From positions 1-46,085 of IMG/VR virus record IMGVR_UViG_3300041955_000186: a stretch of DNA of 46,085 nt, one strand, 5' to 3'. Origin of the DNA: a virus. Positions within the stretch are counted from its first letter, which is position 1, and the number at the start of each line of letters is the position of its first letter. A program made the translations under genes and the position numbers. The notes beneath the pieces were generated by a model, which was not told the origin of the DNA, searched no databases, and saw only the letters and a program-made list of their open reading frames with translations. Below, one piece after another: positions 1-46,085 of the stretch.

Positions 1-1475
1 CTGCGGTCGGGTCCGTTAAGAAGTTAGTATCGCACGCGTTGTCCGGCTCGGAGCGAGCCGCCGGTTCGATAGCCAAGACAGTTCGAAGAGCGTTGTCCGC
101 ATCGGAGACCGGCACCGGAGGGCTTACTCGACAGGCGCTGAAAGTGTTGTCTGACTCGGAGACTCCTGTCGGAGCCGTTAGTCGTTTAGTTTCGCACGCG
201 TTGTCCGGCTCGGAGACTCCTTCCGGCCTTCTCGACCGAGTAGTGTCCGTCGTTTTGACTACGGCCAACGATCTTTGGTGGACCGCCGACTACGAAGGCC
301 CGTACCAGTTCTTAGTAACGTTGTTCAAGACTGGTACACGGTCTCTTTCCGGAATAGAGACACCGTCCGGCGGACTGACACTTCAAACGCTCAAGACGTT
401 CTTCGGGTCGGAGACGATCACTGGTTCGCTAACCAAGACGGCTCAAAAGTTCTTCGACGGATCGTCGACAATAGTCGGAGTCGTAAGTAAGTTGGTGTCT
501 CACGGCTTGTTCGGCTCCGAAACTCCGTCGGCCGGATTGACTCGTCAACAGTCGACGACGTTGAGTGGGACTGAGCAACCGAGTGGACAGCTTGTCAAGA
601 GCCCAAACGTTTCGGTGTCCGGTGAGTTGCCGACGACCGGAGGACTGTTCAAGGCGACGACACACTTAATAGCCGCTTCCTTGACGCCTTCGGGACTACT
701 CGGATACGCACACACGATAGTCGTGAGTTTGTCGGCCGTGTTGACGTCGACGGGAAGCGTAGTTCGTCAAGTAGCTAGCTATTTGACCGGGTCGACCGAG
801 TTGGACGGGTCGGTAAGCAAGACTGCCGAAACCGAGTTCGACGTAGTTGAGACTCCGTCGGGAGTTCTCTCGAAGGAACCGGAAGTTCAACTGTCGGCCG
901 AGGTCGACTCGAGTGTTTCGTTGACCAAGCAGTCTACGAAGTCCGTAGACGGGTCGACGATCGTAGTCGGGTCGCTAGTCAGAAGTGCGAACGTAGGCGT
1001 TCGAGGAGTTCTGTCGGCGGTCGCCGACTTGGTCAAGCGGGCGGACACGGCGTTGTCCGGGTCCGAAACTCCTTCCGGTTCGTTGACCATGATTAACGCC
1101 TTCGTCGTACGGTTTGAGGTGACACTGGCAACGGCCGGAGGGATCGTCAAACAGGCTAGCAAACAGCTTGCGGCGACGGTTCAAGCGTCCGGAGGACTTC
1201 GAAAGGCAGTCACCAAGAGTTTTACGGCCGTGTCCGACTTCGTCGGTTCGTTGACGATTTGGACGAACACTTTCATACAGCCGGTCGTCGAGTTCTACGC
1301 AAGAGTACGTCAGGCGGTGTTCGAGTTGGTGTTTCGAGCTACGACGTTCGCTACTGCTTCTCGTCAAGCGACGTTCGATTCCGTCGGAAGAGCGTCGGAC
1401 TTCCAGTCCGACGCTCGAACGGCTCAGTTCCAAGCGGAGGAAAGAGTGCCGATGTTCAAGGCGGTAGTTCAGTGA
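1..1475 (+). CDS. 18-residue-repeat structural protein (5' end outside window)
   Basis: The frame is open from the left edge (first complete codon at base 3), so the start is not in the window; a TTG at 39 is only an internal codon. Nearly all of the protein is an imperfect 18-residue repeat with a core like SGSETPSG, a basic residue at repeat position 1 and Gly at position 15. The last 70 or so residues change to a charged Arg/Phe/Ala-rich segment. No family recognised. Such regular short repeats suggest a stacked beta structure or fibre (inference). It lies directly upstream of the portal and its TGA overlaps the GTG of the next gene (GTGA at 1472), so it belongs to the head/portal operon. 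Finding a repeat fibre between the presumed terminase and the portal is unusual. Confidence 0.75.
   Translation, partial: AVGSVKKLVSHALSGSERAAGSIAKTVRRALSASETGTGGLTRQALKVLSDSETPVGAVSRLVSHALSGSETPSGLLDRVVSVVLTTANDLWWTADYEGPYQFLVTLFKTGTRSLSGIETPSGGLTLQTLKTFFGSETITGSLTKTAQKFFDGSSTIVGVVSKLVSHGLFGSETPSAGLTRQQSTTLSGTEQPSGQLVKSPNVSVSGELPTTGGLFKATTHLIAASLTPSGLLGYAHTIVVSLSAVLTSTGSVVRQVASYLTGSTELDGSVSKTAETEFDVVETPSGVLSKEPEVQLSAEVDSSVSLTKQSTKSVDGSTIVVGSLVRSANVGVRGVLSAVADLVKRADTALSGSETPSGSLTMINAFVVRFEVTLATAGGIVKQASKQLAATVQASGGLRKAVTKSFTAVSDFVGSLTIWTNTFIQPVVEFYARVRQAVFELVFRATTFATASRQATFDSVGRASDFQSDARTAQFQAEERVPMFKAVVQ
21..1256 (+). repeat. tandem 54-bp (18-codon) degenerate repeats
   Basis: About 18 units in phase. 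Clear copies include RLVSHALSGSETPSGLLD, KLVSHGLFGSETPSAGLT and KRADTALSGSETPSGSLT. The register is interrupted by an insert of about 30 residues with WW and Tyr residues (around 270-340) and by 2-residue insertions near 720 and 1100. Several copies also share near-identical DNA (cgcacgcgttgtccggctcg occurs twice), pointing to expansion by duplication. Confidence 0.85.
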
Positions 1476-1816
1476 GTTCCGAGAGATACGGCGTACTCGC
1501 GACCGATCCCCCCGTGTGGGAAATGGGGACCGGCGAGTCGTGGCCGCTGTCGTTCGACTTCTCTCCGGCTATGGCTCCCGGAGACACGGTGTCTTTGCCG
1601 ACGTATTCTCTCGTCGACGTTACCGGTAGGTCCGATCCCGGACAAGGTACTGCGGTTACGTTTACTGCGACGCCGATGATTTCCGGCAACGTAGTGACGA
1701 TCATGGTATCCGGCTCGTCGTTGGCCGCCGGCGACGAATACTTGCTCTTGGTCGGAGCTACGTTGGCTACCGGCAAGAAGGTAGTCATGGGACTGACGAT
1801 AAAGGTCCCGCTGTGA
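1472..1816 (+). CDS. small beta-rich virion-associated protein
   Basis: A 114-residue protein. The GTG at 1472 is chosen because it overlaps the upstream TGA by four bases, the coupling used throughout this genome, and no better start lies nearby. The sequence alternates short hydrophobic strands with Gly/Pro/Ser turns and has almost no charged helix, consistent with an immunoglobulin-like or beta-sandwich fold (inference). It lies between the repeat protein and the portal, so it may be an accessory to the repeat protein. Its own stop overlaps the portal start (GTGA). No family recognised. Confidence 0.8.
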   Translation: MSSERYGVLATDPPVWEMGTGESWPLSFDFSPAMAPGDTVSLPTYSLVDVTGRSDPGQGTAVTFTATPMISGNVVTIMVSGSSLAAGDEYLLLVGATLATGKKVVMGLTIKVPL

Positions 1817-3114
1817 CGGTTCGGACCAACGTTCAACGCCGAAGTGCGAACATCGGCGGAAGCAACTGGTACGGCCAGTACGGCGATCCGGCGGTGATTC
1901 CTCCGAACAGCGCGTGGGGCCGTTCGATGGCCGGCGTGGTCGTGAACGAACGCAGCGTCGTATCGTTAATGGCTGTATTTTCGTGCTTGCGCGTCCTCGG
2001 AGACGCCGCGACGTTGCTTACACCGCGCTGTTACCACAAGATGCCGGCCGGTGTAGCCGACGTCGAGGTCGATCCTCCCGAAGTGGTTACCGATCCGTAC
2101 GCCGACATATCACTTCGCGACGGAACGTTCCGTCAGGTCGCCAGTCTCGGACTCAACGGTAACTTGGTGAAGCACGTAGTGGACCGCGACTCGCGCATGT
2201 TGCCGTCGCAGGTCGAACTTCTCAATCCCGGAGCCCTTCGAGTCGACCGTGTCGAAGGTCACAAGCGTTACTCGATGGGTCCGGTCGGAAAGGTCATCCC
2301 TCCGGAGGACATTGTCCATGTTCCGTGGGTAGCTCTTCCCGACGGACTGGTCGGACTGAATCCGATCGAAGTCGGCGCTATGGGTCTCGGTATAGCCATA
2401 GCGTCGGAGGAGTATTCGTCTCGTTACTTCGCGCAAGGAATGCACCCGTCCGGCATCCTGTCTTTCGGCAAGACCATGCAGCAGGCCGACATGGACCGGA
2501 TGCAGAAGAAGTTGTCGGTAGAGCACGGCGGTCTAGCGCAGTCGTTCACTCCGATAGTGCTCGACGCCGAGGCTCACTGGGAGTCCATAGCGGTGTCGCC
2601 GCAGGCAGCGCAGTTGCTCGAGAGTCGTTCGTTCTCGAAGCAAGAGATAGCCGGATTTTACGGCGTGCCGATGTATCTTCTCGGAGACGTGAGCGACCGA
2701 GGCGGTACGTGGCTCAAGGGTGTTCAGGAAATGATTCTCGCCTTCGTGACGTTCGCTCTTAGCGGATACACGCAGCGCGTGGACGAAGCCGACACCGCGC
2801 TGTGTCCTCCGGGATACTACGTAAAGCGCAACGTCGGAGAGTTGGTTCGGACCAACGACGAAATGTTGTCTCGTCTTATCATGGTTCTCCGCAACGCTAG
2901 CGCGGCGAGTCCTAACGAGATTCGACCGCTAGTCAACCTGCCGAGGTCCGAAGAGGAAGGCGCCGACAGCTTGTTCGCTCCGTTGAACTCGAGTCAAAGC
3001 GACTGGGCGAAGCCGGGATTCGAAGGTGCCGTACCCGACGAGGAGCCGAGCGGAGCGCAACCGAGCAACTCGGGCGGTTCCGCTTCTGGCGGAACGCCGG
3101 TTCAGGGACAATAA
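1813..3114 (+). CDS. portal protein (HK97 family)
   Basis: A 433-residue protein that forms the dodecameric ring at the head vertex through which DNA enters and leaves. The length is normal for HK97/phage-portal proteins. Visible hallmarks are the N-terminal helix with VVSLMAVFSCLRVLGDAATL, the DIVHVPW and GLNPIEV stretches of the wing, and the FSKQEIAGFYGVPMYLLGD motif of the stem/clip region. The C-terminal 60 residues are Ser/Gly/Pro-rich and probably disordered. GTG start with a 4-base overlap to the upstream gene. It is followed directly by the protease and capsid genes, as expected for a HK97-like head module. Confidence 0.95.
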   Translation: MTVRTNVQRRSANIGGSNWYGQYGDPAVIPPNSAWGRSMAGVVVNERSVVSLMAVFSCLRVLGDAATLLTPRCYHKMPAGVADVEVDPPEVVTDPYADISLRDGTFRQVASLGLNGNLVKHVVDRDSRMLPSQVELLNPGALRVDRVEGHKRYSMGPVGKVIPPEDIVHVPWVALPDGLVGLNPIEVGAMGLGIAIASEEYSSRYFAQGMHPSGILSFGKTMQQADMDRMQKKLSVEHGGLAQSFTPIVLDAEAHWESIAVSPQAAQLLESRSFSKQEIAGFYGVPMYLLGDVSDRGGTWLKGVQEMILAFVTFALSGYTQRVDEADTALCPPGYYVKRNVGELVRTNDEMLSRLIMVLRNASAASPNEIRPLVNLPRSEEEGADSLFAPLNSSQSDWAKPGFEGAVPDEEPSGAQPSNSGGSASGGTPVQGQ

Positions 3115-3125
3115 GGAGTAGGGGT

Positions 3126-4802
3126 ATGACCTACGAGGAACAAGTGCGCGCCAAGTACACGGCGGAGCAACTCGACGACATGCTCGCCGCTGGGCACGCG
3201 TTCAAGAATCCCGACGGCGACCCTAGCTACCCGATAGGTGACGTTCAGGACTTGAAGCGAGCCATCAAGGCAGTGGGACGCGGAAACGCCGACCACGACT
3301 CCATTCGTAAGTACGTGATCGGTCGCGCCAAAGACCTCGGAGAGTCTGCTCTGATTCCCGACAACTGGAACTCCGACGGGTCGCTGTCCGACGAAGAGAA
3401 GGCTCTTCCGAAGTCGTGGCAGAAGCGCGACGCCGACATGACGTACAACGACGCACAGTCGATAGTTCAGGCCGCGATCATAGAGTCGTTGTCAACTTCG
3501 ACTAGCTGGAAGTCGGACGACGACGACAGTTACGTTTACGTGCAGGACATGACGGACGAATGGGTCGTGTACTCGATCGACTGGAACGGGCCGATGTACA
3601 AGGTCACGTACGAAGTCGACGGTTCCGGCAAGGTGACACTCGGCGATCCGCAAGAAGTACAGCGCGTAACGTCTTACGAGCCTGCTCCTCGGTCGAGAGT
3701 TTCGGCTACGCTCACGCCGAAGGGATTCGTCGCTCTTCACGAGTGGCGCACTCCGTGCGACGCGTTGTTTCAGGTGAGGGACGCGGCGGCAGACAATACG
3801 GCGCACTTCGTCGGATACCCTTCGACCACCGAGACCGGATACGACGTCGTGGACTTCCTCGGCGCCTACACCGAGACGATTCGTGGTGGAGCGTTCAACA
3901 AGACCCTCCGCGAGAGTGACAGCATTCCGCTGTTGTCCGACCACATGGGCGTTCCGATGGCCTCTACGGGGTCCGGGACTTCGCGTTTGGCCGAAGACGC
4001 CGTCGGTCTTCGCAACGAAGCCGATCTAGACCGTCGTCAGAGCATCACGAACGACGTGTGCATCGCCATGGAGCGCGGCGACCTCACGAAAATGTCGTTC
4101 GCGTTCTCGGCCGTTCGGCAGGACTGGAGCGAAGACTATACTCAGCGGTCGGTCGCCGAAGTTCGGCTGTACGACACTAGCGTCGTGACGTTCCCGGCGA
4201 ACCCGACTACTACGGCGGCTCTCCGTTCGGAAATGCGACAGGCCATGGGTCGCGAAGGCGTCGGCCTGTTGTGGTCGGTTCGTAGCGCCCTCGACCAGTT
4301 GGCCGAGAAGCGCGAGCTTCCGTCGGACTCCGAGCCGGTCGTGGAGGCAGCTCTCAAGGCTTTGCAAGCAGCCGACGACGCTATCGTGTCTCGCTACGGC
4401 TGTCAGGGTCGTGGCCGTACGTTGATAGTCGCCGGCATTCTCAACGACCTGTTGACCGAGGTACGCGCTGGAAAGGCTCTGTCTTCGGCCAAGGAGACAC
4501 TACTTCGGCAGGCACTCGAGGCACTGCAAGAGGCCGACACTCAGCTCGGGCGTGCCACCAGCTCCGTGCAGTCGGTAGTCGACACGGCGTCGAAGCCGAA
4601 GACCGACACGAACGAAGGCGACCCGAAGAACACTACCGGTGGAGCGGACGCGGGCGGTCAGACTACCGGAGCGTCGGGAGCTAGCGGCGCCGGCGTTACC
4701 AGCTTAAATCCGGCGGACGGCGCAGGACCGCGGTCTAAGCCTCTTCCGAAGTCGGTACGCGACACGCAAAAGCTAGCCGCCAGGTTGCGAGGGTGGTCGT
4801 GA
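3126..4802 (+). CDS. prohead protease with N-terminal extension (HK97 / peptidase U35 family)
   Basis: At 558 residues it is much longer than a stand-alone prohead protease (about 200). Residues 1-100 are a charged helical domain of the kind found on actinophage proteases (AGHAFKNPDGDPSYPIGD). Residues 100-185 look like a separate small domain. The protease runs from about 195 to 370. His273 (LLSDHMG) and Ser324 (LTKMSFAFSAV) match the family catalytic pair, and VVTFPANP is the usual end of the fold. Residues 370-558 are helical then Gly/Ala/Thr-rich and could act as an internal scaffold (inference). The SD-like AAGGAG lies just before the ATG. Confidence 0.9.
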   Translation: MTYEEQVRAKYTAEQLDDMLAAGHAFKNPDGDPSYPIGDVQDLKRAIKAVGRGNADHDSIRKYVIGRAKDLGESALIPDNWNSDGSLSDEEKALPKSWQKRDADMTYNDAQSIVQAAIIESLSTSTSWKSDDDDSYVYVQDMTDEWVVYSIDWNGPMYKVTYEVDGSGKVTLGDPQEVQRVTSYEPAPRSRVSATLTPKGFVALHEWRTPCDALFQVRDAAADNTAHFVGYPSTTETGYDVVDFLGAYTETIRGGAFNKTLRESDSIPLLSDHMGVPMASTGSGTSRLAEDAVGLRNEADLDRRQSITNDVCIAMERGDLTKMSFAFSAVRQDWSEDYTQRSVAEVRLYDTSVVTFPANPTTTAALRSEMRQAMGREGVGLLWSVRSALDQLAEKRELPSDSEPVVEAALKALQAADDAIVSRYGCQGRGRTLIVAGILNDLLTEVRAGKALSSAKETLLRQALEALQEADTQLGRATSSVQSVVDTASKPKTDTNEGDPKNTTGGADAGGQTTGASGASGAGVTSLNPADGAGPRSKPLPKSVRDTQKLAARLRGWS

Positions 4803-5164
4803 ACGTAGCTTTCGACGTTGACGGTACTATCGACAGCTTCCCGCGCGAGTTTCAGTCGCTGTGCTCGGCCCTCGAGGCGGCAGGGCACCACGTGATAATC
4901 GTTACCGGCGTCGGCGGTACAGAAGTGACGCCGGACGACGTAGTGGCCAAGAAGCAGTACCTGGCTTCTCTCGGAATCACCATGTATTCGCAGGTAATCG
5001 TGTGTGCTCACGGAGAGAAGTCCGACGAAGACATAGCTACCGAGAAACAACAGGTGATCGAAGAGAACGACATTCACATGTTGTTTGACAACGATAAGAG
5101 GAACGTGAAGGCGGCGGCTGCGGTAGGGGTCCCGGCTCTGCTTCTCTGGAACAGCAAGCAGTAA
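4799..5164 (+). CDS. HAD-superfamily phosphatase-like protein
   Basis: A 121-residue protein. I place the start at the GTG of 4799, which forms a GTGA overlap with the protease stop; a GTG at 4793 is also possible. It begins with the HAD motif I DVDGT (nucleophile Asp and acid/base Asp two residues apart) and has motif II-like IIVTGVGG. The VIEENDIHMLFDNDKRNVKAAAAVGVPALLLW segment is typical of the motif IV acidic region (DNDKRN). No cap domain fits in this length. The expected activity is hydrolysis of a small phosphate ester; the substrate is unknown. The position between protease and capsid is odd for a metabolic enzyme. Confidence 0.8.
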   Translation: MNVAFDVDGTIDSFPREFQSLCSALEAAGHHVIIVTGVGGTEVTPDDVVAKKQYLASLGITMYSQVIVCAHGEKSDEDIATEKQQVIEENDIHMLFDNDKRNVKAAAAVGVPALLLWNSKQ

Positions 5165-5246
5165 CGGCTCGTACGGTGTACGCCGGTTCGACTCCGGCGG
5201 CGAGCACTCAGACCCGAACCGAAGCGCCGGACCTCGGAGAACCACT

Positions 5247-5266
5247 CTCTCGTACGCGAACGAGAG
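5247..5266 (+). other. hairpin in the leader before the capsid gene
   Basis: Perfect 7-bp inverted repeat CTCTCGT / ACGAGAG with a 6-base loop, in the 171-base gap between the HAD gene and the capsid gene. No T-tract follows, so it is not a classical terminator. An mRNA-stability or processing element in front of the most highly expressed gene is more likely (inference). Confidence 0.35.
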
Positions 5267-5335
5267 CGCCGGGCTCGAGGAACCACCCTGTAGGTCAGGT
5301 CCGCAACAGCAACACACCTACAAGGAGACACAACA

Positions 5336-6865
5336 ATGGCTCGCAGTTCAAGAAAGTTGCTCGCACGGCGTGACGCGGCGATCGCTTCTATAGAAGCTCT
5401 CGCCAAGCTCGCGACCACCGAGGACCGCGAACTGACGCCGGAGGAAGTCCAGAAGCGCGACCGCTTCGAACGTACGGCCCGCAAGCTCGAGAAGCGTGCA
5501 GTTACTGCACGCGTCGACGAGAGAGTGGCCAAGCGCGAGAAGGCGGCCGAGGCTCGTACGGACCTCGGGACCGACTCCGCCCCTACGAACAGCAAGGGCG
5601 GGGCCGTCAAGGTCACGGGTAGCGAACGCGTGTACCGCGAAGGCGGACCGTATCACTACCTGACCGACCTGACGCAGAAGGCTCTCGGGAACTCCGACGC
5701 AGCCGAGCGGCTTGCCCGCCACGCCAAGGAAGTCGCAGTCGAGGCTTCCGAAGCCGAGGCGCGCATCCGTTCGGGGTCCGCTCGTCCGTTCGACCGTTAC
5801 TTCGTGCGGCAGGTCCGCGCGGGTATGGGCGCCTCCGGCGCCGGCCCGTACGAGGCTCAGTTCCGCGCCTTGTCGACGGCCGCCGGTAGCGGTGGCGAGT
5901 TCGTCCCGCCCGCGTACCTCACGGCTAAGTTCGTGCCGTTCGCTCGACCGGGTCGTCCGTTCGCCGACTCGTGTACGTCCGAAGAGCTTCCGCCCGGCAC
6001 CATGTCCATCAACATCCCGAAGGTCTACGGAGGGACTGCGGTGGAGACACAGGGCACCGGGAACCCGCGTTCACAGAACGTGGGCGTGCAGGACACCGAC
6101 CTCGAGACCGAATACGTCACGTTCCCCGTCGTGACCGTGGCCGGTCAGCAGGTCTTGTCCTTGCAGCTCCTCGAGCGTTCCCCTGTTCCGTTCGACGACG
6201 TGACGTTCCGCGACCTCACTCTCGCCCTGGCTCAGAAGGTGGACTTCAAGTGCATCGCTGGCCCCGGCGCTGGTGACGTTCTCGGCGCGCTGAACACGCC
6301 GAACGTGGTCTCGGTGGAGTGGGACGCCGTCGAAGAGGGCGATGCAGGCGTCATCCCTGACCTTCTCGGAGCCCTTTCGGGTGCCAAGGCGGCAGTGGCC
6401 AGCCAGCGGTTCTTGCCCGCCACGCACGTGTTCTTCACTCCCGATCGTTGGGAGTGGGTCGAGCAACAGACCGACAAGAACGGCCGTCCTTTGATCGTTC
6501 CGACGACAAACGGCCCGTTCAACGTCGCGCAGGTTGCTCCCGAAGCCGGAATCGCCGAAGGCGAAACTGGTGGACGCATCCAGGGCCTTCGTTCGTTCCA
6601 GGACTTCAACATCCCGGCGAACCTCGGCGAGGGTGCGAACCAGGACGCGATCGTGGTCGCCAAGATGGACGACTTGTATCTGTACGAGTCGCCGATCGTG
6701 GCACGCGCACTTCCGCAGACGCTCGGGCAGCAACTGTCCGTCGTCCTACAGGTGTACGAGTACATGGCATACACGGCGGCTAGATACCCCGTGTCGGTCG
6801 CGTACGTTACCGGCACCTACCTGACGAACCCGGTGGCCTTCACCGGCGTTACCGTCACTCCCTGA
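5336..6865 (+). CDS. major capsid protein (HK97 fold, with N-terminal scaffold region)
   Basis: A 509-residue protein. The ATG is preceded by a good ribosome site (aaggagacacaac). Residues 1-180 are highly charged and helical, resembling the delta/scaffold domain removed by the protease encoded upstream. From about 185 (STAAGSGGEFVPPAYLT) the sequence has the usual phage-capsid pattern: FVPPAY at the N-arm, a P-domain spine, ETEYVTFPVVTVAGQQVLS, LERSPVPFDDVTFRDL and the C-terminal DLYLYESPIVARALPQTLG region. About 310 residues remain after the scaffold part, normal for a HK97 capsid. Cleavage near residue 180 is inferred. Confidence 0.93.
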   Translation: MARSSRKLLARRDAAIASIEALAKLATTEDRELTPEEVQKRDRFERTARKLEKRAVTARVDERVAKREKAAEARTDLGTDSAPTNSKGGAVKVTGSERVYREGGPYHYLTDLTQKALGNSDAAERLARHAKEVAVEASEAEARIRSGSARPFDRYFVRQVRAGMGASGAGPYEAQFRALSTAAGSGGEFVPPAYLTAKFVPFARPGRPFADSCTSEELPPGTMSINIPKVYGGTAVETQGTGNPRSQNVGVQDTDLETEYVTFPVVTVAGQQVLSLQLLERSPVPFDDVTFRDLTLALAQKVDFKCIAGPGAGDVLGALNTPNVVSVEWDAVEEGDAGVIPDLLGALSGAKAAVASQRFLPATHVFFTPDRWEWVEQQTDKNGRPLIVPTTNGPFNVAQVAPEAGIAEGETGGRIQGLRSFQDFNIPANLGEGANQDAIVVAKMDDLYLYESPIVARALPQTLGQQLSVVLQVYEYMAYTAARYPVSVAYVTGTYLTNPVAFTGVTVTP

Positions 6866-6902
6866 CCGAACTAGGTCCGGGACAGCCTCACAGGAGGAAG
6901 AC

Positions 6903-7073
6903 GTGGAGAACGAAACACAGTCGGACACCAACGTGACCGAACGACCGGGCGAATCATCGCCCCTGGCCGAACGACGTCGTCTGGCGCGTTTCGTTCGTCC
7001 GCGCCGACACACTCGCCATCCGGCGGGATGTGCCGAACGCGCAGTCGACGAAAGTCCTCGCGAGTACACCTGA
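6903..7073 (+). CDS. small basic protein after capsid
   Basis: A 56-residue protein starting at GTG 6903 behind an excellent ribosome site (aggaggaagac). It begins MENETQSDTN and then becomes Arg-rich (AERRRLARFVRPRRHTRH). Two Cys/His clusters are not enough to call a zinc finger. It follows the capsid gene by 37 bases and precedes a strongly structured RNA region. Function unknown. The strong initiation signal and open frame argue that it is real. Confidence 0.65.
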   Translation: MENETQSDTNVTERPGESSPLAERRRLARFVRPRRHTRHPAGCAERAVDESPREYT

Positions 7074-7076
7074 ACC

Positions 7077-7145
7077 CCGTACGCTTTCGAGCGTACGGTA
7101 GCGGCGGTCGGACTTCTCAGGTGGGTCCTTCTCAGAGACCGCCGC
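7077..7145 (+). other. double hairpin RNA element upstream of tRNA-Gln
   Basis: Two consecutive stems. The first is a perfect 9-bp stem at 7077-7098 closed by a TTCG tetraloop. The second is a 9-bp stem GCGGCGGTC (7101-7109) / GACCGCCGC (7137-7145) enclosing an inner GGAC/GTCC pairing and two copies of CTTCTCAG. No T-tract follows. It sits between the capsid/small-gene transcript and the tRNA, so it may be a processing signal for tRNA release, a 3' stabiliser of capsid mRNA, or a weak terminator (inference). Confidence 0.55.
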
Positions 7146-7149
7146 ACGC

Positions 7150-7221
7150 ACCGGGATAGTTCAATGGCAGAACGCGGGCCTCTGGAGTCCGATGTTGGAG
7201 GTTCGAGCCCTTCTCCCGGTA
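7150..7221 (+). tRNA. tRNA-Gln (anticodon CTG)
   Basis: Folds as a full cloverleaf. The acceptor ACCGGGA/TCCCGGT has 7 of 7 pairs. The D-stem is GTTC/GAAC. The anticodon stem CGGGC/GTCCG (one G-T pair) closes a 7-base loop CTCTGGA with anticodon CTG at 7182-7184, reading CAG. The T-stem GGAGG/CCTTC carries a TTCGAGC loop. Discriminator is A; CCA is not encoded. The gene is embedded in the structural operon, so it is presumably cut out of the polycistronic transcript. Confidence 0.95.
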
Positions 7222-7261
7222 CTCGAGACAAACGAAACGAACCCGAAAGGAAACCTTCGGC

Positions 7262-8098
7262 ATGGTGACTAGCATTTACACACCGCAGTTCGACGTGGGC
7301 GACGGAAGCGACGGAGAACTCGTCTTCGACGGACACGCGACTGTTCTCGGAGTGGAGCCGGCCGGACCCGAAGACGGGCCTTGGACGTACACGCTTACAC
7401 AGTCCGACGTTCGCGCCACTGCCATTACGGTCGACGCCGACGTGGCAGTCCTTGTGCCCTCCGGGTGCAAGATTCGATCGCAGCAGCCCATTCGTGGAGC
7501 CGGCGGGGTCATTTCGGCCGACGGGGCCGGTCAAGCCGGCGGCGTCGCTACGGCTACCGACGGTGGAGCTGGAACCGACGCTACGGCTTGCCTAGCCGGC
7601 CCTGCCGGCGACGGTGGCGCGGCGGGTGGAGATTCAGCCGGCGCGGCAGGTACTGCCGGAACGCTCACGGCTCCGACTGCCGGGTCCGTTCACGACTTCT
7701 CGTTCGCTCTCTTCGGCTTGCTCGTCACTGCTACCAACGGCGTGTCGCAGCCGGAAGGCGCACCGGGCGGCGGCGCGGGTGCCGGCGACGGTACCAAGAC
7801 TGGCGGCGACGGCGGACCCGGTGGCGGCGAGTTGTTCGTCTGTGCTCCGGCTCTCGTCGGTACGTTGGCGATCACGGCTCGAGGTGCTTCCGGTAAGGCT
7901 GCTCAAGCTTCCGGCAACGGCGGTGGCGGCGGCGGTGGCGGCGGCGGTCACATCACGCTCGCCATTTCGCACGACATAGGGACCAACGTGGTTACCGACG
8001 TGTCCGGTGGTTCGGCCGGAGCGAAGCAAGGTACCGGAACGGTCGGCACCGCCGGCACCGCCGGAACCGTGGACGTGCTCGGACCCTGTCAGGTCTGA
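7262..8098 (+). CDS. glycine-rich virion protein
   Basis: A 278-residue protein, ATG with an upstream AAAGG ribosome site. Residues 1-80 form a normal beta-rich domain (VFDGHATVLGVEPAG). From about 80 to 265 Gly/Ala/Thr dominate, with repeats such as GGAGTDATA, GDGGPGGGE, an uninterrupted run of ten Gly and TVGTAGTAGTVDV. Poly-Gly stretches of this sort occur in phage receptor-binding tips (polyglycine-II helices) and in collar or decoration proteins. The location just after the capsid favours a decoration or head-fibre role (inference). Confidence 0.75.
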   Translation: MVTSIYTPQFDVGDGSDGELVFDGHATVLGVEPAGPEDGPWTYTLTQSDVRATAITVDADVAVLVPSGCKIRSQQPIRGAGGVISADGAGQAGGVATATDGGAGTDATACLAGPAGDGGAAGGDSAGAAGTAGTLTAPTAGSVHDFSFALFGLLVTATNGVSQPEGAPGGGAGAGDGTKTGGDGGPGGGELFVCAPALVGTLAITARGASGKAAQASGNGGGGGGGGGGHITLAISHDIGTNVVTDVSGGSAGAKQGTGTVGTAGTAGTVDVLGPCQV

Positions 8099-8099
8099 C

Positions 8100-8444
8100 A
8101 TGGCGTTTTCGATCGTCGTAGTGTCGCACACGTTCCAGAACGACGACGGCACTCCGGCCGACGGTATGGTAATGATCCAACTGTCCGAGCCGATGACGAA
8201 CGGCGGGGTAACCCGCGAGACGACTCCGCATACGTTCCTTTTGGACAGTACCGGATCATTCTCCGTGCATTTGGCGGCGAACGACGACCCGACTACGGAG
8301 CCGCAGAACACGTACTACACCGTCGTGGAGCGCGTAACGGCCACGTCTAACCGCGAGTACACACTCGTGGTGCCGTGCGACGCTCCACACGGAGTGTTGG
8401 ACCTCGAGGCGGGGATGCCCGAAGGACCGCAGGTAATCGGATGA
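8100..8444 (+). CDS. beta-sandwich head-fibre/decoration-like protein
   Basis: A 114-residue protein with ATG at 8100, one base after the upstream stop. The pattern HTFQNDDGTPADGMVMIQLSE, then SFSVHLAANDD, then NTYYTVVERV resembles small carbohydrate-binding-like beta-sandwich modules that recur in actinophage head or tail fibres and display variable loops. Its stop overlaps the next start (ATGA). Exact role unknown. Confidence 0.7.
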   Translation: MAFSIVVVSHTFQNDDGTPADGMVMIQLSEPMTNGGVTRETTPHTFLLDSTGSFSVHLAANDDPTTEPQNTYYTVVERVTATSNREYTLVVPCDAPHGVLDLEAGMPEGPQVIG

Positions 8445-9091
8445 CGGACACCATGGAGGGTCTCGGCACCATCAAGTTTAACGCGCCGTACGTCACGGTG
8501 TCAGAAGCCAAGCTGTACATGCACTGGGACCGACAAGCTCCCACCGACCGAGACGAGATACTGCGTCGTACGATCGGCGCGTGTTGTACGCGAATGCAGC
8601 ACTTCTTGAACCGTCCCGTAGCACCGACTCCGATAATCGAACGCAAGGACGGATGGGGCGGCGAGTACGTGATTCTTCGTTACTCGCCCGTGGTCAAGTT
8701 GGTGTCTTGCAAGGAGTGGCAGTCGTCAGGCGGATTCGTCGACCTACCGGAGTCGACTCCCGAGAGTCCGGTCGACGGCGTACAGGTGAACTACCTCGAG
8801 GGCTGGATCATGCGGACGTTCTCCGGCTATTCGTGGCCTAGACCGTTCTTCCCCGGATCTCGGAACATCGAGATTACGTACGTAGCCGGGTACAATCCCA
8901 TTCCGGACGACATTTGGATGGGCACCATGGAGCTAATCGCTCACTGGTGGCACAACACGCAAGAGGCCGGCGGTGCCGGAGCCAAGCCGAACGCGTACGG
9001 CGGTGGCGGCGGAGACAAGGGGCCGTGGCCGGGAATCCCGTTCAGGGTCATGGAAATGGTAGACGACTACCGACTGCCGTCGATCGCGTAA
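8441..9091 (+). CDS. head-tail connector (gp6-like adaptor)
   Basis: A 216-residue protein, start fixed at 8441 by the ATGA overlap. Features typical of DNA-packaging/connector proteins of the HK97 gp6 type: the N-terminal VTVSEAKLYMHWDRQAPTDR segment followed by a helix with RRTIGACCTRMQHFLNRPV, a central beta region, then NIEITYVAGYNPIPDDI and a helix MELIAHWWHN. The position between capsid and tail tube agrees. It would form the adaptor ring below the portal. Confidence 0.8.
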   Translation: MTDTMEGLGTIKFNAPYVTVSEAKLYMHWDRQAPTDRDEILRRTIGACCTRMQHFLNRPVAPTPIIERKDGWGGEYVILRYSPVVKLVSCKEWQSSGGFVDLPESTPESPVDGVQVNYLEGWIMRTFSGYSWPRPFFPGSRNIEITYVAGYNPIPDDIWMGTMELIAHWWHNTQEAGGAGAKPNAYGGGGGDKGPWPGIPFRVMEMVDDYRLPSIA

Positions 9092-9210
9092 TGCCGGTCG
9101 TAGCTCCCAAGAGACCGGGTGCCGGATCGAAGCACCCGAAGAAGAAGATTCGTCTGCACAAGATACACCCGCCGCGTGCTATCGGCCACGGCGCTACGAG
9201 GGCGACATGA
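9091..9210 (+). CDS. 39-residue basic protein
   Basis: A tiny protein using the TAATG overlap at 9091 and ending in an ATGA overlap with the next gene, so it is coupled at both ends. Over a quarter of the residues are Lys or Arg, and KHPKKKIRLHKIHPPR is likely nucleic-acid or capsid-interior binding (inference). No family recognised. It is comparable to the small genes often found between connector and stopper genes. Confidence 0.65.
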   Translation: MPVVAPKRPGAGSKHPKKKIRLHKIHPPRAIGHGATRAT

Positions 9211-9677
9211 ATCTCCGTTCGACTGCTCCGACAGCTTTCGACAACATGCTCAAGTACCTGCGTCAAGCGGCAGCTAAGCAGGACGGCCTCGAGGTGTTCG
9301 ACTGCGAGCTGTCGACGTACCGTCCAGGCGACTACGTAGTCCTCGCCGGCATTACCGAACACGTCTACACCTGGGCCGCGCTCGGGTCGTACGCGTTCTA
9401 CGAGCAGTACAAGATTTTCGGCGTCATTCGGTCCTTTACCGGAGACTTCGATCCGACGGACCCGATGGGAGCCTCTCAGCAGACACGCGACAACGTGTGG
9501 GAACTATACAACGACGTAGTGATAGCTACGTTGTTGGACCACAAGACGCTCGAAGCCGGTCTACTTCACGCCATTCCGGCCGAAGTCGAAATGCTCGGAG
9601 AGATTACCGACGTCGGCGGCTATCAGACTTGGCTCGAGTTCAAGGTTCAGTGCGAAGCGCGGCTGACTGTCACGTGA
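9207..9677 (+). CDS. probable tail terminator / neck protein
   Basis: A 156-residue protein, ATG at 9207. It has an N-terminal helix (TAFDNMLKYLRQAAAKQDG) followed by a beta core, and ends VEMLGEITDVGGYQTWLEFKV. The helix-then-beta layout, the length and the position two genes before the tail tube fit tail terminator/completion proteins. The assignment rests on order and size rather than on a diagnostic motif. Confidence 0.6.
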   Translation: MNLRSTAPTAFDNMLKYLRQAAAKQDGLEVFDCELSTYRPGDYVVLAGITEHVYTWAALGSYAFYEQYKIFGVIRSFTGDFDPTDPMGASQQTRDNVWELYNDVVIATLLDHKTLEAGLLHAIPAEVEMLGEITDVGGYQTWLEFKVQCEARLTVT

Positions 9678-9687
9678 GGAGGAACAG

Positions 9688-10008
9688 GTGACCAAGGTCT
9701 ACAACGTGTCCGGAGTGGCCCGAGTGTTGTATCGAACGGACGGCTCCGGCGGTGTAGTAGTAAAGCCGGGAGAGTTCCTCGAGGCTTCCGAGGTCGAGGC
9801 CGAAGGGCTGACGGCCGGAGGAAAGTCTCGTGTTTGGTCCTCGGCAGGCCCCGACACCGAAGCACTCGAGGCGGCAGCGGCACTAGCCGAAACACAGGCA
9901 CGGGCGGCGGAAGACGAAGCCAAGGCCGCCGAACAAAGAGCGCAAGAAGCAGAAGCCGAGGCGCAAGCAGCCGAGGCAGAAGGTACACCGCCGAAACCGG
10001 CGGCTTGA
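9688..10008 (+). CDS. small protein with Ala/Glu coiled-coil tail
   Basis: A 106-residue protein, GTG start with GGAGGA upstream. Residues 1-50 are a compact beta-like domain (VYNVSGVARVLYRTDG, KPGEFLEASEVEAEG). Residues 57-97 are a continuous Ala/Glu heptad-like helix (AEDEAKAAEQRAQEAEAEAQ). It lies immediately before the tail tube gene, so it may be a head-tail joining or tail-tube-associated protein. No family recognised. Confidence 0.7.
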   Translation: MTKVYNVSGVARVLYRTDGSGGVVVKPGEFLEASEVEAEGLTAGGKSRVWSSAGPDTEALEAAAALAETQARAAEDEAKAAEQRAQEAEAEAQAAEAEGTPPKPAA

Positions 10009-10023
10009 CCAACTAGGAGAGAC

Positions 10024-11046
10024 ATGACTAACAGTATCGGTTCAGGTCTTGCCGGTTTCGTAGGGATCGGCGCCGAGTCCGCATACGGCACCGTGGCGAC
10101 GCCGACGGACTTCGTGGAGGTGCGTAGCTCCAAGATCGTCCGCAAGAAGCACTTCGTGCAGGGGACTGGACTCGCGGCCGGTCGTGTGGTCGACCCGTTC
10201 GCTCGGTACCGTAACACGTGGACCGACTGCTCGGGACCGATCGAGTTCGAGTGGCTGAATACCGGCATGGGGTTGTTGCTGACGCACATCATGGGGTCGC
10301 CCGACGCCACTCCGACGGTCACGTCCGAAGGTTCGGGAGCGTACGGGCTGGCTTGTCCTCTCGGCGCCAACGACGGTATGTCGTTGTCGATTCAAGAAGG
10401 ACTGCCGCAGACCGACGGAACCATCGACCCGTACACGGCTCTCGGCTGCAAGGTGCAAGAGGTTGAGTTCACGTGCGAGCGCGGCGGACTGTTGACAGTG
10501 ACACTCACGATCGACGGGCAGACGCTCGTTCAGACCACTGCACTCGGCGAACCGACGTATGGTGCGGCGGCGCAGCCGTTCGACGGCTCGCAAGTCGCGG
10601 TCAAGGTCGCGGCTATGGGTGACACGCCGGCCGCAGTCGACGGTGTCAAGAAGTGGACGCTCAAGATCGCTCGCAAGTTGGCTACCGAGCGTATCTACAT
10701 GGGCGCTACGCTCAAGGCACAGCCGGTGTCCAACGGGATCATCGAGATAACCGGATCGTTCGACGTCGACTTCGTGGACACTGTCGTAAAGGCAGCCTTC
10801 GACGACATGCTCGCCGGCGATTCACCGCTTTCGGCTAACATAGCCGGAATCGGTGCCGCGATCGGAACGAGCGATCAGTTCGACACGTTGTCGTTCGACG
10901 TGCCGTCGCTCATGCTGACTGACGGTACTCCGGAACTTCCGGGACCGGAAGTGCTCAGCTCGACCTTCAACTTCAAGGCCGGCATGGACGCCGCCGCAGA
11001 CGCCGGCGTTACGGCTACTTGGATCTCGGCCGACACGACGCTTTAA
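10024..11046 (+). CDS. major tail (tube) protein
   Basis: A 340-residue protein with a TAGGAGAGAC ribosome site. The start SGLAGFVGIGAESAYGT and the following TPTDFVEVRSSKI are characteristic of actinophage major tail proteins. The sequence alternates beta strands with a helix, as in tail tube/Hcp-like folds. It lies two genes upstream of the tape measure, with the chaperone gene in between, which is the canonical position. A hairpin at 11050-11067 follows. Confidence 0.88.
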   Translation: MTNSIGSGLAGFVGIGAESAYGTVATPTDFVEVRSSKIVRKKHFVQGTGLAAGRVVDPFARYRNTWTDCSGPIEFEWLNTGMGLLLTHIMGSPDATPTVTSEGSGAYGLACPLGANDGMSLSIQEGLPQTDGTIDPYTALGCKVQEVEFTCERGGLLTVTLTIDGQTLVQTTALGEPTYGAAAQPFDGSQVAVKVAAMGDTPAAVDGVKKWTLKIARKLATERIYMGATLKAQPVSNGIIEITGSFDVDFVDTVVKAAFDDMLAGDSPLSANIAGIGAAIGTSDQFDTLSFDVPSLMLTDGTPELPGPEVLSSTFNFKAGMDAAADAGVTATWISADTTL

Positions 11047-11049
11047 CCC

Positions 11050-11067
11050 GTTCGGTTACTACCGAAC
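11050..11067 (+). other. hairpin after tail tube gene
   Basis: Perfect 7-bp stem GTTCGGT/ACCGAAC with a TACT tetraloop, four bases after the tail tube stop and without a T-tract. It probably stabilises the 3' end of the abundant tail-tube message or causes partial termination ahead of the less-needed chaperone gene (inference). Confidence 0.5.
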
Positions 11068-11102
11068 ATCCAACGACGCACACCAACACCTAGGGAGGAA
11101 AC

Positions 11103-11447
11103 GTGCGGATTAACATAGACTGGGACGGAAAGACGTATGCCTTCGACCCCGACACGGACCTGACCGTCGGACGCCTTCGTATCCTCAAGAACGCCTTCGG
11201 CGACCCGTACGGACGTTACGTTCGGGTCATGCAGTTGGCTTCTGAGGGCGACGCCGACGCACTCGTCGGAGTGTATTGGGTTATGAAGCAGGTAGCCGGC
11301 GAGCCGGTCGACCCGCGTCGTGTTCCGGACTTCGCAGTCGGTACGTTCATGCAGGCGTTCGAGGCCGGTAGCGCGGCCGCCGAAGCAGAGGAGGGCGAGC
11401 AGGGCGTGGACCCTACGTCCTCCTCAAGCGACGCGTCCCCCGCGTAG
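11103..11447 (+). CDS. tail assembly chaperone (short form, gpG-like)
   Basis: A 114-residue zero-frame product, GTG start with an AGGGAGGAAAC ribosome site. It begins with a beta-hairpin (INIDWDGKTYAFD) and a helical domain (VGRLRILKNAFGDPYGRYVRV) and ends in an acidic Ser-rich linker. Position between tail tube and tape measure, acidic C-terminus and the coding continuation in the -1 frame identify it as the G-type chaperone. Confidence 0.85.
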   Translation: MRINIDWDGKTYAFDPDTDLTVGRLRILKNAFGDPYGRYVRVMQLASEGDADALVGVYWVMKQVAGEPVDPRRVPDFAVGTFMQAFEAGSAAAEAEEGEQGVDPTSSSSDASPA

Positions 11448-11605
11448 ACGACGACGTCGAGGACTTGCGAAGCAAGTACCTCGGCATTCTGTCACATGTC
11501 TGCCACTTGAGTGCTCGCGACGTCGACAACACTGCTTGGCTCGACTTCTTGACGTACTGCGCTACATGTGACGCGTGGATCAAGGGCCACGAAACGAAAG
11601 AGTAA
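11103..11605 (+). CDS. tail assembly chaperone long form via -1 frameshift (gpGT-like)
   Basis: Near the end of the short form the zero frame reads GCG TCC CCC GCG TAG. The -1 frame stays open to the TAA at 11603 and encodes RVDDDVEDLRSKYLGILSHV and onward, with no credible start codon or ribosome site of its own. Slippage on the run of five C at 11437-11441 would give about 113 plus 54 = 167 residues. Programmed -1 frameshifting between these two genes is conserved in long-tailed phages. The exact slip site is inferred. Confidence 0.75.
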
Positions 11606-11609
11606 CTCG

Positions 11610-12107
11610 GTGGCGTCCTCCAACGTCAGAACGATTCGAAGTTCGAGCGCACTCGACACGCGGGAGTTCTCTAACTTCGCTAAGGCGTGTCGTGCGGCTG
11701 CCAAGGACGTATGGGTAGACCTGCGTGCGGGTCTCCGAGAAGCCGGAGAAGTTCTAGCCAAGGAGATCCGTACGGAGGCCGACAAGTTTCCGCGAGACGC
11801 CAAGCGGCCGCGTAAAACCGACCGCATAGCTCAGTCCACTAAGGTCCACGTTTCGGGAACCGGAACTACGTCGGTAGTGGTCGGAGGCCCGCGGGCGCCG
11901 GAAGCCGCTCCGATCGAGCACGGTGGTCGACCGGGTAAGTTTCGACACCCGGTGTTCGGAAACACCGAGAACTGGGTCTATCAGACGGCGCACCCGTTTA
12001 TCGAGCCGGCAATAGAGCGGGCTATTCCGGTAGCCGAACAACGCGCGGTCGACGCGTTGGACAAGGCCGTTCAGACGGCCGCTACACGTTACGCGGGAGG
12101 GAGTTAA
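11610..12107 (+). CDS. HK97 gp10-like / minor tail completion protein
   Basis: A 165-residue protein; GTG at 11610 chosen as the first start after the frameshift product ends. The helix RAGLREAGEVLAKEIRTEAD, the basic KRPRKTDRIAQSTKV stretch and the later VVGGPRAPEAAPIEHGG, HPVFGNTENWVYQ and HPFIEPAIERA match HK97-gp10-like tail completion proteins. These normally precede the tail tube gene; here the gene lies between chaperone and tape measure, which is unusual. Confidence 0.72.
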   Translation: MASSNVRTIRSSSALDTREFSNFAKACRAAAKDVWVDLRAGLREAGEVLAKEIRTEADKFPRDAKRPRKTDRIAQSTKVHVSGTGTTSVVVGGPRAPEAAPIEHGGRPGKFRHPVFGNTENWVYQTAHPFIEPAIERAIPVAEQRAVDALDKAVQTAATRYAGGS

Positions 12108-12108
12108 G

Positions 12109-14637
12109 GTGCCGGTTCGTACGCTGCGAGTATTGCTGACCGGCTCCGCGGCCGGTTCGGTTCGCGCGTTCGAACAGGAATCCATCGCGTCCGAAACGGC
12201 CGGAAAGCGTATGACGGCGGCCACGGACACGGCCACCAGCCGCATGGGCGGAATGTTCACGAAGCTCGGTCAGTCCGCTTCGAACATGGGTATTCCGTTC
12301 GCTAACGTTCTCACCAACACCGGCAAGAAGCTCGACGAAGCAGACTCGAAGGCAGCTCGAGCCGGACAGACATTCTCGATGATTGGCGGCGCGGCCGTAG
12401 TGGCCGGCGTAGGGATCGCCGCCTACTCCGTGAAGCTCGGCGAGTCCATGCAAGCCGCTGACGCTTCGATAGCGTCGCACGAAGGAATCTCGACACGCGC
12501 CGCTACTAGTATAGGTAACGCCTTTTTACGCACGGCCGGCATACTGCCCGAATCGGGGCAAGAGCTGGCCGGCGCCTTTGCGTCGGTGGCCGGGGTGTTC
12601 GAACAACTTAACGGCAAGGCTCTAACCGACGCTCAGTCGTTGCTCGTGATGCGGAACGCCAGCAACTTGGCCGTAGCGTCCGGGGAGTCACTCTCGGACG
12701 TCACCACTACCCTCGCCAAGGTCATGCAGTCGTTTCAAATCCCGATATCCGGGACGACCAAGGCTACCGACCAGTTGTGGAGCGCAGCGCGGATTACAGG
12801 CAACACCGTGTCGGCGTTGGGTCAAACGATCGTTCAGCTACACTCGAGGCTCGGTATAGCCACTCCGACCCTCGGAGACCTGTCGGCGCTGCTCGTCGAC
12901 TTGAGTCACCACGGAATCGCCGGAGCACGCGGCCTTCGCGTGGTGAACACAGCCGTAACGAACCTAATGGCGTCCGTGCAGAACGTCAGTCAGGCCAACG
13001 CCAAGGCGGTACAGGAGTACACGAACAAGGTAGTGGCCGCGCAGAGCAAGGTTACCGAAGCACAGACACGGCTTCAAGCAGCGCAGGCCAAGCAGTCACA
13101 GGCCACTACGACGAACGCTCAGACCAACGCGGCGTACGCCGTTACCGAGGCTAACCAGGCGCTAGCCGACGCACAGACGAACCTCAACAACTTGCAACAG
13201 CAGGGCACTGGACTTACCAACACCGCCGGCGTTACGTTGGCACAGCTCGGCGTTCAGGTCTATAACACGCAGGGGAACTTCGTCGGATTCCAGGGAGTGC
13301 TTACTCAGCTCTACCCGAAACTGGTAGCCATGACCAAGGAGCAGCGCCTGTCGACTCTCGGCGCTATCTTCGGCAACACTGCCGCCAAGGCTATGTACGC
13401 CACGGTTATGGCCGGGCCGGCCGCGTTCGACCGTGCGGCCAAGGCTGTAAACGCACACAACGCGGCGGCCAAGGCCGCGGCCAAGCAAATGCAGACGCTC
13501 CATTGGGAAGAGCGGACCATGATAGCCACGCTCAAGGATCTTGGAGCGTCTTTCGGGCAGTGGCTCATTCCCAAGTTGCAGTCGGCCGGACACCACTTGG
13601 CCGAGGTAATCGCGTTCTTTGAGCACCACAAGGCAGTAGCGAAGGCGCTAGCCGCCGTGATCGCCGGAGTGTTGACGGCGGCCGTATTGGTGTTCTCGAT
13701 CAACGTCGGTACCAAGATGGCACACAGCGTCGGTCAAGCGATCGGCACCATGGCGAAGATGGGGCGGAAGCTTCTCGACTTGATCCCTAACTTCGGAGAA
13801 GCCGAAGCCGCCGAGGGAGAGTTCGCCGCTACGTCCGAAGAAACTGGAGCGGCGTCGTCCGCGGCGTTCGGCCCGTTCGGACTGGCCATAATGGGCGTGA
13901 TCTTGGTCGGCACGTTGTTGGTGACTCACTGGAAGTCGGTCGAGCGGATAGCCAAGACAGTGTGGCACGGAGTGCAGAACACGTTCGACACCTTCTGGCG
14001 TTACGTAAGGCGTTGGGGTCCGCTCGTGATAGAAGTCATAGCGGCGCCGTTCACTATGGGTATGTCGTTGATTCTTCCGGTCATAATCCGACACTGGAAC
14101 GCAGTCGAAAACTTCTTCCGGTCTATACCCGGTCGTATTCTTCGAGCCCTCGGAGATCCTCCGCGGCTGTTGTGGGACGCGGGTGTTCACATTCTCGAGG
14201 GACTGCTCAAGGGTATCGAAAGTGGTGTCGGCAAGATCGGGTCGTTAATGAAGAAGGTCGGAGGGAAAATCCTCCACGGCATAACGAGTTTCTTCGGTGT
14301 CTTCTCACCTAGTCGTGTGTTCGCCGACGTCGGCAAGAACTTGATGGAAGGGCTAGCACAGGGAGTTACCGTTCACACGTCCAAGGCAGTCAACGCCATG
14401 AACGGAGCCGCTCGAGCAGTAGCCGGAGTACGCTTGACGTCTCCGACTATGGCCGGTCTAGGTGGCGCAGGGGCCGGGTCGTCCTCGGCGGCAACCTTAG
14501 CTCTCGAACACGCTTTCCGGTCGCTTACACAGACTGTCGTTCAGGCCGGTCACACCATCCACGTCAACGCCACGACCAACGCTAGCGCACACGACATAGC
14601 TAGCGAAGTCGGCTGGCAACTCCGACTGGCGTCGTGA
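12109..14637 (+). CDS. tape measure protein
   Basis: An 842-residue protein, the longest on the + strand. GTG start behind GGGAGGGAG. Long Ala/Gln/Thr-rich helical stretches (VTEAQTRLQAAQAKQSQATT), early ATDTATSRMGGMFTKLGQSA, and hydrophobic segments near residues 85-105, 510-530 and 585-610 (AVIAGVLTAAVLVFSI; GLAIMGVILVGTLLV). The C-terminal SFFGVFSPSRVFADVGKNL segment is the common tape-measure end. By the usual 1.5 angstrom per residue rule the tail would be roughly 125 nm. It also guides tail assembly and DNA entry. Confidence 0.93.
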   Translation: MPVRTLRVLLTGSAAGSVRAFEQESIASETAGKRMTAATDTATSRMGGMFTKLGQSASNMGIPFANVLTNTGKKLDEADSKAARAGQTFSMIGGAAVVAGVGIAAYSVKLGESMQAADASIASHEGISTRAATSIGNAFLRTAGILPESGQELAGAFASVAGVFEQLNGKALTDAQSLLVMRNASNLAVASGESLSDVTTTLAKVMQSFQIPISGTTKATDQLWSAARITGNTVSALGQTIVQLHSRLGIATPTLGDLSALLVDLSHHGIAGARGLRVVNTAVTNLMASVQNVSQANAKAVQEYTNKVVAAQSKVTEAQTRLQAAQAKQSQATTTNAQTNAAYAVTEANQALADAQTNLNNLQQQGTGLTNTAGVTLAQLGVQVYNTQGNFVGFQGVLTQLYPKLVAMTKEQRLSTLGAIFGNTAAKAMYATVMAGPAAFDRAAKAVNAHNAAAKAAAKQMQTLHWEERTMIATLKDLGASFGQWLIPKLQSAGHHLAEVIAFFEHHKAVAKALAAVIAGVLTAAVLVFSINVGTKMAHSVGQAIGTMAKMGRKLLDLIPNFGEAEAAEGEFAATSEETGAASSAAFGPFGLAIMGVILVGTLLVTHWKSVERIAKTVWHGVQNTFDTFWRYVRRWGPLVIEVIAAPFTMGMSLILPVIIRHWNAVENFFRSIPGRILRALGDPPRLLWDAGVHILEGLLKGIESGVGKIGSLMKKVGGKILHGITSFFGVFSPSRVFADVGKNLMEGLAQGVTVHTSKAVNAMNGAARAVAGVRLTSPTMAGLGGAGAGSSSAATLALEHAFRSLTQTVVQAGHTIHVNATTNASAHDIASEVGWQLRLAS

Positions 14638-14653
14638 GGGAGAGGAACTAGGA

Positions 14654-15505
14654 ATGAGTTATCCGGGAGCTAATATTTGGGTGACTCCTCCGGAGCCGTA
14701 TACGTGTGCGTTCGAAGACCTAACCATAGGTCCGGGAACGGCGTACGAGATTCAGAGTATCGAAGGTCTAGGTCTTCCCGAGATTCGATCGGGAGACGTT
14801 CCGCGATCTCTCGAACAGGGAGAGACCATCGGCATGGATTTTCCCGGAGGGCGTGATATAACGCTTACGATCGACATGGACATTTCGACGATAGCCGACT
14901 GGTCTAACTTCGTGACGTACTGGGCTCTCGGTACTTCTCCGCAGGAGTTTCCGTTTTGGTACATGCCGCCGTGGCCGGTGTTCGCTGAGACGGCGCCGGT
15001 CGGAGGGATGTTCCGACTTCGCAAGTACGAGCCGGTGGTTGACCAGCGTTACGGTCTCGGACACCTGTCGCAAGTCAAAATGCTCTTGCACTCGACGGAC
15101 CCGCGACTGTACTGGCCGACGACTACTACCGATCTCGTGTGGAACACTGCCGTCGACATTCCCAACTACGGAACGTACGAGCAGCGACCGATCCTCAACT
15201 TCCAAGGACCGATAGTACACCCGAGTGTTACGAACGCGTCCATTCTGGGGAATCCGTGGCTTTCGTTCGACACGCTTCCCACGGCAGAGGACTACTTGAC
15301 CGTCGACCTTCTCACGCATCAAATCCTCTACCAGTTCACCGAGCCGGCGCCTTACTGGAAGTTGAGCACCGGGAATATGTGGTGGTGGCTCAACACCATG
15401 TTAGACGGGCCGAATCAAATCATCTTTTGGAGCAACGACGAATCCGCCCCGGCCGGGTCGTGTTCGATCACGTACTCCGAAGGTGCGTTCATAACGGTGG
15501 CGTGA
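14654..15505 (+). CDS. distal tail protein (Dit-like minor tail protein)
   Basis: A 283-residue protein immediately after the tape measure, as expected for Dit. The N-terminal half contains the pattern of ring-forming Dit domains (EIRSGDVPRSLEQGETIG, DITLTIDMDI, a Trp-rich FPFWYMPPWPVF) and the C-terminal half is a galectin-like beta region (RPILNFQGPI). ATG with upstream GGGAGAGGAA. It would form the hexameric hub between tail tube and tip. Confidence 0.75.
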   Translation: MSYPGANIWVTPPEPYTCAFEDLTIGPGTAYEIQSIEGLGLPEIRSGDVPRSLEQGETIGMDFPGGRDITLTIDMDISTIADWSNFVTYWALGTSPQEFPFWYMPPWPVFAETAPVGGMFRLRKYEPVVDQRYGLGHLSQVKMLLHSTDPRLYWPTTTTDLVWNTAVDIPNYGTYEQRPILNFQGPIVHPSVTNASILGNPWLSFDTLPTAEDYLTVDLLTHQILYQFTEPAPYWKLSTGNMWWWLNTMLDGPNQIIFWSNDESAPAGSCSITYSEGAFITVA

Positions 15506-15506
15506 A

Positions 15507-16670
15507 GTGCCCTGGTCTACGAACATCCGATACCGTGTGTATAGCATGGTCGACTTCTCGTATCAGTTCGACATTCCGTGGCTTGAAAACGTCACGTTCT
15601 CGTCCGAACTCAACACCTCCGGGCAGTTCAGTGGGACACTGAATATGGCGGACCCCGCGCTCGAAGAGCTAGCTCTTCTACTGACGCCGGGACTTTCGGC
15701 CATAGTAGTGGACTTTAACGGCGAGGTAGCGTGGGGCGGACCGTTGTGGACGCGTCGCTACACGCGATCCACCAAGACTCTCGAGCTAGGCGGGTCCGAG
15801 TTTTGGTCCTACTTCGCGTGTCGTGTGCAGGCGCAGGACTACACGAGCACGTGGCAGACTACGCCGGCCGACCCGCAGTTGATCGCCTACACCGTTACGT
15901 ACGACGCGCTACAGGTGAACATTCCGGATCAAGGGCTGTACTCGCCTCCGTTTCTTCCGTCGTCCTCGACTCCTTCGCCGACCGACGAGTGGATAACGGC
16001 GTCGTATCCGCAAGACATGCTCCAAACGGTCGACTCGATAGTGAGCGGCCTGGCTTCACAAGGATTCGGCGCCGGCGGATTCGACTACGTCGCACAGCCG
16101 TACTACGACGAAGGCGGCAACCTTCTAGTAGCCGTGAACTTCGTCTACCCTCGACTTGGTCGCATTTACGGAGAAGGGACTCCCGCTTGGACCGCGACGT
16201 TCGACGTCGGTAGCTCGGACTGTATCGACTTCGAGTTTCCGGAAGACGCTTCACAAGTGGGTAACGTCGCCTACGAAATGTGTCCCGGAGGTTCGGGACC
16301 TCCGGCCGCGTGGAGTACCGGAAGTGGCGTTTCGTGGCCGATCCTCGAGCAAGTCGTCACGCGTACCGGTATTCAGAACGCCGACCAAAACTTCCTCGAG
16401 CAGCTCGCACAGGACGACATAGACATAGCCGGCGTACCGATAGTAACTCCGGTCGTGACCATGAACGCGGCTGTAGGCGTGTCGCAACCGACCTTGCCGT
16501 ATCCCGGAGACGACGTTCGACTGATAGTTCCGTTCGGAGACCCAGCTCTCGTAGTGGCCGACGACGTCTGGCGAATAGAGCGAATCGAGACGACCGTTCC
16601 TAGCGAGGGAGTCCCTACGACGGCGTACACGCTTAACAAGTACCCCAACGCCGGGAGTAATCCGTTGTGA
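15507..16670 (+). CDS. tail hub / minor tail protein (Tal-like)
   Basis: A 387-residue protein, GTG start one base after the Dit stop. The N-terminal SSELNTSGQFSGTLNMAD, EVAWGGPLWTRRYTRSTKTL and GGSEFWSYF fit the actinophage minor tail (hub) family related to gp27-like baseplate hubs, with WRIERIETTVPSEGVPTTAYTL near the end. No peptidase domain is visible. Its stop overlaps the next GTG start. Confidence 0.75.
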   Translation: MPWSTNIRYRVYSMVDFSYQFDIPWLENVTFSSELNTSGQFSGTLNMADPALEELALLLTPGLSAIVVDFNGEVAWGGPLWTRRYTRSTKTLELGGSEFWSYFACRVQAQDYTSTWQTTPADPQLIAYTVTYDALQVNIPDQGLYSPPFLPSSSTPSPTDEWITASYPQDMLQTVDSIVSGLASQGFGAGGFDYVAQPYYDEGGNLLVAVNFVYPRLGRIYGEGTPAWTATFDVGSSDCIDFEFPEDASQVGNVAYEMCPGGSGPPAAWSTGSGVSWPILEQVVTRTGIQNADQNFLEQLAQDDIDIAGVPIVTPVVTMNAAVGVSQPTLPYPGDDVRLIVPFGDPALVVADDVWRIERIETTVPSEGVPTTAYTLNKYPNAGSNPL

Positions 16671-17281
16671 GAACTAATCCGCCGGCCGACCGGCACACCA
16701 TCAACACCATTCGAGACATGCGGAAGGGTCTAGCGCAGGCGAGCAAGTGGATATGCGCTCAGCAGGCGACGTTCTCGCTCATTCAGCGAATCGAGTTGGT
16801 GACGGACGGGACTATCGAGTTCTCGAACATTCCACAGGGATTCACTACGCTGCGAATAGTCGTGTACGGAGCTAGTACTTACTCGGCTACTACCGACAGC
16901 CTAATGGTGCAGTTCAATTCGGACACCGGAACCAACTACGACCAGGCGGACCTTCGTTCGGTGGGCGGCGTGGTGTCCGGCACCAACTCCGGAGCTACGT
17001 CGGTAGTTCCACAGCCGATCGGGTCCATAGCCGGAGCCGACGCGCCGGCCGGCGCCCTCGGCGTCACGGACATTCTGATTTCGGACTACTCGAACGGCGC
17101 GTTTTGGAAGGTAGCGTCGTCGTCGGCGTTCGGTGCGTTCGGGTCCGGTTCCGTGACGTCCATCGACTTGTACACGGTCGTGTGGCACTCGACGGACCCG
17201 ATAACGGACGTTCTGTTGTACTCGCAAGGTAGCGGACCGTTGGCCGCAGGCTCTGCCGCCAGTCTCTTCGGTCAAGCGTAA
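16667..17281 (+). CDS. minor tail / tip protein
   Basis: A 204-residue protein with a GTGA-coupled start. A short basic helical N-terminus (TINTIRDMRKGLAQASKW) is followed by a beta-rich domain (IEFSNIPQGFTTLRIVVYG, DILISDYSNGAFWKV) like those of tail-tip or receptor-binding accessory proteins. Candidate host-recognition protein by position, since it is the last clear tail gene; no diagnostic motif. Confidence 0.65.
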   Translation: MRTNPPADRHTINTIRDMRKGLAQASKWICAQQATFSLIQRIELVTDGTIEFSNIPQGFTTLRIVVYGASTYSATTDSLMVQFNSDTGTNYDQADLRSVGGVVSGTNSGATSVVPQPIGSIAGADAPAGALGVTDILISDYSNGAFWKVASSSAFGAFGSGSVTSIDLYTVVWHSTDPITDVLLYSQGSGPLAAGSAASLFGQA

Positions 17282-17292
17282 ACGGAGGAACG

Positions 17293-17802
17293 ATGTTCGA
17301 CCTGTTGGCTCAAATGGTAAGGATGATGCCGGCCGGGACTCCGGTCGCCGTGTACCTCTTGGTGGCCGTCGGCGGTAGCGCCGTCACCGCAGTTCCGTTC
17401 CTCATTTCCATGCGCGGCAAGGTCCTCGAGAAGCGTCGACGGGACACGTTGGTGGCCGCCACCATTCTCGGCGTCCACGGGGTCCAGGGAGTAGCCGACA
17501 GAGACGGCATGGACGAACGGCTCGAGCGCGTCGAGGGCAACGTCGACAAGATCACCAAGGAACTACACCCGAGCAACGGCAAGTCGTTGGCCGAGACCGT
17601 ACAGGCTACACATCAACTGGCGGCCGACGCGGCCGACCACTCTATCGGACTCGCGCAAGACCTCGCCGAGCAGAACAACGAGAACTCCGAACGATTCCGC
17701 CGACTCGAGGAGCATTTAGGAGTCCCTTGTCCGCCGACGTTTCGTAGTCGATTCGGCCGTGGACTGTTGGCGGCGGTGCAGGCTTACTACGACGGTGCTT
17801 GA
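17293..17802 (+). CDS. membrane-anchored coiled-coil protein (holin candidate)
   Basis: A 169-residue protein with a perfect ribosome site (ggaggaacg). One clear membrane segment at about residues 15-39 (VAVYLLVAVGGSAVTAVPFLI) is followed by a basic stop-transfer (RGKVLEKRRR). A long charged helical region then has coiled-coil character (DERLERVEGNVDKITKEL, NNENSERFRRLEEHLG). This layout matches small phage membrane proteins often called holins or holin-like in actinophages. A holin role is inferred from topology and from the neighbouring peptidase-like gene. Confidence 0.7.
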   Translation: MFDLLAQMVRMMPAGTPVAVYLLVAVGGSAVTAVPFLISMRGKVLEKRRRDTLVAATILGVHGVQGVADRDGMDERLERVEGNVDKITKELHPSNGKSLAETVQATHQLAADAADHSIGLAQDLAEQNNENSERFRRLEEHLGVPCPPTFRSRFGRGLLAAVQAYYDGA

Positions 17803-17812
17803 AGGGAGAACG

Positions 17813-18616
17813 ATGTACGAACTTAGGAAGGCCGGCAAGAGAGGCAAACTTCCGTCGACGCCGCCGGCGTGGACCATTAACGACTTCCTCGTCGCGCCGA
17901 TACCTCCGGCCATAATCCCGTTCGACTGGGCTACCAAGGTCACGGGCGGATTCCCTATGGCGTTGAACGACCAATGGGGAGACTGCACCATAGCCGGCGT
18001 GGTTCACCTGTTGCAGTTGATTTACGCGGTGGTCGGGCAGACGTTCGTCTACCCCGGCGACACGGCCGTCCTCGACACGTACTGTCAGCTTCTCGGCATA
18101 CAGCCGAGCCAGCTCAACGCTAACACGGATACCGGACTAGTCGAGACCGATGTTCTCAACGCTTGGATGACCGGCGACGGACTGTTCGGTACCAAGATCG
18201 TCGGATGGGCTCCGATCAAGGTGAACGACTGGCCGACGATGGAGAGTGCGTGCTACTCCTTCGGCGGCTTGTACCTCGGCGGCGACATTCCGCAAATATC
18301 CGAGACTCAGTTCGAAGAGCACAAGTGGTGGACGACCGTTCCGGGGAACAATCCGCCGATCGGCGGGCACTGCTTTACCGGTTCCGGGGCTGTAGCTCCT
18401 TCGCCGATGTACGTGTCCGGAGGGATCAAGACCGAGACTTGGGGAGCCGAGACCGGCTTTACGCGTAAGTGGTGGGCCGCGTACGGGACCAACTGTTACG
18501 TAGTGCTTCCGCAGTTGTTCCAACAGGTCGGACACGGCGCCTTAGCTTCGGTCGACACCGCCAAGCTCCAAACGGCTATAGCCGACTGGAACCAGCAGCA
18601 GGGCAAGAAGTCGTGA
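17813..18616 (+). CDS. cysteine-peptidase-like protein (lysin candidate)
   Basis: A 267-residue protein starting at ATG 17813 behind GAAGGGAGAA, which excludes an in-frame upstream extension inside the previous gene. LNDQWGDCTIAGVVH places Cys58 at the start of a helix, and PPIGGHCFTG supplies His186, followed by a TETWG strand; this is the order and spacing of papain-like (clan CA) peptidases. It may cleave peptidoglycan peptides during entry or lysis, or mature a tail protein. The pairing with the upstream membrane protein favours lysis (inference). Confidence 0.65.
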   Translation: MYELRKAGKRGKLPSTPPAWTINDFLVAPIPPAIIPFDWATKVTGGFPMALNDQWGDCTIAGVVHLLQLIYAVVGQTFVYPGDTAVLDTYCQLLGIQPSQLNANTDTGLVETDVLNAWMTGDGLFGTKIVGWAPIKVNDWPTMESACYSFGGLYLGGDIPQISETQFEEHKWWTTVPGNNPPIGGHCFTGSGAVAPSPMYVSGGIKTETWGAETGFTRKWWAAYGTNCYVVLPQLFQQVGHGALASVDTAKLQTAIADWNQQQGKKS

Positions 18617-18646
18617 TGCTTCGCCGGCGCGAGTAACGCCGGTTTG

Positions 18647-18670
18647 ACGTCCGCGTAGCGGCGCGGACGT
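18647..18670 (+). terminator. hairpin, possible first terminator of virion operon
   Basis: Perfect 9-bp stem ACGTCCGCG/CGCGGACGT with a 6-base loop, 31 bases after the last virion gene and followed by only TTTC. The short T-run makes it a weak intrinsic terminator at best, but its position at the operon end fits. Confidence 0.5.
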
Positions 18671-18679
18671 TTCAACAGG

Positions 18680-18755
18680 GGAGTGCCCGTCCGGTGGACG
18701 GGTGGGTGACCGGGTTAGCTACCGACCTCCGTGAGGTTCGACTCCTCCGCTCTCC
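18680..18755 (+). tRNA. tRNA-like cloverleaf, probably degenerate
   Basis: The acceptor-like GGAGTGC/GCTCTCC pairs 6 of 7. A TTCGACT T-loop sits on a 4-bp stem at 18733-18747. The D-region is a strong GTCC/GGAC hairpin with a very short loop. The middle arm GGTGGGTG/TACCGACC closes an 11-base loop instead of 7, so no reliable anticodon can be read. Either a decayed tRNA, a tRNA mimic or chance structure. Confidence 0.3.
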
Positions 18756-18895
18756 GCTAAGGACCACCGTCTAACCACGGGCACGATAGCGCCCTGGTGC
18801 GTTGGGTGGTGCCGCGCACGTAGTCGGAGCGTGAAGGCATACACGCTCGAGTGTGGGAGGTGGTCCGTCAGTCTGAACTCCCGCGCGGACGTAAC

Positions 18896-18955
18896 GGCCC
18901 GCACGTACCGGATCGACCTCCCGTCCGGTAACGTGCGGGCCGTTTGAGTTGTTTG
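18896..18955. terminator. strong intrinsic terminator between convergent operons
   Basis: 11-bp stem GGCCCGCACGT (18896-18906) / ACGTGCGGGCC (18931-18941), extended by an inner ACCGG/CCGGT pairing with one bulged A, then GTTTGAGTTGTTTG. The T-rich side serves rightward transcription; the stem itself is symmetric and may also hinder transcription from the left-going operon. Confidence 0.75.
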
Positions 18956-18977
18956 GGGTAGAGGAACGTGCTCCTTC

Positions 18978-19127
18978 CTAGTAGTTGAACGATCCGTCTT
19001 CGATTCCGTGGCGCAGTTGCTTCTTGTCTTCGTCGGACTGCTTCCGATAGTCGTCGGCGAAGTACGACAACGTCAGATAGCCAAAGAAGCTCCGTAGCTG
19101 CGCTAGGATGTTCTTGACTTCACCCAT
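18978..19127 (-). CDS. 49-residue hypothetical protein
   Basis: Small gene with a near-perfect ribosome site (aaaggagattaATG) just after the Vsr gene stop. The protein begins MGEVKNILAQLRSFFGYLTL and ends with an acidic/basic DEDKKQLRHGIEDGSFNY stretch. It is the last gene of the short leftward operon, immediately before the terminator region. No family recognised; a single amphipathic or membrane-peripheral helix is likely. Confidence 0.65.
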   Translation of the reverse strand: MGEVKNILAQLRSFFGYLTLSYFADDYRKQSDEDKKQLRHGIEDGSFNY

Positions 19128-19137
19128 TAATCTCCTT

Positions 19138-19599
19138 TCACTCTACACTTTCCTTCCACAGCCGAGCACGAACCGTGTCGGCTACGCGTTGTGCAGCTTC
19201 GATCGGGTCGTCGTGCTCCCATACGCGTACGGGAATCCACCCTTCGCGTCGGAGTCTCGAGTCGGTGTCGACGTCTCGCATGGCGTTGCCGGACAGCTTG
19301 GCGACCCACCAAGGTCGATTACGGCCCGTCGGCCGGCAGTGTCTAGGGCAGCCGTGCCAGTAGCACCCGTCCACGAACACGGCGATACGCGCCCTCGAGA
19401 AGACCATGTCGGCACGCCGCCGAACGCCGGGCAGGGGGAGCGAGGCGTCGACGGCGTACCGAAGTCCGAGGCGCCACACTGCTCGACGGACGGCAAGCTC
19501 CGGAGCCGTGTCGCGTCTCGATTGAACTTGAAAGCGTCGGCGGTACAAAGGAGACACGGCGGCCGGCGCCGGCGCTATGGCGAATCCGGTAGAGGTCAC
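19138..19599 (-). CDS. vsr: Vsr-family (very short patch repair) endonuclease
   Basis: A 153-residue protein; GTG at 19599 chosen for the GTGA overlap with the upstream gene and because it gives the normal Vsr length. Hallmarks: the SRRDTAPELAVRRAVWRLGL helix, RRRADMVFSRARIAVFVDGC with catalytic Asp64, WHGCPRHC with His82 and the zinc-binding Cys/His set, KLSGNAMRDVDTDSRLRREG and VRVWEHD. Vsr enzymes nick at T:G mismatches arising from deamination of 5-methylcytosine. No C5-cytosine methyltransferase is visible in the window, so it may act with a host enzyme or as a nicking restriction-type nuclease. Confidence 0.92.
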   Translation of the reverse strand: MTSTGFAIAPAPAAVSPLYRRRFQVQSRRDTAPELAVRRAVWRLGLRYAVDASLPLPGVRRRADMVFSRARIAVFVDGCYWHGCPRHCRPTGRNRPWWVAKLSGNAMRDVDTDSRLRREGWIPVRVWEHDDPIEAAQRVADTVRARLWKESVE

Positions 19600-19802
19600 C
19601 ACTTCACCAAGCTTCCTCCGTAGTCGAGAGTCCAGTCCGGCATAGTGGTATCGACGTGAACACCGAGGCGCCTTAGCTCTTCGTAGGCGTAAGTCTCGGC
19701 GTCTCGTGACCTCCACCACGGATCGCGTAGCCACCGTCGGAAGAGCTGTCGACGTGTGAGCGTCGGCGAGTAGCGCATTCGTGTCTTGAATACGTACGGC
19801 AT
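19596..19802 (-). CDS. 68-residue hypothetical protein
   Basis: Starts at an ATG two bases after the upstream stop and ends overlapping the Vsr start by GTGA, so the two are translationally coupled. Basic aromatic N-terminus (RRQLFRRWLRDPWW) followed by DAETYAYEELRRLGVHVDTT and DWTLDYGGSLVKW. No family recognised. The tight coupling suggests a partner or regulator of Vsr (inference). Confidence 0.7.
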   Translation of the reverse strand: MPYVFKTRMRYSPTLTRRQLFRRWLRDPWWRSRDAETYAYEELRRLGVHVDTTMPDWTLDYGGSLVKW

Positions 19803-19804
19803 GG

Positions 19805-19999
19805 TTACGCCGCCGCCCGCTGCGCGGCTCGAGCTACGCGTCCGGCCTTGCCGTGCTGGTCCTTGTTGGCGTTCTCCTTCTCCACGCCGACGTAGTCTTT
19901 CATGCGAACTTTGGCGCTGGTCATGCCACGGGCTCGCAGCCGATCTCCGTAGTTGCTCTGTCCGCGGCTCTCGTGCTTGGTGTTGTGCTTCTTGCTCAT
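19805..19999 (-). CDS. 64-residue highly charged protein
   Basis: Strong ribosome site (aaaggagaacgggct) and ATGA overlap with the upstream stop. Lys/Arg/Asn/Gln-rich throughout (MSKKHNTKHESRGQSNYG, then KAGRVARAAQRAAA). Probably disordered with an amphipathic C-terminal helix. Function unknown. Confidence 0.65.
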   Translation of the reverse strand: MSKKHNTKHESRGQSNYGDRLRARGMTSAKVRMKDYVGVEKENANKDQHGKAGRVARAAQRAAA

Positions 20000-20220
20000 A
20001 GCCCGTTCTCCTTTACTTCGTGGAGATAGCTCTCCGCTTCGTCGACTAGTTGCTCGCTCTGACAGGTCACGGTCAACGCGGCTGCTTGCTCGGCCCAGTT
20101 CAGAGTCCAGCTAAGACCTTGTCCGGGGTGAACGTGAGGCTGGATGTGATCTCCCTGGTGTTCGTGTTCGACCGTCGTCTCGACTGCGTCGTCGCTTACT
20201 CGTAGGTGTACGTGTCGCAT
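19996..20220 (-). CDS. 74-residue hypothetical protein
   Basis: GGAGGAATCCGGGGGA precedes the ATG. The N-terminal half has several His residues in a beta-like pattern (HVHLRVSDDAVETTVEHEHQ, DHIQPHVHPGQ), suggesting metal or ligand binding; the C-terminal half is helical (EQLVDEAESYLHEVKE). No family recognised. Confidence 0.7.
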   Translation of the reverse strand: MRHVHLRVSDDAVETTVEHEHQGDHIQPHVHPGQGLSWTLNWAEQAAALTVTCQSEQLVDEAESYLHEVKENGL

Positions 20221-20242
20221 TCCCCCGGATTCCTCCTTTCCG

Positions 20243-20422
20243 CTATCGCTTCTTGGCCTTTCGAATCGTGTCCCAAGTGAGCGGCTCTTGAGCTAGGTAC
20301 TCGGCTCGAGTGGCCGACACAGCCGGAACGGTACGGCACAGGCCGCATCGGCCCATGCGTCCGACCGTCTCCGGTCTTAGCTCGCACTTGTGGACTCGAC
20401 AGCACTTCACATAGTAGAACAT
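20243..20422 (-). CDS. 59-residue Cys-rich putative zinc ribbon
   Basis: ATG at 20422 chosen with the GCGAGG ribosome-like sequence upstream. YVKCCRVHKCELRPETVG and RCGLCRTVPAVS supply two Cys pairs about 25 residues apart, as in small treble-clef or ribbon proteins. The tail LTWDTIRKAKKR is basic. Likely a nucleic-acid or protein adaptor (inference). Confidence 0.65.
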   Translation of the reverse strand: MFYYVKCCRVHKCELRPETVGRMGRCGLCRTVPAVSATRAEYLAQEPLTWDTIRKAKKR

Positions 20423-20424
20423 GA

Positions 20425-21000
20425 CTACCTCGCCCCGAATCGAATCGGCATGAGAATTCCGCAAAGTATCCATCTCTTGGCCATGCTCGCACGCTGCTTG
20501 ACCAACAGTGGCCGCCACACGGTCACGGGCTGGTTTCGTTTGGAGCCTTTGACGGCAGTTATGCGTCGGTTCGGGTTGTCGGACAACATGTCCAGGTATC
20601 CGGGGTCGAGCTCTTCGATTACTCCGCTAGGCCGACGGTACAGAGGAGCGGCGACTCCGTCTCCGGTGCGTCCGTATACTTCGGAGCCGTTCAGTAGGAC
20701 GCGTTCGAGGTCGACCGCCTGCTCGAAGTCGACCAGGTCTTCCAGGACGACCTTGGCTATCGAGGGAGGAGTGCCCTCTCCTTCGGCGACCGCCGGGGTC
20801 TTGTCGTTGTTCCCGGTCCACCACACGCCGTCGTGTGGGTCGTCCGGCCACAAGGCCGCCAGTCCGTTGCTCAACGGCTGCGCCCAGTATCTGTTGGTTA
20901 CCCAAGTCTCGCCGCGTACGTCGGATGTGAACAGTTGCCGGCTCCCGCCAATAGCCTTACGCAGTGCGTGCGCCTTTTTGTTGTTGGCTCCGATTCTCAC
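20425..21000 (-). CDS. 191-residue hypothetical protein
   Basis: GTG at 21000 is preferred because of the consensus GGGGAGGAATA upstream; a GTG at 21039 that overlaps the DUF3560 stop is the alternative and would add 13 residues. RIGANNKKAHALRKAIGGS, then a Trp-rich segment (ETWVTNRYW, WPDDPHDGVWWTGN), LVDFEQAVDLERVLLNGSE and YLDMLSDNPNRRITAV. No known family seen. A soluble alpha/beta protein. Confidence 0.75.
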   Translation of the reverse strand: MRIGANNKKAHALRKAIGGSRQLFTSDVRGETWVTNRYWAQPLSNGLAALWPDDPHDGVWWTGNNDKTPAVAEGEGTPPSIAKVVLEDLVDFEQAVDLERVLLNGSEVYGRTGDGVAAPLYRRPSGVIEELDPGYLDMLSDNPNRRITAVKGSKRNQPVTVWRPLLVKQRASMAKRWILCGILMPIRFGAR

Positions 21001-21035
21001 TATTCCTCCCCGTTTAAGAACGCGGTTACTTCGTC

Positions 21036-21578
21036 TCACCGTGTCCTAACTTCTTCGATCATTTGTCGGTCGGCTTCGTCTCGAGCTACCGCAGTGTCCC
21101 ACAGATTTCGGTCGCGGTGCTCTTCGACCTTCTTTTGAATCAACGCGACCAATGTCGCAGGGTCTAGCGCGTCGACGGCTATGAACAGCGACAGCCGCTG
21201 GTCTATGTCGCGGGTCTTGACCTTGTCGCGCTCGGCCTCGAGATCGGCTATCCGTTCCTCGAGTCGCTCGACGACGTCCGGGTCGTCCGAGTAAATGGCG
21301 TGCTCGGCGGCCGCTTCGATGTTGTCGGCTCTCGAGCGCATCGACTCGGCCTTGCGGGAGTGCTCTACGACCTTGTCCATGTTCGACGCGATCCGGGAGC
21401 GGTAACGGCGGTCTCGGCCTTCGGAGTGGTGGCCGACTAGGATCGGCTGTCCGAAGAGAATCGCGTCGGCCATGCGACTCGCGGTCTCGTGGGCGGCTTC
21501 GGCCTTGGACTCGCGTCCCTCGGCCCAACCGCGCAACCTCTCGGCCTTGGCTAGACGGCGTTCCCGGTAGGTAGCCAC
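21036..21578 (-). CDS. DUF3560-domain protein
   Basis: A 180-residue protein starting at GTG 21578. RRLAKAERLRGWAEGRESKAEAAHETA, ILVGHHSEGRDRRYRSRI and MDKVVEHSRKAESMRSRADN are the signature blocks of DUF3560, a plasmid- and phage-borne family of unknown function rich in long helices. Here it is followed by a coiled-coil region (DPDVVERLEERIADLEAE). It sits near the promoter end of the small leftward operon. Whether it has an enzymatic role is not known. Confidence 0.85.
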   Translation of the reverse strand: MATYRERRLAKAERLRGWAEGRESKAEAAHETASRMADAILFGQPILVGHHSEGRDRRYRSRIASNMDKVVEHSRKAESMRSRADNIEAAAEHAIYSDDPDVVERLEERIADLEAERDKVKTRDIDQRLSLFIAVDALDPATLVALIQKKVEEHRDRNLWDTAVARDEADRQMIEEVRTR

Positions 21579-21579
21579 T

Positions 21580-21720
21580 TCACTGCCTCGGCTCTCGCGG
21601 GTCCCGGCCGGGGTCCCGCTCGAACGGTGACCGAGGGCTCGGAAGGGTCGCCGGAGGGTCGAACCGACGGTCCGTCGACTCGAACTCCTCTTCGTCCCTG
21701 TCTCGCTCCCCCGTTGTCAT
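21580..21720 (-). CDS. 46-residue acidic/basic leader protein
   Basis: First gene of the short leftward operon. The ATG at 21720 is proposed; a GTG-type extension upstream would run into the attachment/promoter region. The protein is dominated by Asp, Glu, Arg and Pro (MTTGERDRDEEEFESTDRRF, later FERDPGRDPREP) and is likely disordered. No SD is visible, so translation may be leaderless from a start at or just before the ATG. Confidence 0.5.
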   Translation of the reverse strand: MTTGERDRDEEEFESTDRRFDPPATLPSPRSPFERDPGRDPREPRQ

Positions 21721-21994
21721 ACCAGTGTTATCGGCACTTGGGGTCTCGAACTTGAGCCCAAAGGGCCGGAATCTTAGCAGGTTGAGCAGGTTTCTTGAGG
21801 GTATTCGATCGACTACCGAACCCGGCCGTAGCCGATCCTTTACCATGGCCGACCGTTGTTCAATTGCCTTTACTAGACCCCGTGGCTACACTTCCGCCCT
21901 CGGCAACGGGACGCCAGGGGCCGGAGCCGACGGACCGGACGTAAGACCCGCTTCCCCCGGACGGGCACTCGGCCGCCGGCCGGCTCCAGGCGTT

Positions 21995-22019
21995 GTCAGG
22001 GGATTGTAAGTCCCCTGAC
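21995..22019. repeat. 9-bp perfect inverted repeat overlapping the integrase -35
   Basis: GTCAGGGGA, loop TTGTAAG, TCCCCTGAC. The stem ends inside the proposed -35 CTGACG of the integrase promoter, so it could be an operator. The 7-base loop with T at position 2, GTA at 3-5 and a purine after it also looks like a tRNA-Tyr anticodon arm, which would suit a tRNA-derived attP core. Both readings are open. Confidence 0.55.
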
Positions 22020-22042
22020 GCTCCCTCGAATCGTGGTAGACT
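22015..22042 (+). promoter_or_regulatory. integrase promoter, leaderless
   Basis: CTGACG (22015-22020), 16-base spacer, TAGACT (22037-22042), then only five bases to the ATG. The -10 matches the actinobacterial consensus TANNNT, and the short distance implies transcription starts at or next to the A of the start codon. Confidence 0.6.
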
Positions 22043-22047
22043 GGTGT

Positions 22048-22959
22048 ATGACACTGGGCGAAGTTCTCGACGCCTGGCTCGAGGCCGCGCGGCCGCGCCG
22101 CTCGGCGTCGACCGTTCAGGGCTACATATACAAGGTGAAGCGGATCAAGGCCGGGCTGGACGCGAGCCGTCCGGTCGACGACCTGACGGCCCTAGACCTA
22201 GATCGGTTTTACGCCGCCCTGCTCGAGGAGGGCTTGGCGCCGGCCACGGTCCGTCAGGTCCACGCGATCTTGTCGGCCGCGCTCCACCAGGCCGAGAAGT
22301 GGGAGCTGGTCCGGCGCAACGTCGCCCGACTGGCGAGCCCGCCGCCCCTGGACCGACCTAGGCTCCCGGTGCCGACCAAGGCCGAGGTCCGCGAGCTGAT
22401 CCGAACCGTCCGAGCCGACTCATACTTAGCGGTCGCGGTAACACTGGCCGCGGCCACCGGAGCTAGGCGCGGCGAGCTGTGCGCCCTCACGTGGAACGAC
22501 GTCGACTGGGACGGGTCGGCCGTGACGGTATCCAAGGCCGTGCAGCTCTCCAAGGGTCACAGGACGGTCGGATCGACCAAGACCCACCGCTCCCGACGCG
22601 TGGCTCTCGACGCCACGACCCTCGGCGCCCTTCGTGCTTGGCGGTTCGCGTGCGGAGATCCGCCGGCGGTGTTCTACGTGTTGGGCGGCCTGGCGCCGAT
22701 GCACCCGGACGCTCTCTCGAGGGACTTCCGAAAGCTGTGCGGTGGTCGGTGGCGCTTTCACGACCTCCGGCACTTCTCGGTTACCGAGTTGGTAGCCGCC
22801 GGCGTCGACGTCAGGACGGTCGCCGAGCGCGTCGGCCACGCCCGAGCGACCATGACCCTCGACCGATACGCGCACGCGCTACCCGAGCGAGACCGCGAAG
22901 CCGCAGACGTGCTCGAGTCCGTCTTGACGTCCGATACCAACCGCGTCCCGGAATCGTAA
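22048..22959 (+). CDS. int: tyrosine recombinase (integrase)
   Basis: A 303-residue enzyme for site-specific integration. ATG 22048 fits the promoter and the SAM-like N-terminal core-binding domain (LGEVLDAWLEAARPRRSAST). The catalytic set is complete: Arg140 (TGARRGEL), Lys178 (STKTHRSRRVAL), His238 and Arg241 (FHDLRHFSVTEL), His264 (ERVGHARATMT) and nucleophile Tyr274 (LDRYAH). It stands alone on the + strand between two leftward operons. No excisionase was recognised. Its presence indicates a temperate phage. Confidence 0.95.
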   Translation: MTLGEVLDAWLEAARPRRSASTVQGYIYKVKRIKAGLDASRPVDDLTALDLDRFYAALLEEGLAPATVRQVHAILSAALHQAEKWELVRRNVARLASPPPLDRPRLPVPTKAEVRELIRTVRADSYLAVAVTLAAATGARRGELCALTWNDVDWDGSAVTVSKAVQLSKGHRTVGSTKTHRSRRVALDATTLGALRAWRFACGDPPAVFYVLGGLAPMHPDALSRDFRKLCGGRWRFHDLRHFSVTELVAAGVDVRTVAERVGHARATMTLDRYAHALPERDREAADVLESVLTSDTNRVPES

Positions 22960-23001
22960 CTACCTGAAACGAACGCCACGGTCTGTCGAACAGAGTTCGA
23001 C

Positions 23002-23163
23002 TCACTTGTGCTCTCCGAAACGGTAACTCTCACACTCGCAGCCGTCGGCCTCGCACTCTTCCACGAGGATAGCTCCGCCGGGAAGCCACGACAGGTAATG
23101 TTCGACTGCCGCGTCTCCACAGTGACACGCCGGCCACAAGTGAACGTCAACGGGAAGCGGCAC
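23002..23163 (-). CDS. 53-residue Cys-rich protein
   Basis: GTG at 23163 overlaps the upstream gene by 17 bases. Six Cys in pairs (PACHCGD, EECEADGCECES) plus His suggest a small zinc-binding domain. The same frame stays open upstream with another plausible Cys pair (CSERCGGIWDTN) but has no start codon there, so either the true start was lost or an indel separates it from the preceding gene. Last gene of the long leftward operon, 42 bases from the convergent integrase gene. Confidence 0.55.
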   Translation of the reverse strand: MPLPVDVHLWPACHCGDAAVEHYLSWLPGGAILVEECEADGCECESYRFGEHK

Positions 23164-23404
23164 GTTCGTATCCCATATTCCGCCACAACGCTCGGAGCAT
23201 CAACTCGTCGAGGTCCGGCCACGGTCTCCACGGGTCGAGGATTCCGTGCGGCTTGACCCACGACGTCGGCACGGACACGGAAATACAGCCGGCTATCGTG
23301 GTGACTCCCGGCCGAGGATCTCCAACCGTCCACCACACGCGTCCGAAGTTTTCGAACACCGAGTCGGGTAAGATTCGGTCGGCCAACGCGCGCCACAGTT
23401 TCAT
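23147..23404 (-). CDS. 85-residue hypothetical protein
   Basis: The ATG overlaps the upstream frame's TGA (ATGA). Trp-rich (RVWWTVGDPRPGVTT, ILDPWRPWPDLDEL), ending LRALWRNMGYERAASR. No family recognised. It may continue functionally into the Cys-rich frame that follows if a frameshift has occurred near 23180. Confidence 0.6.
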   Translation of the reverse strand: MKLWRALADRILPDSVFENFGRVWWTVGDPRPGVTTIAGCISVSVPTSWVKPHGILDPWRPWPDLDELMLRALWRNMGYERAASR

Positions 23405-23610
23405 TTACGGTGTCCCATTACGATCACTTTCGGAGTTAGAAGTTCCTTCGCCCCACCGTTGGCCGCAGTGGCATTCGTGTGGCTGAGCCGATTCCCCAAT
23501 GCGCGTCGGGCATCAACGCCACGTAGCCGTCCACGAAGGGAAGGCGTCCGGTGCGCTCGGCTTGCAGCCGCGCGGAAACTCTTCTCGTAGTCTGGGATGT
23601 TGGCGTTCAC
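23401..23610 (-). pseudogene. rtcB-like gene remnant (frame-disrupted)
   Basis: The frame starting at GTG 23610 (GTGA-coupled to the methyltransferase) reads NANIPDYEKSFRA, then the +1 neighbouring frame reads QAERTGRLPFVDGY directly followed by VALMPDAHWGIG at about 23487-23560. That is the N-terminal signature of the RNA ligase RtcB. A third frame then gives a Cys/His-rich tail (HECHCGQRWGEG) ending in TAA next to the following ATG. No RtcB catalytic core (400 or more residues) follows. I read it as a decayed or recombined rtcB 5' fragment; a functional 69-residue product of the first frame cannot be excluded. Confidence 0.6.
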
Positions 23611-25307
23611 CGTGTTGTCGTGAGGGCTGTGCGTGGGAGTCCGTAGACTCTCAATGCCACGCCGGTAGCCTTCTCAAAGTCGCGTCCTTCAAAAGCATGA
23701 GCGAGTGCGATTCCGTCAGCCCTCTTGATGTCGTTCGGTCGGGGCACGCGGATACGCCGCATGTACTGAGCCTGGAACCGAAGGGTCCCGCCTCGCATCT
23801 TTACCGTGTAGGTGCGGACAAACAGGTCAGCGATCCGTGACATTAAGAGGCCGCCGAGCATTCTGAGGTCCCAGCCGGCGGAAACAACATAGTAGAGGTT
23901 GTGGTGGGGATAGTGACCGCCATCCTCATAGACCGGTTCCATGGCTACCTTCATGTCTGGGAACAGGAGCTTCGGCAGAGGAGTGAGAGAATGGTCGACG
24001 CGGTCGATAGTTCGATACCAGTCACGGGGTCGGCGTTGAACGACATTGCGTTTGCGAAGGTCGCTCTCGTGTTCGTCAAAGTAAGTGCGGAGCCGTGGAT
24101 ACTTGTCGAGATCGATTAAGCTAGATCCGCTCGACCACGGGTCGACCAGGTAATGACCGGTCCATGTGAATTGCCCGGACTTCGTGTCACGGACCATTGA
24201 CAATGGAAGAAGGCGTTCGTGTTCAACGAGCGTCGAGTCCTTTGTCACAAACACCTTGTCTGCACCTGTTGCGACTCCAATACCGATGCGAGTACCAGTC
24301 GTTTTGTCTTCGAGAAGTGGAAACCGTTCTTCTAGATCGGCAATGAGGGCCAGGTGCTCGGGGTTCCCGGCGGGCCACGGATCAGGACCGGCATACCAAT
24401 GGGGGAGCTTGGCGATCTCAAAGGCGTCAGTACGTTTCGGACTGGTTTGTCTTCCTCGTGTCCACTTCAACAACTGCTTCGCATTGTTCTGGCCGAACCG
24501 AGCAGTGGTGTCCGCGAGAAGTGCAGGACCCTGTTTGTCACGCCTGATTACGGTGATCGCGGGGTAGGCACTTACCTGGTCCTCAAAGGCATCCACGTCA
24601 TGCATTGCAATAGTGACATCCACCGAGAAGTGGTCACCGACAAACGCCCGAAGAGCACGGCCATAGGCGTTGTGCATCCACCGGTCCGCACAGATGTACG
24701 CGAGGGTTCCTTTATGCTTCAAGGAACGAAGCCCTGTCTCGTAGAACGCGACAAACAGGTCGGCTCGACCACCCATTGTGGGACAGGCCCGCCGATATGC
24801 GAAGGTCCGCACTGGGGCTATGTCTTCTAAGCGAACATAAGGTGGGTTGCCGAGTACGAAGTCTGCAGTAGCATTGAGGTCACGTCCGAGGATGAAGTCG
24901 CCCTCGTGAATCCACAGGTCGACAAGGGGAGTGACCATATCCTTGTCCCATTCATCAGCAACGAGGGTCTTTACCACGGCCTCCCGAGCAATCCGGACGT
25001 TCGAGGGTTGGAGGTCCACCGCGTAGATGGCCTCGCCTGCCGCGTCGATGGAGCGGCCATGTTGACGGCAAGACTCGCTCAGTCGGCGAGCCATTGGAAC
25101 CAGGAAGGCTCCGAATCCGCAGGCGGGCTCGATAGCCCGCAACAGAGCGAGGTCCCGGTCCGGCGTATAGCCCGCGAGATCCAGGATCAACTCGACCACC
25201 CACGGCCGGGTGAACACTTCGCCATGGCTGCCGTCCTCGTCACGGGCCCTGTCGACCCCTAAGGGCTGCACGCATGAGGCGGGGATCAGGAACTCCTCGG
25301 GAGTCAT
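23607..25307 (-). CDS. N6-adenine DNA methyltransferase (TaqI/Eco57I type)
   Basis: A 566-residue protein. The N-terminal half is the AdoMet-dependent catalytic domain: motif I EPACGFGAFLVP and motif IV NPPY (FVLGNPPYVRLED) identify an amino-methyltransferase of the gamma class, and the C-terminal half would be the target-recognition domain. It should methylate adenine at a specific site. ATG overlaps the upstream stop (ATGA). Codon and base composition differ visibly from neighbours (much more GAT, CAT, TTT, ATC and CTG; fewer TCG), suggesting recent acquisition. No cognate restriction gene lies beside it, which fits an orphan enzyme protecting phage DNA (inference). Confidence 0.9.
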   Translation of the reverse strand: MTPEEFLIPASCVQPLGVDRARDEDGSHGEVFTRPWVVELILDLAGYTPDRDLALLRAIEPACGFGAFLVPMARRLSESCRQHGRSIDAAGEAIYAVDLQPSNVRIAREAVVKTLVADEWDKDMVTPLVDLWIHEGDFILGRDLNATADFVLGNPPYVRLEDIAPVRTFAYRRACPTMGGRADLFVAFYETGLRSLKHKGTLAYICADRWMHNAYGRALRAFVGDHFSVDVTIAMHDVDAFEDQVSAYPAITVIRRDKQGPALLADTTARFGQNNAKQLLKWTRGRQTSPKRTDAFEIAKLPHWYAGPDPWPAGNPEHLALIADLEERFPLLEDKTTGTRIGIGVATGADKVFVTKDSTLVEHERLLPLSMVRDTKSGQFTWTGHYLVDPWSSGSSLIDLDKYPRLRTYFDEHESDLRKRNVVQRRPRDWYRTIDRVDHSLTPLPKLLFPDMKVAMEPVYEDGGHYPHHNLYYVVSAGWDLRMLGGLLMSRIADLFVRTYTVKMRGGTLRFQAQYMRRIRVPRPNDIKRADGIALAHAFEGRDFEKATGVALRVYGLPRTALTTTR

Positions 25308-25636
25308 AGAGAGCCTCTGAACCCTAACGGCGGAGGATCGAACCGAGGAACCGGAACTACGCCGATCGTCTTGCCCTTTGTAACCGGGAACCTGTTTCGG
25401 CGTGCTTCGGCTTCCTTCTCGACACGCTCGACCTCTACGCCTTCCTCGAACGTTAAGGTGCGTGGTCCGGGACAGTCGTGCGACTGCACGGCGACGATTA
25501 AGTCTCGCAAGGTAAAGCTAGTCCCGTCGAGAATCTCGACACCACATACACCGCAGTCGAACGTGTAATCGCCGCCGTCGTAACTTCCCCACAGGTCTAG
25601 TTCGAGGTCCGCCACGGTGTCACTTACTTCGATCAT
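25304..25636 (-). CDS. 110-residue acidic hypothetical protein
   Basis: Start at ATG 25636 by the ATGA overlap. DLELDLWGSYDGGDYTFDCGVCGVEI contains one CxxC pair and HDC follows about 25 residues later, so a single zinc site is possible; the middle is acidic and helical (FEEGVEVERVEKEAEARR) and the C-terminus Pro-rich. Function unknown. Coupled to the methyltransferase start downstream. Confidence 0.7.
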   Translation of the reverse strand: MIEVSDTVADLELDLWGSYDGGDYTFDCGVCGVEILDGTSFTLRDLIVAVQSHDCPGPRTLTFEEGVEVERVEKEAEARRNRFPVTKGKTIGVVPVPRFDPPPLGFRGSL

Positions 25637-26082
25637 TTGTACCGCTCCTTCTCGACTTCGATCCTTGTCTGTTGAGCCGACACTTGTTGCATGTAAACCG
25701 CCGGCCCTAACGTTGGAGCCGCCAACGTGGACTGTGGGAACGTAGCCCACGACTTCACGTCGACGGTACTCGAGGCGTTGGCCCACTTGACCTTCGGCAG
25801 TAGGTGCCAGCGCAAGAGCCACAGATGCCGAAGCTTGAAGCGTTGCAGAGCCGAAGCCGGCCACGAGAAGTAGAACGTATGCGTGGCGTCGGCTAGGTGC
25901 TCGGCCAAGACGTAGCTATAGAGGGCGGCCACTAAGTTGCCGTACAACATGTCAACGAACACGTCGAAGTCGAGACCTTGAACCATCGACGGAGAGAATA
26001 CTTGCCGCTGTCCTATTTGCAGACGTCGAAGCACTGTCTCTTTCACGTCGAAAGCCAACGCGTACGGATCGGTGTCGGTCAC
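25633..26082 (-). CDS. 149-residue hypothetical protein
   Basis: GTG start overlapping the upstream TGA. FDVKETVLRRLQIGQRQVFS and VDMLYGNLVAALYSYVLAEH form hydrophobic helices, then FYFSWPASALQRFKLRHLWLLRWHLLPKV, a Trp/Leu/Arg-rich stretch often seen in actinophage early proteins of unknown role. Probably soluble, weakly membrane-associating. Confidence 0.7.
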   Translation of the reverse strand: MTDTDPYALAFDVKETVLRRLQIGQRQVFSPSMVQGLDFDVFVDMLYGNLVAALYSYVLAEHLADATHTFYFSWPASALQRFKLRHLWLLRWHLLPKVKWANASSTVDVKSWATFPQSTLAAPTLGPAVYMQQVSAQQTRIEVEKERYK

Positions 26083-26282
26083 CAGGTCATCGCCTTTCGT
26101 AGTTCTTCTTCGTTCCAGTACGGAAAGTCCGCGTGATCGGTTACGAGTTTCGGCCAGTCGTACCGAGGGAACGCTTCGACTAGACCTTGAGTCGCGTATT
26201 GAACGCAGCGAACACGAACGCGGTCCGCGTGCGCCGCGTGCTCGGCTAGCGTGCGTATCTGCTTCTTGGAGAGTCGTCTCAC
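26079..26282 (-). CDS. 67-residue hypothetical protein
   Basis: GTG 26282 chosen because it overlaps the D12 methyltransferase stop (GTGA). Basic helical N-terminus (RRLSKKQIRTLAEHAAHADR) and an aromatic C-terminus (YDWPKLVTDHADFPYWNEEE). No family recognised. Confidence 0.65.
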   Translation of the reverse strand: MRRLSKKQIRTLAEHAAHADRVRVRCVQYATQGLVEAFPRYDWPKLVTDHADFPYWNEEELRKAMTW

Positions 26283-27106
26283 GCCGCCACCCCGGTCTTG
26301 GTCCATCCGTTCTCTTTGACCCATTTGATCCACTCGCGCATTTGTCGGTTCTCTTGCTCGAGTCGGCGCAAACGCTGTCTGTCGAACTCGCTCATGTCGT
26401 AGTCGGCGTTCGTCCAGAACACTTCCATGGTCCGACGTTTACCGCCCCCGGTCGTGCTGATTTCCTTCAAGTCTTCGAAGGGAAGCCAGTCGGCTCCCTT
26501 CTGCTCGCACACGATCACTTGACCGCGCCGCTCTCGACACCAGCGGCCGAGAGCGGGGAAGTCGATTCCCGACGACCCACACGCGTACCCGGCTCCGTTC
26601 CCTTGCGGTCTGTCGAGCTGTACTTGGTACGGCGGGTCCACGAACCAGGTAGCCTCGACGTCCGGGCACGTGGTCTCGTACGAACCCTCGAGGATCTTCC
26701 AGTTTCGGACCAAGGGTAACGCCTTGATAATACGGCGTTGGATGTGCGGAAACACCTTGACCATTCGAGAAGTGACCACGTATCCGTCGGGATTCGAGTT
26801 CGGCCGCATCATAGCGCCGCTGAAACTCGCACCGGCGCACCCGGCCAGTATTAGCCATTCGTGCGTGCGCGTTCCGACTGGAGGTACTTCGATTCCTTCG
26901 ACTTCTTCGGCGGTCATCCCTTGTATGCGCCGCCATATTCCGGCTACCTTCGGGTTAAGCTCGCATAGGATTACGCGAGTGTCGGGAGTGGCCCAGTGCA
27001 GACTGTAGCCGGCGGCGCCGGCGAACGGCTCGACTATCGTGTCGTACTTCGGCGCCGGGTAGTACCGAGCCAGCTTCGACTTCGCACCGTAGTAGTAGAA
27101 AGGCAC
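26279..27106 (-). CDS. D12-class N6-adenine methyltransferase (Dam-like)
   Basis: A 275-residue protein; GTG 27106 overlaps the upstream TAG (TAGTG) and gives the proper N-terminus VPFYYYGAKSKLARYYP, the FxxxKxxL AdoMet entry of D12 enzymes. It continues with VEPFAGAAGYSLHW (motif I), the AGCAGASFSGAM region, and WFVDPPYQVQL with the DPPY catalytic motif. A basic coiled C-terminus follows (RRLEQENRQMREWIKWV). Expected to methylate adenine in a short site, perhaps to evade restriction. It is phage-like in composition, unlike the second methyltransferase. Confidence 0.92.
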   Translation of the reverse strand: MPFYYYGAKSKLARYYPAPKYDTIVEPFAGAAGYSLHWATPDTRVILCELNPKVAGIWRRIQGMTAEEVEGIEVPPVGTRTHEWLILAGCAGASFSGAMMRPNSNPDGYVVTSRMVKVFPHIQRRIIKALPLVRNWKILEGSYETTCPDVEATWFVDPPYQVQLDRPQGNGAGYACGSSGIDFPALGRWCRERRGQVIVCEQKGADWLPFEDLKEISTTGGGKRRTMEVFWTNADYDMSEFDRQRLRRLEQENRQMREWIKWVKENGWTKTGVAA

Positions 27107-27207
27107 TAGTCCTCCGCTCGTTCGGTGTCGCAACGCTTGCAACGCCAGACTCCGTCGCGCCACGTGTGCGTAGTGTGCGGACAAGTAGCGGGGTCGGCTA
27201 GAACCAT
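27106..27207 (-). CDS. 33-residue zinc-finger peptide
   Basis: ATG 27207 sits behind GGAAGAG and overlaps the previous gene by ten bases; an ATG at 27237 is an alternative. CPHTTHTWRDGVWRCKRCDTER has the C-x2-H ... C-x2-C arrangement of a minimal zinc ribbon. Likely a small nucleic-acid-binding or adaptor peptide. The stop overlaps the methyltransferase start. Confidence 0.6.
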   Translation of the reverse strand: MVLADPATCPHTTHTWRDGVWRCKRCDTERAED

Positions 27208-27581
27208 CCCAACTCTTCCGCTAAAGAAGTAGGACATGGGCTTGCCGGTGGCTCCGACAGTAGGCACAGGTCGACTCCTATTCTCTCGTCCCTGAACGGC
27301 GTAACGTCGAACGTCCGGAAGTCCTCGAGCAGCTCCGCAAGCGTCGCGCCTCGACCTGTGCACGCCGACACCGGAAGAGCCACGTAGTACCTGTCGCTGC
27401 ACACTCCGGAGCCCCATCCCGTGAAACTTCCTTCTCGACCGACCTGAACGGTACGCCCACACGACCAGCACTCGGCGGTAGACACAGGACTAAGACTAGG
27501 CGCACGCCACGCCGCCCACACTTCGCAATCGTCGCAACGATAAGCGACTGCCACTCCGGAGCCCCATCCCGGCCAGGGCAC
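27198..27581 (-). CDS. 127-residue Cys-rich protein
   Basis: GTG start at 27581 with a G-rich SD (GGGGGGTAG) upstream; an internal GTG giving MAVAYRCDDC is possible. AYRCDDCEVWAAWRAP and AECWSCGRT form a zinc-ribbon-like unit. The motif GWGSGV occurs twice and is backed by a nucleotide repeat of about 20 bp (27403-27422 and 27553-27572). The C-terminal half (LAELLEDFRTFDVTPFRDER) is an ordinary globular stretch. Unknown function. Confidence 0.65.
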   Translation of the reverse strand: MPWPGWGSGVAVAYRCDDCEVWAAWRAPSLSPVSTAECWSCGRTVQVGREGSFTGWGSGVCSDRYYVALPVSACTGRGATLAELLEDFRTFDVTPFRDERIGVDLCLLSEPPASPCPTSLAEELGWF

Positions 27582-27587
27582 AACGCT

Positions 27588-27815
27588 CTACCCCCCTACC
27601 GACACCACGGCTCGCACGACTTCACCGTGTACGAGCAAGGTCACCGAAGCGAGCGTATGTGATCCGCACACGAACGCGTTTCGGTCGTCGCGTGCCTCTT
27701 CGCAGACGATCACGTGCCAGCAGTTGCGGTTCGACTGAACCGGTTCTACTAGGCACAGCAGCAGCCCGGACTTGAAGAGGACCAAGTTCCCCGGCCGATA
27801 CTTCGACTCAGGCAT
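27588..27815 (-). CDS. 75-residue hypothetical protein
   Basis: Start at the TAATG overlap with the metallopeptidase-like gene. Beta-rich small domain (YRPGNLVLFKSGLLLCLVEP, WHVIVCEEARDD, VTLLVHGEVVRAVVS), likely SH3-like barrel. No family recognised. Confidence 0.7.
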   Translation of the reverse strand: MPESKYRPGNLVLFKSGLLLCLVEPVQSNRNCWHVIVCEEARDDRNAFVCGSHTLASVTLLVHGEVVRAVVSVGG

Positions 27816-28317
27816 TACGCCGGCCCCACTCCACGGCGTGCTCGATAGCTCTTGTCACGTTCTCCGTGGACTTCTCGTCCAAGAGCGCCGGCAGGTCTCC
27901 GGCCTTGATTAGCCCGGCCGTCGGAGAGTTGAGAACGTGTACGAACTCGTGTATGGCGTTGCGGAGAATCTGTTCGTCCGTAGCACCTACGCACATCGGC
28001 AGATACCAACGGATTTTGGCACGGCCGTACTGCCACTGTGCGACGGTACAGGCCATCGTCGTGAACACGGACACGGTTCCGGCCTTCTCGACCGAGTCTT
28101 CTCCGTCGTGACTGACGTTGAACACGTGTCCTATCTCCCACTCGGGAGCCATCCCGAGTATGTCGGACGCGACGGTGCAGATACGGAGGACTCGCCGTGC
28201 CGTTCGCTTCTGAATGGAGTTCAGCGCCTCGAACTGCGCTTCGTACTTGACACCGAATCGCCTCGCCTTCGGTCTAGGTGCTCTCCTAGCCCTCGGCTTA
28301 GCTCTCGTAGTCGTCAT
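27808..28317 (-). CDS. zincin-like protein (HExxH motif)
   Basis: A 169-residue protein starting at the ATGA overlap (28317). The N-terminal 25 residues are strongly basic. ILRNAIHEFVHVLNSP places HEFVH at residues 123-127 in a helix, the zinc-binding signature of metallopeptidases, with Glu and His in a later helix (RAIEHAVEW) as possible third ligands. Short phage proteins of this sort resemble minigluzincin- or SprT-like folds. A protease acting on host proteins is plausible but unproven; the motif could also be structural. Confidence 0.7.
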   Translation of the reverse strand: MTTTRAKPRARRAPRPKARRFGVKYEAQFEALNSIQKRTARRVLRICTVASDILGMAPEWEIGHVFNVSHDGEDSVEKAGTVSVFTTMACTVAQWQYGRAKIRWYLPMCVGATDEQILRNAIHEFVHVLNSPTAGLIKAGDLPALLDEKSTENVTRAIEHAVEWGRRNA

Positions 28318-28616
28318 CGTTTCCACTCCTTCTCTTGTCTGAACCATCTTTCGGCGAACCACACGCGCCCTCGCACGAGATTCGCCCTCGCGTGACACAC
28401 GAAGCAGTACCACAAGTCCGACCAAGGCGCGTTCCGCACGCCGAACCAACGCCAGAAGTAAGGCACGAGTGACAAGTGTTTGCACTTCGGGCACTCGCGG
28501 CACTCGATCGGGTCCGGCTTGTCGTCAGGCATGACCACGCGCCTGTTCTCTTCCGCGTACTTATCGCCTCCCCGAAAAGGCGGAGGGTCTCCACGAGGCG
28601 GGAGGTCCGTCGGCAC
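28314..28616 (-). CDS. 100-residue zinc-ribbon protein
   Basis: GTG 28616, one base after the upstream stop. After a Pro-rich N-terminus, ECRECPKCKHLSLVPYFW and WYCFVCHARANLV provide two CxxC pairs about 27 residues apart, with a Trp-rich connection (WRWFGVRNAPWSDLW). Typical single zinc ribbon. Basic C-terminus. Possibly binds nucleic acid or RNA polymerase (inference). Confidence 0.7.
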   Translation of the reverse strand: MPTDLPPRGDPPPFRGGDKYAEENRRVVMPDDKPDPIECRECPKCKHLSLVPYFWRWFGVRNAPWSDLWYCFVCHARANLVRGRVWFAERWFRQEKEWKR

Positions 28617-28617
28617 G

Positions 28618-28854
28618 TCACGCTCGCGCCGTTACACGGCCGTTGTGACGGCTGCGCCCTCGAGCACAGTCGGCCGACAGTCGAGTAGACCTGGCGGCCA
28701 TACGGCGTTCGCTCCGATTGCGCGGGAGCACCTTCTCGCCTAGGCCGTCGAGCAGAGGGTAGCCGGTCTTCGGGTCCGGGATAGCCAAGCCGGCGCCGAG
28801 GAACATACGCGCCATCCACTTCGACCAACTGTAGTGTTTGGAATGCCGTCTCAC
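28618..28854 (-). CDS. 78-residue basic protein
   Basis: GTG at 28854 overlaps the upstream TGA. The N-terminus MRRHSKHYSWSKWMARMFLG and the Arg-rich C-terminal third (RNRSERRMAARSTRL, CARGRSRHNGRVTARA) flank a short GLAIPDPKTGYPLLDGLGE core. No family recognised; nucleic-acid binding is likely from charge. Confidence 0.65.
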   Translation of the reverse strand: MRRHSKHYSWSKWMARMFLGAGLAIPDPKTGYPLLDGLGEKVLPRNRSERRMAARSTRLSADCARGRSRHNGRVTARA

Positions 28855-29087
28855 TGTCGCTCCTGTCGTGGAATCTCGAGACACCGGCCTTCGTGGAAAC
28901 GTCGGAACGCGCAGCGTGGATTGTCGCAACCGCCCGAAGTTGCCAGCTCCATAAGCTGTCGGTCCACTTGAGACGGGAACTCCTTACCTTCCAGCCACGA
29001 AGCGATCATGTCCACGAACTTTCGTGCTGCTCTTCTCGCGCGTACCCACACGGCGTACCTCCGCAGTTCGTCGGTCGTGTACGTCAC
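28851..29087 (-). CDS. 78-residue hypothetical protein
   Basis: GTG at 29087 overlaps the WhiB stop (GTGA). A helical basic region (DELRRYAVWVRARRAARKF) is followed by QVDRQLMELATSGG and a Cys/His cluster CDNPRCAFRRFHEGRC that could hold zinc. Its coupling to WhiB suggests a partner in regulation (inference). Confidence 0.65.
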   Translation of the reverse strand: MTYTTDELRRYAVWVRARRAARKFVDMIASWLEGKEFPSQVDRQLMELATSGGCDNPRCAFRRFHEGRCLEIPRQERQ

Positions 29088-29449
29088 GCCGTCTTCCTTA
29101 GTAGTGCTCGACGGTCGGCTACACGTTCGGCGGCGGATCTTCCTCCGAACACTCCACAGCCACCTAACAGTGCCTTTTTCCGTGGTCTTTCGTTGGCACT
29201 TCCGCCGCGACGTTCTCTCTTGGCCGCTGCGTACTGATTGAGAAACTCGTCCGGAGACAGGTCTCGGTCGTCTAGGTGCCGCTCGTCCCGCACGCACTGC
29301 TCGAGACACTGCCGCTCGACCAAGCATCCGTGACAGAACTCCTTGGCCGCGGCGATTCCTTCTTCGGTGTTGGAGAAGAAGTCCGGAGCGTCGTCGTTGT
29401 ATCGACAACGTGCTCGCAACTCCCACGCCGGCTTATTCGGGCGCCTCAC
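29084..29449 (-). CDS. whiB: WhiB-family iron-sulfur transcription factor
   Basis: A 121-residue protein. It shows the WhiB arrangement: WELRARCRYNDDAPDFF with Cys15, then CHGCLVERQC with Cys39, Cys42 and Cys48 forming the [4Fe-4S] site, and the turn motif GVFGG at 99-103 (usual form GVWGG) followed by a basic helix (RSAAERVADRR). The family binds the region-4 domain of the primary sigma factor and reprogrammes transcription; phage members can repress host whiB genes. The 35-residue linker between the cluster and the turn is longer than usual. GTGA-coupled at both ends. Confidence 0.92.
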   Translation of the reverse strand: MRRPNKPAWELRARCRYNDDAPDFFSNTEEGIAAAKEFCHGCLVERQCLEQCVRDERHLDDRDLSPDEFLNQYAAAKRERRGGSANERPRKKALLGGCGVFGGRSAAERVADRRALLRKTA

Positions 29450-29868
29450 TTCGCGTCTCCTCGAACTAGCACGATCAGGGTGTCGCCGTTGACCTTGGTT
29501 CTAAGTCGTAAACCGTGGCTACGACCGAAATACCTGACTCGATTTCTTAGGCTGGTCAAGGCGTTTTCGTCGGACGGAGCCGGCAGCTCGATACGTCCGT
29601 CGAGTCGTAGTTTGACTACCCAACTCTCCGTCTCTTCCTTCTTGTCGACGTGGAACGGAACGTTTTCCCTCGGAGTAACGTCCTGTCCTTCGTGACAATG
29701 GCAGTCGCAGTACACGACTTTTCCGTTCGGCCGAGTCAGTCCTCCGGGACACTGACCGTGAAACTTCTCAGGAGAAGTAGTGCTGCTTACCGACTTGGCT
29801 TCGACGAGAAGCGCGGTTTCGCAGTGCCCGAACATCGTAGGTCCGCTGTTGACGCGTGTTAGTGCCAC
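29446..29868 (-). CDS. 140-residue hypothetical protein with CDCHCH cluster
   Basis: GTG 29868 is chosen for the consensus GGAGGTGA seven bases upstream. FHGQCPGGLTRPNGKVVY followed by CDCHCHEGQD supplies a dense Cys/His cluster, likely one zinc site. The C-terminal half (LRNRVRYFGRSHGLRLRTKV, GDTLIVLVRGD) looks like the sigma- or nucleic-acid-associated alpha/beta piece of small actinophage proteins next to WhiB. Function unknown. Confidence 0.72.
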   Translation of the reverse strand: MALTRVNSGPTMFGHCETALLVEAKSVSSTTSPEKFHGQCPGGLTRPNGKVVYCDCHCHEGQDVTPRENVPFHVDKKEETESWVVKLRLDGRIELPAPSDENALTSLRNRVRYFGRSHGLRLRTKVNGDTLIVLVRGDAK

Positions 29869-29872
29869 CCGG

Positions 29873-29950
29873 TCACCTCCGCTCTCGCGTGACGCTGACC
29901 ATGCGTGTATCGGCACGTTCGCGCCAAAACTTGAGCGTTACTTTTTTCAC
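29873..29950 (-). CDS. 25-residue micro-ORF
   Basis: GTG at 29950 overlaps the primase-helicase TGA (GTGA), encodes MKKVTLKFWRERADTRMVSV plus five residues, and stops exactly within the ribosome site of the next gene (AGGTGA). The double coupling and lack of other explanation for the gap suggest a translated relay peptide. Supported only by position. Confidence 0.45.
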   Translation of the reverse strand: MKKVTLKFWRERADTRMVSVTRERR

Positions 29951-32418
29951 GCGGCCTCACCTCGCGCTACCAAGTGGCCGAGGCCGGGTACCAACAAGTA
30001 ACGGTGATACTCCGGGTGTTTCCGTTCGACTGCGTCGTAAGCTTGCACTAGCCACGCTGCTACGGCACGCGAACCGCCGGGCATCGGAATATCGCGTTCG
30101 CGCTTGGTCCACGAACACAACGCTCCGGGCTTTACGGCCAGGTCCGGCCCCATGTTCCACACGATCGGTACGTTGTTACGGTCGACGTGGCCGGCCGCTT
30201 CCGCTATGGCTTCGAGAATCGGAGGACGGTCGGCTGTAGCCAAGTGCGCGGCCTTCACTACGGATTCGTCGAACGGCGGCAAGTCACAGCCGCAGACTTC
30301 CTCCGAGAACTGTCGAAGCAGCGAGTAGCCCCACTCGGCCACTGCTCGAGCTTGACGTTGTCTGTCCGGTATGGCCGGAGGAGCCGGCAGCTCTCCGAGT
30401 CGAATCAAGTACAAGAGCCACGACAGGTAGGCGTTCCCGAACCCTTCGTGCGACAGGCTGACTACGCGGCCGAGCGCGACTTCGTCGCGGCCCTTGGAAG
30501 GCATCGGCACCATGACCATACGTTCGGCGTGCGCCGTCTCGGAGAACGTGTCTTCTCCGGTAACTGCTATCGGAGCACGTGCCGGTAGCTTCTTGATGTG
30601 CATACGGTTTTCGCTCAAGCCGCCCTTGATGGTGGCCGACCCATCCCACGCGTCGCGGATTACTTGGTCGAGAGCTAGCTTCGCTTCCGGTCGGGCGCCG
30701 GGCCGGTACTCGTCGAACCACATCGGAATGGCGTTCGTAGATCCCGCGTAGCTGTGTACGGCGTGCGCGGTGGTTCCGGTTAGCGTCGTCGGATTGGTGA
30801 CCCAAAAGCCGAACGCTTCGAGGATCGTGCCGAGTAGCGTGGTCTTGCCCCATCCCGAGCCGCCGGTCACGGCTAGCGTCGGGAACTTCGGGACCATAGA
30901 ACGCAGCGGCGCCGCCGCCACCCATCCGAGAACCGGTGTCACTATCTCCGGCTTGTGCAGCCGAGCCAACGCCGACGGTAACTCTCGGTCCCAGTCGTCG
31001 CTCGAGCCCAGTCGAATCGACTGACCGAGGTCGACGTCGTTTTCGGGCGGCACGTATCCCCAACCGCTGTGACCTATCACGGAGTCGGGTAGCACGAACG
31101 CTTCTTCGTGAAGTCCGACTACGTCTGTTCCTCGAACACGCGGGGCCAGTAGAGCCCTGGTCTTCAACAGCTCGAGCAGGTCGGCCAAGTCGCGGTCCGT
31201 TCCCTTCCAGGACAGCAGACGATCGGCGGCCCAACGACGCATCCGTCCGGAACTGGACAGCTCGGCACCGGTCAAGAAGTGTCGGCGTCCGTTTCCGGGA
31301 ACCGACACCTCGAACACTACGTGAGCCTCGCTGGTTTCCATCATTACCAGTCGGCGCGGCGTCAAGACGAAGTCCGACAAGACCACGTCCGGACGTTCGT
31401 CCGAGGTCGACTTGCGAACATAGCGTCCTCCGGACTCGGCTATCGGAAGCGTTCCGGGGTCGACTACCGGCCAAGCTTCTCGAAGGGCTCTCAGTACGAG
31501 AGCCTGTCCGGCCGCCGTGGCGTCCATTCCGTCCGGAAGGCATACCACTCGAACGGACGCTGCCCTCGATGGAAGAGCGGCTACCCACGACGCGGCGCAT
31601 CCTCGGCCGGCTTCGTCGGCGTCGAACAGTAGCGTGACGTGCTTTCCGGCCAACGTGTTGAGCCACTCCGGGCGCGGTTCCTTCACTCCGGCCGGAAGTC
31701 CGAGCACGTCGGCGTCGACGGAGTTTTCGTGGAGAAGCCAAGCCGTAGACCACGTGTCGGTTTCGCCTTCGCACACGACGACGAACTGCCGAGAAGTTCC
31801 GCGCCACGTGCCGTAAAGCTGCGACAGGTCGCTTCCTCGAACTGCTCGGTGCTCCCAGTCCGGCACGAATCGACGCTTGACGCCGACCAGCTCGCCGGTA
31901 GGCGCGTAGTGAGGAATCAAGACCGCGTCGTCGGTGCCGACTACGCCGAACTCGTCGTGAACCCACACGGCCGGCGCTACTACTCCTCGGTCGAGGAGCA
32001 TGGACTCGAGGGACTCGATACGGTCGGCCTCTTCCAACATCCGACCTAGGTCCGGAGTCGGCCCGGCGGTTCTCGGCGCTGGCACCGGCTGGTCCGGTAG
32101 TCCGCCGTCCCTAAGTTCGACGGCCAGGCGCTTGGCTTCCTTGAAGTCGCACCCGTGCCAACGTTCGAGGAAGTCGAACAAGTCGCCGCCGACGTCGCAC
32201 GGCCAACAGCGGAACCTTTGCGAGCCGTCGCTCCCCGTGTAGACTCGGAGCGACGGCTCGTGGTCGTCGTGGAACGGACACAGCCCGGCTAGCTCCCCGT
32301 TGCCGGCGTCCTCGAGTGCTACACCGTAGTGAGTTAGGACGCCGGCGAGCGGAGCCGCCGCTTTGATGGCTTTCGGGTCGTGTCCGGCCGAAGCGGCCGC
32401 GTAGTCGGTCGTGGTCAG
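29947..32418 (-). CDS. primase-helicase (CHC2 zinc finger, Toprim, P-loop ATPase)
   Basis: About 823 residues. The N-terminal zinc finger has Cys47/His50 (CPFHDDHEPSLRVY) and Cys71/Cys74 (FRCWPCDVGGDLFDFLERW). The Toprim domain has Glu217 (VVVCEGETD) and DAD at 266-268. The C-terminal part has Walker A GGSGWGKTTLLG (519-530), as in DUF927-like phage helicases. It would prime and unwind at the phage fork. No ATG, GTG or TTG suits the N-terminus: CTG at 32418 overlaps the upstream TGA as CTGA and gives MTTTDYAAAS, whereas ATG 32484 would run 22 codons inside the membrane gene. I favour the CTG start. Confidence 0.9.
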   Translation of the reverse strand: MTTTDYAAASAGHDPKAIKAAAPLAGVLTHYGVALEDAGNGELAGLCPFHDDHEPSLRVYTGSDGSQRFRCWPCDVGGDLFDFLERWHGCDFKEAKRLAVELRDGGLPDQPVPAPRTAGPTPDLGRMLEEADRIESLESMLLDRGVVAPAVWVHDEFGVVGTDDAVLIPHYAPTGELVGVKRRFVPDWEHRAVRGSDLSQLYGTWRGTSRQFVVVCEGETDTWSTAWLLHENSVDADVLGLPAGVKEPRPEWLNTLAGKHVTLLFDADEAGRGCAASWVAALPSRAASVRVVCLPDGMDATAAGQALVLRALREAWPVVDPGTLPIAESGGRYVRKSTSDERPDVVLSDFVLTPRRLVMMETSEAHVVFEVSVPGNGRRHFLTGAELSSSGRMRRWAADRLLSWKGTDRDLADLLELLKTRALLAPRVRGTDVVGLHEEAFVLPDSVIGHSGWGYVPPENDVDLGQSIRLGSSDDWDRELPSALARLHKPEIVTPVLGWVAAAPLRSMVPKFPTLAVTGGSGWGKTTLLGTILEAFGFWVTNPTTLTGTTAHAVHSYAGSTNAIPMWFDEYRPGARPEAKLALDQVIRDAWDGSATIKGGLSENRMHIKKLPARAPIAVTGEDTFSETAHAERMVMVPMPSKGRDEVALGRVVSLSHEGFGNAYLSWLLYLIRLGELPAPPAIPDRQRQARAVAEWGYSLLRQFSEEVCGCDLPPFDESVVKAAHLATADRPPILEAIAEAAGHVDRNNVPIVWNMGPDLAVKPGALCSWTKRERDIPMPGGSRAVAAWLVQAYDAVERKHPEYHRYLLVPGLGHLVARGEAA

Positions 32419-32570
32419 GACCCCTTCGGACCGCGTATGTACGCGGCGGTGTACCACGTAGCGGCCAAGAACCCAAGCGTCCACAGGTAGCCGAGCGCCG
32501 GAACTTGGTGGTACGTGTGGCTAGCTCCGCCGAGCAGCAGAGTAAACAGCCACGCCAGTACGAATATCAT
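32415..32570 (-). CDS. 51-residue two-helix membrane protein
   Basis: ATG 32570, eight bases after the previous stop. Two hydrophobic segments (IFVLAWLFTLLLGGA and YLWTLGFLAATWYTAAYI) separated by a short polar turn, ending RGPKGS. Predicted hairpin in the membrane. Sits between the recombination and primase genes; function unknown. Its stop overlaps the putative CTG start of the primase-helicase. Confidence 0.75.
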   Translation of the reverse strand: MIFVLAWLFTLLLGGASHTYHQVPALGYLWTLGFLAATWYTAAYIRGPKGS

Positions 32571-32577
32571 CGCGACT

Positions 32578-33108
32578 TCACAGTCCGGGCGGCAGGTCTG
32601 GCGGTCCGGTGGCTACGGCTGTAGCTACTGCCGGAGCTGCTACCGCGACGGCAGGAGCCGCCACGGCTACTTCCGGAGGTGCTGTCGTCGCCGGCACGGT
32701 CGCGGGCTTGATGTTCTTGACCTCGTCGCGTACACGGCCTTGGTACGGCTTGCCGGGGCCGACAGTTATCACGGCTCGGCGACCGAGGAGCGTCTGACAG
32801 ATCAGAGCTTCCTTGTTAGCTTCCGGCAGGCCGGCGAAGAACGCGGCGTCGAGACCGAGAGCGGCCATCTTGCCGAAGAAGTATCCGACCGAGTTCGGGT
32901 TTTCCAGCTTCAACGTGAAGTTGGTAAACACCTTGCGGTTCTTGTGCGGACCGTCGACGATCGTGAACTCGATCCGATACATCGGATTGTCGTTGCTCGA
33001 AGGTCGATACTCGGCGTTGGTGATTTCCGCGTTGTAGTCGATCGCCGGCAGCGGTTCGAGTCCCTTCGCGGCTTGGGCGGCCAGCAGGCCGTAGTCGACG
33101 GTTGCCAT
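32578..33108 (-). CDS. DUF669-like single-strand-binding / recombination protein
   Basis: A 176-residue protein; ATG from the TGATG overlap. PLPAIDYNAEITNAEYRPSS, MYRIEFTIVDGPHKNRKVFTNF and VGYFFGKMAALGLDAAFFAG match the beta-barrel pattern of phage DUF669-type proteins, which accompany Sak4-like ATPases and bind DNA. The C-terminal 40 residues are a low-complexity Ala/Val/Pro repeat (VAVAAPAVAVAAPAVATAVA), resembling the flexible tails of SSB proteins. Directly downstream of the ATPase. Confidence 0.8.
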   Translation of the reverse strand: MATVDYGLLAAQAAKGLEPLPAIDYNAEITNAEYRPSSNDNPMYRIEFTIVDGPHKNRKVFTNFTLKLENPNSVGYFFGKMAALGLDAAFFAGLPEANKEALICQTLLGRRAVITVGPGKPYQGRVRDEVKNIKPATVPATTAPPEVAVAAPAVAVAAPAVATAVATGPPDLPPGL

Positions 33109-33875
33109 CAAGCAGTCTCCTCTTCGTTGTAGACGGCGAGCATTTCCTCGACGTCGGGATTTGTGATGCACGCTCCGTACCGAACGGACAACACGTGTGT
33201 GCGGTCCTTGGCTTCGGAGAACTGTCTAGGGTGAATCAACATACGGCGCCACTCTGCGCCGGAGTCGTCCACCTGTACGAACATGTACCCTTCTACGTCC
33301 ACGTAACCGGGTAGCGACACGCTCAGTCCGCCTTGAATAGCCGGCCTGTTCATGGCGCGCTTGACGTCGGTAAGAGCCAAGAACACCACTGCTTCGAGCG
33401 GGTGGGTCGGATGGAACACCAGGTCGCGCATGTGGCGTACCGTGAACTCCATCTTGTCGAGGAGTCGGCCCCACTTCGCCTCGGTCATCCCTTCGTCGCC
33501 GGCGAGGATCGCGTCCTTACACCGCTTCTGAATCTCGGTTAGCGAGTCGACTACTACCGACTTGAATGGATGAACTCCGAACTCGAGCCAGTTGTACGAC
33601 TTCTCCAACGTCTCGAAGCTTCGAACGATCGTGTGGCACACTTGCCAGTCGCCGAGTTCGGGCGGGTCTTCGTGTTGTGGGTCCCACTCGATCACACGTT
33701 GACGCGTCGGCACGCCGTCCACTAGGCGCCACGGCTTGACACTTCCGCCCTCGGCGTCCAAGACGAGTCGCGGCTCCGGGGTCGTCTGACCGAACCACGA
33801 CTTGCCGACTCCTCCTTCGCCGTGAGCTAGCACGGCTAAGCCACGCCACCCTTCGGGTCGCTTTGTGTTCGTCAT
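33108..33875 (-). CDS. Sak4-like RecA-fold ATPase
   Basis: A 255-residue protein; ATG 33875 is ATGA-coupled. Walker A GEGGVGKS at 19-26, Walker B SVVVDSLTEIQ near 135, and the later HMRDLVFHPTHPLEAVVFLAL and MFVQVDDSGAEWRRMLI stretches fit the AAA_24/Sak4 family of phage single-strand annealing ATPases. With the SSB-like protein and the Cas4/RecB nuclease it makes a recombination cassette. Confidence 0.88.
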   Translation of the reverse strand: MTNTKRPEGWRGLAVLAHGEGGVGKSWFGQTTPEPRLVLDAEGGSVKPWRLVDGVPTRQRVIEWDPQHEDPPELGDWQVCHTIVRSFETLEKSYNWLEFGVHPFKSVVVDSLTEIQKRCKDAILAGDEGMTEAKWGRLLDKMEFTVRHMRDLVFHPTHPLEAVVFLALTDVKRAMNRPAIQGGLSVSLPGYVDVEGYMFVQVDDSGAEWRRMLIHPRQFSEAKDRTHVLSVRYGACITNPDVEEMLAVYNEEETA

Positions 33876-34807
33876 GTAAGCTCTCCCTTTCCGGATTCTG
33901 CGTAACGTGCGTACGGGTCGGACTCTTCGTACAGCGTCGCTATCAGTTGGTCCGGCTTGTCGTTCGGCCTGTCGATTAACCCGCACACGGCGAAGAACGG
34001 GCAGTCCCAGTGACAATTTCGGTTAGGCGACGGGTACACCACTGCCAACGGATTGCCGCCGGCGTCTAGTCGCTTCCTCGTGTTGAGCATGACCTCGAGT
34101 TCTCCAAGCAGTCGTGTACCGAAGCTCTCGATCTCTTGTTCCGAGTACGTGACCGACAGTCGTTCGTAGAACGGAGGAGTGGCTCGAGCCGTGCGCTTGG
34201 ACTTGCGAAGCATGTTGTACAGAGCACCGCCTACCTTCTCGCCAGTCACCTGTTGCAACAGCCAGGCGTACAGCTTCAACTGTTCGTCGAGCGTTAGCGA
34301 CTTCGTCGGAGTCGTGAACTCCTGAACGGTCTTGTGGTCGAGGAACATGTCTGCTCCGTCGTGGACACGACGTGCCCGAAGGTCGAGCTTGGCACTCAGC
34401 TCGACTACTTGGTCTCCGACTCGTACGGGAAGCTCGACGGACTGCTCGGCCGCTACTACACGTAGTCCGGCGTCGGCTCCAGTTTCCTCGAGCCACTCGA
34501 AGTAGCCGGTAAGAATCGCGTCCTCGAGGTCGGCGTCCTTGCGAATGTCCTTCTCCTGTTCGGGAAAGTCGTCCACGGCTCCTTCGACCATGGCGGCGTG
34601 GTAGGCGAGCGCGGCTTCCGTAGCCTTGACTTGTCCGACGGCTTGAACCTGGCCGTAGTACAAGGCGACGCATACGTGAACGCGTGTTCCGATGGCCGAC
34701 GGTCCGTAGGCACGGTCGCGCTTGAGTGCTAGTCGACGGTAGTAGGCGAGCCACCACTTACGTCGGCAACGCTTGAAGCACTGAATCTCGGAGTTACTTA
34801 TCCGCAC
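33872..34807 (-). CDS. Cas4/RecB-like PD-(D/E)XK exonuclease
   Basis: A 311-residue protein. SNSEIQCFKRCRRKWWLAYY at the N-terminus and NCHWDCPFFAVCG near 275 contribute the Cys set of an Fe-S cluster. GTRVHVCVALYYG gives the His of motif I, KLDLRARRV the Asp, and MFLDHKTVQEF the D-x-K, the nuclease core. The Cas4-like order supports 5' to 3' resection of double-strand ends before annealing. Overlaps the upstream membrane gene by 14 bases. Confidence 0.9.
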   Translation of the reverse strand: MRISNSEIQCFKRCRRKWWLAYYRRLALKRDRAYGPSAIGTRVHVCVALYYGQVQAVGQVKATEAALAYHAAMVEGAVDDFPEQEKDIRKDADLEDAILTGYFEWLEETGADAGLRVVAAEQSVELPVRVGDQVVELSAKLDLRARRVHDGADMFLDHKTVQEFTTPTKSLTLDEQLKLYAWLLQQVTGEKVGGALYNMLRKSKRTARATPPFYERLSVTYSEQEIESFGTRLLGELEVMLNTRKRLDAGGNPLAVVYPSPNRNCHWDCPFFAVCGLIDRPNDKPDQLIATLYEESDPYARYAESGKGELT

Positions 34808-35033
34808 GGCCCCACCTTCTCCAACCGTTCATGTACAGCACTGCCCACACGGCCGACCAAGGAAGAAGACTCCACAGGTGCGGCGTAACTACGAAGCACA
34901 GCCATACCCACAACGCTTGACTAGCCGCGCCGACGAGAAATCCCGAACGCCACTTGTGTCCGACCATCCACACGCCTAGGGCTCCGAAGAAGTTCGGCAA
35001 GAACGACACGACTTGCACCCACAGTTCACTCAC
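34794..35033 (-). CDS. 79-residue membrane protein
   Basis: GTG 35033 overlaps the helicase stop (GTGA). Three short hydrophobic stretches (LWVQVVSFLPNFFGALGVWM, FLVGAASQALWVWLCFVV, SLLPWSAVWAVLYM) with very high Trp content. Resembles small PnuC-like or transporter-like fragments but too short to assign. Function unknown. Confidence 0.72.
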   Translation of the reverse strand: MSELWVQVVSFLPNFFGALGVWMVGHKWRSGFLVGAASQALWVWLCFVVTPHLWSLLPWSAVWAVLYMNGWRRWGRADK

Positions 35034-36724
35034 GACGCCACCATCCTGGACAACGCTTGACGGTCTCGAGTGATTATCTCGAGCCGCTCGCCTTTTTCGG
35101 CTATGGCTTCGTGTTGTGCTTCTTCCACGGTTCCGGGTGCGATCAAGTCCACTATCGTGACGCTGTCGGCTTCTTGTCCTTGGCGGTGTATACGGTCTTC
35201 GGCCTGTCGGTTCTCGAGCATGGACCATGACCGCTGCATGAAGCACGCCGTCGCCGCCCGTGTCAACGTCAAAGACTCGGAGCCGGCGCCGAGCGTCAGC
35301 AGCAGTACGCGTATGCGACCTTCGTCGAAGTCGTCCTCGGCCGCTTCGCGTGCTCGGTCGGTCTGAGCGCCGACCACCAAGCCGTGCGGAATCTTCTCTT
35401 TCTCAAGCCGCTCGGACGCGAGTCGAATAAGCTGCTTGCTCTGCGCGAACACGACCAACTGTTCGTCGCCCATGTCCTCGAGCAACTCGACCAATGCGTC
35501 TACCTTGCTGGACGGAGAGCACATCCGTACTTCTCCGTCGGCGTTCACTTCGATCGACGCCGCGGCGCACTGTGTCAAGCGGGTTAGCCGCGTGAGCGGG
35601 TCGAGCGCCAGGGCAGTTCCTCCCTCGAGGTCGGCTAGTAGTTCCTTCTTGAGCTGTCGGTAAGCCTTCTCTTGACGTGGCGTCATGTCGACGTGTCTAG
35701 GTTCGTACACCTTCGGAGGTAACCAAGGAAGAACCAAGCTCTTCGGTCGACGCAGGAACCGCCTGTCGGCCAGTGCGTAAAACTCGGTCTCCATTCCCGG
35801 ACGCAGTCCCGGAATGTCGACGGCTCCCCAGTAGTTGCGTCGCACCTCGAAGTACCTGTCGGTAGTCTTGCTTCGACTGGTCCACTCGTTCGGAGACACG
35901 AACCGCAGCGCCGCCCAAAAGTCGTCGAGCGCGTTGGCTATCGGAGTACCGGTCACCGCCAGACGTTGTCCGGCCGAGTCGCCTACGGCCCAAAGGGCTC
36001 GAGTCTGCTTAGCTTTCGGATTGCACGCGCGGTGCCACTCGTCGGCTACTACCGCCGCCCATTCTCTGTTCAGCTCCTTGTTCTCGCGTTCGGTAGGCGC
36101 CAAACGAATCGAGCCGAACGGAGCCAGCCGACTGTGTAGGCGAAGCGCGTCCCACCCGACTACGTACACGTCGTGCCCTCGAGCCAGCTTGGCGCGTCGA
36201 CTCGGAGCGTTGCCGTCGACCACCATCACGTCGAGACCGGTCGACCACTTGGCGAACTCTTTGCGCCACACGCGTCGACCGACGCGGCGTGCTACCACCA
36301 ACGCCGGGAACAGCTTCTCGGCCTCGAGCCACGCGATAGCCTGCGCCGTCTTGCCCGTTCCCATTTCGTCGGCCAGGATCGAACTGCCGGCGGCTCTCAA
36401 GAACTGGACTCCGGTGCGTTGGTACGGATGGAACCGAGGATCGCCGGGTGCGTCGTTGTTCGGATTCATGGCGAACTCTCGAGCGGCCATGGTCGGTTCG
36501 ACGTAGCCGGACCACTCGGCCCACGCCCACGCCGACAGGGCCGACGACACGCCGAGACGTTCGGCGAAGCTAGTCTTCAAGACCTTGAGCGTCGCCCACG
36601 TCAGCGGAGCGGACCACACGTCGTCTCGATACCGGACGCCTTGTAAGGACTGAACCGCGAACTCGTCGCGGAACCCGACGTCGGACAGGACGATTCGACC
36701 GGAGTCGAGGTCGGCGTTAGGCAC
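35030..36724 (-). CDS. SNF2/SWI2-family helicase
   Basis: A 564-residue protein, GTG start. Contains all main superfamily 2 motifs: FHPYQRTGVQFL (Q-like), ILADEMGTGKTAQAIAW with Lys125 (I), VVADEWHRACNP in place of DEAH (II), RLAVTGTPIAN (III), GLVVGAQTDRAREAAEDDFD and VLLLTLGAGSESLTLT (V), and QAEDRIHRQGQ (VI). The N-terminal 95 residues carry a HARP-like or substrate domain. It probably remodels forks or recombination intermediates with the neighbouring RuvC-like and polymerase genes. The Trp in motif II (DEWH) is uncommon. Confidence 0.93.
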   Translation of the reverse strand: MPNADLDSGRIVLSDVGFRDEFAVQSLQGVRYRDDVWSAPLTWATLKVLKTSFAERLGVSSALSAWAWAEWSGYVEPTMAAREFAMNPNNDAPGDPRFHPYQRTGVQFLRAAGSSILADEMGTGKTAQAIAWLEAEKLFPALVVARRVGRRVWRKEFAKWSTGLDVMVVDGNAPSRRAKLARGHDVYVVGWDALRLHSRLAPFGSIRLAPTERENKELNREWAAVVADEWHRACNPKAKQTRALWAVGDSAGQRLAVTGTPIANALDDFWAALRFVSPNEWTSRSKTTDRYFEVRRNYWGAVDIPGLRPGMETEFYALADRRFLRRPKSLVLPWLPPKVYEPRHVDMTPRQEKAYRQLKKELLADLEGGTALALDPLTRLTRLTQCAAASIEVNADGEVRMCSPSSKVDALVELLEDMGDEQLVVFAQSKQLIRLASERLEKEKIPHGLVVGAQTDRAREAAEDDFDEGRIRVLLLTLGAGSESLTLTRAATACFMQRSWSMLENRQAEDRIHRQGQEADSVTIVDLIAPGTVEEAQHEAIAEKGERLEIITRDRQALSRMVAS

Positions 36725-37166
36725 GCGGCGCCTCCATACGTCCAGTACGAACCATCCACAGCATAAGGTGTCGGAGTGCGTCGTTGGCGTGACCCAAGCC
36801 GGGGCGGTACCATCCGGCGGCCTTGAGTCGTGCGTTGGTGGCGAACTCCTTGGCGTCGAACGGCGTCTGCAACTTCTCGAGAGTGACGTTGTCTCGCCTG
36901 TCGGCCAACGACCGAACGGCTCCGATCACGTGCAGTGCGTCGTACTGACGTGTTAGCTTGGTAGTGCGCTCGGATATGTTGTACCGTTCGCATACGACGT
37001 GAACGTCGTAGTCTCCGTACAATCCGGCCCAGCTCTCGAGAGCCCGGACCAGTTCTCCGAACGGCATTTCGTTGGCGCTCGGACGCTGCTCGTGTGTGGC
37101 TTCGTAAGCCGCTACTCCGGTGGTCAGTCCGGGGTCGAGTGCGATAAGTAGCTCAGTCTTCCGCAT
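36717..37166 (-). CDS. RuvC-like Holliday junction resolvase
   Basis: A 149-residue protein. RNase H fold acids: Asp11 (IALDPGLTTGVA), Glu60 (VVCERY), and HANDALRHLMLW with His126 and Asp129. This is the standard actinophage RuvC-like resolvase, which cuts branched DNA before packaging and during recombination. Overlaps the polymerase stop by 14 bases and the helicase start by 8. Confidence 0.88.
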   Translation of the reverse strand: MRKTELLIALDPGLTTGVAAYEATHEQRPSANEMPFGELVRALESWAGLYGDYDVHVVCERYNISERTTKLTRQYDALHVIGAVRSLADRRDNVTLEKLQTPFDAKEFATNARLKAAGWYRPGLGHANDALRHLMLWMVRTGRMEAPRA

Positions 37167-38880
37167 ACTTGTCGCCCCATCTTTCGTGAAGAATCGAATA
37201 GCTAGCCGGCATAGGAACCGTGAGGTCGTCGCGGTACATGATCCGTCTAGCTTCTTCGGCGAACTCTTCCGCGTCCCCCTTCGGAACGTCGAAGACGAGT
37301 TCGTCGTGTACCGGAAGTACGAGGTGCTCGGTAAGTCCGGCGCGGTCTAGCCGAACTATCGACTGCTTCAACACGTCGCCGGCCGTGCCCTGCACCAAGT
37401 AGTTCACCAGCTTGTAGACCTTGTCGGCCGGCACCACTTGGCGTCGACCGAACGGAGTAAGCGCGTAGCACACGCCTTCTTCGGCCGCTCGCATCGTGGC
37501 TTCGTGTTGCACCTTCTGTTGCCAGACTTTTACGCCGGGAAACGTGGCGTCGTATCCTTGGAGGAACGCCGCCGCGGTGGAGTCGTCTACTCCGGCCGTA
37601 ACTGCGAACTTGTGAAGACCGGCCAAGTACGCCTTGGCGTAGGCGGCTTTCTTGATAAGCGAACGTCTTGGGTCTTTCTTCTCGAACGTCGGTTCGTCGT
37701 ACAGTCGACGGCCCATGTTCACGAAGAAGTCGCCCTCGGACGCAAAGGCTTCGATCATTCCTTGATCTTGCGAGAAGTGTGCTACGAGGCGCTGTTCTAT
37801 TTGGTCGTAGTCGAGGCTAACCAGCACGTGACCTTCTCGAGGAATGAACGGGTCGCGTACGAGCTTGCTCCGCGGTATCTGTTGCAGAGCCGGTCGCTCG
37901 GCCGACATACGTCCGGTGCGTGCGCCCATACAGTTGATGCTCGTGTGCAGAATGTCGCCGTCCGCGTACTCGACGTAGTTCCCAAAGTACGCGTTGGCGT
38001 AACGGTTCAGCTTTCGAACGTTCAACACCGCCTTGGCGAGAGGATGGTCGAGACCTTCTAGGACTTCTTCGTCTACCGACCAACTACCGCCGGCCGTTCT
38101 CTTGGTGAGGAGCACGCCGTCGGACATGAGTTGCGCCGACACTCGCTGGTTTTGTCCGGGACCGAATCCGTAACGTTCCTTGCACCAAGCCGTCGTCTGT
38201 TCGGACACGGCCAACAGCTCGGCGCGTTTGGTTTCGCAGTAGGGAACGTCGACGCGGATACCTCGACGCTCCATGGCGTCGACTACGTTCGAGCACGCCA
38301 TTTCCATGTCGTACAGTTCGGCCTGTGCTCCGACGATTTGTGGCTCGAAGAGTTCGTACAGGTGCACCGTCAGTACCGGATCGAGCGCGGCGTACGCCCA
38401 GTACGCCGTAACCCATACCGGAATCGTGCGCCAGTTCCACATACCCTTCGTCATGGCTCGAGCTAGTTCGCTCTTGCCTTGCTCGGCTCCGGGGTCTACG
38501 TACTTGACGCCTAGATACTTGAGTCCGGTCTTTTGGTCCGGATGCAATAGGTGCGCCATGGTGATGGTGTCGTGTACGTTCTCGCGACGCAGGGTGCAGC
38601 CGTTCGTCTCGAGGTATCGGACGTCGAACTTCGAGTTATGAAACACGATCGGCCTGTCGTACCTGTGCAACGCGTGCATAGCGAGACCACCCCACAGCTC
38701 CCACGGAACGGCCCATCCGTCGGCCAGGTCTCCGAACTGAACCAAGCGCAGCGGCTCGCGCCACCAGTCGAATCCGCCGGTCTCGGTATCGCAACCGAGA
38801 ATCTGCCGACGTTCGCCTAACCAACGCACGAAAGCTTCGGCGTCGAAGAAGTCCTCTACGAGGTGAAGCTGCGCCTGCAC
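37153..38880 (-). CDS. DNA polymerase I (family A) with 3'-5' exonuclease
   Basis: A 575-residue protein. Exonuclease domain intact: Asp31/Glu33 (DTETGG), Asp86 (HNSKFDVRYL), and Tyr163 with Asp167 (YWAYAALDPV). Polymerase motif A SLDYDQIEQRLVAHFS (Asp357), motif B RSLIKKAAYAKAYLAG with Arg406, Lys410, Tyr414 and Tyr418, motif C LPVHDELVFDVP (His525, Asp526). There is no 5' nuclease domain. The O-helix position usually held by Phe in bacterial Pol I is Tyr414, as in T7 polymerase, a substitution known to relax discrimination against dideoxynucleotides. GTG overlaps the upstream TAG. Confidence 0.95.
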   Translation of the reverse strand: MQAQLHLVEDFFDAEAFVRWLGERRQILGCDTETGGFDWWREPLRLVQFGDLADGWAVPWELWGGLAMHALHRYDRPIVFHNSKFDVRYLETNGCTLRRENVHDTITMAHLLHPDQKTGLKYLGVKYVDPGAEQGKSELARAMTKGMWNWRTIPVWVTAYWAYAALDPVLTVHLYELFEPQIVGAQAELYDMEMACSNVVDAMERRGIRVDVPYCETKRAELLAVSEQTTAWCKERYGFGPGQNQRVSAQLMSDGVLLTKRTAGGSWSVDEEVLEGLDHPLAKAVLNVRKLNRYANAYFGNYVEYADGDILHTSINCMGARTGRMSAERPALQQIPRSKLVRDPFIPREGHVLVSLDYDQIEQRLVAHFSQDQGMIEAFASEGDFFVNMGRRLYDEPTFEKKDPRRSLIKKAAYAKAYLAGLHKFAVTAGVDDSTAAAFLQGYDATFPGVKVWQQKVQHEATMRAAEEGVCYALTPFGRRQVVPADKVYKLVNYLVQGTAGDVLKQSIVRLDRAGLTEHLVLPVHDELVFDVPKGDAEEFAEEARRIMYRDDLTVPMPASYSILHERWGDKYAED

Positions 38881-39413
38881 TAGCTCGGAGCCTCCTCGAG
38901 TGCCCTCTCTTCTTCTTCACGTGCCTTGGCTACGAGAGCCTCGGCTATCCGTTCGGGAGAAGCCTTCTCGGTGTTGGCCACTACCCAAGGAACTCGACTC
39001 CAGGTAATAGCCTTCTCGAACGACAGGTGCTCGGCGAGCAGACGTTCCGGAACGGCTACCTCTCCTCGAGCCTCGAGGCGCGCCACGAGAGTGTCGACGC
39101 GTGCTTGACACAGACAGCCGAACGCTCCGAGACGGATCAAGAACGACTCGACGGCCGCCCACTCGATAGGACTGAGTCCGCATCGACCTCGGTCCAGCTT
39201 CCCGTACACGCGCTCCGACATGTGCCAGCGGTCGCACACGATGTGCAGAGCCGTGCCCGGATGGTACCGAGCTAGGCCGGCGGTGGATTCGGTCAACGGG
39301 TGTCGGTCTTCCGGTGGTAACTGACGCAAGACAGTGAAGTCGTACGCGTTCTTGAGCACGTCGGCCACGCTCGTCTTGCCCGCGCCGTTTGCTCCGTCGA
39401 GAAGGATTAACAC
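38880..39413 (-). CDS. deoxynucleoside-monophosphate kinase-like protein
   Basis: A 177-residue P-loop protein. Walker A DGANGAGKTS at 6-15, the CDRWHMSERVYG motif (DRx(H) substrate side) and LLAEHLSFEKAITWS place it in the thymidylate/dNMP kinase superfamily. Likely supplies dNTP precursors during replication. Starts at GTG 39413 and abuts the polymerase, so it is coupled to it. Confidence 0.82.
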   Translation of the reverse strand: MLILLDGANGAGKTSVADVLKNAYDFTVLRQLPPEDRHPLTESTAGLARYHPGTALHIVCDRWHMSERVYGKLDRGRCGLSPIEWAAVESFLIRLGAFGCLCQARVDTLVARLEARGEVAVPERLLAEHLSFEKAITWSRVPWVVANTEKASPERIAEALVAKAREEEERALEEAPS

Positions 39414-39565
39414 CGGCCGTCCAGTTCGCTGCCCATGAAGAAGATCACTGCGCTACACAGGAACGTACCGACTAGCACGCGTGGTCCGTCAGCGGCCCAT
39501 ACGAGAACTCCCGACACGGCGAACGCACCGAACAACGCGAAGAACAAGGAACGTCGAGCGTTCAC
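39407..39565 (-). CDS. 52-residue membrane protein
   Basis: GTG 39565 overlaps the upstream TGA. Two hydrophobic stretches (SLFFALFGAFAVSGVLVWAA and VLVGTFLCSAVIFFM) flank a short polar turn. Function unknown; third small membrane protein of the leftward operon. Confidence 0.7.
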   Translation of the reverse strand: MNARRSLFFALFGAFAVSGVLVWAADGPRVLVGTFLCSAVIFFMGSELDGRC

Positions 39566-39726
39566 TTGACGATCACTACCAAGTCCGACTCGGCCATTAG
39601 TGCCTTGCACTCGGACGTAGTACGCTTCCAGTGAACTAGCGCGAGCTTGTCCTTCTCGAACCAATGCACGACGATTCCGCGCACCATACGGTTCGTCTTG
39701 AGTCCGACCATGGAGCCCTTCCTCAT
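39562..39726 (-). CDS. 54-residue SH3-like protein
   Basis: ATG 39726 overlaps the upstream TGA (ATGA). GSMVGLKTNRMVRGIVVHWF and DKLALVHWKRT form two likely beta hairpins, then a helical ESDLVVIVK end. Small barrel expected. Unknown function. Confidence 0.65.
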   Translation of the reverse strand: MRKGSMVGLKTNRMVRGIVVHWFEKDKLALVHWKRTTSECKALMAESDLVVIVK

Positions 39727-40358
39727 TGTGGAATCGCTCTCCACAGGTCCGAAGGCATGACTTCGTACACGTCTCCCCACGTGTGGTACCAGCCGGCGAA
39801 CCGCAAGGCTTCGGCCGCCACGGCGGAACATATCCACGTTCCGTCACGACGAAGACTCACGAACTTGGGAGTGAGAATGTCGAGTGCTATGCTCGCGATC
39901 GTCAGGAAACCGTAGCGTTCACCGACTTGTAGTCGCATGAACTTGACGACTTCCTCCGGCAACGCAGGGAACGGACAAGGAACTACTACGTATTTACCAC
40001 CTGGTGCTACCGTGTCGAGAGGTGCTCGAGACACACCGCGTGCTTGCGCTTGAAGAACGAATCGTGTGTCGTCGTCTACGACGGCGACGTGATTCGGCTT
40101 CCAAGCACGGGTACTAGCCTCGGTGTACAAGTACGCCAAGACTGGCGCTAAAAGTAGTACCGACGTGAGTGCTAAGGCCGGGCCGGCTGCTCCACACAAG
40201 AACGGTGCTATGACAGCAAACGTAGTTAGCGCACCGGCTAGCCACACAGCCGGCCGTCGCAGACGTTCGCCGAGACGGATGGCCCGTCCGATAGTCCCTC
40301 GACTCTCACAGAAGACTAGGTCTCCCGGCTTAGCTATGGCAGGCACGACGGTCAACAT
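39723..40358 (-). CDS. membrane-anchored permuted papain-like (NlpC/P60, YiiX type) protein
   Basis: A 211-residue protein; ATG from the TGATG overlap. AKPGDLVFCESRGTIGRAIR begins a NlpC/P60-like fold. Two membrane segments (about 38-56 and 58-80) are inserted, then WKPNHVAVVDDD gives His90 and GTWICSAVAAEAL gives Cys177. His before Cys marks the circularly permuted (YiiX/YaeF) class, known to act on lipids or isopeptides rather than only peptidoglycan. The inserted membrane hairpin is unusual. Could be a lysis, superinfection-exclusion or ubiquitin-like-modifier-processing enzyme; the last is speculative but notable given Pup. Confidence 0.72.
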   Translation of the reverse strand: MLTVVPAIAKPGDLVFCESRGTIGRAIRLGERLRRPAVWLAGALTTFAVIAPFLCGAAGPALALTSVLLLAPVLAYLYTEASTRAWKPNHVAVVDDDTRFVLQAQARGVSRAPLDTVAPGGKYVVVPCPFPALPEEVVKFMRLQVGERYGFLTIASIALDILTPKFVSLRRDGTWICSAVAAEALRFAGWYHTWGDVYEVMPSDLWRAIPQ

Positions 40359-40870
40359 CAACGAATCTCGTCGACCAAGCCGAACGCGAGAGCTTCGTCG
40401 GAGCTGATCCACCAGTCCTTGCGCTTCCCGATGGCCGACGTGGTCACTCGGTGGCCGCGATCGCGTAGTGCCTGTATGAAGTCGAACAGAGCCATGCCGG
40501 CCACCAGGGCGCCGCCCGGACTGTTGAAGATGATCTCTATGTCGCAGCGTGGATCGGTGCGTGTCCACTCGGTCAAGGTCTCGAGCGCCTTGGTGACGCT
40601 TCCGGAGTTCACGTCTCCGTAGAAGGTGAGAACGTGGTTACGCACGTCGGCCGCGAGTTCCTTCTTACGATCTTCTCGCTTGCGTTCCAGGTTGATGGCG
40701 TCGGTGTCGGCCTCGATCTCGGCTACTCGAGCGTGAGCCTCGGCTTGGCGCGTCATGTACTCGACCTCGCGCTTGCGCTCTTCGTAGTAGTCGGCCAGCG
40801 CGTTGAAGTGCCGCGCCTCCGCCTCGAGCTTGGTTCGCTGTGCTTCGGTTTCCTCGCCTGTAGCGGTCAC
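40358..40870 (-). CDS. ClpP-like protein with catalytic region deleted
   Basis: A 170-residue protein, GTGA-coupled start. Residues 1-75 are a charged coiled coil (ERKREVEYMTRQAEAHARVA). From 78 it is clearly ClpP/crotonase-like: NHVLTFYGDVNSGSV, CDIEIIFNSPGGALVAGMAL, DRGHRVTTSAIG. It then jumps directly to KRKDWWISSDEALAFGLVDE, the normal C-terminus of such proteins. About 70 residues holding the catalytic Ser loop, the His and the Asp are absent, in frame. It cannot be a serine protease by this mechanism. Possible roles: structural partner or decoy for a host ClpP-like oligomer (inference). Confidence 0.82.
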   Translation of the reverse strand: MTATGEETEAQRTKLEAEARHFNALADYYEERKREVEYMTRQAEAHARVAEIEADTDAINLERKREDRKKELAADVRNHVLTFYGDVNSGSVTKALETLTEWTRTDPRCDIEIIFNSPGGALVAGMALFDFIQALRDRGHRVTTSAIGKRKDWWISSDEALAFGLVDEIR

Positions 40871-41538
40871 GCGCTCTCCTTCCGAGCTAGGTCGTCCATC
40901 AAGAGTGCCAGTGCCAACGTCGCGTAGTTGGCTCTGTCGAGGTACGTGTCGTCTACGGACTCGTTGCGCGGCCTGCGACCGCTCGAGCGCAGTGCCCGAA
41001 GACGGGACTGCTTCAACTCCACCAACAGGTCGGCGGCTTGGTAGGCGCCCTGGAGGATCTCTTGAGCCGCCATGTCGTCGAAGTTGCTGCGCCAACTGGC
41101 GTCGGTTGCGTAGTCCGCGTTCTTGGCCCCGAGCACGTCGCACATTCGAGATATCGCTCGACGGATCGGAAGCGGAAGAGCGGCTCGACCCGGAGTCGGT
41201 ATCGGCTCCATGGTGTCGTCGTCGTAGAACTGGCTACCGCACAGCGCGGCTAGACGAATCTCTATATCCGCTCCGGGACTGTTCTCCCAGCCCGACAACA
41301 GAGCTATGTTCTCGCACGACATGAGAGCCGGAAGGTCGTCCTGCATGGCTTCTCGGTACGTCAGACGGCGGCGCTTGGCGGCCTTCTTGGCGCGCATTCT
41401 GTTGAGTTCGCGCGGACTTATGACAGTCCATCCGGCCTTCTCCCAACGTCGAGCCGAACGTTCGAACGCCGGATAGTTGAGCCGAGGTATACCGGTCATG
41501 GGGCCGGCTATGTATATGCGGCCTTTCGTGTCGGTCAC
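40867..41538 (-). CDS. DUF4406-type protein with fused C-terminal nucleotide-binding-like domain
   Basis: A 223-residue protein, GTG start. GRIYIAGPMTGIPRLNYPAF and GWTVISPRELN, with CENIALLSGWENSPGADIE, match the DUF4406/nucleoside deoxyribosyltransferase-like fold. The second half (ISRMCDVLGAKNADYATDAS and WRSNFDD) matches the small phage domain with the K-x2-DYA pattern, related to MazG-type nucleotide hydrolases or regulators. Probably acts on deoxynucleotides (salvage or dNTP pool). Both halves are usually separate phage proteins, so this is a fusion. Confidence 0.72.
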   Translation of the reverse strand: MTDTKGRIYIAGPMTGIPRLNYPAFERSARRWEKAGWTVISPRELNRMRAKKAAKRRRLTYREAMQDDLPALMSCENIALLSGWENSPGADIEIRLAALCGSQFYDDDTMEPIPTPGRAALPLPIRRAISRMCDVLGAKNADYATDASWRSNFDDMAAQEILQGAYQAADLLVELKQSRLRALRSSGRRPRNESVDDTYLDRANYATLALALLMDDLARKESA

Positions 41539-41903
41539 GGGTACACGTCTCCGTTTACTTCACACATGTGGTCTTCGTACGGCACGGCCACTCGGCGGTA
41601 GAACTCCTTCTGCGCGCACCCGACGGCGCCGACGCAGTCGTCGGACGATCCGCAGTCGGAGAAGTAAAACACTCGACACAGCTCCATAATGCCGTACTCG
41701 AGTCCTTTTCCTCGGTGCCATATACCGTTTCGAATGTTGTCCTTGGCGACTTCGCACGCCGCTTCGACTTCGTTGATGGTCGCGTAACGCGGGCACCTAG
41801 TCCACTCTTGTACGAACAGCAGAGTTATGGAGTAGTTGAGTTCTCCGACTGTCTCCGGAGCAGCAAACGCGTGGACCCTGCGCTCGGGAACTATGTACGG
41901 CAT
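41535..41903 (-). CDS. 122-residue phage protein (DUF6899-like)
   Basis: ATG from the TAATG overlap. MPYIVPERR, ETVGELNYSITLLF, YATINEVEAACEVAKDNI and KEFYRRVAVPYEDHMCEVNG are recurrent blocks of a widespread actinophage family of unknown function. Six Cys scattered across the middle may bind metal. No mechanistic clue. Confidence 0.75.
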   Translation of the reverse strand: MPYIVPERRVHAFAAPETVGELNYSITLLFVQEWTRCPRYATINEVEAACEVAKDNIRNGIWHRGKGLEYGIMELCRVFYFSDCGSSDDCVGAVGCAQKEFYRRVAVPYEDHMCEVNGDVYP

Positions 41904-42187
41904 TACAGGTATCCTTGCGTCGGAAGTCCGCTCGGCCCGTCGTCGTGTGGTCGTGTCGGCAACATGACGGTGATCTCCGGAGCGTCGGGACTTTCGTCCG
42001 CGATCATGTGGAACATGCCGAGCTTGGCCGTGGCGTTACGGAACGCCTTTCCGGTCTTGGCAGCTTCTTTGTCGAGTTCTTCGTTGTGCGGGTCGACTAT
42101 GTACGCGGCCTCGGCGGTGTAGAAGTCTTCCAACGCATCAAGCGCCTTGCGCTCCAAGTCCTCGAGACGAACGACGTCAGCAGGCAT
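41903..42187 (-). CDS. 94-residue hypothetical protein
   Basis: ATG 42187 overlaps the upstream gene by 11 bases. An N-terminal helix (ADVVRLEDLERKALDALEDF) continues into EELDKEAAKTGKAFRNATAK; the C-terminus is Pro/Asp-rich (RPHDDGPSGLPTQGYL). Mostly helical. No family recognised. Confidence 0.7.
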   Translation of the reverse strand: MPADVVRLEDLERKALDALEDFYTAEAAYIVDPHNEELDKEAAKTGKAFRNATAKLGMFHMIADESPDAPEITVMLPTRPHDDGPSGLPTQGYL

Positions 42188-42551
42188 TGTCGGGTGCGTC
42201 CTCCGATCCGTTTACCGACGCGTACTTGCGCGGTCCGCCACTGGCCATGCACGCCCATGTCCCGTTGCAGTGCTTCCACAGCCGGCGGAATAGTCCGTCG
42301 GCACACGCGTCCGTTACAGCGAACACTGGCTCTCCACAGTTCTCGCACGTAGACGTCGGCGGTTTTAGCGCGGCTGGACGCTCGCAGGTCTCTTCGTCCT
42401 GGCCGAACAAGCGGCGCAAGATCACGACGTGTACGTTCTCCAACTCGTCGAGACAGACGTTCACGATTTCGTCTTGACTACCTACGGCCAGACGGTCGGG
42501 AAGCGTCGAGTTCGGTTCGAACTTGATGTGTTCGACTCGATACAGCTTCAC
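42177..42551 (-). CDS. 124-residue protein with zinc-ribbon-like centre
   Basis: GTG 42551 is GTGA-coupled. The N-terminal half is a beta-rich domain (LYRVEHIKFEPNSTLPDRL). STCENCGEPVFAVTDACADG and HCNGTWACMASGG supply Cys/His pairs resembling a zinc ribbon. Unknown function. Confidence 0.7.
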   Translation of the reverse strand: MKLYRVEHIKFEPNSTLPDRLAVGSQDEIVNVCLDELENVHVVILRRLFGQDEETCERPAALKPPTSTCENCGEPVFAVTDACADGLFRRLWKHCNGTWACMASGGPRKYASVNGSEDAPDNAC

Positions 42552-42742
42552 GAATCCTCCAGCATCCGTACGGCGTTTTCGGTGCCGGGAGTAACCTCGA
42601 CGCTCTCCGAAGCATGGCCGGGAATACGGCCGTACTCGCGGGACAGCAGCTCTCGACGCTCTTCGTTGGTAAAGGTGTCGTACTGCTCCTTGGTGAAAGT
42701 CGGTAACGGACCTTCGGCCTGTCCTCGCGCATATGTAGCCAT
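42548..42742 (-). CDS. 64-residue hypothetical protein
   Basis: ATG 42742 behind a good ribosome site (aaggagacgtcg). Contains FTKEQYDTFTNEERRELLSR, a short amphipathic helical segment, then an acidic tail ending VRMLEDS. No family recognised. It lies ten bases downstream of the exonuclease stop. Confidence 0.7.
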   Translation of the reverse strand: MATYARGQAEGPLPTFTKEQYDTFTNEERRELLSREYGRIPGHASESVEVTPGTENAVRMLEDS

Positions 42743-42752
42743 CGACGTCTCC

Positions 42753-43913
42753 TTAGACGTACGTGTTCTCGGTTTTTTCAAGTTTGGGACCGTAAGTACT
42801 ATGACCACATGCTGTGCAGTGGAAACGTCGTCTGCGTGTTTTCACGTTCACTTGCCATCCCTGGGTGATCATTTTTCCCGTAACCAAACACACAGGACAC
42901 ACGTTAGGTCGATCAGGTATATTCTTCTTTCGTATTCCTAACGGAAGTCCCGAAGGTTCTTGTTCAGAGTGGCCGCACGCTTTACACTTGAAGCGTCGGC
43001 GAGGTCCACCCGTTGTATATGATCGACTATCAGCTACGAATGTGTTTTTACCACCACACTCAACACACAACTTAGGTCGAGTCGGTATGTCTTGAAGCGA
43101 TGCTGTCGTGTCTCGAGGCTTTCCGGTACGTTCAGAACACCTATGACCACAAGACCGGCACTGAAAACGTCGGTAACGTCGTGTAGACGTTAGTTCCCAG
43201 CCCCTACTTTGCATGGTTCCTTCTGCTCCACAGTTCGGACACATGTTTGGTCGATTAGCTATGGCGCCGAGGTTTGGGTGTCGTGGCATCCACGGACGTA
43301 TTTTGAGATACAGCCCTTCAAGAAGCTTGACGTCGTGCGCGTTGTAGCGACGCATCCTGGCCCAAGCTTTCGCGTCTCCATCCATGCACTTGCGCCAGGT
43401 CTCGAACCCGCCGGTATCTAGCTTCTTGCCGACTCCGAGCTGTTGACACAGGTCGTCTAGTCGGTTGCGCGTGAACCCGAAGTGAGCCTTAGCCACGCGG
43501 AACGTGTCGACCTCCTTGTACGGACTAGGCGGCTGCAGTCCGTGTACAAGCATCCGAGCTTGTGCTTTTTTCGTGTCGAACGCTATGCTGTTGTGTCCGA
43601 CTATCACGTCGGCCTCGTCGAACAGCTTGTGCAGCAGAAGAGCTAACTCGTAGTCGTCCGTGCGGTCCTTGCGCCACCTCTTCGGGAAGTCAGGAAGAAT
43701 AGCGACGTGCGTTTCGCGATCTCCGACCCACTTCCAAGCAACGGAAAGGATGTACCACTCGGCTTCGATGTTGTGGACGTTCGTATGCCATATCTCGAAA
43801 ACCCAAGCGGCTAACGGCGCAGTCTCAATATCGAAGAGCAGAATACGCGGCTCACGTTGAGCTTCGGTGTTGTCCGTTGTACTCAAAGTAGTCGGCTGTC
43901 TTCGTGGTGTCAC
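42753..43913 (-). CDS. RNase H-like 3'-5' exonuclease fused to three zinc ribbons
   Basis: A 386-residue protein. Residues 20-205 are a DnaQ/family-B-type exonuclease: Asp28/Glu30 (LLFDIETAPL), HNSIAFDTKKAQ with Asp113, YNAHDVKLLEG with Tyr190 and Asp194. Residues 220-372 hold three tandem zinc ribbons of about 57 residues, each CxxC ... CxxCGH: Cys225/228 with 252/255, Cys283/286 with 310/313, Cys339/342 with 366/369. The ribbons probably bind DNA or RNA. Such a C-terminal triplet is not usual for this exonuclease. The zinc part is visibly richer in A/T than its surroundings. Confidence 0.88.
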   Translation of the reverse strand: MTPRRQPTTLSTTDNTEAQREPRILLFDIETAPLAAWVFEIWHTNVHNIEAEWYILSVAWKWVGDRETHVAILPDFPKRWRKDRTDDYELALLLHKLFDEADVIVGHNSIAFDTKKAQARMLVHGLQPPSPYKEVDTFRVAKAHFGFTRNRLDDLCQQLGVGKKLDTGGFETWRKCMDGDAKAWARMRRYNAHDVKLLEGLYLKIRPWMPRHPNLGAIANRPNMCPNCGAEGTMQSRGWELTSTRRYRRFQCRSCGHRCSERTGKPRDTTASLQDIPTRPKLCVECGGKNTFVADSRSYTTGGPRRRFKCKACGHSEQEPSGLPLGIRKKNIPDRPNVCPVCLVTGKMITQGWQVNVKTRRRRFHCTACGHSTYGPKLEKTENTYV

Positions 43914-43918
43914 GTCAC

Positions 43919-44839
43919 TCAGCTCCGATTTCCGCTAGGGATCGGCGGCGCGGGCGGAGGTGTCGGCGGCGTAGCCTGCTTCACAAGCCACGCGATAGCC
44001 GTCCGCAAGTCCTGGAAGTGCGCTTGCGCCTCGGGAGTAGCTAGAAACTCGGCTAGTGCGACGTGTGCGCCCTTCACCTGTGCTTCGTTGGCCCACCACG
44101 CCCAAGCCTGCAAGGACTCCGGGCCGCGTACGAGGAACAGCGCGTACCACAACAGCGACATGTACAGCGCCGTGGCTTGGTCGTTCGGCAGTACCGACGC
44201 GTCGGTGGCGAACACGGTGAGCCCGTCGGTCACTTGGTCCGTCGGCTGCTTGCCGGGGAACCAAAACGTGTCTATGAAGCCGTCGCGCAGACACACGTCT
44301 TCGTCGAAGTCGCTCGTCGGAACTCCCGGAATGCCGACCGTCGGCGACAGGCGTTGATACAGGGCGGCGTTCGCCGTGTCGACTTCTCCGCCGCTCCAAG
44401 CCACCGTCTGCCAGTGGTCGTTGCCGAATCCCCACTCGGCCAACGCGTCGCAAATGGCGGCGTCTCCGTAACCCTTGACCGGACGTAGGCCGGCCGACTG
44501 CGCTCCGAGGAAGTACGCCTTGACCGAGTTCGGGTCGACCTCTTCGTCTACGGCGTAGAACAGCGGAACGTCGGACGGGTACCCGAGAGAGTCGGCCTGC
44601 GAGTTGGCCGCGGACGCGTCGTCGTATCCGGCGCCACCTCCGGCGGTGGCTCGAGTGGCAGTCGTCTCCCACGCGCATCGAACGCCGAGACCGACTACGC
44701 CGAGTGCTTGCGCCTCGGCTTGGGACAGGTTCTTCGTCGGGTCGGTACTTAGGTAGCGCACGACGCCTTTGTAGCCGGCCGCCGCTATGGCGGCAGGACT
44801 AGGACGCGTCCACGCGTAGTCGATTACGAGGTCGCTCAA
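43919..44839 (-). CDS. DUF1906 glycoside-hydrolase-like protein (lysis candidate)
   Basis: A 306-residue protein; TTG start 44839 behind AAGGAGCC, since the frame has no ATG or GTG nearby. VIDYAWTRPSPAAIAAAGYK, GVVRYLSTDPTKNLSQAEA and PLFYAVDEEVDPNSVKAYF match the DUF1906 (Rv2525c-like) TIM-barrel domain found in actinobacterial secreted enzymes and actinophage lysins; Asp97/Glu98 in the third motif are candidate catalytic acids. A helical domain and a Pro-rich tail (PPTPPPAPPIPSGNRS) follow. Likely acts on the peptidoglycan/arabinogalactan envelope. It lies on the leftward operon, far from the tail-side peptidase. Confidence 0.82.
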   Translation of the reverse strand: MSDLVIDYAWTRPSPAAIAAAGYKGVVRYLSTDPTKNLSQAEAQALGVVGLGVRCAWETTATRATAGGGAGYDDASAANSQADSLGYPSDVPLFYAVDEEVDPNSVKAYFLGAQSAGLRPVKGYGDAAICDALAEWGFGNDHWQTVAWSGGEVDTANAALYQRLSPTVGIPGVPTSDFDEDVCLRDGFIDTFWFPGKQPTDQVTDGLTVFATDASVLPNDQATALYMSLLWYALFLVRGPESLQAWAWWANEAQVKGAHVALAEFLATPEAQAHFQDLRTAIAWLVKQATPPTPPPAPPIPSGNRS

Positions 44840-44848
44840 GTTGGCTCC

Positions 44849-45025
44849 TTACACCTTCTCCAGTACGATCGTCACTTCGATTCGGTCGGGCTCGCGTCGG
44901 AAACGCACCGGAACACGCGGCATCCACGGTCCAGGGTGTCGGCCACGCGGGTAGCTTCCGACGTAGCTACCGTGTCCGTAAGACCCGGAGCCGTCGATTC
45001 GAACCCACTTGTATAACGTGGTCAC
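44849..45025 (-). CDS. 58-residue basic hypothetical protein
   Basis: GTG 45025 overlaps the upstream TGA. Gly/Ser/Tyr-rich N-terminal half (GSGSYGHGSYVGSYPRG) and Arg-rich beta-like C-terminal half (MPRVPVRFRREPDRIEVTIV). Function unknown. Confidence 0.65.
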   Translation of the reverse strand: MTTLYKWVRIDGSGSYGHGSYVGSYPRGRHPGPWMPRVPVRFRREPDRIEVTIVLEKV

Positions 45026-45282
45026 TGGTCGATCGACTCCTGGTAGGCGATGCCGAACACGAGAGCCGCGATCTTGAAGGCGCGGCGACGCTGCTTGCAC
45101 CAACGAACGTTCTCGACGTTGGTCGGATCGTCTAAGAGCGTGTGCTCGGCGGCGGCCCACCTGTCCAAGAGAGTGTGAGCCCTAGCTCGAGCCGTCTCGA
45201 CGCCGCCGCCGGCTTGGTGCAGTTGAACTAGGCCGTGCTCGGCCTTTCGAAACAGCTTCTCGCTCTTGGCGGCTTCGCTCAC
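45022..45282 (-). CDS. 86-residue helical hypothetical protein
   Basis: GTG 45282 overlaps the Pup stop (GTGA), so it is coupled directly to Pup. Entirely helical with KSEKLFRKAEHGLVQLHQAG, ARARAHTLLDRWAAAEHTLL and KIAALVFGIAYQESI. No family recognised. Immediate partner candidate for the Pup-like protein because of the coupling (inference). Confidence 0.72.
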   Translation of the reverse strand: MSEAAKSEKLFRKAEHGLVQLHQAGGGVETARARAHTLLDRWAAAEHTLLDDPTNVENVRWCKQRRRAFKIAALVFGIAYQESIDQ

Positions 45283-45476
45283 TGTCCTCCTGACTGGACG
45301 AATCCTCCGACGAACGCTTGAGCGTTCTCCTCGAGAACGCGGTCGATCTCGTCGAGCAGCTCTTCGGTCTTGGAGTCCAGCTCTTCGACCTCCGGACGGT
45401 CGGTCGGCTTCGGAGTCTCGGGCTCCTCGGTCGCAAGATCGACTACAGGCTTTCGAACTTGTGTCCGTTCCGGCAT
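45279..45476 (-). CDS. pup: prokaryotic ubiquitin-like protein Pup
   Basis: A 65-residue protein of normal Pup length. The C-terminal 30 residues have the complete Pup signature: ELLDEIDRVLEENAQAFV followed by GGFVQSGGQ, ending GGQ. By family knowledge the final Gln is deamidated by Dop to Glu and ligated by PafA to lysines of targets for the proteasome, while the helix before it docks on Mpa/ARC. The N-terminal half is acidic and disordered (EEPETPKPTDRPEVEELDS), also typical. The VQKGGQ lysine of mycobacterial Pup is Ser here. Leaderless-looking ATG; first gene of the leftward operon. No PafA, Dop or proteasome gene is in the window, so it would rely on the host. Confidence 0.93.
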   Translation of the reverse strand: MPERTQVRKPVVDLATEEPETPKPTDRPEVEELDSKTEELLDEIDRVLEENAQAFVGGFVQSGGQ

Positions 45477-45482
45477 ACTTCG

Positions 45483-45521
45483 ACTATGACACGCTCGACG
45501 AAGTCGTGTGCGACAAACACG
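45483..45521 (-). promoter_or_regulatory. Pup operon promoter (motif copy A)
   Basis: On the minus strand TTTGTCGCACACGAC (45517 to 45503), 14 bases, CATAGT (45488-45483), six bases CGAAGT, then ATG of pup. The dyad GTCG-CACA-CGAC covers the region -38 to -27 relative to the ATG. The spacing to the ATG is exactly 26 bases, identical to copy B. No SD, so leaderless initiation is likely. Confidence 0.65.
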
Positions 45522-45594
45522 ACCGACGGTGTACTAGCTGTCGGAGGTCTAACCGATGGTACACCGCCGACTTCGCGTATCGCGTGGTCGACAC

Positions 45595-45884
45595 GGACAG
45601 TTCAGGACGCTTCGGGACAGTTCAGGACAGTTCACGAAACGCGTCCGCGAAACAAGACACCAGGTAGACATAAGGATTAGACAGGACAAAGGACAGTTGG
45701 ACAGTTCACAAGAGATATACACCACGTGAGAAGAAGGGTCGTCTCTCTCGTAAATACTCGGTCGGTGTATGTCCGCGGGCTCTAAACCGTCTGAACTGTC
45801 CAAAACATAGTCTGACCTGCCAAAACATGCGTTTTTCGACCTCTCCGAACTGTCCTGAACTGTCCAGGCCGTCCCGAACTGTCC
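45595..45884. repeat. inverted clusters of GGACAGTT(C) repeats
   Basis: Plus-strand copies GGACAGTTCA at 45595, 45615, 45625 and 45699, and GGACAGTTGG at 45691. Minus-strand copies (TGAACTGTCC or CGAACTGTCC) at 45792, 45846, 45856 and 45875. Copies are often directly abutting (10-bp steps at 45615/45625 and 45846/45856). Around 45791-45827 there is also a longer direct repeat ending CCAAAACAT. The left cluster points right and the right cluster points left, with the centre at about 45740. Confidence 0.85.
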
Positions 45885-45899
45885 ACGACGCGCGTGCGA

Positions 45900-45938
45900 C
45901 GCGTTTGTCGCACACGACGTGCGTGCAGGTGAGACAAT
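45900..45938 (+). promoter_or_regulatory. rightward promoter (motif copy B)
   Basis: TTTGTCGCACACGAC at 45904-45918, then GACAAT at 45933-45938, six bases AGAAGT, then ATG at 45945. Same 15-base motif, same 26-base distance and same AAGTATGCCG start context as the Pup promoter. Points to coordinated control of the two divergent transcription units. Confidence 0.65.
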
Positions 45939-45944
45939 AGAAGT

Positions 45945-46085
45945 ATGCCGGGCGAGCCGGAAGGTGGCCCGCAAGAACTCACGCCGGAACAGGCGGCGGC
46001 TGCCACAGCCGAGTTCTTGCGGAAACTCGACGACAACGACCAGGCTCTTCCCGAGAACTTGCCGCTAGCGCCTCTGTACACGTTC
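45945..46085 (+). CDS. rightward gene, cut by window edge
   Basis: ATG 45945 with the duplicated promoter upstream; 47 codons are open to the window edge. Begins MPGEPEGGPQELTPEQAAAA and continues with helical acidic sequence (EFLRKLDDNDQALPENLPLA). Too short to classify. Position before the presumed terminase/portal side of a circular map makes small terminase or another early packaging gene possible (inference only). Confidence 0.7.
   Translation, partial: MPGEPEGGPQELTPEQAAAATAEFLRKLDDNDQALPENLPLAPLYTF

Follow-up and report, generated by a model that had tools for sequence, protein, structure and literature searches.

In the window, by which we mean the whole stretch of DNA that was analysed (a virus record of 46,085 bases), a gene for a prokaryotic ubiquitin-like protein (Pup) stands at the head of a tightly packed, translationally coupled leftward operon. 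The features concerned, in window coordinates, are:

29084-29449, minus strand: WhiB-family regulator (PF02467)
29947-41903, minus strand: rest of the leftward replication/nucleotide module
42753-43913, minus strand: DnaQ-like DNA polymerase exonuclease subunit (PHROG 403)
43919-44839, minus strand: endolysin with an Rv2525c-like glycoside-hydrolase-like domain (PHROG 13480, PF08924)
44849-45025, minus strand: 58-aa gene, joined to the 86-aa gene through another GTGA overlap
45022-45282, minus strand: 86-aa gene, coupled to pup by a GTGA overlap, no family match
45279-45476, minus strand: pup, 65 aa (PF05639, TIGR03687, PDB Pup chains)
45595-45884, both strands: array of eight exact GGACAGTTC sites, four on the plus and four on the minus strand

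That pup heads a leftward operon had been claimed from the letters alone, in what we call the sequence-only reading, and the gene order bears this out: the TGA of pup overlaps the GTG of the 86-aa gene, the stop of the latter overlaps the GTG of the 58-aa gene, and after a 9 bp gap come the endolysin gene and then the DnaQ-like exonuclease gene. The remainder of the module (29947-41903) includes genes for a primase, a RecB-type exonuclease, an SNF2 helicase, a RuvC-like protein, DNA polymerase I and a DUF4406 protein, and a 122-aa gene. The AGGAGG ribosome-binding site of the 86-aa gene lies inside the Ser-Gly-Gly codons of pup (TCA GGA GGA), and the end of pup, TCA GGA GGA CAG TGA (window 45260-45300), thus doubles as Shine-Dalgarno sequence and start overlap for its neighbour. 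The 86-aa product is predicted to form three helices in an AlphaFold model and had neither a family match nor significant relatives; an IMG/VR pattern search likewise gave no relatives of the endolysin. No sigma-70 consensus promoter was found at the pup locus. The GGACAGTTC sites, arranged in opposing groups and found nowhere else in the window, sit between the pup operon and a divergent rightward ORF at 45945, and this array is probably a phage operator or replication-origin region.

The 65-aa ORF translates to MPERTQVRKPVVDLATEEPETPKPTDRPEVEELDSKTEELLDEIDRVLEENAQAFVGGFVQSGGQ and is a true Pup. It matches the Pfam family Pup (PF05639; E-value 1e-13, 52.4 bits against a cut-off of 27), the NCBIfam model pupylate_cterm (TIGR03687; 2e-13, 50.1 bits against a cut-off of 41.45) and the solved Pup chains 3m91_B (7e-8) and 7px9_G (9e-8). 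Because both profiles and the solved chains all match, with the profile scores above the curated cut-offs, a chance or compositional match is ruled out; the family assignment made in the sequence-only reading from the C-terminal signature thus holds, including under the profile search that it had proposed as a check. The ORF is covered by no PHROG family, and a codon model built from the contig's other genes gives it a positive coding score. The PafA/Mpa-binding helix motif LLDEIDxVLEENAxxFVxxFVQ is present at residues 40-61, and the protein, with its C-terminus FVQSGGQ, ends exactly in Gly-Gly-Gln. The residue before GG[QE], a highly conserved lysine that ligation does not require and that is therefore not a criterion of the profile, is here a serine, at the position equivalent to K61 of Mtb and Msm Pup; in all, four residues that are near-invariant in hosts differ (D38 to E, E53 to Q, R/K57 to G and K62 to S), and the lysines left are K9, K23 and K36. 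A genome scan with this Pup as sole query gave no confirmed relatives, so the gene was not recently copied from any of the sampled hosts.

The carrier is a phage, as had been read from the sequence: structural and integration genes (portal, head maturation protease, major capsid, tape measure, tail and integrase) and replication-type genes (DNA polymerase I, primase, SNF2-type helicase, RecB-type exonuclease and DnaQ-like exonuclease) share the record, and the portal, head protease, major capsid, tape measure and integrase on the same contig place it in the Caudoviricetes. A terminase (phrog_2) was not found in the record and genes are cut at both ends (1-1475 and 45945-46085), so the record must be a fragment. 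The capsid matches 57 phage records, every one of them a mycobacteriophage (31-35% identity among the best matches listed), and the polymerase has its best matches in Arthrobacter and Micrococcus phages (about 40%). Together with the WhiB-family regulator, these matches point to an actinobacterium as the putative host. Elsewhere in the window we noted a tRNA-Gln gene (anticodon CTG; 7150-7222, plus strand) within the structural region, a pair of genes resembling those for DNA methyltransferases on the leftward arm (23607-25307 and 26279-27184, minus strand), and a protein matching phrog_1128, of the host-takeover category (39723-40568, minus strand), a similar-looking counterpart of which lies directly after pup in another Pup contig (L151, 10117-10656). 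There is also a ClpP-like protein (PF00574, phrog_94; 40358-41143, minus strand), related to ClpP-like proteases of mycobacteriophages, in which the profile match spans only positions 15-75 of 182 and is directly followed by a ClpP-like C-terminal motif; its catalytic middle seems to be missing.

In profile tests of the window record, neither PafA/Dop (PF03136, ligase/depupylase) nor the 20S proteasome (PF00227) was found, so that this fragment contains no Pup-proteasome gene cluster of linked dop/pafA and proteasome genes; Dop/PafA is present at nearly all cellular Pup loci. This agrees with the earlier statement that the ligase, deamidase and proteasome genes are missing from the window, and because these genes are absent the phage Pup would have to act through the host pathway, as was also proposed. 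The protein is of the GGQ form, which is incompetent for ligation until deamidated by Dop (PMC10465538, PMC8223512), and therefore the host presumably has Dop.

To what extent the Lys to Ser replacement would alter chain formation can be judged from published biochemistry. In M. smegmatis, free di-Pup and poly-pupylation of IdeR both use K61 as acceptor, while K7 and K31 build the chains on PafA; K-to-R mutants of Pup pupylate PanB with similar efficiency, and K61R Pup conjugates normally to PanB and forms no di-Pup (PMC4783102). Since serine replaces the acceptor lysine equivalent to K61, the window Pup should not form K61-type di-Pup, and to this extent the earlier claim that the replacement changes chains on this residue is supported (PMC4783102). 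It does not extend to chains in general, which would not be abolished because K9, K23 and K36 remain.

Phage pup is a recurrent orphan gene and the window is not a one-off. IMG/VR scans with a four-Pup alignment, the Pup of Streptomyces phage Dagobah and a 14-Pup alignment, plus one DNA pattern hit (L181), yielded 52 further virus contigs with Pup; Dagobah, which has the only genuine Pup among 50,697 annotated phage records, brings the further records to 53. With the window this makes 54 Pup virus records and 40 distinct 36-residue cores, and every Pup record that was checked with the profile scored above its cut-off. Siphophages and T4-like phages are among them, as is a contig of 296 kb. PafA/Dop (PF03136) was found in none of 53 Pup-bearing virus records tested (24 + 29; L015, a short near-copy of L014, stands outside this count) and the proteasome (PF00227) in none of 17. 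Portal (phrog_12) and/or terminase (phrog_2) genes are present in 24 Pup records, the window and Dagobah included; many of the records that have neither are short, and absence from a fragment proves little. Four hits to a degenerate DDVLEENA DNA pattern (L172, L174, L178, L180) are non-Pups and were excluded from the counts, and the record MT835496.1 (L004; 'Bacteriophage sp.' in GenBank, 159 kb, from human faeces), apparently mis-binned, is a bacterial chromosome with Dop-Pup-PafA and was moved to the host set. In cellular genomes, a Pup match was obtained in 177 of 396 Actinomycetota genomes, exactly one in each; no second, prophage-borne copy was seen among the 396, and prophage Pups are therefore rare or absent in this sample. 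A plasmid search gave two weak matches, both to very large replicons.

Comparison of these Pups reveals what is kept and what is lost. The GG[QE] terminus is present in 40/40 phage cores (22 GGE, 18 GGQ) and in each of the 109 distinct cores from hosts (35 GGE, 74 GGQ), where GG was part of one scan pattern and not of the other, and every tblastn-confirmed locus has this end. Across the phage cores L41, I44, D45, L48, E49, N51, A52, F55, V56 and Q61 are fully or almost fully conserved; phage and host Pups have the invariant helix positions and the Q-x-G-G end in common, and the phage N-terminus is of the disordered type and of host length. The residue before GG is lysine in all 109 distinct host cores, the hosts all being Actinomycetota, whereas in the 40 phage cores it is K 31 times, R 7 times and V and S once each (Fisher p=3.5e-6 for lysine in phage versus host, with rows that are not phylogenetically independent), and a minimum of 4 changes on the tree is needed at this position. 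The pooled pN/pS of the last 30 codons was 0.10 in the T4-like set and 0.13 and 0.19 in two terminase-adjacent clades, and the C-terminal core is thus under purifying selection in three phage clades; the window Pup, which lies outside these clades, has no close relative. The N-terminal part of the T4-like set had a pN/pS of 0.46, and the Dagobah/L017 pair, with few differences, had a core pN/pS of about 1. A tree of phage and host Pups, built from 40 columns, has 9 host/phage changes and is compatible with a single origin; on this weakly resolved tree L005, L142 and L146 cluster with the window Pup (SH-aLRT 95).

The genes around pup differ between phages. In T4-like phages (L010, L022-L029), the capsids of which are 62-66% identical to those of T4-like phages of marine bacteria, pup lies between UvsY (phrog_231) and a helicase in the UvsW position and encodes a Pup ending in QRGGE. 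It lies just upstream of the terminase in another group (L014/L016/L148/L155, L157, L162, L168), inside the head module in L147, and in the order portal-pup-...-capsid in L161. It adjoins thymidylate synthase in L142 and dCMP deaminase in L005, and an endolysin is near in Dagobah and L146. By tblastn synteny, homologues of the window replication module (DnaQ, the 122-aa gene, SNF2, RecB, RuvC-like, DUF4406, polymerase or primase) surround pup, co-directionally, in L154, L144, L153 and L159/L160, with the DnaQ-like homologue near pup in L154, L159/L160 and L153. This shared surrounding places pup in the replication/nucleotide module of window-like phages, and since it sits in head, packaging or lysis modules elsewhere no single timing or role can be assumed for all phages. 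The nearest capsid relative of the window phage, L110, is without Pup.

What might such a protein do? The sequence establishes the family, the location in a phage, the lack of the enzymes, the conservation of residues for interaction and ligation, selection in related phages and recurrence, and against this background we lean, with some reserve, towards the view that the window Pup is a conjugation-competent tag donor that would enter the host PafA/Dop/Mpa pathway and partly escape Pup-on-Pup linkage. From here we infer early expression, conjugation, a benefit to the phage and which proteins would be targets. Pup would be transcribed leftward together with the phage replication/nucleotide genes, host Dop would deamidate its GGQ end to GGE, and host PafA would activate the C-terminal glutamate and attach the protein to lysines of host proteins and perhaps of phage proteins too. 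The tagged proteins would next pass to Mpa/ARC and, in hosts that have one, to the 20S proteasome. Pupylation in infection would in this way be raised or redirected, and with the di-Pup acceptor lysine lost the phage Pup supply would not be wasted on itself. A role as donor fits best because the ligation-specific residues, the Mpa-binding helix and an N-terminus of the length of a threader are kept, in a pathway in which Mpa binds Pup helix 21-51 and threads the N-terminus (PMC8755798), and because the enzymes are absent and related Pups are under purifying selection. Ligation by host PafA is not guaranteed, however, because near-invariant host positions diverge in the window Pup.

The main rival is a saturating decoy or inhibitor: abundant free phage Pup would occupy PafA, Dop or Mpa and thereby shield phage proteins or halt a host response. 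The binding determinants for PafA and Mpa are indeed conserved in phage Pups, the window Pup is altered at positions 53, 57 and 62, which are near-invariant in hosts, and the GGQ form cannot ligate before Dop acts (PMC10465538). Yet the GG[QE] end kept in 40/40 phage cores would be dispensable for a pure binder, and it supports donation because only ligation needs the exact terminus; moreover, the GGE end of 22 of the 40 cores is ligation-ready without Dop. We therefore regard a decoy as unlikely. Tagging of structural or replication proteins of the phage itself, whether to remove them at a set time or to modify them without degradation, ranks next and appears more doubtful still. Such a role would suit the pup genes within the head module (L161, L147), just upstream of terminase (L014, L157, L162, L168) or between uvsY and uvsW in T4-like phages, but placement varies by lineage, the window pup adjoins lysis and replication genes, and a phage protein as target is hypothetical.

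Horizontal gene capture is common in phages, and pup might have been captured from a host and be a passenger without function in infection. The Dagobah/L017 core, which lacks clear constraint, and the lack of pup in L110 would be in keeping with this. We consider it improbable, however, given the purifying selection in three other phage clades, the repeated occurrence on unrelated backbones where no host genes flank pup, the operon context shared among window-like phages and the translational coupling of the window pup. Mis-binned bacterial DNA or misassembly, for which the MT835496 precedent and the position of pup 600 bases from the contig end and beside repeats could be cited, has a negligible chance of being correct and bacterial contamination is in practice rejected, as overlapping genes tie pup to the endolysin, DnaQ and polymerase genes on the side opposite the repeats, portal and/or terminase genes occur in the 24 records mentioned, and Dagobah is a sequenced isolate.

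Returning to the Pup as donor, our data suggest that phages commonly feed or hijack the host protein-tagging pathway. A bolder generalisation, which we put forward tentatively and would not yet bet on, is that phages at large use an orphan, conjugation-competent Pup, often with its acceptor lysine removed, to turn host ligase and proteasome on host proteins or defences. Ubiquitin is routinely exploited by viruses of eukaryotes, and hijacking of pupylation, if true, would be the prokaryotic parallel. A recurrent phage Pup kept by selection makes phage use of pupylation directly testable, with cultured Dagobah (on S. coelicolor) at hand. Such work might uncover the proteins that induced pupylation naturally targets and hint at anti-phage roles of the proteasome. 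It might also provide tools in the form of Pup donors resistant to self-linkage, whose C-terminal remnant, Ser-Gly-Gly-Glu for the window Pup, differs from the Lys-Gly-Gly-Glu of host Pup.

The sequence-only reading knew of no established role for a phage Pup, and our full-text searches for Pup or pupylation together with phage, among open-licence papers, gave no report of one either. A review from 2025 on proteasomal degradation in bacteria says nothing of phages, and the paper on the Dagobah genome (PMC7650747) mentions neither ubiquitin, proteasome nor Pup, the Pup being an annotation of the record only. Compared with actinobacterial Pup (M. tuberculosis Rv2111c), the window Pup has the same length, acidic make-up, C-terminal helix and GGQ end, and its core is identical to the best host match at 24 of 36 positions (L040, Frankiales). 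It differs in being phage-encoded, away from dop/pafA/prcBA/mpa, and in having Ser for the invariant Lys before GG and Gly for Arg/Lys at 57. The Dagobah protein (HUN42_00036, QMP84414.1, 'ubiquitin-like protein Pup') is likewise an orphan Pup beside an endolysin, in a phage without PafA/Dop/proteasome as in the window, and has also lost the lysine before GG (to Val); unlike the window Pup it ends in GGE, is 78 aa long with an inserted acidic stretch and has a primase/polymerase gene after it. The IMG/VR orphan Pups (L005, L142, L146, L154, L159 and others) resemble that of the window in lying on enzyme-free phage contigs, but their backbones differ and most end in GGE or retain the lysine. 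The family itself is known, and what is new is an orphan, recurrent, phage-borne Pup with lysine loss.

Follow-up and report, generated by a model that had tools for sequence, protein, structure and literature searches.

Facing octamer repeats in a divergent gap of a probably temperate phage point to a probable replication origin

Genes around the array

The window, by which we mean the whole stretch of DNA analysed, is an entire IMG/VR record of 46,085 bases; a search of the phage collection for DNA-level relatives of it returned none. A rightward head-tail module contains portal, protease and tape measure genes, while the leftward module encodes DNA polymerase A, a helicase, a nuclease, an SSB-like protein and an 845-aa primase-helicase. 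Because the record also holds a tyrosine integrase, the phage is probably temperate.

Close to the right end of the record, two genes diverge from a 468-bp gap, bounded by the ATG at 45476 on the minus strand and the ATG at 45945 on the plus strand. The gene on the left is Pup-like, which, judging by where Pup occurs, we take as a sign of an actinobacterial host; the phage group probably infects actinobacteria.

The leaders of the two genes form a 59-nt inverted repeat, 71% complementary, with the exact 16-mer GTTTGTCGCACACGAC in both. The -10-like hexamers CATAGT and GACAAT stand at -12 to -7 from the respective ATG, and from their sequence we read the leaders as putative leaderless promoters. 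They look like two copies of a single promoter, produced by duplication and inversion.

An array of facing octamers

Nine exact copies of the octamer GGACAGTT occupy the gap: five right-pointing ones (45595-45706), followed by four left-pointing ones (45794-45884; Table 1). The original prediction of about nine repeats in two face-to-face clusters is borne out, as is its remark that several copies follow one another in 10-bp steps. This step is exact twice (45615-45625 and 45848-45858), one step measures 8 bp, and copies with two mismatches at 45605 (+), 45785 (-) and 45839 (-) prolong the stepping at 9-10 bp.

Under a first-order model, 0.015 exact copies are expected in the gap and 1.4 in the whole 46-kb record. 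In 40 random first-order sequences of 46 kb, two-orientation clusters reached 4 copies at most, whatever the octamer, versus 9 here. Outside the gap, the record has exact copies only at 6732 (-) and 8179 (-), and a second cluster of GGACAGTT, comparable to crr of phage P4, was not found in it.

The iterons sit between the two putative promoters and overlap neither -10. Such a placement is in keeping with an origin or upstream regulatory site, and not with promoter-overlapping operators. The centre of the array is low in G+C: for the 150 bp from 45640, only 52 of the 4594 windows of the record have a lower value, and the two rightmost right-pointing iterons fall inside this region. The minimum of the cumulative GC skew coincides with the array; being confounded with gene (transcription) direction, GC skew was rejected as proof of an origin.

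Table 1 Features of the record that bear on the array, in order of position.
Feature	Position	Strand	Remarks
Tyrosine integrase	22033-22959		
Candidate initiator, CHC2 zinc finger + Toprim + DUF927 primase-helicase, 845 aa	29947..32484	-	PF01807, PF13155, PF06048
Single-strand DNA binding protein-like, leftward replication module	32578..33171	-	phrog_378, E=1.8e-12
DNA polymerase A, leftward replication module	37153..38880	-	phrog_17, E=5e-119
Left flanking gene, Pup-like protein, 65 aa, C-terminal GGQ	45279..45476	-	PF05639, E=1e-13
Left (pup) leader: GTTTGTCGCACACGAC (45503-45518), putative -10 CATAGT, start codon region	45470..45528	-	inverted copy of right leader
Iteron GGACAGTT	45595..45602	+	exact match
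Degenerate iteron GGACGCTT	45605..45612	+	2 mismatches; 10-bp register
Iteron GGACAGTT	45615..45622	+	exact match
Iteron GGACAGTT	45625..45632	+	exact match
Low-G+C centre, candidate melting region	45640..45793		G+C 0.51 vs about 0.61 for the record
Iteron GGACAGTT	45691..45698	+	exact match
Iteron GGACAGTT	45699..45706	+	exact match
Degenerate iteron AGACGGTT	45785..45792	-	2 mismatches; next copy 9 bp away
Iteron GGACAGTT	45794..45801	-	exact match
Degenerate iteron GGAGAGGT	45839..45846	-	2 mismatches; next copy 9 bp away
Iteron GGACAGTT	45848..45855	-	exact match
Iteron GGACAGTT	45858..45865	-	exact match
Iteron GGACAGTT	45877..45884	-	exact match
Right leader: GTTTGTCGCACACGAC (45903-45918), putative -10 GACAAT (45933-45938), ATG 45945	45893..45951	+	
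Right flanking gene, runs off the record	45945..46085	+	apparent orthologue in cousin G001, 45% identity over 31 aa

The octamer in other contigs

Viral contigs were scanned by pattern for further dense clusters of GGACAGTT, and such clusters were found in contigs with a G+C content of about 0.39 to 0.71. An all-against-all protein comparison of these contigs brought out one widely common family, the D5-type SF3 helicases, in a blast cluster that also took in DNA polymerases, linked to it via fused ORFs. PF08706 was present in 9 of the cluster contigs, versus 1 of the 17 two-copy controls, and a D5 gene was found at none of the control loci obtained with a scrambled octamer.

As a rule, the cluster follows the 3' end of the D5 gene within about 60 bp or, where the ORFs are fused, falls in the linker right after the C-terminal winged helix of the D5 part; in one contig (G005) it is 1.7 kb away from the D5 gene. 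Helicases of other classes are accompanied by the octamer as well. It is found just 3' of AAA_25-type helicase genes in three contigs (L014, L144 and L189), it overlaps the 3' end of a VapE-type helicase gene in another (L143), and it lies about 41 bp 3' of a DUF927 helicase gene of Desulfovibrio piger (L113). Alongside four clusters (G004, G012, G008 and G018) no helicase was recognised. Three copies in the same direction are not special by themselves, a scrambled octamer giving 66 matches against 50. A text search of the literature for the octamer brought up no phage-origin work among the matches listed.

Two of the fused loci, L034:3201-7883 and L067:1637-6427, are single ORFs of about 1560-1597 aa with a D5 helicase, and their iteron array is encoded within the protein linker that follows it; the ORF of L034 is also fused to a DNA polymerase A (PF00476).

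The scan of bacterial genomes (L083-L151) showed GGACAGTT in interspersed elements, in 20-37-bp steps and many per genome, in Woeseiaceae, Pseudomonadales and Saccharopolyspora. These elements are probably REP-like and unrelated; most of the bacterial matches, having such steps and recurring on many contigs of one genome, were set aside.

Arrays in the flanks of helicase genes

We also sampled D5 and DUF927 genes regardless of the octamer GGACAGTT. Of 77 D5 genes, 56 were followed within 500 bp of their 3' end by a two-orientation octamer cluster of at least 4 copies; stretches taken as controls from the same loci had one in 3 of 385 cases. Many different words make up these clusters. The idea of a universal octamer was rejected, as the phages differ in their words and four copies of GGACAGTT occur at none of the 80 loci of the D5 survey.

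The DUF927 genes came from whole genomes of two taxa, and the threshold was set at 5 copies or more. Clusters in both orientations followed 17 of the 31 genes (controls, 3 of 155); several of these loci are near-copies of one another, which leaves about 12 independent words. One word, GGGACAGT, is used at two DUF927 loci, including the above-mentioned locus of D. piger.

Cousin phages

The DNA polymerase and helicase of a cousin phage, G001 (IMGVR_UViG_3300048817_000011), are 57% and 53% identical to those of the present one. Its array, about 260 bp long (L078:9967-10227), consists of three or four copies of AGTGTAG facing three others, with an AT-rich core between the two sets. It lies directly upstream of an apparent orthologue of our right flanking gene, an orthology drawn from 31 aligned residues of the N-terminal part (45% identity).

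Both arrays thus have facing sets and apparently the same right neighbour. They differ in the word and in the core, which is strongly AT-rich in G001 and only moderately so here, at a G+C of 0.51; the primase-helicase of G001 is a D5 protein instead of a DUF927 one, and its left neighbour gene runs rightward, whereas pup runs leftward. Site and geometry appear to have been kept while the word and the helicase class differ.

Two other cousins, G040 and G041, have DUF927 primases that are 50% and 46% identical to the present one. Neither the octamer GGACAGTT nor a comparable array was found in them, and other genes stand on the right of their divergent gaps, which hold AT-rich elements and inverted repeats. 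The original prediction would have counted the absence of the copies from close relatives against itself: the octamer is indeed absent from G040 and G041, and the geometry is kept in G001. In origins of this class the geometry is constant and the word is not, since each phage can have another, so that the absence of the octamer is a poor test of the array. The lack of it in these two cousins is what chiefly weakens the link between GGACAGTT and the DUF927 protein.

The gaps of both these cousins (L263:11163-11264 and L264:14619-14671) carry an AT-rich element, TATATAAGGGTA, which in G040 lies inside a 29-nt inverted repeat; they are possible origins of another design.

Comparison with known origins

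Two SCCmec proteins each have a relative among the SaPI Rep proteins: Cch, which contains DUF927, in SaPIbov1, and Cch2, of the D5_N type, in SaPI5 (PMC7581432). SaPI Rep uses its C-terminal domain to recognise iterons that lie directly downstream of the rep gene, and the C-terminal domain of Cch2 binds the putative origin of its element (PMC7581432). The origins of PICIs comprise two sets of iterons that flank an AT-rich region (PMC6092414).

The array resembles the pri-rep-ori arrangement of SaPIs and PICIs in its short iterons, which form two sets on either side of a centre that is low in G+C though not strongly AT-rich, and in the DUF927 helicase encoded by the element itself. In SaPIs and PICIs, however, the origin lies directly 3' of rep, whereas our array is about 13 kb away from the primase-helicase gene, in a divergent gap; no array was found 3' of this gene (3' end at 29947, array at 45.6 kb). 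Moreover, the element here is a phage with head, tail and DNA polymerase genes of its own. We call the array a variant of the SaPI/PICI type and not a member, because it is not directly 3' of the gene.

Phage P4 (NC_001609) has annotated type 1 octamers in two places, 3' of alpha and in the gap that separates its leftward and rightward operons. Its crr and ori share with the present array the 8-bp repeats in both orientations, the steps of about 9-11 bp and the cluster in a divergent gap; the P4 word is a different one, TGTTCACC, and P4 has its second array 3' of alpha. An alpha-like D5/SF3 helicase was not found in the record, PF08706 and a local D5 profile giving no match, nor did searches for Prim-Pol and D5_N find either. 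Thermoanaerobacterium phage THSA-485A (NC_018264) likewise combines a two-orientation array with a primase-helicase made of a CHC2 zinc finger and DUF927; unlike here, its array, ten copies of GGTAACC, comes directly after the CHC2+DUF927 gene, about 27 bp 3' of it, and the word is GGTAACC(GA). A stem-loop origin of the pRN1 type (PMC4234260) was discarded, since short iterons stand out in the gap, and not a long stem-loop.

A candidate origin and its putative initiator

We consider it probable that the octamers are origin iterons bound by the phage's own primase-helicase. The array is best explained as an origin of a known type, the SaPI/PICI/P4 kind, in an unusual place, and the DUF927 protein (29947-32484) is likely the direct binder of GGACAGTT. 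Compared with DUF927 helicases that have adjacent arrays, it gives a profile match over its primase and helicase parts with a probability of 98.5%. The alignment with the DUF927 profile ends before the C-terminus of the protein, where a winged helix was not found; a D5-type wHTH profile had no match in the record. These points count against the explanation, together with the distance of about 13 kb from the gene, the two DUF927 cousins that lack the octamer, the modest AT-richness of the centre and the short alignment behind the orthology of the right flanking gene.

In the mechanism that we propose, GGACAGTT would be the iteron of the primase-helicase, and the DUF927 protein would most likely recognise it through a DNA-binding domain near its C-terminus. 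The right-pointing and the left-pointing set would each load a helicase, resulting in two facing rings over the low-G+C centre, which they would then open. Two forks could start there, one moving towards the leftward replication operon and the other towards the rightward head genes. For a phage group that probably infects actinobacteria, this amounts to a concrete prediction of both origin and initiator.

The main functional rival is that the repeats are cooperative operators, from which a repressor or activator would govern the two divergent promoters in an immunity or lytic switch. The tyrosine integrase of a probably temperate phage and the position between promoters with matching leaders both suit it; even so, we hold it to be improbable. 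The repeats overlap neither -10, the promoters have a different common element, GTTTGTCGCACACGAC, outside the iterons, no repressor was recognised among the ORFs scanned, and the arrays of the comparison set stand 3' of helicase genes and not at promoters. Mycobacteriophage stoperators, in temperate actinophages, are short asymmetric repeated sites dispersed over the genome. The GGACAGTT copies are likewise short and asymmetric, but they are not dispersed, because only two occur elsewhere versus 1.4 expected in the whole record; the genome-wide scan for isolated copies that had been proposed thus shows no excess over chance. Between the two roles originally envisaged, origin and immunity switch, the two-set geometry, the helicase-flank surveys and G001 lend the former good support, and the position of the iterons off the promoters, together with the lack of dispersal, disfavours the latter. 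A partition site (centromere) of a plasmid-like prophage would also consist of short repeats clustered in an intergenic gap. We regard it as very improbable, given that the phage has an integrase, that no ParA or ParB was seen among the ORFs scanned (some small ORFs lay outside the scan) and that comparable arrays associate with helicase genes.

There remains an alternative that shares the origin claim and differs in the binder alone, namely that the helicase is recruited to GGACAGTT by another protein bound there, either a host factor or a small phage protein that went unrecognised. The same octamer is found beside four helicase classes, cousins with the same primase family are devoid of it, and a long distance separates the array from the primase gene. 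On the other side, both Rep of SaPIs and Cch2 of SCCmec are binders of their own iterons (PMC7581432), and no protein family other than the D5 helicases is widely common among the octamer-bearing contigs; a universal host factor is also hard to reconcile with words that vary freely from one D5 or DUF927 locus to the next. Overall, a separate binder seems unlikely to us, if less so than operators, and we retain the primase-helicase as the probable one.

More tentatively, the origin could, in this lineage of actinophages, be a fixed address that is re-keyed when the helicase is exchanged, with DUF927 and GGACAGTT here, D5 and AGTGTAG in G001. If this is true, initiator and iterons switch together across unrelated helicase families, with position and facing geometry kept, away from the helicase gene. 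The pair formed with G001, in which apparently the same site has another word and another helicase, makes the co-evolution of initiator and origin directly testable.

Other features of the record

Near the start of the leftward operon, the gene at 43919-44839 (-) encodes an Rv2525c-like glycoside hydrolase domain and matches phage endolysin families. An ORF of 490 aa at the left end of the record, for which no PHROG or Pfam match was found, contains three direct repeats of 53 nt that have diverged from one another (1-53, 163-215 and 469-521).

The left neighbour of the array is the gene for Pup, a prokaryotic protein resembling ubiquitin. A literature search listed nothing that obviously described Pup in a phage. 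A second viral contig, of 70.6 kb, also has the gene (L003:9956-10144, plus strand, E=1e-16), its product ending in GGE. A Pup of phage origin could redirect the host proteasome.
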